Below are positions 1-64,000 of a DNA stretch of 64,000 bases, one piece after another. The notes under the pieces were generated by a model that saw only the letters and a list, made by a program, of their open reading frames with translations, was not told the DNA's origin and ran no database searches. Each line of letters begins with the position of its first letter. Position 1 is the first letter of the stretch. The translations under genes were made by a program, and so were the position numbers. Source of the stretch: Omphalotus guepiniiformis (lineage: Eukaryota; Basidiomycota; Agaricomycetes; Agaricales; Omphalotaceae); NCBI GenBank assembly GCA_028554645.1, contig JAQOOI010000066.1, forward strand, positions 62,001-126,000, read 5' to 3'.

Positions 1-1077
1 GACAGATCGGTCGTGGAAGAAGTGAGCGGTTGCACCAGAGTCGGCAAACGTATGTGGGCTGGCATTCTCGGTCACAGGGGTATTCACGGTCTCGTACGCG
101 CTGGCCATCAACGCATAGACGTTACCGCTAGTCACAGCTCCGGTGCTAGTCGACGAAATAGTTGCTTCGTTCGCAGTTGGGTTAAGCAATGGTGCGTCTC
201 TCTTGCCCTTCCACCATTTCGGGTATTGACCTTGCTTCCCACCCCCTAACTTCCAGCAGTTCTCGATAGTGTGTCCCTTCCCTTTGCAGTTAGCATTAGT
301 GCAAACCAGGTCAGGATTCGCCGGTCCTCGGTTGGGGGTTCTAGTCGCTAGCTCAGCTCGGAGCTGCGCCACTTCAGCTTGGAGAGCAGTAACTCGATCT
401 CCCCCTGATGTGGTCGTACCGGTGGAAGTCCCTCCTCCCATATGAAGGAAGTACTCTTCGAGTCTCGTCGTGATGACGGTAAAGCTAGCTTCCCCCATGA
501 GAGAGCCCGTGATAACTAACCACGTAGGAGTTCGCGGGAATGAATCGAGGAATATAGTGTTGAACTGGGATGGAGTGATGGCAGCGCCGCAGTCGTTGGC
601 CTCTCTCTGAAGCATCCTCATCTTCTCTGCGTAACCGCCCTCGCCGGTGATCTTCATGCCTTCGACATATCGACATGCGCGTAGGTTGTCCTCTTTCCTC
701 TGTCTCGCGAGTGCACTAACGGCTTTAAACTCTCGCTCCAGATGGAGCCAGAGCTCGCGTGAGGTCAACCCGTGAGGAATTCCCAACCCCTCGGGGTTCT
801 TTATGTTATTCCAGAGGGTTAGGTATGCAACGGATTCGCGCAGGGAGTATTCGAGTCTGCTGGGCTTAGGATCATTTATAGGGGTAGGTGCCGTATTACT
901 GTACGGCTGCGCAGTATTGTCAGGATTAATAACGTTCCCCTCCCAGTACAAGTCAAGGCCTTTGAGTCGACCTGTCGGCAAGATATTCGCTTTGAACGAG
1001 ACATAATTCTCGCCGTTGAACTTGCGGTCCTCGGGGAGGTTCTGTATGGTAGTGTAGTTGCTAGGGGTTGAAGCCAT
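1..1077 (-). CDS. Copia Gag-Pol polyprotein, N-terminal 359 codons (partial)
   Basis: The frame opens at ATG 1077 (MASTPSNYTT...) and stays open to base 1, so the protein continues outside the window. Residues about 1-230 resemble the helical Gag of Copia elements, with the LxxxARxRKEDN-type segment near residue 140. A variant zinc knuckle CX4CX4HX4C lies at C259, C264, H269, C274, followed by a basic WWKGKR patch. The aspartic protease motif DSGA is at 346-349. Gag packages the element RNA and the protease processes the polyprotein. There is no stop or frameshift in the visible part, so this end of the element looks young. Confidence is high for the family; activity cannot be judged without the rest. 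Confidence 0.9.
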   Translation of the reverse strand, partial: MASTPSNYTTIQNLPEDRKFNGENYVSFKANILPTGRLKGLDLYWEGNVINPDNTAQPYSNTAPTPINDPKPSRLEYSLRESVAYLTLWNNIKNPEGLGIPHGLTSRELWLHLEREFKAVSALARQRKEDNLRACRYVEGMKITGEGGYAEKMRMLQREANDCGAAITPSQFNTIFLDSFPRTPTWLVITGSLMGEASFTVITTRLEEYFLHMGGGTSTGTTTSGGDRVTALQAEVAQLRAELATRTPNRGPANPDLVCTNANCKGKGHTIENCWKLGGGKQGQYPKWWKGKRDAPLLNPTANEATISSTSTGAVTSGNVYALMASAYETVNTPVTENASPHTFADSGATAHFFHDRSV

Positions 1078-1111
1078 GACGCAGGCCTAGGTTTGTAACG
1101 ACACTCGTATT

Positions 1112-1614
1112 TGTTGAGTCAATAGGTATATTGAAGTACTGTGTATGACCGATGTACAGCGTTAGAGCGCGGGGCCCATAACCTGACGTAAACGAGTAGT
1201 TAGTATGAATGAAGCAGGTACTCAGACGGTCACACAGTAGGTGGGAACGACTGAATTAATGTACAGTACCTGACGTAAACGAGTAGTTAGTATGAATGAA
1301 GCAGGTACTGTAATAAATAGAAGTAAGTAACGAGCGTCGAAGTTGATAAGTAAATGGTATACACACCTCAGACGGTCACACAGTAGGTGGGAACGACTGA
1401 GGTGCTGGGAACCGAAAGATCCACTATATGTGGTCGATCGTCAGTAATGATATCAAATAAGTATCGAGGGGTTGAAACGAAAGTGATCGAGAAAGGAGTG
1501 AGATGGTCAAATCAAGTAATCGTGTATCTATAATAGGAAAAGGTAAAAGATCGTGAGTACGGTTCATAGAAAAAGGTATACGATGTGGAGGGCTTCACCC
1601 TCTTATTCTCAACA
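1112..1614 (-). repeat. Copia 5' LTR, 503 bp
   Basis: Read on the minus strand the LTR starts TGTTGAGAATAAG and ends ACTCAACA, giving perfect 7-bp terminal inverted repeats TGTTGAG/CTCAACA. It lies directly upstream of the Gag frame, as expected for a 5' LTR. The partner LTR is outside the window, so boundaries rest on the TG...CA ends and on the position of the host pseudogene, which resumes exactly at 1615. I could not recognise a convincing primer-binding site in 1078-1111. Confidence 0.8.
1181..1400. repeat. Two short repeats, each present twice, inside the Copia LTR
   Basis: A 42-bp unit (starts acctgacgtaaacg) occurs at 1181-1222 and 1268-1309. A 34-bp unit (starts ctcagacggtcac) occurs at 1221-1254 and 1367-1400. 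The second copy of the first unit is flanked by a 10-bp inverted repeat acagtacctg/caggtactgt (1263-1272, 1302-1311). The second copy of the other unit is flanked by cacctcag/ctgaggtg. Each can therefore fold as a hairpin. They may be LTR control elements, but no function is shown. Confidence 0.7.
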
Positions 1615-1985
1615 ATAGCAGCGTCAAAGGACGGCTTAGTTGACGTCCTGAAGGTTCCCTGAGGATTGAGAAAGCCGTTGCAGGATGTCATGAGTGATCG
1701 GGAGCGTGGCTTCTCGCCATAGTATCGCTTGATACCCCGGATGAGACGTCGTGCGGAGGCAGATTCGCAATCGTTGAAAGGCAGCCCGGCATCAACATGG
1801 AGGGACCGTACGCTGGGGATACCCTTCAATGGTCTTAGGTTGGAGTGTCCGATAACCGAGAGAGGCGACCCACTCGAGGATGGCGGGCGTTGTGGCAGGC
1901 AGGTACTGACCCGGCGTAACGAGAAGATGGGGGCGAGTGCGGACAAAGTCGATATAGGAGCGCTGTCCAGTGGCATAGGTTTTCG
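1615..1985 (-). pseudogene. Tyrosine-recombinase-like gene fragment, broken
   Basis: On the minus strand one frame reads TYATGQRSYIDFVRTRPHLL and then ATTPAILEWVAS...LQPKTIEGY; after a one-base slip near 1820 a second frame continues VRSLHVDAGLPF, RRLIRGIKRYYGEK and ends SFDAA at the Copia LTR. This pattern resembles the N-terminal SAM-like core-binding domain, and the start of the catalytic domain, of tyrosine recombinases common in agaricomycete genomes. The frameshift, an upstream stop and the Copia insertion mean it is not functional. The catalytic R, H and Y residues would lie beyond the Copia element. The family assignment is from memory of sequence patterns and is moderately sure. Confidence 0.5.
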
Positions 1986-4034
1986 AGCGCTGAATGTAAG
2001 GCTACGGACCCGCTGCTCAATGAAAACAAGTGGACAGGCTGGGCAGACTGTCACGATTCGTGCGTAAACCCCTAACCCTTAGATTCACTCGGACTCAGCT
2101 CTTTTTTAGGTACGTCGAATACGTTTATGAGAGAAAAGATATACGTGCAGAGGAAGCAGTCACAATGTTTTGGCTCTGGTCTAAAAGGATGAGGTGTTTT
2201 TCGATTATGCCGTCGGTGAAAAGGTGGTTGTATCGGAGGCTTGAAGAATCGAGCGCTTGGTGGTTGTCATATTTCGGTACGAATTGTACTGAAGTGGCAA
2301 GCGATGCAGGATTTATATTCAGAGGCATAGCCCAAGTCAATATCAGAAAGTTCTCCACCATCGGGACTAAACTCGTCATCCCGGCGTCTGACCTATAAAG
2401 TTCTCCGTGTAGTTGCTGCTCCTGGGCTGTATCGGTGAATGATGGAAACGTTTGAACGGTGAAAGGTGGTATTTCTTCGCGAGAGGATCAGCAAAAGCAG
2501 TTCAAATGACCGAGAGCAAGTCTCGAATAGTGTAGCCCTGGGGCTGAGAACACCTTCGGCGGGACCCGAAGGTACTTCGATGTTGATGCTCGTCGAACTT
2601 CAATCCGTACTGTTCCAAACTGAACCTCTCTATACCACGAGTCGAACAGGGCGTCGTCGGAGACCGCAGAAGACTTGGCCCTCGTCTTTCTGGTCGAGTC
2701 CGCTGGTACAGACAGCGGCGTGCTTGCCGTGGGGTGTTCGTTTGTACGTGGTGGAGGCACAGCCGGCACATCCACGAGAAGGCTGTCTAGCATCCTGTCA
2801 TCCACCATCCTGCTACGTTTAGGAGGCATCTACGAGACATATTCCGTTAGTCTCAATCACGAAACCTTGGAACAAGTGTAACTGGCGTGAGTGTAACTGA
2901 CCTTGAAAACACCTTAAAATCCCAATCGTTTCCCGAAGTGAGAGACAGGACAAAGCCTGCCGCGTAGCACAATCCGAAAACCAAAGCGAGGCAAGGTGAT
3001 AAACTAGACAACTAATTAGTATCAAGTTGAACCTTTGTTGATCACCAAGTACCAACCTTGGAAGGAGACACGGCTGACCGACCCAGCAGCGCGAACAAAC
3101 AATCAAGTGGTACTCGTGCCCCAACACAGCCAGACAACTCCGGACAGACAACTCCGGAGTGTTGCCTGCACGCGACACGTAGTGCGGACTAAGGAACAGC
3201 GGTGTCCCACCAGCCCAGCACCAGCCCACAAAGAACAAAGGTAGTGGAGGCTAAGGTTGAGGTATGTAGAAGCAGGAAAGAGAAGGCAGAGAGGGGACGG
3301 TATAGAAGAGTATAGAAGCAGAGCAAGTAATAATCAACAAATCACGCTCACCCAAGTGACCCAAAAATCCGTTGCATAGCCACCGCGCGTGGCGCTACTT
3401 TTCGACTACTCTGAGCTATACCCTCCGCTTATCAGACTTTTCGACACATCACAAGTAAACACAGATCTAGAATTTTGATGGCAGCTGCGAGCAAATTTAA
3501 ATAAGTACGTAGAAATAAATTAGGAGGATAAAACAATTGAGAAACCCCCACATTCTCATTTCCTACTAAGTCATTAGTTTATATAATTTAACATCGACTC
3601 TCTATTGCCTTCTAAGTAGAGATAATTCTACTGAAATATAGCCTATTCAACCCACTAGTGCAGCGGTGCAGAGCCAATCCACAGATAGATGGAAGGCTAG
3701 AGGAGTGTGGCATGTAGTTGGGTGTTGATGGTGAGCACGAGAAGAGATGGTGATAGTGGACATTTACCAGCTGCCGACGGGGGTGAAACTAACACCTTTC
3801 AGTGTGTATGTCGCATTGTCTAGAAGTAGAGGGAGACAAAGTTGAAAGCATAAGGTTCGCACGTTTGATAGCACTCTTTTCACCACACATCCAAGTGCAG
3901 ATTTAAAGGAAGCGATGAAAGACTAGATAACTTAGAGTTAGTAACTAGAAAAAGATTCAGAGAAGGACTTTACAATTTTAACGCGTAGAACATTCAGTTT
4001 CATGCAATACAATTTCGGCATCATGAGAGGAAGC
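1986..4034. other. No firm gene; one weak candidate exon
   Basis: No recognisable gene. A minus-strand frame at 2829-2488 starts at a true ATG and encodes a Pro/Ser-rich, basic segment (MPPKRSRMVDDRML...). It lies upstream of, and on the same strand as, the recombinase fragment, so it could be that gene's disordered first exon. No splice pair joining the two could be fixed. The stretch 3245-4034 shows nothing I can interpret. Confidence 0.2.
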
Positions 4035-4057
4035 AAAAAAAAAAAAAAAAAAAAAAA
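4035..4057 (+). repeat. Homopolymer of 23 A
   Basis: A run of 23 adenines is followed by gcgggggg. It could mark the 3' end of an old retroposed sequence, but no target duplication or LINE-like reading frame is seen next to it, so it is reported only as a homopolymer. Confidence 0.9.
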
Positions 4058-4270
4058 GCGGGGGGAACAAAACGCAGTTGAAATACATAGAAGTTAAGTA
4101 TAACGATCATGCCACCGGAATGCAAAAAGCGAGACAGTTTGTTCTTATTTGTTCCACACACGAATTATGAGGTTGTAAAACCCAGAACTTGCACAGTAGC
4201 GAAAGCAGGCCTAGTTCAGAAAAAGTGAAACTGAACTGAACCCAGAAGTGAACTCACGTGTGGACTTGCT

Positions 4271-4919
4271 TCAAATCTGGGCCGATTCTGCCTCTCCATG
4301 AGGACACTCGCGGCGCGCAATGGTGTAGTTCGCGATAATCGACGCCAACTCAGGACGAGATTCTCCAGGATAGCGCCGTCGCAAGTCCTCCGCATCCAAG
4401 GTTGCGGTTGCTTCCGTATGAATTGTTCGATCCAAGTCTCTACAGTATTCCCGAAGATAGGTTCTCAATCTTGCTCCTTCCACAAGATCTGACTCTGAAC
4501 CATCATCATCTGACAAAGCACAGGAAACCAACACCGAGTCTGAACACGAAGCTGTGGTCGAAGCCGATCCAAGTGCAAAAAAGTCCGGAAGAACTGCTCC
4601 TCTGTCCCTGAACCTAACAGCGAAGTTCTCGTGGCACTGCTCTCCCAGGCACTGCGTTTGCGTGCGAGGAGGGCATTAAAATGCAAAGGGAACCGTGTCG
4701 TTGGGTGCATGGAGACAATGAGGCAGCTTGGGATCATGCCCAAAGAGGACGCCGAGGTCAATGGCAAGGCTACATTGATGAAGAGTACGATGTTCCTAAT
4801 TAGTAAGTGAATCCCGTGAAGCCATGGTCGCAGTGAGCGTAACAATGCGACGGCAATCGTGCAAACACTTGTCGCTGTCTTTCGAAGAACAACGATCAAC
4901 CAAATGTTTCCGCAGAGTC
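4271..4919 (-). pseudogene. Fragment resembling a DUF6533-type multi-pass membrane protein
   Basis: A minus-strand frame following a possible acceptor (cacag, about 4919) reads LCGNIWLIVVLRKTATSV, then hydrophobic segments LLIRNIVLFINVALPL and SLGMIPSCLIVS, then FNALLARKRSAWES. This resembles the C-terminal half of agaricomycete DUF6533-like membrane proteins (WxKT motif, a final helix, then the LLN/FNAL segment). A second frame, shifted by one base near 4570, continues with an acidic tail and ARLRTYLREYCRDLDRTIHTE. The frame change without a clear intron suggests decay. The family call is tentative. Confidence 0.3.
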
Positions 4920-7157
4920 TGTGTTACATACTTTGTCTGCAGAGGGGTCTTTAGCTGGCTACCGGTTTAATGAGGGCCAAACGCGGCCTAAAGCTCACCC
5001 CTCCTCTGCATCGCTCTTGCCCGCCGCTTCAACAGTACGCTCGCGTATAAGGTGCTCCAATCCTCGCCTCGCGACTGCGTTCCAAGCCAACGAGTTGGTC
5101 GACGTTCCGCTCTCGGTCCTTTCACTGTTGTAGCCTCATTGGCTGGGTACCCGTTTAATTGCAACCTGATTCTCACCTCGTCTCTTCAACTGCGCCGTCA
5201 CTGACTGCTTGCTTCACCTGTCTACACGCGTCTGCGTCCCATATTAACGCGTTCGAAGACGTTTCGTGCGGGTTTTCGAAGTTATCTTTATCATCCGTGG
5301 CGGCTTCGTCATTCTTCGTACGCTCGGTTGTGAGGTGCTTCAGAGATTCAGACGCAACTGTGTTCCAAGTGAGTATATTTGTCGACATGGCGGACGAGAC
5401 TAGCTGAACTGGCAGAAAAAGGCCTTACTTATACTGAAAACAGTGGATTTTGTGAAGTTCGTGAAGTTCGTGAAAATGCCTATATGCATGATTCGATCTA
5501 TATTGTTTATGGTTGCTTGCTTACCGCATCTGTTTTTGCCTGCCGCTCAATTGTCCATTTCTGGTATTCGCTTCACCCTGGCTTCACCTCGACTGGTAAT
5601 TTCATTCAGCGCAGAAGATGAGAACAACGCGCGAATGTAGCTGGCTCCTGTCGCCGTTCAAGTTACCACTTTGATCTTCGCGCATTGGCATTTCCACCGA
5701 CCAATTTCCCTGAGGTACTAGTAGAGTGATATAGTGTGGGTACCTGATAGTCATTGGTATGTTCAAATGGATTGAGTTTGTTTCGTATACGTCGTGCCAA
5801 ATCACCTATGTTCCAGACTGAACAAGTCCGTTGCAGACCACCAAACTCCTTCTTTCATCAAGACCTCCCTAAGCTCCCTCAACACTTGAAAGCCTCCCCG
5901 CTTTTGACTGACTGCCAGAGCCCGGCTTTATCTTTTCCCGCGTTCGAGTGCATCTATAGCCGATAATAGAGCCCCCTAGCGTTTTGCAGCAATTGCCCTC
6001 GCTCCCGGGCCATTGGAATCATTCGGCAATCTAGAACCTGAGTCCTCATAGTCTACCAAGATCCTCCTTCACGCCAAGTTGGCGAGCGCTGAACCCAACC
6101 TAGCTTGAGAATGACGCGACAACGGAGGCAGGGATAGGAGGAGGCTTTGATTAAACTTGCTTGTGGTCAGTCCTAACGTGCTTACTGGGCGAATTAGCAT
6201 TGTCACTGGAGGTTTCGATTTCCTTCTTGCGGAGCTCGGTGCCCTTGAGCTAACCTCTCCACTATAGTATCCAACATGATCATGAAGAGCCTTTTCCCCT
6301 AAGGTCACTCTCTGTTCCGGCTCTAAACCCAGTAAGTGAGCGCTAGAGCGCAAAACGGATCTTGCCTCACTTACGGTTCACTGAAGAAGTTCAAGCCGCG
6401 CCAGTCGCAACGACCTGGGTTCAATGGCGATCCACGTCGATAATTCGAAACCCTGCCAACCTTTCACCCGCCAATCTCAAGTGTCATCAAGCGTACAAGA
6501 GGCCTCACAACGCCAACTTGGGACGGTACGTAGCCAAGCCGAAAAAGTAGTACTTTTGACGCTCCGTAAATGATCGGCGGCAATAGGAGGACGTGATGAC
6601 TGGATTCTAAGTACAGAGTATGCAGTGCACTAAGTACCAATTAAGTATTCCCTGCAGCAGTATGCAGACCGGATGCGGACTGCCGATCTTCGCGCGCGCG
6701 TGTACCTGTGAAGGGCTCTCTAAAGTACTAATTCAAGTATCTACGTACATAAATACTATTCAGTGGTGGATTTGGAAATTGGAGGTGCTATCGTAAGTTG
6801 GCGATGTAGTAATCCTGACCCTGAAAGTGTTCTCTTCAGAGTGTTCTCAACAGCACACACCGCCATGCTAGGAGGGACTTAGGCAGGTCCATATGTGGCG
6901 CCTTTACACTTGCCGTGTCGGACCTTTAAATATATTCAATTGAAGTGATGTGTGATGAGAATTGAGCCGCCCTATGTAGTAGACATCCATTTCAAAAGGT
7001 GAAGTGAAGTTCAATCATTTCGTCTGAAGCCGGTGTAATCAGCAATTGCATTCAGATGGTAGAAGGGACTTCTCCTGGCCACCAGATCGAATTATGCAAA
7101 GCAGCACGCACTACTATTGAAGAAGGCAACTTACTAAAAGGGTAGTGGTACGGAGTT
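4920..7157. other. Gene-poor stretch
   Basis: Several short frames are open on both strands but none shows a recognisable family, a plausible exon chain or a domain. A short tandem gtgaagttc repeat is at about 5452-5472. The stretches 4930-5060 and 5130-5380 share weak, gapped similarity and may be an old duplication. Nothing else stands out. Confidence 0.3.
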
Positions 7158-7163
7158 TATAAA
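7158..7163 (+). promoter_or_regulatory. Possible TATA box of the WOPR gene
   Basis: TATAAA lies 34 bases upstream of the chosen ATG at 7197. If used in the ordinary way it would give a very short 5' UTR, so it may only be a coincidental match. Confidence 0.3.
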
Positions 7164-7196
7164 GGCGTCCAACCTCAAATTTTGACAGACAAAGCA

Positions 7197-8554
7197 ATGG
7201 CAAGCAACCCTTGTTCCCCGACCTTAGTGCCTCCCTCTGGCTATGTCGAAACTACATTGGATGCATTGCGCTTGATAAATGCCGCGCGCAACGGCATTAT
7301 ACCACGCATAAGGCGCCGTTTGAACCACGAGGAGAGAAAGACCATGATTAAAAGCGGTGCTATTTTTATTTTTTGCGTGGAGGAGAGTGGAATAAGACGA
7401 TGGACAGGTTAGTATGCGTTGCCGTTCCGTAGAGAGATCTTACTCAAGGCCTTTGCAGACGAACTGCATTGGTACCCATCTCACACGATTGAAAATTTTA
7501 TTGTGAGTGGTTCCAGAACGTTCGAGTTGAGCTCCTCAAGGGAGTATCTTAGTTATACCAGGAAAAAAAAATTGAGTGTGTAGACTGGTGGTCACCAACC
7601 GTCGGCCATTCTATGAACAAGCAACGGACCCTCAAACCAAATGGTCTAATAAAGAAGGTCAGCGTGAATCTAGCAAAGTATTTGACTTTACTCCATAGTT
7701 TTTTAGACGTTCAAAGTTGCTGTTACCAACGGATCAAAACCAGAGCATTTCCACCTCATCTCATACTATACCAGTGAAGAAATTCAAGCTGGAAAGCTAA
7801 CAGTAAGCGCTCTTTCCCATTGCATTATGATGTTGCCTTGATGGACACCGCAGCGACTTTCAACCCACCCGAATATTACAACGCCGGATCTGCCACTCCA
7901 CATCTTCAAACTGCAACTTCTCCGCTTGCCGCCAAAAGTCGAAACCGGACCAGACGGAAGACTACACTTGTGAGTCGTCTTATGCAACCTTGGTAGCTGT
8001 CTCAAAAATTCTTCAGTGCTCTGGAAGACAAAAGTGTTGTGGGATCCAAAACGGAGGAGTATACTTACTGCACTCCAGATTACTCTCTTACCTCGCCAAT
8101 GGATTCCCCCGCCCGAGTTAACCACATGGAAAGTTCCCCTATACCTTCAGGGCTTGTATGCTCTAATGGAAGCGGAGGGTCAACGTTCGAGTGGAGCGCA
8201 CAGCGTCAAGACACCCCTTGGCCGCCCTTGTTCCCCACCAGCCTAAATTCTCTTCAGGACGGTGTTACCCCTCAGAATTTTTGGTCTCCAAATCCTATGC
8301 ATCCTTCTGGTCCTCACTCTCCACGGTTCAATCCCTGGTATGAAGCTAGTATCCGAGACCTTAATCTGACAGGCCGTGACGGCGTTGGCAAGCACAATCC
8401 TCAGACCCGCGCGGATGCAACCGCCACGAGTGAGCTTGGTGGTATGCCACAGCACTCTATGCACGTTGGATACGCGAGGTTACACCAAATGCCGGACCAT
8501 GGTACGCCCTGTCATTTCTCCAATATTTCTCAGATAACTAAATCTGAGACATAG
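7197..8554 (+). CDS. WOPR-domain (Gti1/Pac2 family) transcriptional regulator, six exons, 369 aa
   Basis: Exons 7197-7407, 7459-7502, 7553-7657, 7707-7802, 7854-7969 and 8017-8554 join in frame; the five introns are 47-51 bp with GT...AG ends. The first WOPR half spans residues about 15-100: GYVETTLDALRLI, then PRIRRRLNHEER, GAIFIFCVEESGIRRWTDELHWYPS split by intron 1, and NFILYQE across intron 2. The second half is NGLIKKTFKVAV across intron 3 and HLISYYTSEEIQAGKLTRLS across intron 4. The C-terminal third is Ser/Pro/Asn-rich and low in complexity, as in Wor1, Ryp1, Pac2 and Mit1. Family members bind DNA in the nucleus and control morphology, development or nutrient responses. No stop or frame break is seen. 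Two WOPR types (Gti1 and Pac2) exist in fungi and I cannot say which this is. Confidence 0.9.
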
Positions 8555-9275
8555 ATTGAGGATACGCCGTTGTCGTCTAGCATTCTAAGATGTATATAAA
8601 TTGCAGGTAGTGAATAACGCCAAATGTACTTGCGCCATGCACATAGGCCTGGCCAGATGAACGTGATTCAGGCCCCCATCGTTGTTGCATTTGTTAAAGA
8701 GAAGGGAGTGCCAAATAAATCAATTAAACCTACAAAATGGGAGTGTCACCCCTTATAAAACGGGAATACCGCTCAGCGTGAGGGAGTCCACTGCTGGCTT
8801 CACCTTGAATATTGAATACTCACTTGCAGCGGCCACAAACCGAACACGAGTCGGAGTCGAAATTTTTGCCTAGGGACCGTACCGTGATACCCCTCCTTTC
8901 CTCCTTCCTTCCATAGTCGAGCGCTATTCGAGCTAACTTGGGGCGCGTTTGGCGTTATCGTGATTAGCGTCGCAGCGTCCAATGATGCGCCATGTCTCCT
9001 TCAAATGGTGGTGTGGCGAACTTATAAGCATCGCTACTGCTCGCCAGCGTGCACTAGTCGTTCAGAGAAAAGGCCTGGAGGACACAACACAACGATGCAC
9101 TGAACTATTAAAGGTCTAACATAGCTGTTGAATGGCGCTGCTTCGGATTCTCGGTTGAAAGTTTCGTTCGTCACTAGTCGATGAGTTATGTCATTCAAGC
9201 AAGTCAAGCAAGTCATTGTGCTGACGTCATCGCGAAGCCCTCTTTTAAACGTTTAAACTTCTATGTCTAGGTCTC
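8555..9275. other. Intergenic, nothing recognised
   Basis: This is the downstream region of the WOPR gene and upstream region of the coiled-coil gene. A steady A+T-rich stretch at 8560-8620 probably holds the WOPR gene 3' end. No gene was recognised. Confidence 0.3.
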
Positions 9276-10038
9276 ATGGAAAGAGGCAAAGAGGAGGGGA
9301 CGAAGTTGAACGAACGGACTAAAAGCATAATTTCTGTAAGTCTCGCATTACCAGTCTAGCAGAAACTCAAACGCGACGTACAGAATCCGAAGGTCAAGTT
9401 GGTAACACAGCCTGATTTTGGACATGAGCTTCGCCAGGCACAACAAACCATTAATATTGCAGAACTCAAAGGCAGAATAGCTCAATTGGAATCGGCTGAG
9501 CGTCTTGCTCAGGAAAACGCCAGCAGTCTGAAGGATATCCTTGTGCGGGTGGAGAGTGAGTGGGAAGTTAGCCAAGGAGGTGGCGCAGTTGCAAGTGCGT
9601 CCTTGCTACAAATTTTCGTCAAAGGAAAACTCTAAAGTAACGAAACACAGGACTGCGATCACGAAGAGATTCAGCGTCTGGGAATCGAGAACACGGCGCT
9701 CTCCCGCAAGGCTTCGTGGCAAGAAATCGAAATGGACGTCCTTCGAAAGCTGCTAACGTCACTTGGGTCTCTCGAGGTAAAGCCTTGGTGTTTATTCCTT
9801 CATGACTTGAGATTTTACTCCAGGTCACCAGAGAAGATCTTTTGAACCCTCAGGAGCAATTGGCCGAGGTTCGTTTATCGGTTCCCCCATTTGTGCGTTC
9901 TGTACAGATCTGCTTGCCTCCTTTGCCTAGGACGTATCGAGACATCCTCCGCCGCAAGCTCCGGATATCGAGGTGGGCATCTTACCCGGACATTTTGTCG
10001 CAAGTTGCTTATTTCGATCAGGATGGGGATCCTATTGA
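9276..10038 (+). CDS. Hypothetical coiled-coil protein, multi-exon, possibly frameshifted
   Basis: Exon chain: 9276-9335 (MERGKEEGTKLNERTKSIIS), 9384-about 9594, 9651-9776, 9824-9868, 9931-10038, with introns of 47-62 bp. The middle is a clear coiled coil (INIAELKGRIAQLESAERL, then KLAKEVAQLQ, EEIQRLGIENTAL, MDVLRKLLTSLGSLE). The start and all junctions except one keep frame. Between about 9556 and 9594 the coding sense moves from one frame (RVESEWE) to the next (KLAKEVAQLQ) without room for an intron. So either a one-base indel has inactivated it or the model is wrong there. I do not recognise a family. Coiled-coil genes of this style often precede the conserved fragment annotated just downstream, so the two may once have been one gene. 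Confidence 0.4.
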
Positions 10039-10049
10039 GGATCCTTTTG

Positions 10050-10350
10050 GGAGAGAATCCTCAGTTCTACGAAGCGTCTCGGTTTGAACCCACGGCCGCG
10101 AACCGCGTTATCTACCCTGTAGACGCACTGCTGAGTGACGAAGCCCAACGATGGTTACTTCAAGCCTTTGCATAGGTCAACATCGATTTGGGATCTGAGT
10201 ACGCAGATCTCCTGATCAGTTGGATTGGCTTCGAACGCGCGCATTGTTGGGAGAAATCTGGGGGTCGCCTCGCGAAAACAAATAGACCAGAAGCCCTCAC
10301 TGCCTGGATTAGTGAAGGGCGCTACCCACCGCGGTTCAAGGGGCCTACTA
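10050..10350 (+). pseudogene. Decayed fragment of a conserved agaricomycete protein
   Basis: The plus strand reads NPQFYEASRFEPTAANRVIY, PVDALLSDEAQRWLLQAFA, an in-frame TAG at 10174-10176, then NIDLGSEYADLLISWIGFER and GGRLAKTNRPEALTAWISEG. The pattern (EY..L...W..FE, then RL....RP..V..WI..GR) matches a repeated family of unknown function in mushroom genomes, known to me only by its pattern. The in-frame stop and lack of a start or end indicate a relic. It lies tail-to-tail with the 3' part of the gene at 10459-11535. Confidence 0.4.
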
Positions 10351-10458
10351 TAAGCAATGCTTTTATTAATACATTTGCTATCTAGGACGGGGTATAAAGG
10401 CCCAGGATTTTGGCACTAGACGGTGTATAAAAATGCTATACCCTCAACTCCCGCCTAT

Positions 10459-11535
10459 TTACGTTTGGTAGGAGACATCAGGCCATTCAAACGGCCCGTC
10501 GTCAATCTCCAAAGCATCCCTGCTCGCCTTGTTGAGCGTTGTAAGCCAACGCTGATTATACAGCGCGCGGGGAAGGCCTTTAGGGACGCGTGTGGCCTCA
10601 ACTTCCTGGTTAAGGTCACGAAGCCGAGGTGCTGCCTTTGGCCCCAAATGAGACAGTGTGTTATTTTCGCGGGCGAATTTGTCGATGGTCAGCAAGGCTG
10701 TACCGACAGAGGGGGCGCGCCAAGGGGCTGGTTGCACTCGGAAAACCTGCACCTCTACCCCTTCAAACTCTGAGAAGTCTTCCTCCTCATCTGATTGTCC
10801 TTCCTGCCCCAACTTCTCTAGCCCGCGTTTCCACTGCTCCCAAACGGGTAGATCGCTGGTATTTTGACAGAGTTTATTGGCTACAATTTGCGTAACTGCG
10901 CCCTTACGAGCGCGGTATTTCTATATCAAATTTCATTCAACCGGCTACACTCCAATTGTTTTGTTTTGCATGCTTACCCTGATGCGCAAAGAATGCGCTG
11001 CTTTCGCTTCATGTGCCTGGTCTACTTGAGTGGTGGCCCGTTGACCAGCTTCAGCGGCACTTTCCATACGTCCTGCATCCTGTAACCACTGCGGCTTACA
11101 GCTATTATATACGCCAGCCACAGATATAAGGCGCCCGTGAAAGAGGTGCTCTATGTATGAGTCTCCAACCGGTGGCAATTGGGGGAACTCCTCCTGAATC
11201 TTGCGTTTTGTAGCCTCCCGAAGCCTTTCGATGATGCGCCGATTCCAAATATGCCCAGCACAGCCATCTCCAAAATAGAGGGGCGAACCATCGTCCGGTT
11301 CAGCGCCACCACTGTGCATGTATGCTTGCACCAAAGTAGGGTGTGCTGGTGTATAACCAACGTAGTCAGCATCTGTCTCAAGCCCATGTCTTTCCCTCCA
11401 TAAAGCTCGGCTAATCGACTTCTCACTAGTAATGAGAGCAAGCGAAAAATAGGAGACAAGACGCGCACCCGATACACTTTCATAGCCTCCTTACTCAGGC
11501 CCTGTTTCGCTTCTCTATTTCCTTGCTCCATACGC
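10459..11535 (-). pseudogene. 3' part of a multi-exon gene split by the Ty3 element
   Basis: Minus-strand coding runs from the element edge (11535) through MEQGNREAKQGLSKEAMKVY, then (frame slip of one base near 11455) SRALWRERHGLETDADYVGY, TPAHPTLVQAYMHSGGAEPD, NGC-like GDGCAGHIW and GRMESAAEAG. A 57-bp intron (10977-10921) joins in phase to a last exon, 10920-10459, ending ...FEWPDVSYQT. The YVGYTPAHPTLVQAY...GGAEPDDG..LYF block resembles a family repeated in agaricomycete genomes, with no function known to me. Removing the 16.5-kb element and one ACGC copy joins this part in frame to 28068-29642. The slip near 11455 suggests the gene was, or has since become, non-functional. Confidence 0.6.
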
Positions 11536-13379
11536 TGTAGTGACTATGAAATGAACGAGAGAGATACTCAAATGAGCACAATCCAACTCAAATCAAAATG
11601 ATGTAGGGTGAGGTGTGACTGGCGTTGTCAGAGATTCCGCACAGTTAGACGCAACAATTGAACTTCGAATCTGCAGGGTTACAGATGCCTTTATCTCAAT
11701 CTGGGTGAAAAATGGCAGAGGGTATCTCAAAACACAAGATTCAGACTGAAGGTAAGGGTGGTTTTCAGGGTTCAGGAGGGATTCAGGACAATCAATCTCG
11801 ATGTTTAAACTCGATCCAATGGTCAGACAATGCAGGGAACAGTTTCAGATGCAGCACAGACAGTTTCAGCAGGCAGATTCAGCACAGACAGAACAGCAGT
11901 TTCAGCAAAGATTCAGTATCTCTTTCAATTTATCTGCCACAAGGGACTTTACAGAAGTTTTCACAACTGGATATTTCTCGAACTGAACTCTAAAGAGCCA
12001 GGCTATATTTCGTCTAAGAAGGGTTTCCTGCTTTGGCTTGTAGCTTTGGGCAGTACTTGCTTAAGAAAATCTAAATAGATACTCTGTAAACTATATATAC
12101 TAAATCATAAAATCAAACATATATCTCGAAATTAAAAGAGTAATCTGAACAGTAAATGAGTCAAAAGTAAGTAAGTATCAATTGAGCAGAGATTGGATTC
12201 TTTTTAGGTAGTTTTCTAGGTAATTTTCCAGTTAGATAGTCAAAATGTAGGAACTTTGGGTATAGATTGGTATAAAAACAGAAATATATCGCTTTGTCCG
12301 CGTTCTAGGTGTGTTAGGGCGTACCCAGGGTATCTAAATAAAGGTCCAGATCCTGTAAATAGCAACCAGTATCCTGACAGGTGACATTCTCCTTAGTGCA
12401 TTGCAAATCTGGTCCCCTATAAGTTTCTCCAAAATTGGCACATCCTCCTCTACTAGGGCAGCATTAGGAGTTGTGTAGAAGCTCTAGAGCTTATCTAGAC
12501 CATGCTTCATCGTTTCTATCAGCCACAGTAAGGTACAGTAACTGTTTATTTCAAGTTTTACCCCTATACATCTCTTTTTGGTCAGATTTGTACTCAGGTT
12601 ATATTTCTTGTTTAGGATAGCTCCCAGCTTCTCCTAGGACAGTATTCTATCCCATAGTTTCGTCTAAGACCTCCAATTAGAGCGCCTTTGTCTTTTATCA
12701 AGTTCAGAGGGTTACTGAATTTCAGAGAGATACTCAGATCCAGAGAGATACTCATTTTCAGTATCTAACTCCTTCCAGCATGAGTATTGAGTATCTAACT
12801 CATTTGTGCAGATGTAACTTTTGAATCTACTTCCCTTATTACACAGATTGGCATTTCATCTCAGTGACATTATATCCACATAGTACTCAATGTACAATAT
12901 TTCTCTGGTAATACAATCTTCAAGATTGCCCATATTCTCAGCATTCAATCTTATAGTGCCAACTTAGTTAGCAAGACCAGCTGGAACTTTTGATCAGTCC
13001 AAAGGACTTAGATAGTTGTTCAATTGAAGTGAAAATCCATCAACCCCTTGGATTACAGTCAACAACACTTGGTAGAGTCTCTAGTTATTAGAGGGTGGGT
13101 CTGACCAACTCAATCTGGTATGGAACATGGGAATTCCAACACATCTGGAGAGGCATAACTAGTATCTCTTTGTATAACCCATTGGTCACAGTTGCTTAGT
13201 ACCAGATTCAGTACTGTAGCAAACACTACACTTAGGTATTGTGAGTACAAGTATGTTTCATGTCTTAACTAGCAGTCTGGGGTGACTCTAGTCCTTTATG
13301 TTCAGTTTCCAATGCTTGAACATTCCATATTTACTTCAATCTGATAGATTTCAGTACTGAAAGGCTTTTTGACGCAACA
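11536..13379 (-). repeat. Ty3 element copy 1, 3' LTR
   Basis: The 1,844-bp LTR is bounded by TG...CA and matches 26224-28067 with no difference that I could see. A TATATATA stretch on the sense strand at about 12088-12096 is a possible core promoter. Two GAGTATCTAACT motifs are at 12759-12772 and 12789-12801. On the plus strand the LTR end rich in CAGATTCAG/CAGTTTCAG words (about 11830-11910) forms an imperfect short repeat. Confidence 0.95.
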
Positions 13380-13390
13380 TCTCCCCCAAA
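13380..13390 (-). other. Polypurine tract of Ty3 copy 1
   Basis: On the sense strand TTTGGGGGAGA directly precedes the 3' LTR start TGTTGCG. This is the expected place and composition for the plus-strand priming site of reverse transcription. Confidence 0.8.
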
Positions 13391-13683
13391 GTAAAATAAG
13401 ATCGTCCTCGATCGTACCAGATTGGCCAAAATCGAGTTAGATACAATTATTACTAGCAGATTGGTCATAGAAGCACATTTCGTACTGTTCAATATCACAA
13501 TATCACGTCTCACGGACTGCCTTCAGGCAAAACTTTTCTCGATTGATCGCCAGTCAATACATTTACATCGGCATGTGACGGCAATGTCAGACTTCGGCGA
13601 AACCCGCAATCTACTTCTGTCGAAGTTTCGACTTAAACAGACAGTGATTCTCGTTTTCTCTTCACATCTCACTTCGTCCCCCG

Positions 13684-16209
13684 ATGGATGACTTTTCAAG
13701 GCAATTGGCTTCCTCTATCACTCTCAGTAGGGAGCCTTCCGAGGTACCGGTAAGTCCTTTTTAATTCCTTTCTCTCACGCGCTGCTTTTCACAGTGTGTC
13801 ACATATATATTCGAGAACCGCTCTCAATTGACGGCCTCTTTCTTTTCTTTTCCCTCTCACAGCTCTCAGACATGAACGAAGAGGATTACAAGGCTCTTTC
13901 CGCCATCGTTTCAAGGCTAGGCGACTTGGACCGACGTCTACGGGACCAATCGTTCAAGGAGTTTGGAAAGGGTCTTAGGTTGAGGACCATTACATCCGCT
14001 TTCGACGACTTGAATCTCGCCTTGGTAGGCATCCTTTCTTTTCATCTTCGTTATAGCTAACCTCATCTTTACAGACTCGCATTGCTTTAACATTTAATCG
14101 GTCCCAGCGAGCACATACACATCTCCCCGACTATTTTACCGGTTCTTTTCTTTCTGTATGCAATCTCGCTTTATGGCTTCATCAGGCCAAACCGACTTCA
14201 TTTATTGTGCCGCCCTGGGGGCTAAATCGCGCTAAACTTGATTCTTTCTGCCTCAAGTATACAGTAAGTATCTCTCAGACTGGTTTTCATTTCTTTTGCT
14301 AACTCTTTACAGCTTCGCAATTTGTGGGAACCACTACCTCCATTTCCTAAGCTTAAGCAAACTCCGCAGCTCGAGGAAGACAACGACGACGATGAGATCT
14401 TACTCCCGCCTCTCGCCACACTTGCTTCGTCCGCCAAGGTTGCTCGCGCTGAATCTTCGAAGGTTTCGGCACCGGTTTCAAAACCAAAGCCAAAGCCAAA
14501 GCCAAAGGCCAAGACTAGTGTAACGCCCTTACCGGGTCGTTCGGTATGTCTTTTTTTCTTTTTGTTTGAAGAGGTCCCTCTTATTTTATCATTTTTAGAT
14601 GAAACGCAAGATCTCCGACGTTGAAGCCACGGCCGAATCTACTGAGCTGACCGACGACGATGATACTGACTTCGAGTCCGAGAACTCTGAGCCTCCGGTC
14701 AAGAAGTCTCGCGTTTCTGAGGGTAAGAAGCCTGCAGCTGCAGCTTCAAAGGTACGTTTCCTTATAGATTTATTTATTCTTTTCTCATGTTTTCTTACAC
14801 AGGGCAAGGGTAAACAGGTGGTCAAGCCAAAACCAAAGATTCGGAAGATGCGTGTGGAAGAGCCTGCCGATGAACCAGCGTCTCGAAAGACTCGCTCCAA
14901 GGCGACTTCAATTACTGTTCCTGCATCCAGCGACGAGGAAGAGGATAAGAAGGAAGATGAGAAAGCAGTCAAGACTGAGGGTACTAAAGCCCCAGTCAAT
15001 CTTAACGTCGACTTCGAGGCACCTCTATGGGCTTCTCGCGCTGATTTCTCTACTTCTTCTGTTTCTCTTGCTCCGGGCACTCGTTACGAGGCCCCAAATC
15101 TTCAAGTAAGTCTTGTCATTTCTTTTTATTTCATTTCCTTTTACTGACCATGTCTTTCCTTAGCGATCGGATGGACGAACACCTCAAAATCGTGCGAAGG
15201 AGGACTTTGAAGCGATACCCGGTAAGTATCTCTTTTATTTCATTTTTCTAGTGTTTGTTTAACGGTTCTTTTACAGGCCGTGTTGTCTTTGGATGGCCTT
15301 ATGGCCGTCCTGTTACTTTACAGCAACTCGTTTCAGTCAACCGCACATTCGATAGGGTGAGTATCTTTCTGACTCGAGACTAATACCCGCTAAATTTTCT
15401 TTTCGTCACTCTTTTAGTTCTTCGGCGACTCCATTTGTGCTGCCTGCGTCGGCGGTACTCACACTGAAGGTAGAGAATGCCGTCCTCAGTTCAACAGCAA
15501 GACTTTCGAATGGCGCTGCGCGACTTGCGCGAAGGACAATCATACCTGTAGCTGGTCGTACGGTTTGGAAGGCAGCGATCAGTTGCGATGCCTTTCATAC
15601 ACATTGGCTCGCAGCGGCAGTACAGGTAAGTATTCCTTTCATTTCTTTAGACATCTTTTATTAAAGGTTCTTCGTTTCTTAGTTGTCTCTCAGGAAGCTG
15701 AGCAGTTGCAGATTCTCATCGACACCTACGAGGACATGCAGAACAGCGTCTCCGCGCAGATGCGGGCGATGGAACGGGTACACCGAACGATTTTGCAGCG
15801 TCAAGATCATATCAAAGCTTCGTGTCGCGATCCTCGTCTCGTTTTACATCAGGTTCAGACTGGCGACCCGACGTTCGACTATTCGGACGAACAGCTCAAA
15901 CTACTGGCTACCGCGCTTGGATGGGACATCAACCTGGTGTCTCGGGCCAGCTACATTGCTAGGAACGAAGCAGGTCATTTCATCGTGGTGGATCCAGAGG
16001 TCGAGCCGCAGCCCGGTCCTTCCAATATCCGTTCCACTCCCGTTGCTACAGCTGACATCGACGAATCGCCTCAGGCGGTCGGTGCTTCGCAAGTCACGGT
16101 CGAAGAGGACGAAGACAAGGAAGACGAGCTGGAGGAGGAGACAGCCGGCAAGGTACTGGTGCCAGAAAGCAGTCCACTAGCTGGGAGGGACGATCCCCTC
16201 TCAGAGTGA
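13684..16209 (+). CDS. Antisense cargo gene A of Ty3 copy 1: ten-exon Cys-motif protein, about 658 aa
   Basis: Exons 13684-13749, 13863-14024, 14075-14263, 14313-14543, 14599-14751, 14803-15105, 15164-15221, 15277-15356, 15418-15625 and 15683-16209 join in frame with GT...AG introns, mostly 49-61 bp. Features in order: an N-terminal region with LGDLDRRLRDQSF; acidic and Lys/Pro-rich linkers (a PK repeat at the end of exon 4); a basic nuclear-signal-like PPVKKSRVSEGKK in exon 5; a cysteine module in exon 9 with C421, C424, C435 and C448, C451, C458 (CX2CX10C and CX2CX6C); a coiled coil starting EAEQLQILIDTYEDM; and an acidic Glu/Asp tail. The Cys pattern resembles zinc-binding modules of unknown-function proteins common in agaricomycetes. 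It runs against gag-pol, so its introns survive retrotransposition. It is CpG-rich, unlike gag-pol. Function unknown; a nuclear DNA- or chromatin-binding role is only an inference. Confidence 0.8.
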
Positions 16210-16946
16210 CTTTCAAGGCTCGGGTGCACGCATAGTTCGTACCCCTTTTTCCCTTTACTTTCTCCATCTCTCAGTCCCAATCTCACAGATCTGTCGCTTT
16301 CTTCGATTGGCTGGGACCTGCCGTATCCGTTCGTATTTCGTCGCGGGTAGCCTTGGTGTTCAACACACCAGGTTGCCCAAATATATATATCTTAACGTAT
16401 CGTTTACTCGCAGATACTCCCTGTACTTACTTTATAGTAGTATAGGTCAAAGTATCTTTATCATAGTCCTGAGCTTTTATGCTCAAAAATATATATCTCA
16501 TTTTTCTTGGTATGAATCTGGTGTGAAACCTAAGAAATCAATTTGAGAGTCTCCTTCAAATTGAGTATCTAACTCGATTTTAGAGGGAGACAATTCTTTA
16601 AATGACTTAAGCCCACAATTTTCAATAAGTATCATTTCTTTTTTGAGGATACATTGAATTTAATAAGTCCTTTCTGTCAAGGTTGAGAGCTTTTCGATTA
16701 CTCGGCAATGCTATTCGGCTAAGTCCTCTGCGGTCAAAGCTGTCTAGATCTCCAGATTTGAGATATTTGAAATTTCAAAAATTCAAAATTTTTGGCCTTG
16801 TAAACTTTGTGTGCTCTCTCCCCCCAAGTAAAATTAACTTCAACGTCCCCGTTGATCAATCTGCTACGCTGGCTAGGCCTCATTGTGCCTGTTTGAACAG
16901 CATAGGAGTAATGACCAACTTGCAGATTTAGACGGGGTAGACCAGA
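16210..16946. other. Spacer between cargo genes A and B
   Basis: AT-rich spacer with no gene. It contains one GAGTATCTAACTC motif (16563-16575) and the likely promoter of gene B at its right end. Confidence 0.5.
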
Positions 16947-16953
16947 TATAAAA
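16947..16953 (+). promoter_or_regulatory. TATA box of cargo gene B
   Basis: TATAAAA lies about 100 bp upstream of the gene B ATG (17050), with a following pyrimidine-rich leader (ccttccacttttatc). Position and sequence fit a fungal core promoter, which suggests gene B has its own promoter instead of relying on the LTR. Confidence 0.5.
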
Positions 16954-17049
16954 GGTGCAGCGCAGATTCGGAACGACTCAGCACCATCTATCACTTGGTT
17001 CTACAACCCTTCCACTTTTATCATTTCTCTATCTCTATATTTTACAGTT

Positions 17050-18452
17050 ATGGCCCCTAAAGGTCCCAAGACTTGGCCTGAGCGTCCTGAGTGGGTTGCC
17101 ACAACGCAGCGATATCTTTCTCGAGCTACTGGAGCCATGGAGGCCAAAGATGCGGATACTGAACTGCTTGGGATGCTTATTACAGCCCTTGCTAGTCATC
17201 TTGTAAATGTTCAATCTTTGATTCCAGGTCCAGTATCTAACTTGATTTCTTATTACAGAAGAAGTCTCTGCCTGCATATGCGGTTGCTAAGTCTGAGGAA
17301 GCGTTCACTTTGTTCGACAAAGGTGTCAATCTGGTCGCAGATGCAGTCAAAAAGTTCCCATCTGTAGGTGAACCTGACACTTTCTCCGCCATTAAAGCTT
17401 TCCGGGACGACTTGGCAAAGCGCAGAGAGACTCTCAGTGGGTCTAAGAAGCGCAAAGTACGTTTTTGTTGACCATCCCTCTCATTTCGAGTATCTAACTG
17501 CCTATCGGTGTGTAGCCAGCTAAAACTCCCGAACTTATTGAGGATGATGATGATGACGATGAAGAGATTGAGGTCATTACTGGTGACGGAGACGTTACTG
17601 TAAGTATCTAACTCCTTGGTTACTGAGTATCTAACTCAAATCCCAACATGGTCTTTCTTTTCTCAGATGGCAGATGGACCTTCCCTTGGGCTTTCTGCGT
17701 CGATCCACGCTCCCAATAAGGATAACAAGGACTCTAGCAAGGACAAAACCAAAGGTTCTCCCACTACTACCACAGTTCATAAGTCTTCCAAGGAAAAAGT
17801 AGTAATTACTTCTCCAAGGGTAAGCAGATTTATGTTCAGAACTGTTCATTTCGTTTCTCTTGACTGATGTACCTTGGTAACTTTTCAGGCTACCTCAGTT
17901 GGACCCAAAGATGTAAGTTTTTAGTTCCATCTGGAGTTGCTCAAGTAGTTCCATGTACTGATCATAAATGTTCTTGCAGAATGAACCTATTCCTGAGCCC
18001 CACAAGGTGATTGTCATGAAGAAGCCTCGGATTGAGAACCCAATCGTCAACCTTAGAGAGGAGACAGACCGTGAGTAGTCACCCAATCTGCGGGTTTTTC
18101 GAGTATCTAACTCAATTATCCTGCAGATGAGCGCAAACTCCGGGAGAGTGGAGAAGAGATTGTGACTCGTATCACTGCTCTGTTCCCTTTCATGGACTTG
18201 GACCACTTCTCTCCTGAGGTTCTTCAATCAATTTCCAACTTCTTGAAGACAGAACTCAGTGTTCATCAACATGCCATTCAGTATCATCATTCTCAGTACA
18301 GATTTGCCTACAAGGAGTTTTCCCGTCTGGAATTGCTCCGAAGACAGAAGGAGAAGGCTTACAGGGCCAACCAGAGTCCCTTGGAGTCTGGTCCAGGTAC
18401 TGCTGATGATCCAGCTCCTTTCCATGCATTTCCATCTGCAGACATTCTCTGA
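17050..18452 (+). CDS. Antisense cargo gene B of Ty3 copy 1: seven-exon acidic/basic protein, 342 aa
   Basis: Exons 17050-17202, 17259-17456, 17516-17599, 17667-17819, 17889-17912, 17980-18070 and 18127-18452 join in frame with 56-69 bp GT...AG introns. The protein starts MAPKGPKTWPERPEWVATTQ and has a helical N-terminal region (ELLGMLITALASHL, then FDKGVNLVADAVKKFPSVGE). Then come a GSKKRK nuclear-signal-like patch, a run of Asp/Glu, a Ser/Thr/Lys-rich linker, and a C-terminal helical region rich in His, Gln and Arg (SNFLKTELSVHQHAIQYHH, then SRLELLRRQKEKAYRANQ). Introns 1, 2, 3 and 6 carry the (A/G)GTATCTAACT motif as probable branch site. I recognise no family. Its 3' end faces the end of pol about 200 bp away, so convergent transcripts could overlap. 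Confidence 0.75.
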
Positions 18453-18654
18453 CTTTAATGTTACATCTGGACATCTCAGTATCATTTATGGGCAGTTTAC
18501 ACGGTATTGGTACATCGTATAGGACATCCTCAGACACCCTTTATGTTTATCTTAGTAGTGCATACTACTGTTACCCACTTTTTACTTTCATCTGCAACTA
18601 GGTAGTCACTTTTTCAGTGTCTATCTCGTACTTTGTTCAAATATAGTGTGTTTA

Positions 18655-21600
18655 TCATTTATTTTGTGAAGATTGGGACCTAGTCTGGACTGGAGCGTCC
18701 CAATCTGGTTCTTCTTCATCTGCATCGTTTGCAGATTGTAGTTCTTCATCACTGGACTCATCAAGATCTTCATCTTCAGCAGGAATTCTCAGTTGAGGAA
18801 TACTGTCAAAGATGTAATCTCTCTCAAGTTCAGGGTCTAGCTCATTGTTATCATTGACCATCTCTTCTAGTTGTTCACTAGTCAAGTCTATAAGTTCATG
18901 AATGTTCTCAGGCAGTTGAATTGGTTCATATCTAGCTACATGGGGTAGCACTCTGAAGGCAGCAACCTTTTCTCTGAGCACTGTACCATCCATCTGGGCC
19001 ATAATGTAGGATCCCCCTTTGGTTCTCCTTATTACAATCATGGGTCCCAGGTATCTAGGATACATTTTTCTGTCCAAGTTCTTCTCAACTTGTGTATTTC
19101 TGACTTGTATAAGTGTACCAGGTTTGAAATCAAAATCTCTGATAACATTTCTGTATTCTTCTTCATATTGTCTAAGAGTCTCTTTCTTGGTTGTATCAAT
19201 TCTAGATATCATCTCCTGCACATGGGTTCTATGCTTAGCTAGAGCTTGAGCTCTGTAGCCAATAAGTTCCTCATATGTCAAGGTTCTATCTGGAAGTTTT
19301 ACTAACCATGTAGATTCAACAATATCCAAGGGTAGGATAGGTTCAGCTCCAGTAACAAGGAAGTATGGTGAACATCCAAGTCCTTTTCTAGCTGTAATTC
19401 TATCTGCCCAGAAGACATGTTTGAGAAACCACCACCATCTCTTTAGATCTCCACCTGTAGCTTTTGCCAAGGCAGTTCTAATGTCAAAGTGGGCTCTCTC
19501 AATCTTGCCATTTGCTTGGGAATTGTAAGGAGATATAGTAATTCCTTTAATTCCATATTTATCTTCTAGCCATTTAAGCATAGCTCGCATCTGGGGTGCA
19601 TTATCAGTTACTACTTCATCCGGACATCCCCATCTGCATATAATATCATCAAAGAACCATTCCCCCAATGATCTAGCATTGTCAGATCTTAAGGCTCTTC
19701 CTTCAGACCAGGATGAGAGTGCACATCTGCCATGTACAACATCCTTGCAACCATTACTTGGAGGTGATACTTTAAATACATCCACATGAATCTTCTGAAA
19801 CAGGGAGGGAGTGTGTGTAAGAGTGGGAGGAATCTTCAACAATTCTAATTTTCGGTTCTGGCAGATTTGGCAGGATTTGACAAACCAATTGACATCTCCA
19901 TTCAAATCTGGCCACCAAAAACGCTTCTCTATGAGAGCTTTTGTTGCAAACATTCCTTTATGTCCCAGATGGTCATGAGCAGCATGCATCATGTACATCC
20001 TTTTCTCTTTAGGCACAACCAGTCTATGCTGGCCTCCTGTATCATCATTCCTTCTATAGAGTCTCCCATCTCTGTCTACAAAGAACTTTACAGCCCTGGA
20101 AATGAACTTTTTCATAGCAGTCTCACCTAGGTGAGCTAGAGGCTGATTGCCCTGCAGGTACCAATCTTTGATTAGGTCGAGTTGTTCATCCAGTTCCTTT
20201 GTAGATGCAGATCTGTGATCCTCTCTATATGGGTGTTCATGTTTCCATTCAGTACCTCCTTCAGGTATAACCAAGGTCTGTGCAAACTGCAACATCGAGT
20301 TAGATACTGGATGTTGAATTGCTAACAGCTCTCTAATGGAATTCAAGTGACGTTCTTCTTCAAGAGCTTCTTGCAAATCGTCTTCAAAGTCGTCTATTGA
20401 CTTTGCAACTTCCTGCAAGTAACCACCTCGAGTATCTATTTCATCTTTAAAGGCTTCAAAATCAAAGGGTACCTCAGATTCACCATCTCCCATTCTGAAT
20501 TTCACCGGCAGACCATCATCTTCATCAACAAATGAATCCGGATCTCTAGATGCCGCTCTTTCAGTTGGTATGGTTCCTCTAGGTGGTCTAGATAGTCCAT
20601 CTGGTCCCTTATGTTCAGTGCCCTTGATGTGTACCAAGGTGAAGTGGAACTTCCTTATTTCTTCAATCCATCTGTTTATAGTTGCATTGGGACCACTACT
20701 GGGTTTGTCAAGCATTCCTTTAATATAGCTTGCATCTGTTTCCACAGTAAGATCCCTACATCCATATGTCTGGTAATATGTTTGTTGTAAGGCCAACATC
20801 AAGCCATATAGTTCTCTCTTGGGTTGAGAAAACCTTGCTTCTCTCTCATTTAAAGTAATGGAACCCATCCAGTTGTAGAACTTTTTCTTTGAATCTGCAG
20901 GGTCTCTCTGATATAGTTGGAAACCTACTGCCATCCAGGAAGTATCTACTGAAAGGGTGATTCCAGTACTTAAATCATAGTCAATAGGACGGAGTGCTGG
21001 AGCATTCCTAATCCCATCTTTAATCATTTCTACAGCTTCCAGTTCTGCAGGACCCATTTGAAAAGGTACATCTCCAGTTAAGATTGTCAAAGGTCTTGCT
21101 TTCTTGGCATAATCCTTTATGAACATCCTCATCTGACCAGCAGTGCCCAAAAATGACCGGATGTCTTTCTTCTCAGACCATTTTGATGCATCACAAGTCA
21201 GAACAACTTCAGCTAACTTTTCCACTGGCTTTTCTCCCTCATAACTGACATGATGTCCAACAACATCACCTTCAGCTACACAGATGAAAGCTTTGGTCCC
21301 TGCAAAGGTACCACCAGCATGTTTCATTCTTTGCACAATTCTGTTCATATTCTGCAGATGCTCCCACACAAATCTTCTGATGCCAGAATTTTCAGGGATA
21401 GTTTCATAACCTCCATCTGCAGTTTCATATCTGCTGACAGGCCCTTTTACTGGTACATCATCAATGTAAGGTTTAGTTACATGTGGAATTTCATCTCTGA
21501 AGATATATGTAACATCATCATGATAGATAGGGACAGAGTTTGTCCAACCCATAGGTAACTTCACTAATCTATGTGGGCCAAAAGGTGTTTGGAAGGTGGT

Positions 21601-22698
21601 AAGATCTCTTGAACTTTCATCAACCAGCCTCTCATCATACCCAACAAAGATATCCAGTAAACCCAAACATGCTCTTCCAGAGAAGCTTCTAGCTATATCT
21701 GCAGTTGCAGGAGGAATTCCTGAATGTTGAATAGTCACTTTATTGAGTGGTTCTAAACTATGGACCAATCTTAAGCTTTTCCCATCTTTCTTTAAGACAC
21801 AGAACCATCTGGATCTATAGGATGAACTGGAAGGCTCATATACACCAGCATCTATTTTGTCCTTAATCATTTTACACACTTGATCATAGATCCCTGGAGG
21901 TATAGGAATATTCCTTTCTACCCAAGGGGTGTGTGGTAACACTGGAAACTTTACTGGAGGAAAGAACTCTGTATTAAAGGTTCCTCCTTCAGATGCTTCC
22001 CATGCAAATGCTTTTTCTTGGACTTTCATAAGATGGTGTACAAGTTTCATTTCTTCAGGCCATAAGAAACCTTCATTATGATTCTTGTCTACAATTTCTT
22101 TTCTTTCTTGAGAGTACCTCTCACCAGGAGTGAAATCTGGAGGATGAGTAGGTAACTCAGGCATATCTTTTAACGGATCTCCAATTATTTTTCTTTCAAT
22201 CCGGAACTCCGCAGGTAAGGTAGCTTTAACAGGTTTGACCTTAATAGCAACTGGTTTGTACTTTCTAGAAGCCAAAACAGTCACCAATCTGGCCATTTTG
22301 TTGCCATTCTTATCTCTACTCCATCTGGGTCTTGAAGATTGGACAGGTTTAGGTTCCCTTTTGACCTTTTTACCCTTATTCATCCTCTTTTCAGTTCCAG
22401 ATGCAGGTTCCGAAGTGTGATTAAGTACCGTGCAAGTATCTAAGTCTGGATTCTGAGTATCTAAGTGCTCTTTTGAATTCAAATTTAAATTTTCTCGCCA
22501 AGTACAGAACACTTGTTTCTTTTCTGAGTCTACAGACCGATTTAAATACGATCTAACCGAATCTGCAGCCGCTATATCGTTTTCTCTTATGATGGATTCA
22601 GCTGCAAACACAAATGCCTCAGCCTTTTCAGGTTCTGAAAACAATTCATTGTCTGGCAGCTTATATCCAGCAATTGTGGCATTGCCATCTTCATCCAT
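18655..22698 (-). CDS. Pol of Ty3 copy 1: reverse transcriptase, RNase H, integrase
   Basis: The frame has 1,347 codons from the first ATG (22698), and is open upstream into the protease overlap, so it is probably made by -1 frameshifting. RT: SLRLVHSLEPLNKVT, LDIFVGYDERLV, TTFQTPFGPHRLVKLPMGWT and the catalytic YIDD at 411-414. RNase H: LSVDTSWMAVGFQLY, SQPKRELYGLM and VETDAS, ending GPDGLSRPP. Integrase: zinc finger H908, H913, C943, C946; catalytic D973, D1032, E1067; then a GPY/F-type segment YLGPMIVIRR. The C-terminus is acidic (EDEDLDESSDEEL...) and I see no chromodomain. The RT block closely fits a Ty3 group common in agaricomycetes. The reading frame is intact. The only amino-acid difference I saw from copy 2 is Met versus Val in GGSYI(M/V)AQMDG. 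Confidence 0.95.
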   Translation of the reverse strand: MDEDGNATIAGYKLPDNELFSEPEKAEAFVFAAESIIRENDIAAADSVRSYLNRSVDSEKKQVFCTWRENLNLNSKEHLDTQNPDLDTCTVLNHTSEPASGTEKRMNKGKKVKREPKPVQSSRPRWSRDKNGNKMARLVTVLASRKYKPVAIKVKPVKATLPAEFRIERKIIGDPLKDMPELPTHPPDFTPGERYSQERKEIVDKNHNEGFLWPEEMKLVHHLMKVQEKAFAWEASEGGTFNTEFFPPVKFPVLPHTPWVERNIPIPPGIYDQVCKMIKDKIDAGVYEPSSSSYRSRWFCVLKKDGKSLRLVHSLEPLNKVTIQHSGIPPATADIARSFSGRACLGLLDIFVGYDERLVDESSRDLTTFQTPFGPHRLVKLPMGWTNSVPIYHDDVTYIFRDEIPHVTKPYIDDVPVKGPVSRYETADGGYETIPENSGIRRFVWEHLQNMNRIVQRMKHAGGTFAGTKAFICVAEGDVVGHHVSYEGEKPVEKLAEVVLTCDASKWSEKKDIRSFLGTAGQMRMFIKDYAKKARPLTILTGDVPFQMGPAELEAVEMIKDGIRNAPALRPIDYDLSTGITLSVDTSWMAVGFQLYQRDPADSKKKFYNWMGSITLNEREARFSQPKRELYGLMLALQQTYYQTYGCRDLTVETDASYIKGMLDKPSSGPNATINRWIEEIRKFHFTLVHIKGTEHKGPDGLSRPPRGTIPTERAASRDPDSFVDEDDGLPVKFRMGDGESEVPFDFEAFKDEIDTRGGYLQEVAKSIDDFEDDLQEALEEERHLNSIRELLAIQHPVSNSMLQFAQTLVIPEGGTEWKHEHPYREDHRSASTKELDEQLDLIKDWYLQGNQPLAHLGETAMKKFISRAVKFFVDRDGRLYRRNDDTGGQHRLVVPKEKRMYMMHAAHDHLGHKGMFATKALIEKRFWWPDLNGDVNWFVKSCQICQNRKLELLKIPPTLTHTPSLFQKIHVDVFKVSPPSNGCKDVVHGRCALSSWSEGRALRSDNARSLGEWFFDDIICRWGCPDEVVTDNAPQMRAMLKWLEDKYGIKGITISPYNSQANGKIERAHFDIRTALAKATGGDLKRWWWFLKHVFWADRITARKGLGCSPYFLVTGAEPILPLDIVESTWLVKLPDRTLTYEELIGYRAQALAKHRTHVQEMISRIDTTKKETLRQYEEEYRNVIRDFDFKPGTLIQVRNTQVEKNLDRKMYPRYLGPMIVIRRTKGGSYIMAQMDGTVLREKVAAFRVLPHVARYEPIQLPENIHELIDLTSEQLEEMVNDNNELDPELERDYIFDSIPQLRIPAEDEDLDESSDEELQSANDADEEEPDWDAPVQTRSQSSQNK

Positions 22699-22733
22699 TT
22701 CAATACAAACAGCTACCTCTCCCTGATCTCTTA

Positions 22734-24131
22734 TCAGTTCATTGAGGTCCGATGAAAATTTTGAGAGTCTCCCTCATTTTTCACAGGGACACTCGCAGAT
22801 TTCTGTGTTTCTGGGACAAGCTTTGGTTCACCAGGAATAGGTTTAACCTTGATTCCTCTACCTCTGTCATATGTTCCCATTGTACACTTCATTCCACTGT
22901 TTGGATCTGTAATGGTGATCTCTTGTTCTCCAGTTTCAAAGTTTCTGACTACACTGCTTGTTAACACATCAAATGGTCTTCCCAAAAGAACATCATAAGG
23001 CACTTTATCTATTATGTGAATCTGCATATAGATAGTCATTTCTCCAAAGGTAAATGGTACATTTCTTGCTAGTCCCCTAGTAGCCTGTAATTGACCATTT
23101 GCACTTTGCATATGGATCACAGTCTCTGGGTCCCATCTTAAACCAAGTCCAATAGCTACTCTTGTATCCATGGACACGATTTGAGAACCACTATCAACTA
23201 CTGTCTCAACTTGTTGATCAGAGTGATTAATCTTTGGGTAGATTGCCTTTAGACTGTCAGTCTGGCTGGCTACTATAATGATCTTGTCCCTCTCATCTGG
23301 AGGTACATCTTTCTGATACTGGTCCACAACATCCTTGTGTACCACTGAGCCTTTCTTAAGGTCATCTGTGTCTTCATCTAGGACAATAAACACATCTTCC
23401 CTTTCATAGGCCATATCTTCAATAAAGACCATATAATTTGCCTGTACCAGATTGACATCTTCTTCTGGTAGAATACCATCAGGATCATCTTCATCCCTTA
23501 CTTCATGAACAAAAGCCTTTACAGGACGCTTATACACCCTGTTGTTCTTCAATTTTCTCTGCATAATCTTCTGAAGTGCCGGAGATATAGCAATGAGGTC
23601 CCCACTACTTATATCTATCTCAGATCTAAAGATTTTGTCTGCAATTTCTTCTGCTAGACCCGGTTTGAATAGTGAGTTTCTAAGCTTGAAATCGGGCTCA
23701 GATTTACGCGGAGGCTTTGTGTATACAATAGCATTCCTTGTATCATTACTCATTCCATCTTTAGTTCCAGATTGAGCTCCTTCAGTCTCATTTGACTTAT
23801 TCTGGCTCCCTACAGGCATTCCCTTTGGTATAGGTGGCCTATCTATTGCCTTTACGTGATCAAACGGACGGTTAGATACTCTCCGTGCAACATCGTTGTT
23901 ATTTTCAGAGGGAGATTCAATCTCCTCAGTGTCAGAATCAACGGGTAGTTCAAAACGAACGGGCTCTTTTCTCATAGCAGGGGGTCTGTATTTCTCCCTT
24001 TCAGATGGTCTTAGTGTAGGTAGTAACACTTCAACTCTCTTTTTCTTTACAAGTTTATTTTCCTCAGGAGATTGACCTGTTTTGTGAGAAGGATTCTGAG
24101 TATATACAGCTTCTTCACCAATCTCCTTCAT
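22734..24131 (-). CDS. Aspartic protease frame (Pro) of Ty3 copy 1
   Basis: A separate 465-codon frame lies between Gag and Pol. The N-terminal two thirds are charged and low in complexity (LRPSEREKYRPPAMRKEP and similar). The catalytic motif is DSGSQ at 313-317, followed by MDTRVAIGLGL and the retropepsin-type ILGRP-like segment VLLGRPFDVLT. It cuts Gag and Pol into mature proteins. The frame is -1 relative to Gag and +1 relative to Pol. Its ATG lies 8 bases after the Gag stop, so either re-initiation or -1 frameshifting at TCG_AAA_AAC_TAG could express it. A separate pro frame is unusual for a Ty3 element. Confidence 0.9.
   Translation of the reverse strand: MKEIGEEAVYTQNPSHKTGQSPEENKLVKKKRVEVLLPTLRPSEREKYRPPAMRKEPVRFELPVDSDTEEIESPSENNNDVARRVSNRPFDHVKAIDRPPIPKGMPVGSQNKSNETEGAQSGTKDGMSNDTRNAIVYTKPPRKSEPDFKLRNSLFKPGLAEEIADKIFRSEIDISSGDLIAISPALQKIMQRKLKNNRVYKRPVKAFVHEVRDEDDPDGILPEEDVNLVQANYMVFIEDMAYEREDVFIVLDEDTDDLKKGSVVHKDVVDQYQKDVPPDERDKIIIVASQTDSLKAIYPKINHSDQQVETVVDSGSQIVSMDTRVAIGLGLRWDPETVIHMQSANGQLQATRGLARNVPFTFGEMTIYMQIHIIDKVPYDVLLGRPFDVLTSSVVRNFETGEQEITITDPNSGMKCTMGTYDRGRGIKVKPIPGEPKLVPETQKSASVPVKNEGDSQNFHRTSMN
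22755..22761 (-). promoter_or_regulatory. -1 frameshift (slippery) site between protease and Pol, copy 1
   Basis: In the protease frame the sequence reads CAA_AAT_TTT, giving the heptamer A_AAT_TTT of the X_XXY_YYZ type. It lies in the short overlap where the -1 (Pol) frame is already open: Pol opens just after a TGA about 9 bases upstream of the heptamer, and the protease frame stops about 20 bases downstream of it. Slipping here joins protease to Pol without needing the Pol ATG. Confidence 0.65.
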
Positions 24132-24139
24132 TGGAAACT

Positions 24140-26050
24140 CTAGTTTTTCGACTCAGAGTTGTTTTCTCGTTTCAAAATCTGCTTAGTTTCAGATTTAGCT
24201 GCTGGTGCCAGATTCTGCAAAGTATTGCAAACCTGACTGAATTGAGCAACAAGGCTGTTGATAGCATCTAATGAACTACTTTGAGAGGGACCTGCCATAG
24301 CAGAATCCTCATCTTCAAAAGCATACAAGTTCTGGTCAACATGAGAGGAAGGTTGTTCCCATCCATGTCTTTTGGCAATTTCCTCAATCTTCTCTTTCTT
24401 AGACCGAGTATCAGACGGATCAGCTCTTGGCCAATATACTCCATCTTTCAATGCCCATTTACCAGCACTATTCTTGATCATCCACCCCAACCTGATAAAT
24501 CTAAGTTGATGTGGACAGTCCATAGATCTATGTCCAGGCTCATCACACATATAGCAATTGGAGTCAGCATGAGTATTATTATTCACAGATGACATCTGGG
24601 ACGATCTTTGTACACTATTGTGTCCATTAGAGTTCATTCCCGGTCCAGATTGGGAATTTGGAGCATTCATGTTCATCCTAACTGAGCTAGAAGTTGCTTG
24701 GGTCATTTTTGCCAAGTTAGCAACTGTCTCAGATAGCTTTGCAAGAGCTGCCAGATTCGTTTCCTGGGCTTGTCTAATCTGGTTAAACTGGTTCTGGTGA
24801 CTATCCACTGTTGCAGACAATTTCATTGCCCACTGATCTGGTTCTGACTTCACAGTAGATGCTACTTGGTAAGGATCATATAACTTCCTTGTAGCACTCT
24901 GCTCAGTTGTTGGGAGTATCCTAGAGTATCCTTCTGCCAGATTTGGACCATTCAAGAATAAACCAAAGTTGTATCCCCCTGCTCTTTTTACAGAACAGAG
25001 TTTTTCAGCCTCAGACATTACATCTTTCAGAGTAAAAGGGTCATCCTCTCTCTGAACTTGTAAGTGGCCATTGATCACTTTGTTTTCTAAGCGGTCCAGA
25101 AGTTTCCTTCTGAAGGGTTCATCTAGTGCACTCAAGAAACCAGCTACAGCTTCTGAGTTTGATACTACAGGTGTGGTACCAGAAGATAGTTTCTCATACT
25201 CAATCTCATACTCCCTTTTAAATGCCATCAGTTTCTGAATAGCACCAAGCACTATGAGCTTATATGCATCAATGATAGCATACAATCTTTGTCTAGATCC
25301 CAGTCCTCTATCTGCAGATTCAGGGAAATTTTTCATTAATGCCTCTTTGAAAGCATCCCAATCCAAATCTTTAACAGCTTGAAGCCGTTGAAACTCTTCA
25401 CGGGTATGGAACTCCATGTATCTGAGAGCCAACATTACTTTAGCCGCATCTGTTTTAGTTCCGGTTGACACAAAGATGCCTTCCAGCTCTGCCAACCATG
25501 CAACCAATTCAGATGGATGTTTCTTATCGAAGATGGGGGCCTGCTTAGAGACTTTAGGTAGTTTCTCATTTTGCAACTCTTTAGCTGCAGGAACAGGAAT
25601 CTGCATTCCTGTTGCATTTCCAAAAATGAAGATCTCTTCCATCTCAACAGGTCCTTGGGTAGGTCCTTGTTGTTGGGGAGCTTCATTCCCAGTAGCATTG
25701 TCATGAGTAGACATATTGTTTCTCGGGTTCCTTATTATTTTAACAGGGATTCTTTTATGTGTCAAGGCAAAATATTGAGGACTGTTGACAAAGTTCCTCT
25801 TATTTTTCTTGTATCTAGCTGAGAGTTCAGATAAATCTGGAGGTGTATTCCGTTCAGGAATCGTACTTAGGGACGAAAGAGACGAAAGGGAACTTGAATC
25901 TGGTTCAGGTATGACTTCTTTCTCTTTTCCTTTGGAACTTTTCCTTCTGGATGACTGGTTCAGTGACAATTCTTCTGTTCCAGCTCTCTCAGAATTCTTA
26001 GTCTTTCTAGGACGTGTGTTTCTCTGTGAGCCGCTAATTTTGACAAGCAA
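24140..26050 (-). CDS. Gag of Ty3 copy 1
   Basis: The open frame covers 636 codons but the first in-frame ATG is at 25714 (MSTHDNATGN...), giving 524 aa. The 112 codons upstream lack Met yet look coding (basic, Ser-rich: SSRRKSSKGKEKEV), so a non-AUG start or a spliced leader is possible. A retrotransposon Gag core spans the middle (LVAWLAELEGIFVSTGTKTD, then ALRYMEFHTREEFQRLQAV). A CX2CX4HX4C zinc knuckle is at C499, C502, H507, C512 (numbered from 26050). Gag forms the particle and binds RNA. It ends in TAG at 24142-24140, just before the protease frame. Confidence 0.92.
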   Translation of the reverse strand: MLVKISGSQRNTRPRKTKNSERAGTEELSLNQSSRRKSSKGKEKEVIPEPDSSSLSSLSSLSTIPERNTPPDLSELSARYKKNKRNFVNSPQYFALTHKRIPVKIIRNPRNNMSTHDNATGNEAPQQQGPTQGPVEMEEIFIFGNATGMQIPVPAAKELQNEKLPKVSKQAPIFDKKHPSELVAWLAELEGIFVSTGTKTDAAKVMLALRYMEFHTREEFQRLQAVKDLDWDAFKEALMKNFPESADRGLGSRQRLYAIIDAYKLIVLGAIQKLMAFKREYEIEYEKLSSGTTPVVSNSEAVAGFLSALDEPFRRKLLDRLENKVINGHLQVQREDDPFTLKDVMSEAEKLCSVKRAGGYNFGLFLNGPNLAEGYSRILPTTEQSATRKLYDPYQVASTVKSEPDQWAMKLSATVDSHQNQFNQIRQAQETNLAALAKLSETVANLAKMTQATSSSVRMNMNAPNSQSGPGMNSNGHNSVQRSSQMSSVNNNTHADSNCYMCDEPGHRSMDCPHQLRFIRLGWMIKNSAGKWALKDGVYWPRADPSDTRSKKEKIEEIAKRHGWEQPSSHVDQNLYAFEDEDSAMAGPSQSSSLDAINSLVAQFSQVCNTLQNLAPAAKSETKQILKRENNSESKN

Positions 26051-26203
26051 ACTCTAAGTTATAAAACTTATAGATGGTTCAACAACTTCAAGGAAATTGT
26101 TGCTAAGTGAGGAACAGGGCAAAGTTCAACACAGAAAAAGTCCAGATTTATTTCCAGACACGTGTAAATACACAGATAGTTCAATTATCAAGTCTAAAGC
26201 CAC

Positions 26204-26221
26204 CCCTCGCGGTGGGCTCCA
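26204..26221 (-). other. Primer-binding site of Ty3 copy 1
   Basis: Two bases inside the 5' LTR the sense strand reads TGGAGCCCACCGCGAGGG, the complement of a tRNA 3' end finishing in ...GGGCTCCA. The implied acceptor strand GGTGGGC plus U73 and CCA is tRNA-like. I cannot name the tRNA without the host tRNA set. Confidence 0.75.
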
Positions 26222-26223
26222 GA

Positions 26224-28067
26224 TGTAGTGACTATGAAATGAACGAGAGAGATACTCAAATGAGCACAATCCAACTCAAATCAAAATGATGTAGGGTGAG
26301 GTGTGACTGGCGTTGTCAGAGATTCCGCACAGTTAGACGCAACAATTGAACTTCGAATCTGCAGGGTTACAGATGCCTTTATCTCAATCTGGGTGAAAAA
26401 TGGCAGAGGGTATCTCAAAACACAAGATTCAGACTGAAGGTAAGGGTGGTTTTCAGGGTTCAGGAGGGATTCAGGACAATCAATCTCGATGTTTAAACTC
26501 GATCCAATGGTCAGACAATGCAGGGAACAGTTTCAGATGCAGCACAGACAGTTTCAGCAGGCAGATTCAGCACAGACAGAACAGCAGTTTCAGCAAAGAT
26601 TCAGTATCTCTTTCAATTTATCTGCCACAAGGGACTTTACAGAAGTTTTCACAACTGGATATTTCTCGAACTGAACTCTAAAGAGCCAGGCTATATTTCG
26701 TCTAAGAAGGGTTTCCTGCTTTGGCTTGTAGCTTTGGGCAGTACTTGCTTAAGAAAATCTAAATAGATACTCTGTAAACTATATATACTAAATCATAAAA
26801 TCAAACATATATCTCGAAATTAAAAGAGTAATCTGAACAGTAAATGAGTCAAAAGTAAGTAAGTATCAATTGAGCAGAGATTGGATTCTTTTTAGGTAGT
26901 TTTCTAGGTAATTTTCCAGTTAGATAGTCAAAATGTAGGAACTTTGGGTATAGATTGGTATAAAAACAGAAATATATCGCTTTGTCCGCGTTCTAGGTGT
27001 GTTAGGGCGTACCCAGGGTATCTAAATAAAGGTCCAGATCCTGTAAATAGCAACCAGTATCCTGACAGGTGACATTCTCCTTAGTGCATTGCAAATCTGG
27101 TCCCCTATAAGTTTCTCCAAAATTGGCACATCCTCCTCTACTAGGGCAGCATTAGGAGTTGTGTAGAAGCTCTAGAGCTTATCTAGACCATGCTTCATCG
27201 TTTCTATCAGCCACAGTAAGGTACAGTAACTGTTTATTTCAAGTTTTACCCCTATACATCTCTTTTTGGTCAGATTTGTACTCAGGTTATATTTCTTGTT
27301 TAGGATAGCTCCCAGCTTCTCCTAGGACAGTATTCTATCCCATAGTTTCGTCTAAGACCTCCAATTAGAGCGCCTTTGTCTTTTATCAAGTTCAGAGGGT
27401 TACTGAATTTCAGAGAGATACTCAGATCCAGAGAGATACTCATTTTCAGTATCTAACTCCTTCCAGCATGAGTATTGAGTATCTAACTCATTTGTGCAGA
27501 TGTAACTTTTGAATCTACTTCCCTTATTACACAGATTGGCATTTCATCTCAGTGACATTATATCCACATAGTACTCAATGTACAATATTTCTCTGGTAAT
27601 ACAATCTTCAAGATTGCCCATATTCTCAGCATTCAATCTTATAGTGCCAACTTAGTTAGCAAGACCAGCTGGAACTTTTGATCAGTCCAAAGGACTTAGA
27701 TAGTTGTTCAATTGAAGTGAAAATCCATCAACCCCTTGGATTACAGTCAACAACACTTGGTAGAGTCTCTAGTTATTAGAGGGTGGGTCTGACCAACTCA
27801 ATCTGGTATGGAACATGGGAATTCCAACACATCTGGAGAGGCATAACTAGTATCTCTTTGTATAACCCATTGGTCACAGTTGCTTAGTACCAGATTCAGT
27901 ACTGTAGCAAACACTACACTTAGGTATTGTGAGTACAAGTATGTTTCATGTCTTAACTAGCAGTCTGGGGTGACTCTAGTCCTTTATGTTCAGTTTCCAA
28001 TGCTTGAACATTCCATATTTACTTCAATCTGATAGATTTCAGTACTGAAAGGCTTTTTGACGCAACA
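26224..28067 (-). repeat. Ty3 element copy 1, 5' LTR
   Basis: This 1,844-bp LTR is equal in length to 11536-13379 with no difference seen on reading, which indicates a very recent insertion. It drives the genomic RNA towards decreasing coordinates. Confidence 0.95.
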
Positions 28068-29642
28068 ACGCTTCTGCCAAGACGCTCGTAAGCGTTCTGC
28101 GCCAAAGGTAGTTGCAGTGCAACCAGATGCTCCTGAAGGAACCGCTGAAGGAGCAGCGGAAGCAGCACCAGTAGCAGCCGCTGGAGGAGCAGCGGAAGCA
28201 GCTCCAGTAGCAGCCGCTGGAGGAGCAGCGGAAGCAGCTCCAGTAGCAGCCGCTGGAGGAGCAGCGGAAGCAGCTCCAGTAGCAGCCGCTGGAGGAGCAG
28301 CGGAAGCAGCTCCAGTAGCAGCCGCTGGAGGAGCAGCGGAAGCAGCTCCAGTAGCAGCCGCTGGAGGAGCAGCGGAAGTAGACGCTCCGGGTGCTCCAGA
28401 CCCTGCGGGCGAGGTTGTGGGTTCTCCCAGCCCAGCGCCTTGAGAGGAAGCCGGCGCGAACAAAAGCTCGGGGTTGATGGAAACAGGGAGCACCGGTAAA
28501 CTGGTGTAAAAGGGAAGTGACCGGTTAAATCTACCGCGCCCGGAAAGCTGGACACGGGGGTTGGTAGTATGAGCAGCAACCTACGAACTTACGGCGTTAG
28601 CGTGACTAAGGTAGACGCAACGAGCTTACCGAGGTATATCGAGCTGAAGCCAACGTAGCGATATGGTTGTCTTTCTCGTGCTTGGGGAATAAATCAGCAA
28701 GCTGCTGCCCTAACAAAAACCGACGATTACCGATTGCTTGGTGTGCGTTTCCTGTTGCTGGAGAAACAGCTGTTGCTGCGTGATCAGCTCTGCTTGCCTA
28801 AGTTTCGCCTCTTCAGTCAGTTGCCTTATTTTGGACGACTAACGCCGGGCCGTTTAAAACGAGAAATGCAGGAACGAAAGCAAGAACTCACCAGCGCCTG
28901 CTCCGACCGCTGCTGCTGGGTCAACGCGTCTTGCTTAGTTTTTGTCTCTTCGGTGAGCTGGGTAATTTTGGAGGACTAGCGTTCTGTTTAATTAGAGCGA
29001 GATAGAGGGGTATGAGAAGTGAACCCGCCAGTGCCAGCTCCATCTCTTGATGCTTTCTGTGGGCGCAGTCAAGGGCCTTTTGTTTTTCCTCTACTTGCAT
29101 TTTCTGTTTTCAATTTAACGCCCAAAGCCAGCGAAAATTTTAAAAAAAATTCAAAACACGTACGAGTGACTCTAAGGTATCAACAAGAGCGTCTGCGCTG
29201 TCCAAACCAGTAGTGTCGACCATGGCGATATCTGAATCTTGAGATTGGCCGTACGCAGTAGCTTGAACCTGCATCTGCTCTTGAAGGTCGCAAATGAGGC
29301 TTTGGAACCCAGTGTTCTCGACTTCGAGAGCCATGTTCGTAGCTTTGAGCTTCTGGATGGTTGCGGCACTTTCCATCCCATTGCTCATGGCTTGCTTTCT
29401 TTTCTCACCGTACATCTCCCGCCAATACTTGGCTGCTTTTTTAGCCTGTTCAGTCACTTAAATAAAAAGCGCCAAACCACGGGAAGCATAGCTCGCTTAC
29501 ACTCTCCAGATCATCGCGAGTTGGAGATGTCACGGCCTGCTTCTTACTGCTGTCGGGAGGGGCGGTTGAACTCTGCAGAAACAAGTTAGCAAGCTGGTGT
29601 TGAGATGTGTTGCGAAAGACTCACCGCCTGATTGTCTGACAT
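28068..29642 (-). pseudogene. 5' part of the multi-exon gene split by Ty3 copy 1
   Basis: On the minus strand: ATG 29642 (MSDNQA, to 29625); 29572-29503 (SSTAPPDSSKKQAV...); 29456-29164 (coiled coil with TEQAKKAAKYWREMYGEKRK); 29103-29029; 28975-28892; 28838-about 28740; then 28740-28630 (NRRFLLGQQLADLFPKHEKD); 28580-28068 (VAAHTTNPRVQLSGRGRFNR, a Pro/Ala repeat, ...SWQKR). Exons 28975-28892 and 28838-28740 both begin SSKI(T/R)QLTEE and are an internal duplication. The donor after 29029 is GCGGGT, a GC donor or a mutated GT. Near 28740 the frame moves by one base with no usable intron. The reading frame reaches the LTR in phase and continues at 11531 once the element and one ACGC are removed. 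Function unknown; repeated agaricomycete family by pattern. Confidence 0.6.
28153..28378 (-). repeat. 36-bp coding minisatellite, six copies plus a partial one
   Basis: Six head-to-tail 36-bp units plus 10 bp lie in frame in the last 5' exon of the interrupted gene. Each encodes 12 residues (PPAAATGAASAA type). Units differ by at most a single base, so the array is young or kept uniform. Confidence 0.95.
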
Positions 29643-29677
29643 ATTGGATGCTCTACTGGTAGAGGGGAGGAAACACC

Positions 29678-29683
29678 TTTATA
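29678..29683 (-). promoter_or_regulatory. TATA box of the interrupted gene
   Basis: TATAAA on the minus strand lies 35 bases upstream of the ATG at 29642, inside the palindromic word cctttataaagg. It supports the chosen start. Confidence 0.45.
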
Positions 29684-29699
29684 AAGGAGCCTGCAGGCG

Positions 29700-30819
29700 C
29701 AATAGCGTGCTCGTTCAATCTAATAATTATTCGCCTAACTTCCACAGTGAACGGTGATTTATTGTGTTTTTGTCTACTGTTTTGAGCGACACACTTGAGC
29801 GGTTGCTTCCTGCTTCTACCCCACGGCTTGATGGGGTGGTAGGAAGGACCATGGAATACAGCCGTGAGTAAGAAATGCACCGCAGCAAAAACAAAAGGAG
29901 GCGGAAATACCGCTTTGTTACCGGATTGTTACCCATTGCGCTTGGTATGTTTAGAGCATATTCTTCACACATGATTCTTCACATGTGACACAATAGGTGC
30001 TAGCATACGTTATTTTGGTGCTGCCAGTGTGGCAGCATCAAAGTAATTATGGACACAATGAGCATAATTCTGACTGCGTTATGAACGTCACCGAAGCTGG
30101 GCACAAAAGTGCAAGAAAAGAAAGGGAAGAGACAGAAGAAATAAGGTTTATGTTGTGGCCTGCCGCCTGGCGTAACAAAAGGGTAAATCACGAGCCCTAC
30201 AACTGATCTTTAGACCGGCAAGCGCTGAAATCTGTTTCATACACGCTGCTTAACCTAATTCCTGTCTAATTTTCCAAGCTCTTCTACTCCTAACTCAGTC
30301 CCAACTACCAACTCAGTCCCAACTACTTACCAACTCAGTCCCAACTACTCCTTACCTGAGTCTATTGTTACCGGCTGCTAGGCGTCGCATGACATCATCA
30401 GAATCAACACCACACCTTCATATCACAATTGCTTTTGTTTTTCGTTAATTCTTCCTTGATTTGAATACATAATTTGCTATCATTTGTCGGTCTCCACCAG
30501 CCGACACCTTGTGATCCACCGCTTCTCTTAGTACAATAGCGCGAATTTGAATCGACCGAATACAATCGGCAATGTGCGTGGCCCAGATGAAAAGCTGGAC
30601 TTTGACCAAGAGGCGGTAAATTTAGGCACGGAACACTCCTTTTGTTGACAACGTAGCTAAATTTGGTGCACGAGAACACAGCCAATGGACACTTCAGAAT
30701 GTGGGGTTTGATACGACGCCAACACGGGAAGCGAACTGTTAAGGCTAATTGTTGGCCTCTGAAACCAGACTTTGGAAAGGTTATTAAAGGGGACGAAGCG
30801 CCAAATCAAGGGCACTAGA
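29700..30819. other. Intergenic, with a short tandem repeat
   Basis: No gene recognised. At about 30294-30352 a 12-24 bp unit built on aactcagtcccaactac is repeated three to four times. The two flanking genes point away from each other, so this stretch should hold the WD40 gene promoter. Confidence 0.4.
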
Positions 30820-32182
30820 ATGTCTGCTTTCAATTGGAAATCCTACCGCCTCCATCTCAAGTTGAAAAGCCACCAGGGTATGCTTCTCTGCGTAGTCATT
30901 TCTGAGGATGGCAAATATTTTGCCAGTGGCGGCAAGTTTTTTGCGGCGCTAAGATAGTCCTTAGAAGCGCTTACCCGTAGGTGGCAGGTTCCGATGGTAC
31001 TCTTATTTGGGAAAGGGAGACAGCGGACGTAATCAAACGCATTCCAACCTACGAGATTCGCGGCGCAACCAGCGCGATTTTATGGGTCCGACGGGAGGAT
31101 ACCCTGGAAGAGGGTTTGATTTATGGGACAGCCAACGGGTACATTGCCTTTTGGTTGCAAAAAGAGCAGGCAAGTGTGGTTCTTTAGCGGAAGAGACCCA
31201 GCTAATAAATGTATCAAAGAGATTTGAAGAAGTCTCTTGCTTAGAAATGAGCTACCCTAGTGAAGTAACGTCACTAGCCTACGATTCCACCACGATGAAA
31301 CTAGCCGCTGCCAACAGAGACGGGGCCATCGTGCTATTTCAAATCGAACCCACTGCCATGAAAGTCTCACAGGATAAGTGGGCCATAAGAGTTGAGCATA
31401 GCATCCCAAAGTCGGTGAGTTTTAACAGCCGGCGTGATATAACAGTCTTTGGCATGCACGACGCTGTGTACGTGTTGTTTTTGCGGCGCTTTGAGGCTTC
31501 AACTTGACTTTCGTTTGGCCCATAGTTATACATTGGATGGAGGAACTGGTGTAGTAGACACGGTGACCAACAGAGTTCATGGCATTCGGATGTGCGTATC
31601 CTTTGATTACTTATTCCTGTAACGATGATTTACGGTGGTTCTAGTGGACATGCAGTCTGTGACACAACCAAGACGGTATATTGCGTGGATAACATTGCCT
31701 CAGGATGTTCCCTGTACCGGATGAACGACGGGACTAGAGTCAGAGACTTTGAAGTTCCCCAGACCAAGATCGCTCGCCCAAAGCAGGTAGCCTTTGCAGA
31801 ATCATGCAAGGTCATTGTGAGCGGGAGCGACCACGGTGCTATTTACGTCTTTGATCGGCGAAGCGGTGAGCTTCTTCAAAAACTCCAGACAAAGTCGTCC
31901 TCTAGGATTCACGGTGTAACGGTTCGCCTCAAACTTATGTCTTTCACTTCTCTAAATGACTTTGACTTCAAGACTGCGGGGATAAATGGAAGTGAATACA
32001 TCATTGCTGGAGAAGCCGGTTCTACAGGAAAATATGCTAGCATATTTATCTTCAAGAAATCAAGTAGGACGGATTTGAACATCTTGACGGTTTTGAAGTG
32101 GCTTTGTATTGTCCTATCGACCCTAGGCCTTTTGGCGTGCGCTTTCGCTCTTAAACACCGCCCGGTCCGTGCGTTTATTTGA
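30820..32182 (+). CDS. WD40-repeat protein with C-terminal membrane anchor, six exons, 364 aa
   Basis: Exons 30820-30931, 30988-31169, 31220-31467, 31526-31591, 31645-31921 and 31973-32182 join in frame. WD-type blades are seen at ISEDGKYFASGGSDGTLIWE (across intron 1), YGTANGYIAFW, YDSTTMKLAAANRDGAIVLF, VSFNSRRDITVFGMHDAVY and SGSDHGAIYVFDRRSGELL. The last exon ends with a hydrophobic helix (WLCIVLSTLGLLACAFAL) and a short basic tail, so the protein is probably tail-anchored with the propeller in the cytosol. Introns 1 (30932-30987) and 2 (31170-31219) start GCAAGT and end AG; the other four start GT. The last intron (51 bp) is a multiple of three without a stop, so its retention would add 17 residues. 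WD40 proteins act as interaction platforms; the partner is unknown. Confidence 0.88.
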
Positions 32183-33448
32183 TTGCTCCTATGCATACAG
32201 GCTTACCGGCCGGTTTTAAAGCTGATTGGCGTTGTAAGTTCTCCTTACTCCCAGGCTAGCCCACCGGAAAATGCCGGGCTGCAGTGGGCAGGACCTGAGT
32301 CCCTAAATACCCGGGGTAAAACAGAGACCATTCCTGACTCTCGTGTTATATATCTCTAGTCTGAGTCGATTGTTACAACGTAGCTGCTGGAACCAGGGTT
32401 TGCGAATTGACGTTGCTGTTTCAAAATTCAGATTTAGGTACATTTGGGCGGTGGCGCATCGTATCTACCTCTCCATGCAATGTATTTTGAGTATCGAATT
32501 TTATACAGTGCGCGTAACTACGCTGACCATAGGCCAGTCCGACGGGAATGACAGGTCACAGTATAAGCATGCTCTGCGGACGTTGATACAGTCTCGAATG
32601 CCAACATTGAATGATTTGACTAGTACTGCAGATGGAGGTGAACTGTCACAATATCAGTCTCGTTGGAGATTCTCTTCGGAGTGAAACGCCAGGTGTTGCC
32701 TTGGGTACCTTGTCGATCATCTCTCGCTTGACGATGTTGAGATACAGGCTGATACAGGTGGATGAGAAGCCCTGCTGTAAAAAATCGGTGGAGCCAAACC
32801 GTTGTTCACACTTGCGTAATCAGATTACTCATACGCAATACTAGGGGAGGACTCGGGAGACTAGGAACATTCGGTACATTGATGGTAGTAACCTCCTGAA
32901 GCCTAGGACGGCGTTGTAGTGAGAAAGATGAAGGGTTTGTGAGTCGAAAGTTGGGGAGAGAAGAAGGTTTTTCCTGCATTGCCACAGGACGGGAAGTGGC
33001 GATAGCTTCCAGGAGTGATATATCGGGAAAAGAAGGTACGGGGACTTCATGCCGCAGGAACGGTGAGACATACACGCTATATGAAGAGCAGTGACGGCAC
33101 ACGAGGTGCCAACTTGGTACAATGTATGATTGTATGATTAAACAACCCTCATCAGTCCTACGGTCGTTTCTTTTGTTAACCCGCCAGCACGCCCGCTGAC
33201 GCCTTCTTTACACCGAATTCGAGTTCGACTATGGTTTAAACCGCTATGTTCTTCAATGATCCGATGCTCAAACGTGACGATGGAATGGCGTAGTGGGTCG
33301 TTCCGAAGGGTGGGGTGTTGTGGTCCGCTTGGGTACTGGACAATAGATTGGCTTGGGAGCTATTACTTCCTTTTGTTCGCTAGTGCTGTCGTGCGTCGCA
33401 ACCGTTTCATTCTTAGCCATGGCGGCCCGTTTTCTCTGCAATGAATTT
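32183..33448. other. Intergenic, nothing recognised
   Basis: Short frames on both strands show no family likeness, exon chain or repeat. Confidence 0.3.
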
Positions 33449-34030
33449 CGTGAAGGGCGGACCGTGTATGTTCAAGTTTATTGCAGCACTGAACTGAGAT
33501 GTGGACTAGAGGCACAGCGATGAGGGACGTCAGGTACATAAAATTCAACATCTTGGAGTTGCAAGAGTACTCACTGTTCTGCAGGCTGCAACGTCAGCTT
33601 AATTCTATGATCTCGTGCAGGGTGGACCGCGTATGTCACTTGCAGCACTGTGGAGTATAGAGGTGCTGCGATGAAGGGCGTCGGGTACTTCGTAAGATTC
33701 AACACCGCTGTTTGGAATCGTAATTGTACTCGCTGCTCTTCAGGCAAGCTCAATGCTACGATTCCGTGAAGGTGCGACCGCGTATCATCTGCCAAGTCCT
33801 ATGCACCGCTGAGATGTTGAGAAGAGGCACTATGATGGATGTCAGAGGCCCATAAGAACGGTATGGACATCGATATCGCACTCATTACTGCTATACGCTG
33901 CACGATCTCGTGAAGGGTGAACCACGATCTTCTGCCTGTCCCATGCAGCACTCAGAGCACTATTATGAGAGGTACATGAAAACAACACCGTTGATATCGC
34001 AATCGTACTCACTTGTTCAGCAGGCGCCTG
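33449..34030 (+). repeat. Degenerate tandem repeat, four copies of about 145-165 bp
   Basis: Units begin with CGTG(A/C)AGG...ACC(G/A) at 33449, 33614, 33765 and 33909. Each contains, in the same order, a gcagcactg-like word, a gatg..gtcag-like word, an attcaacac-like word and a gtactcac/t word. Copies differ by many substitutions and small indels, so the array is old. No long coding frame runs through it. Confidence 0.6.
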
Positions 34031-34638
34031 CGGCTTCCGCTTTACGCTGACCGTACGGCAAATTGGCTCCGTGCATAAAACTCTAGCTAAACCATGGCTA
34101 ATAACTTAATCATACGCAAAGAACGCGACAAATACTCTCACAATTACGCTCCTTCACGCTGTTTCCTCCTGCATGAACAATAAGAGCGGCGCCGTCACTC
34201 TACAACCTCACCATCCGTCGATACCGTCGATAAAGATCGGCGCTGGTATAGTCCAAGCCACGTCTTCGTATCTGACAACGTCTTATTCTCTTTTACTTCC
34301 ACCTGCTTAGTATGCGCCGGCGACTCTCGCTTTCAAATGCAAGATTAACGCAACCTCTGAGGCCGAAAGTGTCCAGGTGTATAGGTTAGATGGCGAGCTG
34401 TAAACGGTGATTACCTTGGAAATGCTAGCCAGGGCTTTTGGCTACGGTATGTTCTTAATGCTTCAGGCAGATATCCGGGTCTGAGGGTCGCGTTTTATCG
34501 GATAGAAAGTACTCAGATGACTAGGAATGCCTTGAGAGGACGGTGATGTGTATCCCTCCTCTCCTGAACCCCCCAGCTTGAGTTTAGACTTCAAGCTTCC
34601 TCCTTCGCCTTCCTATCAACAACTCATCCAAATTCCAG
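34031..34638. other. Intergenic, nothing recognised
   Basis: Only short frames. A Pro-rich plus-strand segment at about 34555-34638 could be a remnant of an upstream exon of the next feature. Confidence 0.25.
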
Positions 34639-35004
34639 CAACAATTCCGTAAGCTCGCCTTGGACCCCGGAGCAAGGCAAGTCTATGGCCAGGCAAGCGT
34701 ATGGCCTCAAAGCTATCACGCCGTCAACGTTGTCAACTTCTTCGAGATGCTGGAACATGGAGGCAAGCCCGAGCAGCTGTATCGAAAGCTTTTCCAGCCA
34801 TGGCTCGGTTTCATCGTTCCACCAGGTAAGCTCACCGTAACTGATGACTGCTAGCACTTGACCTTACGTCAAGATATGCTGAAGGTGGCCAGGACAAACG
34901 GTGGACTACGGAAGTGTTTCATGGAGCTGGAGCGAGAGAAAGGCGCTCAACGCGAACCGAAAGTGGGCAAGTTGAAAACGGCCATTCACTATATTCACAA
35001 GTAA
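34639..35004 (+). pseudogene. 3' part of a conserved fungal gene, two exons, start missing
   Basis: Exon 34639-34825 (after acceptor ttccag) reads RKLALDPGARQVYGQASVWP, HAVNVVNFFEMLEHGG and LFQPWLGFIVPPG. A 48-bp intron joins in phase to 34874-35004 (DMLKVARTNGGLRKCFMELE...IHYIHK, stop). The clean splice and codon use suggest real coding sequence, but no start or upstream exon could be found, so it is probably truncated. The composition resembles a fungal hypothetical family; no function known. Confidence 0.4.
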
Positions 35005-35499
35005 TCTTGACGAGGACTAGCGTACTACTCTGTATAGTAATTCCTTTGTCACGTTGTATGAAAACCTTGAAGCTTGACGTTGTATTGTTGGATTTATTCT
35101 ACCTATTCTATTGGGCTGGACTGCCTGTGATATTTTGGTTGCCGCTAAGAAATTTTCCACCGCGTTGACGGCGGACGTCGAGGCATTCAAAACCAATAAA
35201 CGTAGTTCTCACGCGGGCCTCTCGTACGGTAGATCTGTCGTCTAGTCTAGCGCTTCTTCCGTCGACTTAGAATCTCCGTCGAGTCAAAGGTTAGCGCAGA
35301 GTGTCAGCTGAAGCAATAGTGGGTGTTGACTTGATTCAGATTAAGGAAGGGGACATCATTTTTTGCGGTCACTACATCCAAACTGGAAAGCTGCCGGCGT
35401 GGAGCGACGCGTCATCATCAACTGCTGGGTACCGGTGTATGTATCTCAGACTTCACTTCGCAGTCCCTAAAGTCTTCGCTTGCAAGCGAGTTTGATTGT
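35005..35499. other. No gene recognised
   Basis: Nothing interpretable was found between the truncated gene and the transposase relic. Confidence 0.25.
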
Positions 35500-36640
35500 C
35501 TTCTGCCTGAGTTGCATAGTTCTATGAACTTGTCAACTCTCGCTACCCAGCTTACAATAGATGAGGGATCGTCATTGCTACCACGACCAAAACAGGAGGG
35601 CAGTCGCATAACATCGGAGTGGCTATCTGCTTTGGACATGCAAGAATGTGTTTGGCAATTCAGGTCAGTGGTATATTTTGCTAAGGCTCAGCGTGTTTGT
35701 CTAATGAGTTGTATTCATGTCAGATTTACAGCCCGACGAAACAACATTAATGGATATAGCCCATGCCCTGCGGATTCCTGATCCATTTATCACTGCATCT
35801 CGCTCTCGATTCTCCGCTGCCGAAGCACTATGTCTACTACTTGCACGCCTGCGATCGACCGAAGATGTGAATATACTCTGTCAAACAAATATGATCGCTG
35901 CATTGGTGCTGTCTCAGAGCTTTTAAACGAACTTGCCATCTACCTCGATGATACTTGGTCCCATATGAAGATGCTCTACTGTCTCCGACTAATCTGGCCC
36001 TCTTATGCTGCTGCCTTTCATCGCGCTGGCGCTCCTGTCAATACCATCTGGGGTCTCCTTGACAACACTATTCGTCCAAATTGCAGGCCTCATAAATATC
36101 AGCGCCCAGCCTATAATGACTATAAGAAGGAGCATGCGCTCAAATATCAGGTGGTGAAGCTGCCAAATGGAATTATAGGCCACTTGTATGGGCCCATCGT
36201 CACCACAATAATTACCTACTCTCCGAATCACGACTTCTTGAAAACTGTGCTCGTTATGCTGTGCGACCCGACTTACCGGACACCATACCTTTCATGAGCG
36301 CCATTTTCAGCTCTTTGGTGATTCGGCGTTTGGCCTTAGTCCCCTTCTCCTCAGCCCATTTTCAGGCCCGGAAGACGGACTGAAGAAGAGGCAAAGTGGA
36401 ATCTGGAGATGTCGGGTATCCGCATCGAGGTCGAGCATGGGTTTGGAAATGTGACGAGACTCCGGCCGTTCTTAGGTGTGGAAGCTTAAGATCTTTAAGT
36501 CTCCCATTGGTCGGTATTATCGTGTTGGAGTATTCTTGACGAGCATCACGAACTGTCTTGGACCAAATCAAACTTCACAGTACTTTGACTATTTAATCCC
36601 AACAGGGCTACTTAAAGTTACATCTACGACACTCTAATAA
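35500..36640 (+). pseudogene. PIF/Harbinger (DDE_Tnp_4 type) transposase relic
   Basis: In several plus-strand frames in the correct order: an N-terminal piece ending LDMQECVWQFR; LQPDETTLMDIAHALRIPDP then SRSRFSAAEALCLLLARLRS; YDRCIGAVSELLNELAIYLD; GAPVNTIWGLLDNTIRPNCR (first catalytic D region); HALKYQVVKLPNGIIGHLYG; RHHNNYLLSESRLLENCARY (second D expected near the NN); FGDSAFGLSPLLLSPFSG; IRIEVEHGFGNVTRLRPFL (catalytic E region); and PIGRYYRVGVFLTSITNCLG. At least four frame changes make it inactive. This enzyme family moves DNA transposons with 3-bp target duplications. No clear terminal inverted repeats were identified. Confidence 0.8.
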
Positions 36641-36791
36641 ACTTGAGCTCTCTGAATTTACTTTCAAACAGATTCCAGAGATAATACAGTTCTGCGCCTA
36701 GGACAACATCAAATAACTGCAATCATACACAGTGCAGAATAGGCTGATTTTGCTCGCAACTCCATTCGTTTGCTAGACACCTCCATAATAT

Positions 36792-38680
36792 TCAGCAATG
36801 CCGTGTTCTCCTTCGTGCATCTTTAGGATCAAGAGGTACGATTCCACGTCTCAACAAGTCACTTTCTTCGCTGAGGTCGCGGATGTACTTTAGAGAGGGG
36901 AACATCTCCGGCTGTAAAAGCGAACAAATCTGCTCAAATAGCATGAAGAATGCCGAGTCGTCGTTGGAATCGTTCCGAGGTGTACCCTTGATGAAAAAAA
37001 AGGTTAGCAATGCCAACTAAGCAATAATCAACTGACCTGTCCTCAACTCCCAATCCCCCCTCACCCTCTTTCCCAAATCCCTAATGCCAATAAACTCTAC
37101 ACCATTGTGTACCAGCACTGTTCATAAACACTAAAGGTTACCCGCAAGTCAGTTAGTTGGGCCATGTCGTCATTTATACTCTGCAGGTGTCTCTCCTCCC
37201 ACGCCGTACGTCTACATTCCTCTCCTTGCAGCCCTAAAGAACGCGTTTTTTAATTCCAATTCGCGGACAGAAGCCTCATTGAAAGACTACGCACTTGGCC
37301 TCACTCTCAACACGTAAAAATTCCTCCTTCCCCCACTGGCCGTATTCTGCTCCAGCTTGTTCGTACGTTGTTACCCAACCGGCTTTGAGCATCTCGATAG
37401 AGAGGTTTTTGCCTGTGAAGATGGATCGAGGGAGGAGGAGAGGTGGAAGGGTTTTTGCCTGTGAAGATGGATCGAGGGAGGAGGAGAGGTGGAAGGGGTT
37501 TTGCCTGTGAAGATGGATCGAGGGAGGAGGAGAGGTGGAAGGGTTACTATTGATACCTGTGTGATGTCAGCAACTCTGCCTATGATCCAGGAAACGAAGG
37601 AGGGTAACTGACGATACGAGAGTACTGATCCCGTCGGAGTAATCGACAATATACTGTCTTGCCTAGAAGCTTATTTCTGAGCCAGCTGAGGGCTTCTTCG
37701 GAATAGGGCTGCGCTGGTCGACCAAAATGGGCCGCCTGCAGAGGAATAAGGATGATCAATGGAACTCAGGGATAAAAGAACGTATGAAACGCACCTCGGG
37801 AGCGTCGACACCGGCGATACATATGTGCAGCACACGGTCTTTCAGATCTGAGGTATGGTTTGAGAACGATGAGAATGCTTGACGTAGAACAGAGTTATTC
37901 CAACCTTTCACATCCAAAAGCAGGTGTATGATAAAGCCTACAAAACCAATTTCTCGACTCAGCGCAACGACAAAAGCTATCATGATAGGATGGCACGGCA
38001 GCAACACATGCGGCGCAATCCAATCCGGCTGCTCCCAATTCCACTCCGCGTCCGCACTACAAATGAATTGCTTGAGATTCGGACACCATGTCGCTAGGGG
38101 CACCATGCCGTTAGCGCCAAACGTGAGGGCATTAGTACCCGCGAAACCTCCAACAGCAGTGAGATAATGCTCCCCCACTTCCGACGTAGAATGTCCCAAC
38201 TCAAGCTGCTTAATTCCCTCCCCATGCTTGACGAAAAAGCTTTCGAAACCCTTCCCTGCGTACTTGAAATCACTCGCGATGACCGAGACATTTTTGAGCG
38301 AAGGCATATCCCATAAAGCGGCCTTGAGCGTCGTCAAAGACGGAAGATGAAGTAAAGGGTCTACTTGAGTTTGGCCCGCTGTGTACGTAGATTTCGTAGT
38401 ATTAACGAGAGCTCCCTTGATGGCATTGTCTGCCAATGTAGTGAGATCTTGCGAGGCCAGCGTCGTCTAGAGTCTTGAGCTCGGGCATATGGTGAAGTCC
38501 ATTCGTGAATGCGATGTGAATCGAGAACCGGAGGTTGAAGGGAATTGGGAATTTATTCATTAGCCTTGCGAGGACAGCAGGTAGTGAGGTGAAGAAATGA
38601 AGGAACATGATCTGCAGCAGAGTTTGAGGGTCCCTTCTGCAGAGAGCAAGTCGTGAGGTCCACAAGCCATCTCTTCAAAT
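36792..38680 (-). pseudogene. LRR/F-box-like protein gene, frameshifted
   Basis: Minus-strand coding starts around 38665 (RRDPQTLLQIMFLHFFTSLP, FSIHIAFTNGLHHMPELKTL). It shifts by one base near 38468 to LASQDLTTLADNAIKGALVN and continues with leucine-rich segments LPSLTTLKAALWDMPSLKNV, GIKQLELGHSTSEVGEHYLT and WCPNLKQFICSADAEWNWEQ, then DWIAPHVLLPCHP. A later exon, about 36985-36792, reads LQPEMFPSLKYIRDLSEESD. The combination fits an agaricomycete LRR/F-box-like family, normally substrate adaptors of SCF ubiquitin ligases, though no F-box itself is seen. The shift and the repeat-filled gap 37031-37760 suggest a dead gene. Confidence 0.5.
37405..37542 (+). repeat. 46-bp minisatellite, three copies
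   Basis: Three nearly identical 46-bp units (gtttttgcctgtgaag... ggtggaagg) lie at 37405-37450, 37451-37496 and 37497-37542, in the non-coding middle of the LRR-like pseudogene. Confidence 0.95.
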
Positions 38681-39419
38681 CTTCGATTATGACGCGGACG
38701 GCTGAAAGGCACGAGAATGAGAATAACGACAACGCTCACACTTAACAGGATCAAGGCGAGGAATATGGCTTCAGCAGGGTGACACGTGACAATCAGGAAT
38801 ATGCCGAAAAGTGACGTGCCGAAATGAATGACAGCGGCATCACGCTTAACTGGATCAAAATTGGCACAAAAATCGCCAGAAAGAACGAGTTCTACATTTC
38901 ATTTCGAACTCGTAATCTATGGCCGTATGGAGACAACGCAACATCTTAATAATGTGAAGATTGTAGGCCACACAAGTACAGCTCAAGCAAAGATAGGCCT
39001 GGGAAAGACACCAAAAGACACTGGCATTACTAGAACGAAAGCAAGAGGACAAAGCAGATTGTTGATGATGAGAGAATGGAGGAGTGGAGCCTCGTCAAAG
39101 GCTGTGGAGCTAAACAAATTTTGGGCCAAGTCACGGCGGAACTAAGCGAGACTCGGGAGATTGGATGAATTTGCCGTGTGTTGCTGAAATACTCTAATAA
39201 TTGATTGCAACTACATTTCTACAAGTGACCTGGTACGTCTTTGTGCGATCATTCCCATCAATTCCAAATTGATCAGGAGGAAGCCGCAGAAGACCGGCAT
39301 GGAACAAGTTCTTAAACGCGGATACATTGCTGGTGCGTTCAATTATTTTTTGTCACTTCTCAACTCAGCGGGTTTTCCCTGGGCTTCAATATTCGATATT
39401 CCGTGTTCAACGTTCCCGC
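38681..39419. other. Left flank of Ty3 copy 2, no gene
   Basis: No recognisable gene. The last four bases (39416-39419, CCGC) are the left target duplication of the second Ty3 element. Confidence 0.3.
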
Positions 39420-41263
39420 TGTAGTGACTATGAAATGAACGAGAGAGATACTCAAATGAGCACAATCCAACTCAAATCAAAATGATGTAGGGTGAGGTGT
39501 GACTGGCGTTGTCAGAGATTCCGCACAGTTAGACGCAACAATTGAACTTCGAATCTGCAGGGTTACAGATGCCTTTATCTCAATCTGGGTGAAAAATGGC
39601 AGAGGGTATCTCAAAACACAAGATTCAGACTGAAGGTAAGGGTGGTTTTCAGGGTTCAGGAGGGATTCAGGACAATCAATCTCGATGTTTAAACTCGATC
39701 CAATGGTCAGACAATGCAGGGAACAGTTTCAGATGCAGCACAGACAGTTTCAGCAGGCAGATTCAGCACAGACAGAACAGCAGTTTCAGCAAAGATTCAG
39801 TATCTCTTTCAATTTATCTGCCACAAGGGACTTTACAGAAGTTTTCACAACTGGATATTTCTCGAACTGAACTCTAAAGAGCCAGGCTATATTTCGTCTA
39901 AGAAGGGTTTCCTGCTTTGGCTTGTAGCTTTGGGCAGTACTTGCTTAAGAAAATCTAAATAGATACTCTGTAAACTATATATACTAAATCATAAAATCAA
40001 ACATATATCTCGAAATTAAAAGAGTAATCTGAACAGTAAATGAGTCAAAAGTAAGTAAGTATCAATTGAGCAGAGATTGGATTCTTTTTAGGTAGTTTTC
40101 TAGGTAATTTTCCAGTTAGATAGTCAAAATGTAGGAACTTTGGGTATAGATTGGTATAAAAACAGAAATATATCGCTTTGTCCGCGTTCTAGGTGTGTTA
40201 GGGCGTACCCAGGGTATCTAAATAAAGGTCCAGATCCTGTAAATAGCAACCAGTATCCTGACAGGTGACATTCTCCTTAGTGCATTGCAAATCTGGTCCC
40301 CTATAAGTTTCTCCAAAATTGGCACATCCTCCTCTACTAGGGCAGCATTAGGAGTTGTGTAGAAGCTCTAGAGCTTATCTAGACCATGCTTCATCGTTTC
40401 TATCAGCCACAGTAAGGTACAGTAACTGTTTATTTCAAGTTTTACCCCTATACATCTCTTTTTGGTCAGATTTGTACTCAGGTTATATTTCTTGTTTAGG
40501 ATAGCTCCCAGCTTCTCCTAGGACAGTATTCTATCCCATAGTTTCGTCTAAGACCTCCAATTAGAGCGCCTTTGTCTTTTATCAAGTTCAGAGGGTTACT
40601 GAATTTCAGAGAGATACTCAGATCCAGAGAGATACTCATTTTCAGTATCTAACTCCTTCCAGCATGAGTATTGAGTATCTAACTCATTTGTGCAGATGTA
40701 ACTTTTGAATCTACTTCCCTTATTACACAGATTGGCATTTCATCTCAGTGACATTATATCCACATAGTACTCAATGTACAATATTTCTCTGGTAATACAA
40801 TCTTCAAGATTGCCCATATTCTCAGCATTCAATCTTATAGTGCCAACTTAGTTAGCAAGACCAGCTGGAACTTTTGATCAGTCCAAAGGACTTAGATAGT
40901 TGTTCAATTGAAGTGAAAATCCATCAACCCCTTGGATTACAGTCAACAACACTTGGTAGAGTCTCTAGTTATTAGAGGGTGGGTCTGACCAACTCAATCT
41001 GGTATGGAACATGGGAATTCCAACACATCTGGAGAGGCATAACTAGTATCTCTTTGTATAACCCATTGGTCACAGTTGCTTAGTACCAGATTCAGTACTG
41101 TAGCAAACACTACACTTAGGTATTGTGAGTACAAGTATGTTTCATGTCTTAACTAGCAGTCTGGGGTGACTCTAGTCCTTTATGTTCAGTTTCCAATGCT
41201 TGAACATTCCATATTTACTTCAATCTGATAGATTTCAGTACTGAAAGGCTTTTTGACGCAACA
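39420..41263 (-). repeat. Ty3 element copy 2, 3' LTR
   Basis: 1,844 bp, indistinguishable by eye from the other three LTRs. The polypurine tract follows at 41264-41274. Confidence 0.95.
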
Positions 41264-41567
41264 TCTCCCCCAAAGTAAAATAAGATCGTCCTCGATCGTA
41301 CCAGATTGGCCAAAATCGAGTTAGATACAATTATTACTAGCAGATTGGTCATAGAAGCACATTTCGTACTGTTCAATATCACAATATCACGTCTCACGGA
41401 CTGCCTTCAGGCAAAACTTTTCTCGATTGATCGCCAGTCAATACATTTACATCGGCATGTGACGGCAATGTCAGACTTCGGCGAAACCCGCAATCTACTT
41501 CTGTCGAAGTTTCGACTTAAACAGACAGTGATTCTCGTTTTCTCTTCACATCTCACTTCGTCCCCCG

Positions 41568-44093
41568 ATGGATGACTTTTCAAGGCAATTGGCTTCCTCT
41601 ATCACTCTCAGTAGGGAGCCTTCCGAGGTACCGGTAAGTCCTTTTTAATTCCTTTCTCTCACGCGCTGCTTTTCACAGTGTGTCACATATATATTCGAGA
41701 ACCGCTCTCAATTGACGGCCTCTTTCTTTTCTTTTCCCTCTCACAGCTCTCAGACATGAACGAAGAGGATTACAAGGCTCTTTCCGCCATCGTTTCAAGG
41801 CTAGGCGACTTGGACCGACGTCTACGGGACCAATCGTTCAAGGAGTTTGGAAAGGGTCTTAGGTTGAGGACCATTACATCCGCTTTCGACGACTTGAATC
41901 TCGCCTTGGTAGGCATCCTTTCTTTTCATCTTCGTTATAGCTAACCTCATCTTTACAGACTCGCATTGCTTTAACATTTAATCGGTCCCAGCGAGCACAT
42001 ACACATCTCCCCGACTATTTTACCGGTTCTTTTCTTTCTGTATGCAATCTCGCTTTATGGCTTCATCAGGCCAAACCGACTTCATTTATTGTGCCGCCCT
42101 GGGGGCTAAATCGCGCTAAACTTGATTCTTTCTGCCTCAAGTATACAGTAAGTATCTCTCAGACTGGTTTTCATTTCTTTTGCTAACTCTTTACAGCTTC
42201 GCAATTTGTGGGAACCACTACCTCCATTTCCTAAGCTTAAGCAAACTCCGCAGCTCGAGGAAGACAACGACGACGATGAGATCTTACTCCCGCCTCTCGC
42301 CACACTTGCTTCGTCCGCCAAGGTTGCTCGCGCTGAATCTTCGAAGGTTTCGGCACCGGTTTCAAAACCAAAGCCAAAGCCAAAGCCAAAGGCCAAGACT
42401 AGTGTAACGCCCTTACCGGGTCGTTCGGTATGTCTTTTTTTCTTTTTGTTTGAAGAGGTCCCTCTTATTTTATCATTTTTAGATGAAACGCAAGATCTCC
42501 GACGTTGAAGCCACGGCCGAATCTACTGAGCTGACCGACGACGATGATACTGACTTCGAGTCCGAGAACTCTGAGCCTCCGGTCAAGAAGTCTCGCGTTT
42601 CTGAGGGTAAGAAGCCTGCAGCTGCAGCTTCAAAGGTACGTTTCCTTATAGATTTATTTATTCTTTTCTCATGTTTTCTTACACAGGGCAAGGGTAAACA
42701 GGTGGTCAAGCCAAAACCAAAGATTCGGAAGATGCGTGTGGAAGAGCCTGCCGATGAACCAGCGTCTCGAAAGACTCGCTCCAAGGCGACTTCAATTACT
42801 GTTCCTGCATCCAGCGACGAGGAAGAGGATAAGAAGGAAGATGAGAAAGCAGTCAAGACTGAGGGTACTAAAGCCCCAGTCAATCTTAACGTCGACTTCG
42901 AGGCACCTCTATGGGCTTCTCGCGCTGATTTCTCTACTTCTTCTGTTTCTCTTGCTCCGGGCACTCGTTACGAGGCCCCAAATCTTCAAGTAAGTCTTGT
43001 CATTTCTTTTTATTTCATTTCCTTTTACTGACCATGTCTTTCCTTAGCGATCGGATGGACGAACACCTCAAAATCGTGCGAAGGAGGACTTTGAAGCGAT
43101 ACCCGGTAAGTATCTCTTTTATTTCATTTTTCTAGTGTTTGTTTAACGGTTCTTTTACAGGCCGTGTTGTCTTTGGATGGCCTTATGGCCGTCCTGTTAC
43201 TTTACAGCAACTCGTTTCAGTCAACCGCACATTCGATAGGGTGAGTATCTTTCTGACTCGAGACTAATACCCGCTAAATTTTCTTTTCGTCACTCTTTTA
43301 GTTCTTCGGCGACTCCATTTGTGCTGCCTGCGTCGGCGGTACTCACACTGAAGGTAGAGAATGCCGTCCTCAGTTCAACAGCAAGACTTTCGAATGGCGC
43401 TGCGCGACTTGCGCGAAGGACAATCATACCTGTAGCTGGTCGTACGGTTTGGAAGGCAGCGATCAGTTGCGATGCCTTTCATACACATTGGCTCGCAGCG
43501 GCAGTACAGGTAAGTATTCCTTTCATTTCTTTAGACATCTTTTATTAAAGGTTCTTCGTTTCTTAGTTGTCTCTCAGGAAGCTGAGCAGTTGCAGATTCT
43601 CATCGACACCTACGAGGACATGCAGAACAGCGTCTCCGCGCAGATGCGGGCGATGGAACGGGTACACCGAACGATTTTGCAGCGTCAAGATCATATCAAA
43701 GCTTCGTGTCGCGATCCTCGTCTCGTTTTACATCAGGTTCAGACTGGCGACCCGACGTTCGACTATTCGGACGAACAGCTCAAACTACTGGCTACCGCGC
43801 TTGGATGGGACATCAACCTGGTGTCTCGGGCCAGCTACATTGCTAGGAACGAAGCAGGTCATTTCATCGTGGTGGATCCAGAGGTCGAGCCGCAGCCCGG
43901 TCCTTCCAATATCCGTTCCACTCCCGTTGCTACAGCTGACATCGACGAATCGCCTCAGGCGGTCGGTGCTTCGCAAGTCACGGTCGAAGAGGACGAAGAC
44001 AAGGAAGACGAGCTGGAGGAGGAGACAGCCGGCAAGGTACTGGTGCCAGAAAGCAGTCCACTAGCTGGGAGGGACGATCCCCTCTCAGAGTGA
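41568..44093 (+). CDS. Antisense cargo gene A of Ty3 copy 2
   Basis: The ten exons lie 27,884 bp to the right of those of copy 1 (41568-41633, 41747-41908, 41959-42147, 42197-42427, 42483-42635, 42687-42989, 43048-43105, 43161-43240, 43302-43509, 43567-44093). The coding sequence appears unchanged, including the two Cys clusters and all splice sites. Two intact copies of a ten-exon gene in two independent insertions show that the cargo moves with the element. Confidence 0.8.
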
Positions 44094-44933
44094 CTTTCAA
44101 GGCTCGGGTGCACGCATAGTTCGTACCCCTTTTTCCCTTTACTTTCTCCATCTCTCAGTCCCAATCTCACAGATCTGTCGCTTTCTTCGATTGGCTGGGA
44201 CCTGCCGTATCCGTTCGTATTTCGTCGCGGGTAGCCTTGGTGTTCAACACACCAGGTTGCCCAAATATATATATCTTAACGTATCGTTTACTCGCAGATA
44301 CTCCCTGTACTTACTTTATAGTAGTATAGGTCAAAGTATCTTTATCATAGTCCTGAGCTTTTATGCTCAAAAATATATATCTCATTTTTCTTGGTATGAA
44401 TCTGGTGTGAAACCTAAGAAATCAATTTGAGAGTCTCCTTCAAATTGAGTATCTAACTCGATTTTAGAGGGAGACAATTCTTTAAATGACTTAAGCCCAC
44501 AATTTTCAATAAGTATCATTTCTTTTTTGAGGATACATTGAATTTAATAAGTCCTTTCTGTCAAGGTTGAGAGCTTTTCGATTACTCGGCAATGCTATTC
44601 GGCTAAGTCCTCTGCGGTCAAAGCTGTCTAGATCTCCAGATTTGAGATATTTGAAATTTCAAAAATTCAAAATTTTTGGCCTTGTAAACTTTGTGTGCTC
44701 TCTCCCCCCAAGTAAAATTAACTTCAACGTCCCCGTTGATCAATCTGCTACGCTGGCTAGGCCTCATTGTGCCTGTTTGAACAGCATAGGAGTAATGACC
44801 AACTTGCAGATTTAGACGGGGTAGACCAGATATAAAAGGTGCAGCGCAGATTCGGAACGACTCAGCACCATCTATCACTTGGTTCTACAACCCTTCCACT
44901 TTTATCATTTCTCTATCTCTATATTTTACAGTT

Positions 44934-46335
44934 ATGGCCCCTAAAGGTCCCAAGACTTGGCCTGAGCGTCCTGAGTGGGTTGCCACAACGCAGCGATATC
45001 TTTCTCGAGCTACTGGAGCCATGGAGGCCAAAGATGCGGATACTGAACTGCTTGGGATGCTTATTACAGCCCTTGCTAGTCATCTTGTAAATGTTCAATC
45101 TTTGATTCCAGGTCCAGTATCTAACTTGATTTCTTATTACAGAAGAAGTCTCTGCCTGCATATGCGGTTGCTAAGTCTGAGGAAGCGTTCACTTTGTTCG
45201 ACAAAGGTGTCAATCTGGTCGCAGATGCAGTCAAAAAGTTCCCATCTGTAGGTGAACCTGACACTTTCTCCGCCATTAAAGCTTTCCGGGACGACTTGGC
45301 AAAGCGCAGAGAGACTCTCAGTGGGTCTAAGAAGCGCAAAGTACGTTTTTGTTGACCATCCCTCTCATTTCGAGTATCTAACTGCCTATCGGTGTGTAGC
45401 CAGCTAAAACTCCCGAACTTATTGAGGATGATGATGATGACGATGAAGAGATTGAGGTCATTACTGGTGACGGAGACGTTACTGTAAGTATCTAACTCCT
45501 TGGTTACTGAGTATCTAACTCAAATCCCAACATGGTCTTTCTTTTCTCAGATGGCAGATGGACCTTCCCTTGGGCTTTCTGCGTCGATCCACGCTCCCAA
45601 TAAGGATAACAAGGACTCTAGCAAGGACAAAACCAAAGGTTCTCCCACTACTACCACAGTTCATAAGTCTTCCAAGGAAAAAGTAGTAATTACTTCTCCA
45701 AGGGTAAGCAGATTTATGTTCAGAACTGTTCATTCGTTTCTCTTGACTGATGTACCTTGGTAACTTTTCAGGCTACCTCAGTTGGACCCAAAGATGTAAG
45801 TTTTTAGTTCCATCTGGAGTTGCTCAAGTAGTTCCATGTACTGATCATAAATGTTCTTGCAGAATGAACCTATTCCTGAGCCCCACAAGGTGATTGTCAT
45901 GAAGAAGCCTCGGATTGAGAACCCAATCGTCAACCTTAGAGAGGAGACAGACCGTGAGTAGTCACCCAATCTGCGGGTTTTTCGAGTATCTAACTCAATT
46001 ATCCTGCAGATGAGCGCAAACTCCGGGAGAGTGGAGAAGAGATTGTGACTCGTATCACTGCTCTGTTCCCTTTCATGGACTTGGACCACTTCTCTCCTGA
46101 GGTTCTTCAATCAATTTCCAACTTCTTGAAGACAGAACTCAGTGTTCATCAACATGCCATTCAGTATCATCATTCTCAGTACAGATTTGCCTACAAGGAG
46201 TTTTCCCGTCTGGAATTGCTCCGAAGACAGAAGGAGAAGGCTTACAGGGCCAACCAGAGTCCCTTGGAGTCTGGTCCAGGTACTGCTGATGATCCAGCTC
46301 CTTTCCATGCATTTCCATCTGCAGACATTCTCTGA
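44934..46335 (+). CDS. Antisense cargo gene B of Ty3 copy 2
   Basis: Exons 44934-45086, 45143-45340, 45400-45483, 45551-45703, 45772-45795, 45863-45953 and 46010-46335 match those of copy 1. The single-base deletion relative to copy 1 is in the fourth intron, so the predicted 342-residue protein is the same. The TATAAAA box is at 44831-44837. Confidence 0.75.
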
Positions 46336-46537
46336 CTTTAATGTTACATCTGGACATCTCAGTATCATTTATGGGCAGTTTACACGGTATTGGTACATCG
46401 TATAGGACATCCTCAGACACCCTTTATGTTTATCTTAGTAGTGCATACTACTGTTACCCACTTTTTACTTTCATCTGCAACTAGGTAGTCACTTTTTCAG
46501 TGTCTATCTCGTACTTTGTTCAAATATAGTGTGTTTA

Positions 46538-49500
46538 TCATTTATTTTGTGAAGATTGGGACCTAGTCTGGACTGGAGCGTCCCAATCTGGTTCTTCTTC
46601 ATCTGCATCGTTTGCAGATTGTAGTTCTTCATCACTGGACTCATCAAGATCTTCATCTTCAGCAGGAATTCTCAGTTGAGGAATACTGTCAAAGATGTAA
46701 TCTCTCTCAAGTTCAGGGTCTAGCTCATTGTTATCATTGACCATCTCTTCTAGTTGTTCACTAGTCAAGTCTATAAGTTCATGAATGTTCTCAGGCAGTT
46801 GAATTGGTTCATATCTAGCTACATGGGGTAGCACTCTGAAGGCAGCAACCTTTTCTCTGAGCACTGTACCATCCATCTGGGCCACAATGTAGGATCCCCC
46901 TTTGGTTCTCCTTATTACAATCATGGGTCCCAGGTATCTAGGATACATTTTTCTGTCCAAGTTCTTCTCAACTTGTGTATTTCTGACTTGTATAAGTGTA
47001 CCAGGTTTGAAATCAAAATCTCTGATAACATTTCTGTATTCTTCTTCATATTGTCTAAGAGTCTCTTTCTTGGTTGTATCAATTCTAGATATCATCTCCT
47101 GCACATGGGTTCTATGCTTAGCTAGAGCTTGAGCTCTGTAGCCAATAAGTTCCTCATATGTCAAGGTTCTATCTGGAAGTTTTACTAACCATGTAGATTC
47201 AACAATATCCAAGGGTAGGATAGGTTCAGCTCCAGTAACAAGGAAGTATGGTGAACATCCAAGTCCTTTTCTAGCTGTAATTCTATCTGCCCAGAAGACA
47301 TGTTTGAGAAACCACCACCATCTCTTTAGATCTCCACCTGTAGCTTTTGCCAAGGCAGTTCTAATGTCAAAGTGGGCTCTCTCAATCTTGCCATTTGCTT
47401 GGGAATTGTAAGGAGATATAGTAATTCCTTTAATTCCATATTTATCTTCTAGCCATTTAAGCATAGCTCGCATCTGGGGTGCATTATCAGTTACTACTTC
47501 ATCCGGACATCCCCATCTGCATATAATATCATCAAAGAACCATTCCCCCAATGATCTAGCATTGTCAGATCTTAAGGCTCTTCCTTCAGACCAGGATGAG
47601 AGTGCACATCTGCCATGTACAACATCCTTGCAACCATTACTTGGAGGTGATACTTTAAATACATCCACATGAATCTTCTGAAACAGGGAGGGAGTGTGTG
47701 TAAGAGTGGGAGGAATCTTCAACAATTCTAATTTTCGGTTCTGGCAGATTTGGCAGGATTTGACAAACCAATTGACATCTCCATTCAAATCTGGCCACCA
47801 AAAACGCTTCTCTATGAGAGCTTTTGTTGCAAACATTCCTTTATGTCCCAGATGGTCATGAGCAGCATGCATCATGTACATCCTTTTCTCTTTAGGCACA
47901 ACCAGTCTATGCTGGCCTCCTGTATCATCATTCCTTCTATAGAGTCTCCCATCTCTGTCTACAAAGAACTTTACAGCCCTGGAAATGAACTTTTTCATAG
48001 CAGTCTCACCTAGGTGAGCTAGAGGCTGATTGCCCTGCAGGTACCAATCTTTGATTAGGTCGAGTTGTTCATCCAGTTCCTTTGTAGATGCAGATCTGTG
48101 ATCCTCTCTATATGGGTGTTCATGTTTCCATTCAGTACCTCCTTCAGGTATAACCAAGGTCTGTGCAAACTGCAACATCGAGTTAGATACTGGATGTTGA
48201 ATTGCTAACAGCTCTCTAATGGAATTCAAGTGACGTTCTTCTTCAAGAGCTTCTTGCAAATCGTCTTCAAAGTCGTCTATTGACTTTGCAACTTCCTGCA
48301 AGTAACCACCTCGAGTATCTATTTCATCTTTAAAGGCTTCAAAATCAAAGGGTACCTCAGATTCACCATCTCCCATTCTGAATTTCACCGGCAGACCATC
48401 ATCTTCATCAACAAATGAATCCGGATCTCTAGATGCCGCTCTTTCAGTTGGTATGGTTCCTCTAGGTGGTCTAGATAGTCCATCTGGTCCCTTATGTTCA
48501 GTGCCCTTGATGTGTACCAAGGTGAAGTGGAACTTCCTTATTTCTTCAATCCATCTGTTTATAGTTGCATTGGGACCACTACTGGGTTTGTCAAGCATTC
48601 CTTTAATATAGCTTGCATCTGTTTCCACAGTAAGATCCCTACATCCATATGTCTGGTAATATGTTTGTTGTAAGGCCAACATCAAGCCATATAGTTCTCT
48701 CTTGGGTTGAGAAAACCTTGCTTCTCTCTCATTTAAAGTAATGGAACCCATCCAGTTGTAGAACTTTTTCTTTGAATCTGCAGGGTCTCTCTGATATAGT
48801 TGGAAACCTACTGCCATCCAGGAAGTATCTACTGAAAGGGTGATTCCAGTACTTAAATCATAGTCAATAGGACGGAGTGCTGGAGCATTCCTAATCCCAT
48901 CTTTAATCATTTCTACAGCTTCCAGTTCTGCAGGACCCATTTGAAAAGGTACATCTCCAGTTAAGATTGTCAAAGGTCTTGCTTTCTTGGCATAATCCTT
49001 TATGAACATCCTCATCTGACCAGCAGTGCCCAAAAATGACCGGATGTCTTTCTTCTCAGACCATTTTGATGCATCACAAGTCAGAACAACTTCAGCTAAC
49101 TTTTCCACTGGCTTTTCTCCCTCATAACTGACATGATGTCCAACAACATCACCTTCAGCTACACAGATGAAAGCTTTGGTCCCTGCAAAGGTACCACCAG
49201 CATGTTTCATTCTTTGCACAATTCTGTTCATATTCTGCAGATGCTCCCACACAAATCTTCTGATGCCAGAATTTTCAGGGATAGTTTCATAACCTCCATC
49301 TGCAGTTTCATATCTGCTGACAGGCCCTTTTACTGGTACATCATCAATGTAAGGTTTAGTTACATGTGGAATTTCATCTCTGAAGATATATGTAACATCA
49401 TCATGATAGATAGGGACAGAGTTTGTCCAACCCATAGGTAACTTCACTAATCTATGTGGGCCAAAAGGTGTTTGGAAGGTGGTAAGATCTCTTGAACTTT

Positions 49501-50581
49501 CATCAACCAGCCTCTCATCATACCCAACAAAGATATCCAGTAAACCCAAACATGCTCTTCCAGAGAAGCTTCTAGCTATATCTGCAGTTGCAGGAGGAAT
49601 TCCTGAATGTTGAATAGTCACTTTATTGAGTGGTTCTAAACTATGGACCAATCTTAAGCTTTTCCCATCTTTCTTTAAGACACAGAACCATCTGGATCTA
49701 TAGGATGAACTGGAAGGCTCATATACACCAGCATCTATTTTGTCCTTAATCATTTTACACACTTGATCATAGATCCCTGGAGGTATAGGAATATTCCTTT
49801 CTACCCAAGGGGTGTGTGGTAACACTGGAAACTTTACTGGAGGAAAGAACTCTGTATTAAAGGTTCCTCCTTCAGATGCTTCCCATGCAAATGCTTTTTC
49901 TTGGACTTTCATAAGATGGTGTACAAGTTTCATTTCTTCAGGCCATAAGAAACCTTCATTATGATTCTTGTCTACAATTTCTTTTCTTTCTTGAGAGTAC
50001 CTCTCACCAGGAGTGAAATCTGGAGGATGAGTAGGTAACTCAGGCATATCTTTTAACGGATCTCCAATTATTTTTCTTTCAATCCGGAACTCCGCAGGTA
50101 AGGTAGCTTTAACAGGTTTGACCTTAATAGCAACTGGTTTGTACTTTCTAGAAGCCAAAACAGTCACCAATCTGGCCATTTTGTTGCCATTCTTATCTCT
50201 ACTCCATCTGGGTCTTGAAGATTGGACAGGTTTAGGTTCCCTTTTGACCTTTTTACCCTTATTCATCCTCTTTTCAGTTCCAGATGCAGGTTCCGAAGTG
50301 TGATTAAGTACCGTGCAAGTATCTAAGTCTGGATTCTGAGTATCTAAGTGCTCTTTTGAATTCAAATTTAAATTTTCTCGCCAAGTACAGAACACTTGTT
50401 TCTTTTCTGAGTCTACAGACCGATTTAAATACGATCTAACCGAATCTGCAGCCGCTATATCGTTTTCTCTTATGATGGATTCAGCTGCAAACACAAATGC
50501 CTCAGCCTTTTCAGGTTCTGAAAACAATTCATTGTCTGGCAGCTTATATCCAGCAATTGTGGCATTGCCATCTTCATCCAT
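46538..50581 (-). CDS. Pol of Ty3 copy 2: reverse transcriptase, RNase H, integrase
   Basis: The 1,347-codon frame is intact and has the same catalytic residues as copy 1 (YIDD, integrase H/H/C/C and D,D,E). The one amino-acid change noticed is Val in place of Met in the GPY/F-like segment (GGSYIVAQMDG). Its expected frameshift heptamer A_AAT_TTT is at 50638-50644. Confidence 0.95.
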   Translation of the reverse strand: MDEDGNATIAGYKLPDNELFSEPEKAEAFVFAAESIIRENDIAAADSVRSYLNRSVDSEKKQVFCTWRENLNLNSKEHLDTQNPDLDTCTVLNHTSEPASGTEKRMNKGKKVKREPKPVQSSRPRWSRDKNGNKMARLVTVLASRKYKPVAIKVKPVKATLPAEFRIERKIIGDPLKDMPELPTHPPDFTPGERYSQERKEIVDKNHNEGFLWPEEMKLVHHLMKVQEKAFAWEASEGGTFNTEFFPPVKFPVLPHTPWVERNIPIPPGIYDQVCKMIKDKIDAGVYEPSSSSYRSRWFCVLKKDGKSLRLVHSLEPLNKVTIQHSGIPPATADIARSFSGRACLGLLDIFVGYDERLVDESSRDLTTFQTPFGPHRLVKLPMGWTNSVPIYHDDVTYIFRDEIPHVTKPYIDDVPVKGPVSRYETADGGYETIPENSGIRRFVWEHLQNMNRIVQRMKHAGGTFAGTKAFICVAEGDVVGHHVSYEGEKPVEKLAEVVLTCDASKWSEKKDIRSFLGTAGQMRMFIKDYAKKARPLTILTGDVPFQMGPAELEAVEMIKDGIRNAPALRPIDYDLSTGITLSVDTSWMAVGFQLYQRDPADSKKKFYNWMGSITLNEREARFSQPKRELYGLMLALQQTYYQTYGCRDLTVETDASYIKGMLDKPSSGPNATINRWIEEIRKFHFTLVHIKGTEHKGPDGLSRPPRGTIPTERAASRDPDSFVDEDDGLPVKFRMGDGESEVPFDFEAFKDEIDTRGGYLQEVAKSIDDFEDDLQEALEEERHLNSIRELLAIQHPVSNSMLQFAQTLVIPEGGTEWKHEHPYREDHRSASTKELDEQLDLIKDWYLQGNQPLAHLGETAMKKFISRAVKFFVDRDGRLYRRNDDTGGQHRLVVPKEKRMYMMHAAHDHLGHKGMFATKALIEKRFWWPDLNGDVNWFVKSCQICQNRKLELLKIPPTLTHTPSLFQKIHVDVFKVSPPSNGCKDVVHGRCALSSWSEGRALRSDNARSLGEWFFDDIICRWGCPDEVVTDNAPQMRAMLKWLEDKYGIKGITISPYNSQANGKIERAHFDIRTALAKATGGDLKRWWWFLKHVFWADRITARKGLGCSPYFLVTGAEPILPLDIVESTWLVKLPDRTLTYEELIGYRAQALAKHRTHVQEMISRIDTTKKETLRQYEEEYRNVIRDFDFKPGTLIQVRNTQVEKNLDRKMYPRYLGPMIVIRRTKGGSYIVAQMDGTVLREKVAAFRVLPHVARYEPIQLPENIHELIDLTSEQLEEMVNDNNELDPELERDYIFDSIPQLRIPAEDEDLDESSDEELQSANDADEEEPDWDAPVQTRSQSSQNK

Positions 50582-50616
50582 TTCAATACAAACAGCTACC
50601 TCTCCCTGATCTCTTA

Positions 50617-52014
50617 TCAGTTCATTGAGGTCCGATGAAAATTTTGAGAGTCTCCCTCATTTTTCACAGGGACACTCGCAGATTTCTGTGTTTCTGGGAC
50701 AAGCTTTGGTTCACCAGGAATAGGTTTAACCTTGATTCCTCTACCTCTGTCATATGTTCCCATTGTACACTTCATTCCACTGTTTGGATCTGTAATGGTG
50801 ATCTCTTGTTCTCCAGTTTCAAAGTTTCTGACTACACTGCTTGTTAACACATCAAATGGTCTTCCCAAAAGAACATCATAAGGCACTTTATCTATTATGT
50901 GAATCTGCATATAGATAGTCATTTCTCCAAAGGTAAATGGTACATTTCTTGCTAGTCCCCTAGTAGCCTGTAATTGACCATTTGCACTTTGCATATGGAT
51001 CACAGTCTCTGGGTCCCATCTTAAACCAAGTCCAATAGCTACTCTTGTATCCATGGACACGATTTGAGAACCACTATCAACTACTGTCTCAACTTGTTGA
51101 TCAGAGTGATTAATCTTTGGGTAGATTGCCTTTAGACTGTCAGTCTGGCTGGCTACTATAATGATCTTGTCCCTCTCATCTGGAGGTACATCTTTCTGAT
51201 ACTGGTCCACAACATCCTTGTGTACCACTGAGCCTTTCTTAAGGTCATCTGTGTCTTCATCTAGGACAATAAACACATCTTCCCTTTCATAGGCCATATC
51301 TTCAATAAAGACCATATAATTTGCCTGTACCAGATTGACATCTTCTTCTGGTAGAATACCATCAGGATCATCTTCATCCCTTACTTCATGAACAAAAGCC
51401 TTTACAGGACGCTTATACACCCTGTTGTTCTTCAATTTTCTCTGCATAATCTTCTGAAGTGCCGGAGATATAGCAATGAGGTCCCCACTACTTATATCTA
51501 TCTCAGATCTAAAGATTTTGTCTGCAATTTCTTCTGCTAGACCCGGTTTGAATAGTGAGTTTCTAAGCTTGAAATCGGGCTCAGATTTACGCGGAGGCTT
51601 TGTGTATACAATAGCATTCCTTGTATCATTACTCATTCCATCTTTAGTTCCAGATTGAGCTCCTTCAGTCTCATTTGACTTATTCTGGCTCCCTACAGGC
51701 ATTCCCTTTGGTATAGGTGGCCTATCTATTGCCTTTACGTGATCAAACGGACGGTTAGATACTCTCCGTGCAACATCGTTGTTATTTTCAGAGGGAGATT
51801 CAATCTCCTCAGTGTCAGAATCAACGGGTAGTTCAAAACGAACGGGCTCTTTTCTCATAGCAGGGGGTCTGTATTTCTCCCTTTCAGATGGTCTTAGTGT
51901 AGGTAGTAACACTTCAACTCTCTTTTTCTTTACAAGTTTATTTTCCTCAGGAGATTGACCTGTTTTGTGAGAAGGATTCTGAGTATATACAGCTTCTTCA
52001 CCAATCTCCTTCAT
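50617..52014 (-). CDS. Aspartic protease frame (Pro) of Ty3 copy 2
   Basis: 465 codons, same as copy 1, including DSGSQ and VLLGRPFDVLT. It overlaps the Pol frame in the same -1 arrangement. Confidence 0.9.
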   Translation of the reverse strand: MKEIGEEAVYTQNPSHKTGQSPEENKLVKKKRVEVLLPTLRPSEREKYRPPAMRKEPVRFELPVDSDTEEIESPSENNNDVARRVSNRPFDHVKAIDRPPIPKGMPVGSQNKSNETEGAQSGTKDGMSNDTRNAIVYTKPPRKSEPDFKLRNSLFKPGLAEEIADKIFRSEIDISSGDLIAISPALQKIMQRKLKNNRVYKRPVKAFVHEVRDEDDPDGILPEEDVNLVQANYMVFIEDMAYEREDVFIVLDEDTDDLKKGSVVHKDVVDQYQKDVPPDERDKIIIVASQTDSLKAIYPKINHSDQQVETVVDSGSQIVSMDTRVAIGLGLRWDPETVIHMQSANGQLQATRGLARNVPFTFGEMTIYMQIHIIDKVPYDVLLGRPFDVLTSSVVRNFETGEQEITITDPNSGMKCTMGTYDRGRGIKVKPIPGEPKLVPETQKSASVPVKNEGDSQNFHRTSMN

Positions 52015-52022
52015 TGGAAACT

Positions 52023-53648
52023 CTAGTTTTTCGACTCAGAGTTGTTTTCTCGTTTCAAAATCTGCTTAGTTTCAGATTTAGCTGCTGGTGCCAGATTCTG
52101 CAAAGTATTGCAAACCTGACTGAATTGAGCAACAAGGCTGTTGATAGCATCTAATGAACTACTTTGAGAGGGACCTGCCATAGCAGAATCCTCATCTTCA
52201 AAAGCATACAAGTTCTGGTCAACATGAGAGGAAGGTTGTTCCCATCCATGTCTTTTGGCAATTTCCTCAATCTTCTCTTTCTTAGACCGAGTATCAGACG
52301 GATCAGCTCTTGGCCAATATACTCCATCTTTCAATGCCCATTTACCAGCACTATTCTTGATCATCCACCCCAACCTGATAAATCTAAGTTGATGTGGACA
52401 GTCCATAGATCTATGTCCAGGCTCATCACACATATAGCAATTGGAGTCAGCATGAGTATTATTATTCACAGATGACATCTGGGACGATCTTTGTACACTA
52501 TTGTGTCCATTAGAGTTCATTCCCGGTCCAGATTGGGAATTTGGAGCATTCATGTTCATCCTAACTGAGCTAGAAGTTGCTTGGGTCATTTTTGCCAAGT
52601 TAGCAACTGTCTCAGATAGCTTTGCAAGAGCTGCCAGATTCGTTTCCTGGGCTTGTCTAATCTGGTTAAACTGGTTCTGGTGACTATCCACTGTTGCAGA
52701 CAATTTCATTGCCCACTGATCTGGTTCTGACTTCACAGTAGATGCTACTTGGTAAGGATCATATAACTTCCTTGTAGCACTCTGCTCAGTTGTTGGGAGT
52801 ATCCTAGAGTATCCTTCTGCCAGATTTGGACCATTCAAGAATAAACCAAAGTTGTATCCCCCTGCTCTTTTTACAGAACAGAGTTTTTCAGCCTCAGACA
52901 TTACATCTTTCAGAGTAAAAGGGTCATCCTCTCTCTGAACTTGTAAGTGGCCATTGATCACTTTGTTTTCTAAGCGGTCCAGAAGTTTCCTTCTGAAGGG
53001 TTCATCTAGTGCACTCAAGAAACCAGCTACAGCTTCTGAGTTTGATACTACAGGTGTGGTACCAGAAGATAGTTTCTCATACTCAATCTCATACTCCCTT
53101 TTAAATGCCATCAGTTTCTGAATAGCACCAAGCACTATGAGCTTATATGCATCAATGATAGCATACAATCTTTGTCTAGATCCCAGTCCTCTATCTGCAG
53201 ATTCAGGGAAATTTTTCATTAATGCCTCTTTGAAAGCATCCCAATCCAAATCTTTAACAGCTTGAAGCCGTTGAAACTCTTCACGGGTATGGAACTCCAT
53301 GTATCTGAGAGCCAACATTACTTTAGCCGCATCTGTTTTAGTTCCGGTTGACACAAAGATGCCTTCCAGCTCTGCCAACCATGCAACCAATTCAGATGGA
53401 TGTTTCTTATCGAAGATGGGGGCCTGCTTAGAGACTTTAGGTAGTTTCTCATTTTGCAACTCTTTAGCTGCAGGAACAGGAATCTGCATTCCTGTTGCAT
53501 TTCCAAAAATGAAGATCTCTTCCATCTCAACAGGTCCTTGGGTAGGTCCTTGTTGTTGGGGAGCTTCATTCCCAGTAGCATTGTCATGAGTAGACATATT
53601 GTTTCTCGGGTTCCTTATTATTTTAACAGGGATTCTTTTATGTGTCAA
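52023..53648 (-). CDS. Gag of Ty3 copy 2
   Basis: The frame is the same as copy 1 from the first ATG (53597) onward, including the CX2CX4HX4C knuckle. In the Met-less upstream extension (53933-53658) codon CAA has become TAA (53660-53658), 21 codons before that ATG. If translation starts at the ATG, Gag of this copy is normal; if the extension is really translated, this copy has lost it. That makes the pair of copies a natural test of where Gag begins. Confidence 0.9.
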   Translation of the reverse strand: MTHKRIPVKIIRNPRNNMSTHDNATGNEAPQQQGPTQGPVEMEEIFIFGNATGMQIPVPAAKELQNEKLPKVSKQAPIFDKKHPSELVAWLAELEGIFVSTGTKTDAAKVMLALRYMEFHTREEFQRLQAVKDLDWDAFKEALMKNFPESADRGLGSRQRLYAIIDAYKLIVLGAIQKLMAFKREYEIEYEKLSSGTTPVVSNSEAVAGFLSALDEPFRRKLLDRLENKVINGHLQVQREDDPFTLKDVMSEAEKLCSVKRAGGYNFGLFLNGPNLAEGYSRILPTTEQSATRKLYDPYQVASTVKSEPDQWAMKLSATVDSHQNQFNQIRQAQETNLAALAKLSETVANLAKMTQATSSSVRMNMNAPNSQSGPGMNSNGHNSVQRSSQMSSVNNNTHADSNCYMCDEPGHRSMDCPHQLRFIRLGWMIKNSAGKWALKDGVYWPRADPSDTRSKKEKIEEIAKRHGWEQPSSHVDQNLYAFEDEDSAMAGPSQSSSLDAINSLVAQFSQVCNTLQNLAPAAKSETKQILKRENNSESKN

Positions 53649-54086
53649 GGCAAAATATTAAGGACTGTTGACAAAGTTCCTCTTATTTTTCTTGTATCTA
53701 GCTGAGAGTTCAGATAAATCTGGAGGTGTATTCCGTTCAGGAATCGTACTTAGGGACGAAAGAGACGAAAGGGAACTTGAATCTGGTTCAGGTATGACTT
53801 CTTTCTCTTTTCCTTTGGAACTTTTCCTTCTGGATGACTGGTTCAGTGACAATTCTTCTGTTCCAGCTCTCTCAGAATTCTTAGTCTTTCTAGGACGTGT
53901 GTTTCTCTGTGAGCCGCTAATTTTGACAAGCAAACTCTAAGTTATAAAACTTATAGATGGTTCAACAACTTCAAGGAAATTGTTGCTAAGTGAGGAACAG
54001 GGCAAAGTTCAACACAGAAAAAGTCCAGATTTATTTCCAGACACGTGTAAATACACAGATAGTTCAATTATCAAGTCTAAAGCCAC

Positions 54087-54104
54087 CCCTCGCGGTGGGC
54101 TCCA
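54087..54104 (-). other. Primer-binding site of Ty3 copy 2
   Basis: Same 18 bases as copy 1, two bases inside the 5' LTR. Confidence 0.75.
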
Positions 54105-54106
54105 GA

Positions 54107-55950
54107 TGTAGTGACTATGAAATGAACGAGAGAGATACTCAAATGAGCACAATCCAACTCAAATCAAAATGATGTAGGGTGAGGTGTGACTGGCGTTGTC
54201 AGAGATTCCGCACAGTTAGACGCAACAATTGAACTTCGAATCTGCAGGGTTACAGATGCCTTTATCTCAATCTGGGTGAAAAATGGCAGAGGGTATCTCA
54301 AAACACAAGATTCAGACTGAAGGTAAGGGTGGTTTTCAGGGTTCAGGAGGGATTCAGGACAATCAATCTCGATGTTTAAACTCGATCCAATGGTCAGACA
54401 ATGCAGGGAACAGTTTCAGATGCAGCACAGACAGTTTCAGCAGGCAGATTCAGCACAGACAGAACAGCAGTTTCAGCAAAGATTCAGTATCTCTTTCAAT
54501 TTATCTGCCACAAGGGACTTTACAGAAGTTTTCACAACTGGATATTTCTCGAACTGAACTCTAAAGAGCCAGGCTATATTTCGTCTAAGAAGGGTTTCCT
54601 GCTTTGGCTTGTAGCTTTGGGCAGTACTTGCTTAAGAAAATCTAAATAGATACTCTGTAAACTATATATACTAAATCATAAAATCAAACATATATCTCGA
54701 AATTAAAAGAGTAATCTGAACAGTAAATGAGTCAAAAGTAAGTAAGTATCAATTGAGCAGAGATTGGATTCTTTTTAGGTAGTTTTCTAGGTAATTTTCC
54801 AGTTAGATAGTCAAAATGTAGGAACTTTGGGTATAGATTGGTATAAAAACAGAAATATATCGCTTTGTCCGCGTTCTAGGTGTGTTAGGGCGTACCCAGG
54901 GTATCTAAATAAAGGTCCAGATCCTGTAAATAGCAACCAGTATCCTGACAGGTGACATTCTCCTTAGTGCATTGCAAATCTGGTCCCCTATAAGTTTCTC
55001 CAAAATTGGCACATCCTCCTCTACTAGGGCAGCATTAGGAGTTGTGTAGAAGCTCTAGAGCTTATCTAGACCATGCTTCATCGTTTCTATCAGCCACAGT
55101 AAGGTACAGTAACTGTTTATTTCAAGTTTTACCCCTATACATCTCTTTTTGGTCAGATTTGTACTCAGGTTATATTTCTTGTTTAGGATAGCTCCCAGCT
55201 TCTCCTAGGACAGTATTCTATCCCATAGTTTCGTCTAAGACCTCCAATTAGAGCGCCTTTGTCTTTTATCAAGTTCAGAGGGTTACTGAATTTCAGAGAG
55301 ATACTCAGATCCAGAGAGATACTCATTTTCAGTATCTAACTCCTTCCAGCATGAGTATTGAGTATCTAACTCATTTGTGCAGATGTAACTTTTGAATCTA
55401 CTTCCCTTATTACACAGATTGGCATTTCATCTCAGTGACATTATATCCACATAGTACTCAATGTACAATATTTCTCTGGTAATACAATCTTCAAGATTGC
55501 CCATATTCTCAGCATTCAATCTTATAGTGCCAACTTAGTTAGCAAGACCAGCTGGAACTTTTGATCAGTCCAAAGGACTTAGATAGTTGTTCAATTGAAG
55601 TGAAAATCCATCAACCCCTTGGATTACAGTCAACAACACTTGGTAGAGTCTCTAGTTATTAGAGGGTGGGTCTGACCAACTCAATCTGGTATGGAACATG
55701 GGAATTCCAACACATCTGGAGAGGCATAACTAGTATCTCTTTGTATAACCCATTGGTCACAGTTGCTTAGTACCAGATTCAGTACTGTAGCAAACACTAC
55801 ACTTAGGTATTGTGAGTACAAGTATGTTTCATGTCTTAACTAGCAGTCTGGGGTGACTCTAGTCCTTTATGTTCAGTTTCCAATGCTTGAACATTCCATA
55901 TTTACTTCAATCTGATAGATTTCAGTACTGAAAGGCTTTTTGACGCAACA
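54107..55950 (-). repeat. Ty3 element copy 2, 5' LTR
   Basis: 1,844 bp with TG...CA ends, indistinguishable by eye from 39420-41263. Confidence 0.95.
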
Positions 55951-56368
55951 CCGCGTGCACCTTTCTCTTTGGGCTGGCAATTGACGCCGGCACATTCATA
56001 TACGTTCACGTCATGGGTCTTAATGGGTCTTAATGTGTAATACGACGCTGTAAGTAATGCCGTCTACATTCCAGGGGCTTAACAAAAGCCGTGATCGATG
56101 ATCCATTAAAGGTTGAGAAAAAACCAGCGGGCCTGTTTTTTTTTTCAGAAGCGGGCAACAGCACCGGAAGAAAAACCCAGCGTGCCTGGCACGAAACACC
56201 TAACCTCCTTCCGGGAACAAGGCAGCGCCGTATTTTTAGTACTTCGAGTCAATACCCCCGCCCTTATGAATGCATTGAATCGAACTGAAGGTCGCCAAGG
56301 ATCCTTCTCGTACTAGTTGTTTGGGTGCTCTCCTTCCTGGGTCCGACTGGTCGCGACATTAAGCGCGT
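55951..56368. other. Upstream region of the HMG-box gene
   Basis: Starts with the CCGC target duplication. It holds a short gggtcttaat tandem (about 56012-56035) and a run of nine or more T at 56135-56146. The Ty3 copy 2 insertion therefore lies only about 420 bp upstream of the HMG-box start codon, probably in or next to its promoter. No TATA box is obvious. Confidence 0.4.
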
Positions 56369-58437
56369 ATGCCTGCCAAAAGACGCAGAGGCTGGCGAGG
56401 CAGGACTGCAGAAGGCCCGGGTAGGCTATCTTACTTGCATTGTGCGCTTTCTATCTACTAACCTTGTAAACTGTCCCAGCTGAGACGGGGTCTTTCACCT
56501 CCGAATTCCGAGTCTCGGCTGCTGGCCCCAGTTCGTCGTCGCCCTCTTCCCCGTACGCTTTCGAACATTTGACGACGTTCCCGAATCCTGTAGGCCTCCT
56601 TAGCCAGTCACAGCGTTCACCAAATGCGTTCATCCTTTACCGCTCGGCTATGTCGAAGGATAAGCACGTCTCAGCGTCCGTCGGAAACGGCAAAACCCTC
56701 TCACAGGTAGCTGGTAACGTGTGGCAAAGCCTTCCGGGAGACCAGCAGGAGGTTTGGCACGGTAGGGCTGCCGCGCTTGCCAAACAACAGCGTGAGCACC
56801 CCGACCCCACGTTTCGGCCTCGAAAGGCAAGGACAAACGAGCGGAGGAGGAGGGTGGAGCCAAAGGATACGAAACGCTGCGAGAAAGTATCGCAGTTGTT
56901 GCTGGAAGGGAAAATGGGTCGAGAATTAGGCAGCGCGATGTCTGAATTTGATCAGCACCACGTTCCTGAGGTTGTCATTCGTTTCGGCAGTCCCATGACA
57001 GAACGTTCCTTTGAGCGAGAATATAAAGGCGGTGGGGGTCACGACGATCAGCTCTCCCCGCTTCATCTTTCAACGGACGCTCCAGGCTCGCAGCTAAACG
57101 CCGAAACGCCTCGTCCTCCCACCCAAATCGTCTCAAAAGAATCACCCGAACGCCTACCTTGGGACGAGGCTCCTCAGCACGTAAGTCGCTAACGCAAAAC
57201 AGGTTCTAAAAGTAGCCATTTAACTTCACTTGTAGGCCACAGGCTCCATTTCTACAGGATCCGGTGTTACGACCCCTACCTCCTCGCCTCCGCCAGCTTC
57301 CTTGGATGGCGGCCGCATGGATTCGTTCGATCTCACCGCTTGGTCTCTAACCCTTGAGGATTGGCTCGATCTTGCGCACCTGCCAAGTCCCATGACAGAA
57401 CGTTCCTTTGAGCGAGAATATAAAGGCGGTGGGGATCATGACCATCAGCTCTCCCCGCTTTATCTTTCAACGGATGCTCCGGGCTCGCAGCTAAACGCCG
57501 AAACGCCTCGTCCTCCCACCCAGATCGTCTCAAAAGAATCAACCGAACGCCTACCTTGGGACGAGGCTCCTCAGCACGTAAGTCGCTAACGCAAAACAGG
57601 TTCTACAAGTAGTCATTTAACTTCACTTGTAGGCCACAGGCTCCATTTCTACAGGATCCGGTGTTACGACCCCTACCTCCTCGCCTCCGCCAGCTTCCTT
57701 GGATGGCGGCCGCATGGATTCGTTCGATCTCACCGCTTGGTCTCTAACCCTTGAGGATTGGCTCGATCTTGCGCACCTGCCAAGTCCCATGACAGAACGT
57801 TCCTTTGAGCGAGAATATAAAGGCGGTGGGGATCATGACGATCAGCTCTCCCCGCTTTATCTTTCAACGGATGCTCCGGGCTCGCAGCTAAACGCCGAAA
57901 CGCCTCGTCCTCCCACCCAGATCGTCTCAAAAGAATCAACCGAACGCCTACCTTGGGACGAGGCTCCTCAGCACGTAAGTCGCTAACGCAAAACAGATTC
58001 TAAAAGTAGCCATTTAACTTCACTTGTAGGCCACAGGCTCCATTTCTACAGGATCCGGTGTTACGACCCCTACCTCCTCGCCTCCGCCAGCTTCTTTGGA
58101 TGGCGGCCGCATGGATTCGTTCGATCTCACCGCTTGGTCTCTAACCCTTGAGGATTGGCTCGATCTTGCGCCCCTGCCAGTTTCTATATTGATGTCGGCC
58201 CAAGATTTAAGAAACTCGGCGGGCTCAAATTCTCTTCCAATAGCTCACGTGAATTTCCTCAGCCCTACTGTATCTTTCCCCGCGATCTCGTCGAGGCCAC
58301 CGGGGGCAGAGTATAGGCTAAGTCAAGGTTCAAAGGGAATGTCCCTCGAGAACCGTCTGCCTCATTCAACGCCAGCGTTCGCGATGGAGGACTGGCTTTG
58401 TTCGGACAACCCCTCAACGCCTTCGACCGTTTGTTGA
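56369..58437 (+). CDS. HMG-box protein with internal triplication, five exons, 614 aa
   Basis: Exons 56369-56420 (MPAKRRRGWRGRTAEGP), 56480-57180, 57236-57577, 57633-57974 and 58030-58437 join in frame; intron 1 is 59 bp with CTACTAAC before the acceptor, introns 2-4 are 55 bp. The HMG box is at residues about 63-135: RSPNAFILYRSAMSKDKHVS, LSQVAGNVWQSLPGDQQEVW and HPDPTFRPRK. This layout (RPPNAFILYR...K..S...W..) is that of fungal MATA-type HMG boxes, so it is a likely DNA-binding regulator. The rest is Ser/Pro-rich and contains three 114-residue repeats (SPMTERSFEREYKGGG... LTLEDWLDLAHLP). No stop or frame break is seen. It need not be a mating-type gene: this family is large in agaricomycetes. 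Confidence 0.8.
56990..58180 (+). repeat. 397-bp tandem triplication spanning exon and intron
   Basis: Three head-to-tail units start at 56990, 57387 and 57784 (gtcccatgacagaacg). Each holds the end of one exon, a 55-bp intron and the start of the next exon; 397 minus 55 is 342, a multiple of three, so each unit adds 114 codons and one intron in frame. Units differ by only a few bases. Confidence 0.95.
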
Positions 58438-59273
58438 CCGATAACAAGACGCATCTCTTCGGGCTTATTCTTCGCGCCACTCACCTCACTTTCTCATAGC
58501 CTCTTTGTTAGTGTCAGCAGCTAGCCTCTGCCCTTTCTTTCCTTTTGCCGGTAAAATATCCAAGCTCCTCCACTCAAACCCAATCGAAACCTCTGCCGTC
58601 GAGAAACGCCTTCAGTTTCGCTCTCTAGTAGCTTTTTCCTTTTAATTATCGCACAAACAACCCGCACCTCATCCCTTCCGCTTCTCAGCCTCTTCAAAGT
58701 TCCGCATTTGGGTAACTGAAACCCTTAACCACACCTCACTCAGTCTCTTCAAAGCTCCGCGTTTGGGTCGCTGAAACCCTTAATCACCCCTCACCCCTTT
58801 TTACGGGTTCTCGGACAGCTAGTCTAGCGCTCGCATACTTGGGTACCGCTAGCAGGTAAGTCTAAGTACCAAGGCGCGGGGGTAGGAACTATGAGCGGTA
58901 TCAAAAGTAGAACCAGTTCTGATTAATCAGTTTAGATTAAGACCTACATATGAACCGGAATTGAACCCGATTATCCAAGCTTCCACCACCAACATCTGGG
59001 ATGAAAGCTTCTGTTTCTAAACCTGGTTCCGCGACTTCGAAACACTCTGTTGTCTTTGCTGAACGCCGAAGTTGCCGGTACTTCGTCCTCTGTTTTGAAA
59101 CCCCCTTCCCGGAAACGACTTCGAGCTCCATCCCCTGAGAAGAAACAGGCCCGGAAAAACTCATACTCTATTAGTTGAACAGAATGGAAATGTATTGCAA
59201 GATCAAGGGCTAGTAGAATATCAATACAGATACTAGTAGAATGGCGGTAGCTATGCGCCCGTATGGACCCCTG
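58438..59273. other. Intergenic, with an imperfect duplication
   Basis: About 52 bp is duplicated in tandem at 58690-58742 and 58743-58795 (ctcttcaaag..ccgc.tttgggt..ctgaaaccc). A plus-strand stretch at about 59040-59175 could encode a short basic tail (PPSRKRLRAPSPEKKQARKN) but has no start or partner exon. Confidence 0.4.
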
Positions 59274-60400
59274 CTAATATCGAATCTGAATTTCACCCTG
59301 CGAAACAAAAAGAAAAACCGAAAACAAAGTTGAGCCCCGAGTTCGACAGACCGCGACACAGAACGAGAGCTGGCGCCTGTACGATGGCCCGTCGTCTGAA
59401 GAAGTTGTTGAACAGCTCGTCGGCGTAAAGGAATTGGAAAGTACGATGGACTTGACGAGGCAGGGGTCGAGGAAGTCGTCGTCGAACGGCTTAGAGAACG
59501 CCACCAGAAACAGTTGAATGCCTGTAACCCCAACGTCAATCACAATCACCACGAACGAGAAGGAGAGCCGGGGGGAATCCAATTGTTTAGGTTCCCAACG
59601 CCCTCCTCCAGTCGCTTTACACAACACAGAGGATCTACAAAGCGGGTACGAATCAAGTTCGCCATAAGAACGTTCCTCATCCGCCAACAACGGTAAATGA
59701 CTCGACCGAAGCGTAACGCGTCTCCTCAAATCAGGGTTCGAAGAACGCGAAAGACTCCTCTGAAGAGGTAGGGAGGGTAACATATCCGACTTTCGCGCAC
59801 CACCAACGGCGACAAGTCGAAGTGTATTCGCATTCGGAGGTGTACGAGGACTCTCCGAAACAGGCGAACTAGTCCCACTATCCGATAAAGGTCTCTTCGT
59901 TAACAAAACGATAGGTAACGAAGGTCTAACAAGTTCAGGTGTCGTGAATTCGAAGTTGATCCCAACAATCATCACAAACCCTCGAACAAGTAACCCGAGC
60001 GTAAGGCGTCTCGAATTCGTAGATGGGTACGTTCCTTGGCGGGTTTAGGAAAGGTAGGTTTGTTGTATCGAGGAGAGGTGTGATTCGGGATGTACATGCT
60101 TGACAAAATATACCTCCGCATTTACGACAGTGGAGTTTACGTTCGAAGAACAAGAATTTGATTTGGCAGTAGAAACCGTCGCAGTTTGAAACGCCCGAAG
60201 GTGTGAACGCACCACGGAGGAGGATTGGGTTGTGTAGCCGTGAGCGTAGGTTACACAGGACAGGACGTTTGAGTGTTGTGAGGGTAAATGGTAGACGCTG
60301 GGATACAGTACGCAAATGCGGACCAGAATGCCGCTGTTCCCCTCCAGCAATGAGTGACGCCAGAGCCCACAAAGGCCTCGAGAAACCCTCCAGCTCCGCG
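59274..60400 (-). pseudogene. FYVE-type zinc-finger protein, frameshifted
   Basis: Minus-strand coding reads C-D-G-F-Y-C, FFERKLHCRKCGGIFCQACT, TPLLDTTNLPFLNPPRNVPI and RVCDDCWDQL. The four cysteine pairs and the R(K)LHCRKCG core are those of a FYVE finger, which binds phosphatidylinositol 3-phosphate on endosomes. Just after CDDCWDQL the frame ends, while the next frame goes on with TTPELVRPSLPIVL, SESPRTPPNA and basic Ser-rich sequence. A one-base slip near 59960 therefore breaks the gene. The N-terminal part upstream of 60400 could not be resolved. Confidence 0.65.
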
Positions 60401-60677
60401 GAACGTCGTCGAAGTGCGCTCCTGTCTCAGCTAAGTGGATCCTCGCTCCTCCAGGCGAAGCGGACGGAGCCAAAGCATCGAGCATCGTCGTCAGCACAGA
60501 AGCGACATCTTCGCGCGTGCGAAGAGGGTTGGAGAGGATTCGAGTGTAGAAGGTAGATTGGGGGGTAAATGGCTTGGAGATTGTGAAGAGAGGTAGATGA
60601 GGCGACTGAAGCGTGCTTGAAGTAGGAGGAATGTCAGGAAATAAGGCGCTTCAAAGTTTACTGACGCTGCTTCGAGT

Positions 60678-60921
60678 TTAACGGGTAGTCGGCCGTATAT
60701 CTTCGCGTCGACGGATTGGGACTATTTCGAATTCGGCGGAGGAGGATATTACTTTGAGGAGACCTTTGTCGAGTTCTTTGAGGGTGAGGGTGTACAATTC
60801 GACTGTGACATCTGGAAAAATAATCCTTCAGATACATTACGAACCTAGAGGTAAACCGATTACTCACAAGAAATGTGGCCAACATCGTCAGTCGCAAAAT
60901 TGCGGTTGGAATTATTACGCG
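60678..60921 (-). pseudogene. Fragment resembling the BRR2 (U5 snRNP helicase) Sec63 region
   Basis: Two minus-strand exons, about 60921-60868 and 60811-60678, join in phase over a 56-bp intron and read HISYVTVELYTLTLKELDKG then LLKVISSSAEFEIVPIRRRE before an early stop. The pattern (YxTVELxxxxL...GLLxxxSSAAEFExxPIRxxED) is that of the Sec63-type domain following a helicase cassette in BRR2. Only about 60 residues are left, so it is a displaced fragment. The assignment rests on memory of the family pattern. Confidence 0.45.
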
Positions 60922-61410
60922 ACGCACCGTACTACGTCGGTCGGTATTCTGCCCGTGGCGTAACCATCTCATCCTCGATGTCCTCTTCTACCTCCCTGAT
61001 AGCTCTCGTTTGACGCCGACGAACCGAACGTCTTAGAGATACGTTATTCGTGGGACCGAGGAAGCTGCATTGCTTGAGCAGAAAAGAGCAGAGGGAGGGT
61101 AGGTGCGGTTCGACGGTTGCATCTACTCGGGAGTTAGTCGAAGGAAGAGACGGTAAGAAGTTCAGCCTGCACATACGGCTATCGAGGTTGGCTCTTTCCT
61201 TCCTAATAAAAACAAGGCAACCTCTCCCTAAAAAGCCACAAGGGAAATACAACAAAGGGGAACAAAAGGAACACGGTTGTGGCTGAGCGCGTGACCGTGT
61301 TCGAGTTCGGATAAAGGCTTTCGTTGATTTCCGGTTCTTCCTCCCTCACATTCACTTTCCTTGACCATTCTTCAGAGGTTCGTGGCCCTTTTTCCCCAAC
61401 CCTGGCGTTC
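60922..61410. other. No gene recognised
   Basis: Short frames only; no family or exon chain could be supported. Confidence 0.25.
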
Positions 61411-61570
61411 AAGAGCCAGAGGCGTAGGCGCCTCAGGTAGCGGATTCGACCCCCCGGTTGGATCTAACTGAGGGCCCTTGAGTGCCTCTGGCTCCTCGGA
61501 GCAGTTCCCGTCGTTCAGAGCGCCTCAGGTGGCGGATTCGACCCCCGTTGGATCCAACTGAGGCCCCTGG
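61411..61570. repeat. Palindromic and repeated module
   Basis: A roughly 48-bp sequence (gcgcctcaggt(a/g)gcggattc... aactgagg) occurs at about 61428-61475 and 61519-61565; inside each copy cctcag and ctgagg pair as a hairpin. The first copy is bracketed by the 11-bp inverted repeat gagccagaggc (61413-61423) and gcctctggctc (61484-61494). Confidence 0.6.
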
Positions 61571-61657
61571 ATACGGAGCTGCTCCCAGCCCCTTCGTGCT
61601 CTCTTTGAAGGAGCCTACAGCTGATTCTTTTGGGGTTTAGCTTCGTACGGGGGCGGG

Positions 61658-63432
61658 ATGGGCTACTACTTACGGTCGGTACGTGCCGGGGGGCTATTGC
61701 CTCGAACGGAGCCTAACTCTTCAATTCCTATAGACCAAACGTGTACCCTCAGACCCTGTGGCAGGGCTTTACCAGCCTGGAACCTCTGCTGGTGAAGATT
61801 TAGCTAGGGGGAAAGGACTGGACCCAGTGTCTCCTCTCTTTCTTCCCTCGTCTTTGGACTTTTTGGAGCAGGTAGCTGCAGCTTTGGAGGAGGCCCCCTC
61901 TCTGACCGTGGAAGAAGACCTGGGAGCGGAAACGGCCGCGAGTACAGTGGACGGCGAAACGACTGACCAAGTGGACGACGACGACAGCTGCGAAAGCGAG
62001 GACGGCATCGGCGTTACAGACGAAGGAGGACAACCGGAAGAAAACCCCAGCTACGTTGCAGCACCGAACAGTGCGGTTGAAGAAAGCTCCGGTGCTCCTC
62101 AAAGCAATCGTAACAGAAAGCGTCGTCGGCGTCGCCAGCTGCAACGCCAGAAGGGTAAAACCAGGCCTTTGGCAGAACCTTCCAACGCGGATTCCGGTTG
62201 TTCCCAGCCTAGAGGTTCGAAACCCAACCGTTCGAAGGCCAAGAAGCGTTTGTTCAAGCGTCTCTTTGGCTCTTCTGAGCCTATTCGATTGACGACGGAC
62301 ACAGCTGAGTTAGGGGCTGCTAAGGGCGCCCATACCGGCAAGCGAGGGACTGCAGAGGAGCTTGGCGATACAGAGGAGCGAAGAGCAGAGTGGGACCTTC
62401 CGGAACTTCTGGCAAGAGGGTTTCAACATGTAGAATGGGAAGGAGAGTGGGTACCTTCCTTTGTCTAAGCCCTTCTTTTCGTTGATTTCTTTCTGTAGCC
62501 GCCCTGTACCAGTGATAGACAGCAAGGGGAGGGTTTGTGGTGGTTTCTTCGGTCAGCCTAACGACCCCACTTACGTCGACGACGCCTACGCCTTCTTTGA
62601 CTTGTTGATGGAAGAAGGGGAAGCCGCGACGACTGGGCCCCACAATCGCGGCGCTTTTCCAGCGTTCAACCGGGGAATATCAATGGGCATGGGAAATAAG
62701 TCTCCTGTCTGCTTGAACAACCGGGACATGAACCCTGTTCTGGACCAGCTGGTGGGGCACAAGGCTGTACATCGCGTAGCTCAGTATCAAAACTGTAGGT
62801 GTTTTGACCCACCTGTTCAATCACGTCTGATAATACAGCAGCTGTCTTCAAACTTTGGGCTCCTCGTGTTTACGCCGAGTACGAAAAGACCCTCGATGCA
62901 ATGTACAAAGCCAAACCAACCCTCCCGGGCCCGAACTTTGACGGCGTCGTGTTTACCGCTGCAGCCTTCAACTTCGGAGGAAAGGTTCGTTCCTATATCC
63001 ACCGGGATCATATGAACTGGGCTTTTGGCCTCTGCGCTATAACTGCCCTTGGGCGTTTTGATCCTACTCGAAGTGCTCGGTTAATACTTTGGGAATGGAA
63101 GTTGGTTGTGGATTTCCCTCACGCTGCTTCCGCTTTGATTCCTTCCTCCATAGTCACTCATTCCAATACACCACTAGCCCCTGGTAAGTTTTTTTGGACT
63201 TATTGTTTCCCTAGAAGCTAACCTTCCTTCAGGAGACCAGCGCTGTTCGTTCACCCAATACTCCGCAGGCGCTATCTTTCGGTGGGTGGAGAACGGCTGC
63301 GTGACTGAGGAGACGCTGAAGAACACGGATCCTCGTAAGTGGAAGAAGGTACAGGAAAAGAAGGAGACCGCTTACCTTGAGCGCGTGGAGAATTTCTCCC
63401 ATCTTGATGAGCTTGTAGCCCGGATTGACTAG
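61658..63432 (+). CDS. TET/JBP-like 2OG-Fe(II) dioxygenase, five exons
   Basis: Exons 61658-61678 (MGYYLRS), 61734-62450, 62499-62794, 62839-63183, 63233-63432; introns 44-55 bp. Exon 2 is acidic then strongly basic (RNRKRRRRRQLQRQKGK), likely nuclear. The double-stranded beta-helix follows: PVPVIDSKGRVCGG, AAFNFGGKVRSYIHRDHMNW with the H-x-D iron ligands, LILWEWKLVVDFPHAASALI, the distal His in SSIVTHSN, and CSFTQYSAGAIFRWVENG with the co-substrate Arg region. This is the fungal TET/JBP-like type, whose members oxidise 5-methylcytosine or thymine and are often carried by KDZ transposons. One caution: exon 2 to exon 3 splices one base out of frame with the conserved PVPVIDS reading, so either the junction is mispredicted or the gene carries a one-base deletion. 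Confidence 0.75.
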
Positions 63433-63576
63433 AGACTGGTTTTTTTCTTTTCACTCAAAATTCTTTATAGCAGTAAACCGGATTGTATTCTTTTAGTCAC
63501 TAAGTACAAGTTTTTCTTAATCTAATGCAATTTGAGTATCACAGCAGGGAGCAGGCGACAAGAAAATAATAAGGGT

Positions 63577-64000
63577 CTATTCTAGCTTGGAGAGGTCACA
63601 GACGTGCTTGGAACAGAATTTGAGTTTTCCGCAAACCTTGCAGGGGCAGCCAATGGCGCCGTCTGAGCCCAGAAATCAGAGGTGACAGCGAAAAAGAATT
63701 CAGAAAGAGTACTTACCGATAGTAACTCGCCCGTCCAAGGTTAGATCAATAGGGTCTTTTTGGGTCCCTTTATTGGTGAAGACTAACACTTCGTCGTCCT
63801 CGTCCTCTAGAGCAGAGTGTTAAAATAGCTAAGGAGAGGGATTTCCCTAACGTTACCTATGTCTTTGAACTGGCCCGTTCGGTCGTAGACGATTTGGCCT
63901 GAGGATCCGCGTCGAGTGTCTGCCTCAAGCCTGTTGAGGCGTGCAATAAGGGAGGACACGTTCTTTGCAGTCCCATCCTCCGATGCATTGGGTGCCTCAA
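63577..64000 (-). CDS. Hypothetical protein with Cys-rich C-terminus, 3' part (runs off the right edge)
   Basis: Minus-strand exons 64000-63857, 63806-63717 and 63662-63577 join in phase; introns are 50 and 54 bp. The visible protein has a Leu/Arg helix (NVSSLIARLNRLEADTRRGS), an acidic stretch (EDEDDEVLVF) and ends GAIGCPCKVCGKLKFCSKHV then CDLSKLE. The cysteine pattern CXCX2CX5CX3C looks metal-binding. It lies tail-to-tail with the dioxygenase gene, about 145 bp apart. No family recognised; the N-terminus is outside the window. Confidence 0.6.

Follow-up and report, generated by a model that had tools for sequence, protein, structure and literature searches.

Two long, intron-rich reading frames lie against the direction of an LTR retrotransposon in the agaricomycete Omphalotus guepiniiformis, and the question that they raise is whether they are genes of the element and, if so, what they do for it. 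It has been known for decades that LTR elements can carry antisense accessory genes, whose function is described as still open in the available text of PMC7264820. A preliminary description of this locus, made from the letters alone, reported two antisense genes of ten and seven exons and supposed that their products might control expression, silencing or targeting of the element. The analysis presented here covers the window (the whole stretch of DNA that was analysed, 64,000 nucleotides) and the related copies in the assembly of the same genome.

Structure and insertion of the elements

The window contains two near-identical 16.5-kb LTR elements of Ty3 order (99.98% identity over 16.5 kb), both read on the minus strand. 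The four LTRs are all 1844 bp long, mutually identical and bounded by TG..CA, and the internal regions differ by two substitutions and one missing base. The 4-bp target-site flanks are unlike between the elements (ACGC in the first, CCGC in the second), which therefore represent two separate recent insertions; a single element that was later segmentally duplicated is rejected on the same ground. The main parts are as follows.

11536-28067, minus strand: element 1
39420-55950, minus strand: element 2
11536-13379, minus strand: 3' LTR of element 1, 1844 bp, no mismatch to 26224-28067, TG..CA, flank ACGC
13380-13412, minus strand: polypurine tract with T-rich box and short inverted repeat, adjoining the 3' LTR, near-constant across 20 copies
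16813-16866, minus strand: internal polypurine-tract-like stretch with T-rich box and inverted repeat, also upstream of gene 2
18655-22698, minus strand: pol, 1347 aa, with RT/RNase H and H2C2 zinc-binding integrase
22734-24131, minus strand: aspartyl protease frame, 465 aa
24140-26050, minus strand: gag-type frame, 636 aa, with a weak CCHC knuckle (zf-CCHC E 0.0038, under its cut-off)
26224-28067, minus strand: 5' LTR of element 1; a TGG-type primer site starts 2 nt inside the element

Pfam profiles give the minus-strand order gag-type, aspartyl protease, RT_RNaseH and Integrase_H2C2, which is that of Ty3; RVT_1 gave no match on pol at E up to 1, and the RT core is recognised by eye only. Paired LTRs with TG..CA ends and a 4-bp target duplication are present, together with a primer site and a polypurine tract at the inner LTR borders, both judged by eye. 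Among repeats of 100 bp or more, only the LTRs bracket the pair of antisense genes (hereafter the cassette), and no tandem array of 100 bp or more was found within the elements. Pfam profile search also gave a sub-threshold match to DUF4100, a domain with a fungal link. Position 13380, where the feature had first been said to start, is correct as the edge of the LTR but is not coding; coding sequence starts at 13684.

Two intron-rich genes antisense to pol

Between pol and the 3' LTR each element carries two plus-strand genes of ten and seven exons with in-frame GT-AG joins, which bears out the preliminary description, and the models give proteins of the same 658 and 342 residues that had been predicted.

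13684-16209, plus strand: gene 1, ten exons, 658 aa, intact in 19 of 20 copies
Gene 1 exons, plus strand: 13684-13749, 13863-14024, 14075-14263, 14313-14543, 14599-14751, 14803-15105, 15164-15221, 15277-15356, 15418-15625, 15683-16209
17050-18452, plus strand: gene 2, seven exons, 342 aa, intact in 19 of 20 copies
Gene 2 exons, plus strand: 17050-17202, 17259-17456, 17516-17599, 17667-17819, 17889-17912, 17980-18070, 18127-18452
16950-16957 (approximate), plus strand: TATA-like box upstream of gene 2, recognised by eye; a similar box occurs in lineage B (see below)
41568-44093, plus strand: gene 1 of element 2, all ten exons identical to element 1
44934-46335, plus strand: gene 2 of element 2, all seven exons identical to element 1

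The 15 introns of the two genes are all GT-AG, measure 49-113 nt and leave in-frame joins, with phase 0 in 12 of 15, and both genes have, in silico, the capacity to be spliced. With 17 of 17 exons unchanged in element 2, the earlier statement that both copies keep both genes intact holds. That the introns should be able to persist in the antisense position follows from the mechanism of reverse transcription. Comparison of the gene 1 and gene 2 proteins with each other yielded no useful similarity.

Copies within lineage A and selection

A DNA search of the assembly with the 5.3-kb region gave at least 31 match rows (30 of 104 candidates scored), 26 of them essentially whole and 5 partial. The best 20 of the 31 rows, a set biased to good copies that includes both copies of the window, were aligned. 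In this set 19 of 20 copies have an intact gene 1 and 19 of 20 an intact gene 2; one splice site accounts for each of the two failures (donors GT in 299 of 300, acceptors AG in 299 of 300), and neither stops nor frameshifts were seen in the 20 copies. Elsewhere in the genome, truncated copies and copies with stops occur.

Diversity over the 20 copies is concentrated at third codon positions: for positions 1, 2 and 3 it amounts to 0.0138, 0.0088 and 0.0679 in gene 1 (introns 0.026) and to 0.0031, 0.0009 and 0.0237 in gene 2 (introns 0.034). Mean piN/piS is 0.107 for gene 1 and 0.05 for gene 2, against 0.089 at the 3' end of pol. Gene 1 of lineage A contains patches 8-16% diverged from the window copy amid near-identical stretches, and in the DNA that separates the two genes, at 16380-16680, divergence is 7-9% in most copies, a patchwork expected of a mosaic of the kind that template switching gives. 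Judged by these substitution patterns, gene 1 and gene 2 are real genes under purifying selection. Chance ORFs are rejected as their origin, given the 19 of 20 intact copies, the codon-position bias and the dN/dS of about 0.13 and 0.12 between lineages A and B.

Four diverged lineages with the same layout

The genome was searched with gene 2 exon 7, with the gene 1 exon that encodes a cysteine-rich domain and with an RT fragment, and positions were tabulated for all 128 gene-2 matches, 87 of 88 gene-1 matches and 150 of 348 RT candidates. The order gene 1, gene 2, antisense pol was found in four lineages of this genome, named A to D. Relative to A, approximate identities are 98% (RT), 81% (gene 2) and 75% (gene 1 exon) in lineage B, 90%, 33-37% and 33% in lineage C, and 85%, 32% and 33% in lineage D, the pairing of RT with gene 2 identity being taken from example elements (C27; C18 near 314 kb; C20 near 2142 kb).

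Among the RT matches listed, an antisense RT lies 2.2-3.6 kb downstream of 106 of the 128 gene-2 matches (A 39/44, B 16/17, C 28/35, D 23/30, unassigned 0/2) and a same-strand RT within 6 kb of none of the 128, so the antisense position beside pol recurs, as the preliminary description had asked of relatives. Gene 1 is found upstream on the same strand in 34/44 matches of A, 9/17 of B, 27/35 of C, 2/30 of D and 0/2 of the unassigned ones; the low count in D may reflect detection at the limit of sensitivity. As assigned here, the four lineages account for 126 of the 128 gene-2 matches, and the other two look like one broken relic. Conversely, 43 of the best 150 of 348 RT matches have no gene 2 within 4.5 kb, 12 of them in lineages A-D and 31 in a further lineage, E (RT about 73%), in which neither the A nor the D query gave a gene 2 match.

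The LTR side of the cassette was read in lineage A, and lineages C and D are represented by short pieces of one copy each. In the copies read, all four lineages have the end of the last gene 2 intron at one site and in one phase. The intron that follows the gene 1 cysteine exon likewise keeps its phase, while the intron before that exon is absent in D. The comparison with lineage B rests on part of one copy (gene 1 from exon 3 onward, gene 2 whole), which can be aligned to A exon by exon. Of the 13 introns compared, 12 have a GT donor in the corresponding position; the frame of this copy would break at the gene 1 exon 8 junction. A relative of gene 2 exists, judging by sequence identity, outside the copies of this genome: a public protein on a 1015-bp ENA contig shares 59% identity with gene 2 exon 7, and its frame seems to run on across the same intron site. 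The best reading of these comparisons is that the cassette is old.

Between A and B, gene 1 has a dN/dS of 0.13 over 567 codons and gene 2 one of 0.122 over 339 codons, both below 1 as had been proposed for relatives, these ratios being rough because dS (2.35 and 1.47, respectively) is near saturation. For 400 codons of pol, taken from another B insertion, dS is 0.336 and the ratio 0.043, and the RT of the same B insertion as the cassette copy (C27) is 98% identical to A; the cassette is therefore far more diverged than pol, even at silent sites. This difference points to exchange of the cassette or to homogenisation of pol.

Features of the predicted proteins

Neither protein contains a domain recognised by Pfam profiles, and TRP28 (PF04195) gave no match in either at E up to 1. 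The most distinctive part of gene 1 is the following.

15418-15625, plus strand: gene 1 exon 9, six-cysteine (zinc-cluster-like) domain, cysteines kept in one copy each of lineages A-D

The six cysteines, spaced C-x2-C-x8-10-C-x8-12-C-x2-C-x6-C, are kept while identity to A drops to about 30%; the spacing was counted by hand, and in the automatic alignment a gap displaces the third cysteine. Fungal Zn(2)-Cys(6) clusters are spaced C-x2-C-x6-C-x5-12-C-x2-C-x6-8-C. The first loop of gene 1, with 8-10 residues, departs from that spacing, leaving a resemblance with a long first loop, and Pfam Zn_clus appeared in one of the four lineage members at E 0.82, far below significance; for both reasons gene 1 was not filed as Zn2Cys6. 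From the conserved cysteine pattern, this domain is probably zinc-binding.

The model of gene 2 exon 7 consists of a short helix and a 53-residue helix (pLDDT 75, from a two-sequence alignment), and a fold search with it returned 13 matches, none at E up to 0.001. A single-sequence model of the gene 1 C-terminus was uninformative (pLDDT 43). The PDB sequence search gave no convincing match to a solved structure, and nothing useful came from viral contigs (pol and gene 2 exon 7 queries), from prokaryote genomes (gene 2 exon 7 query) or from full-length protein searches with both genes, which cover proteins of similar length and let exon-sized predictions escape. Lysine/arginine-rich clusters, noted by eye in both proteins, suggest that both may enter the nucleus.

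A short motif that marks the family

The 12-base word AGTATCTAACTC was chosen since its words are the commonest in the element. The most frequent 10-mer is present there 10 times, and none of 100 first-order simulations gave more than 6. If up to two mismatches are allowed, one LTR and the internal region together contain 20 sites (simulated mean 1.8, maximum 6, in 30 simulations); 31 kb of flanking DNA contains 4 such sites, and 28 kb from eight other LTR loci also 4. The copies outside gag-pol include the following.

12760-12801, plus strand: two exact AGTATCTAACTC copies in the LTR, 30 bp apart
16564-16575, plus strand: exact AGTATCTAACTC between the genes
17232-18113, plus strand: five AGTATCTAACTC copies in gene 2 introns, exact at 17603, 17626 and 18102, with one mismatch at 17232 and 17489

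The five sites in the 374 nt of gene 2 introns correspond to 13 per kb; gene 1 holds none of the 20 loose sites and gag-pol holds seven (one exact). In the lineage B piece there are four exact copies, all within gene 2 introns. Over the whole genome, AGTATCTAACTC occurs exactly 644 times, against 8 for the reversed control; among the first 100 listed of the 644 sites, 83 are no more than 14 kb away from a gene 2 of lineage A or B, a further 10 belong to 30-bp LTR-type pairs (two near lineage C gene 2) and 7 are elsewhere. The motif is a mark of lineages A and B, and the introns of their gene 2 are rich in it.

The intronic copies may in part have a role in splicing, because the CTAAC within AGTATCTAACTC sits where a branch site could be, 15-17 nt from the 3' splice site in introns 1, 2 and 6 of gene 2 and 31 nt from it in intron 3, with a second copy at 54. 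That the motif is a branch-site consensus and nothing more is rejected, given the exact copies in the LTR, between the genes and in pol, and its presence in 0 of 9 gene 1 introns. Motif bases are not clearly better conserved than other noncoding bases: variable sites number 1/24 against 78/1476 in the LTR, 5/60 against 34/314 in gene 2 introns and 4/24 against 119/1322 between the genes, the last of these counts speaking against conservation of the motif.

What the cassette may do

The reading that we prefer, at a probability of roughly 0.5, is that the cassette encodes a nuclear, DNA-binding regulator of its own element. Each gene would have its own promoter and be transcribed in the direction opposite to the genomic RNA, and with start regions of their own the proteins could still be produced from an element with a weak 5' LTR. 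Gene 1 would give a nuclear protein with the six-cysteine, zinc-cluster-like domain followed by a probably helical stretch, and gene 2 a partner, likewise nuclear, whose C-terminal domain is helical and probably a coiled coil. The two would act jointly in trans as a sequence-specific complex on the DNA of the element, possibly targeting the AGTATCTAACTC boxes in the LTR, the intergenic region and the gene 2 introns, and would either maintain expression of the element in the face of host silencing or adjust its transcription. The rapid change of the cassette relative to pol fits a regulatory or anti-silencing role, as in an arms race with host silencing. Anti-silencing in particular is a possible but less probable role of this regulator. 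The full form of the idea is speculative, namely that the element has its own trans-acting, sequence-specific anti-silencing system, in which an antisense two-gene complex would read a short motif scattered over the element and present even in the introns of the complex's own genes, and would evolve, and be swapped, much faster than pol. The role in expression, silencing or targeting that was supposed at the outset fits the evidence gathered from sequence.

A tentative alternative is that the proteins work at a step other than transcription or silencing: as companions of the integration complex or of the particle, they would guide entry into the nucleus, the choice of target or assembly. The basic, nuclear-type clusters (by eye) would suit this role, as would the helical gene 2 domain kept at 59% identity in the public contig and a constraint close to that of pol; antisense transcription units, though, would uncouple the proteins from particle assembly, and the family-restricted AGTATCTAACTC is left without a place.

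It is improbable that the antisense transcripts matter and not the proteins. Transcription against the genomic RNA would yield complementary RNA, able to pair with it, to limit copy number or to feed RNAi, as is discussed for plant elements in the available text of PMC7264820, but the codon-position bias, the absence of frame-breaking indels in 20 copies, a dN/dS of about 0.13 and the kept cysteines demand a protein function, to which a role of the antisense RNA could be additional.

A nested second mobile element, or a retrotransposon fused with such an element, whose two genes ended up antisense, is hardly more convincing: the polypurine-tract-like sequence that repeats the 3' LTR border inside the element, close upstream of gene 2, and the different divergence of cassette and pol are what one might expect of it, whereas no repeat of 100 bp or more besides the LTRs brackets the cassette, which has been kept as a working unit in four lineages. 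Recent capture of host genes as passengers, to which the intron-rich structure typical of host genes might point, is rejected as very improbable, since four lineages share one layout and the copies read retain the intron sites, and no host progenitor was seen in this genome at the sensitivity of the search (126 of 128 gene-2 matches fall in lineages A-D).

Comparison with known systems

The regulator proposed here has several partial counterparts. HTLV-1 HBZ, in the partial accounts available, is also an antisense regulator gene of a reverse-transcribing element, but it is retroviral, a single bZIP-type gene, and its transcript comes from the 3' LTR. VANDAL elements of Arabidopsis are DNA transposons. 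The available text of PMC5735166 states that VANC21 binds a family-specific short motif that is dense in the noncoding parts and introns of its own transposon, and the VANDAL/VANC system (PMC5735166 and PMC10398659, as available) thus resembles the present one in having such a motif in noncoding DNA and introns; it differs in that VANDAL motifs lie in tandem repeats, that the carriers are not LTR elements and that binding is shown for VANC, compared with a sequence pattern here. Our motif is likewise family-specific and dense in noncoding DNA, yet 7 of its 20 loose sites are in gag-pol.

According to the available parts of PMC7264820 and PMC11963269, the placement of accessory genes antisense, between pol and the 3' LTR, is accepted for plants and for Boty of Botrytis, and the former names Grande, RIRE2, PvRetro13 and the fungal Boty as carriers. 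As in elements of the Grande, Retand and Boty type, the coding region here is antisense between pol and the 3' LTR (the LTR side known from lineage A) and is kept in most copies. Maize Grande gene23, compared by its description in the available text of PMC7264820, is antisense, has its own promoter, encodes a nuclear protein and lies between pol and the 3' LTR, but is one gene where there are two here. Plant Ty3 elements of the Retand lineage, with antisense TRP28 ORFs (PMC11963269, as available), share a possible DNA-binding accessory protein and a long 3' internal region, and differ from the present elements, which lack a TRP28 match, have two genes with 15 introns and belong to a different host group. 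Boty of Botrytis cinerea, with its antisense brtn (available text of PMC7264820 and PMC8365987), is also a fungal LTR element with an antisense accessory gene, in that case a single one, again compared by description.

The word intron does not occur in the main texts of PMC11963269 and PMC7264820, as far as these were available, and no report of a fungal two-gene or intron-bearing case, nor of any antisense cassette with two genes and many introns, was found among the titles of the matches listed in a literature search that lay largely outside subscription journals. The early view that the arrangement is not a standard one consequently has to be narrowed: antisense accessory genes as such are already accepted, and what is new, as far as searches show, is the intron-rich two-gene form and its divergence from pol.

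Implications

The family described here has many copies, recent insertions, copies with both genes intact, four diverged forms of the cassette next to related pols, a set of six fixed cysteines and a motif that is a candidate target, and such a family makes the function of an accessory gene directly testable. It indicates that intron-rich genes can survive reverse transcription over long times if they are antisense, and the cassette suggests that a retrotransposon may bring its own nuclear regulators along. If the motif is indeed the target of the complex, this would be a case of self-recognition encoded by a retrotransposon.

Repeated polypurine-tract-like boxes

Element 1 (11536-28067, minus strand), one of the two near-identical Ty3-order LTR retrotransposons of the window, contains a T-rich box together with a G-rich purine tract in two places, each time with a short inverted repeat:

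13380-13412, T-rich box, G-rich purine tract and adjacent short inverted repeat, at the 3' LTR
16813-16866, second T-rich box, G-rich purine tract and short inverted repeat, just upstream of gene 2 of the antisense cassette

The internal copy lies 3.4 kb inside the element relative to the copy at the 3' LTR. Box, purine tract and inverted repeat are near-constant across 20 aligned copies of lineage A (the lineage of the window elements, two of the copies being the window's own), and the arrangement recurs in the diverged sister lineage B, where the stem is changed in part. Compared with shuffled sequences, the 3' copy shows no advantage in predicted folding (z 0.38), and the internal copy folds somewhat better (z -1.92). 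Possible readings of the repeated box and purine tract are a central polypurine tract, a promoter box common to both places, or what is left of an older LTR border.

Variation among copies

Within window 13980-16680, copies that are otherwise almost identical diverge by 8-16% in patches of gene 1 of the cassette, and most copies differ by 7-9% at 16380-16680. Silent diversity is 0.094 for gene 1; the figure for gene 2 is 0.035 and that for pol 0.041. Judged from these alignments, the patchy divergence at 13980-16680 looks as if template switching had shuffled variants.

One of the two substitutions separating elements 1 and 2 (the latter at 39420-55950) falls in the gag-type frame, which is 636 aa long in element 1 (window 25777) and 541 aa in element 2 (window 53660). 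A repeat array of 12-base period (28093-28416) directly adjoins the 5' LTR of element 1, and a 397-bp unit is present in three tandem copies, 97% alike, at 56989-58082.

Related lineages and cassette remnants

Lineage E, a related pol lineage, accounts for 31 reverse transcriptase (RT) matches at about 73% identity among the best 150 of 348 candidates in the host assembly (G000). The genome search with gene 2 of lineage A or of lineage D, another cassette-bearing lineage, found no gene 2 relative in lineage E; either the cassette is missing from this lineage or the one it has is more diverged.

Cassette remnants are present on one contig of G000 (C33:7560-7851 and C33:12640-12849), comprising pieces of gene 2 with 58 and 68% identity and a gene 1 exon with 38% identity; comparison of their positions with the RT matches of the genome search detected no RT nearby. 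These remnants may represent a fifth, broken cassette lineage.
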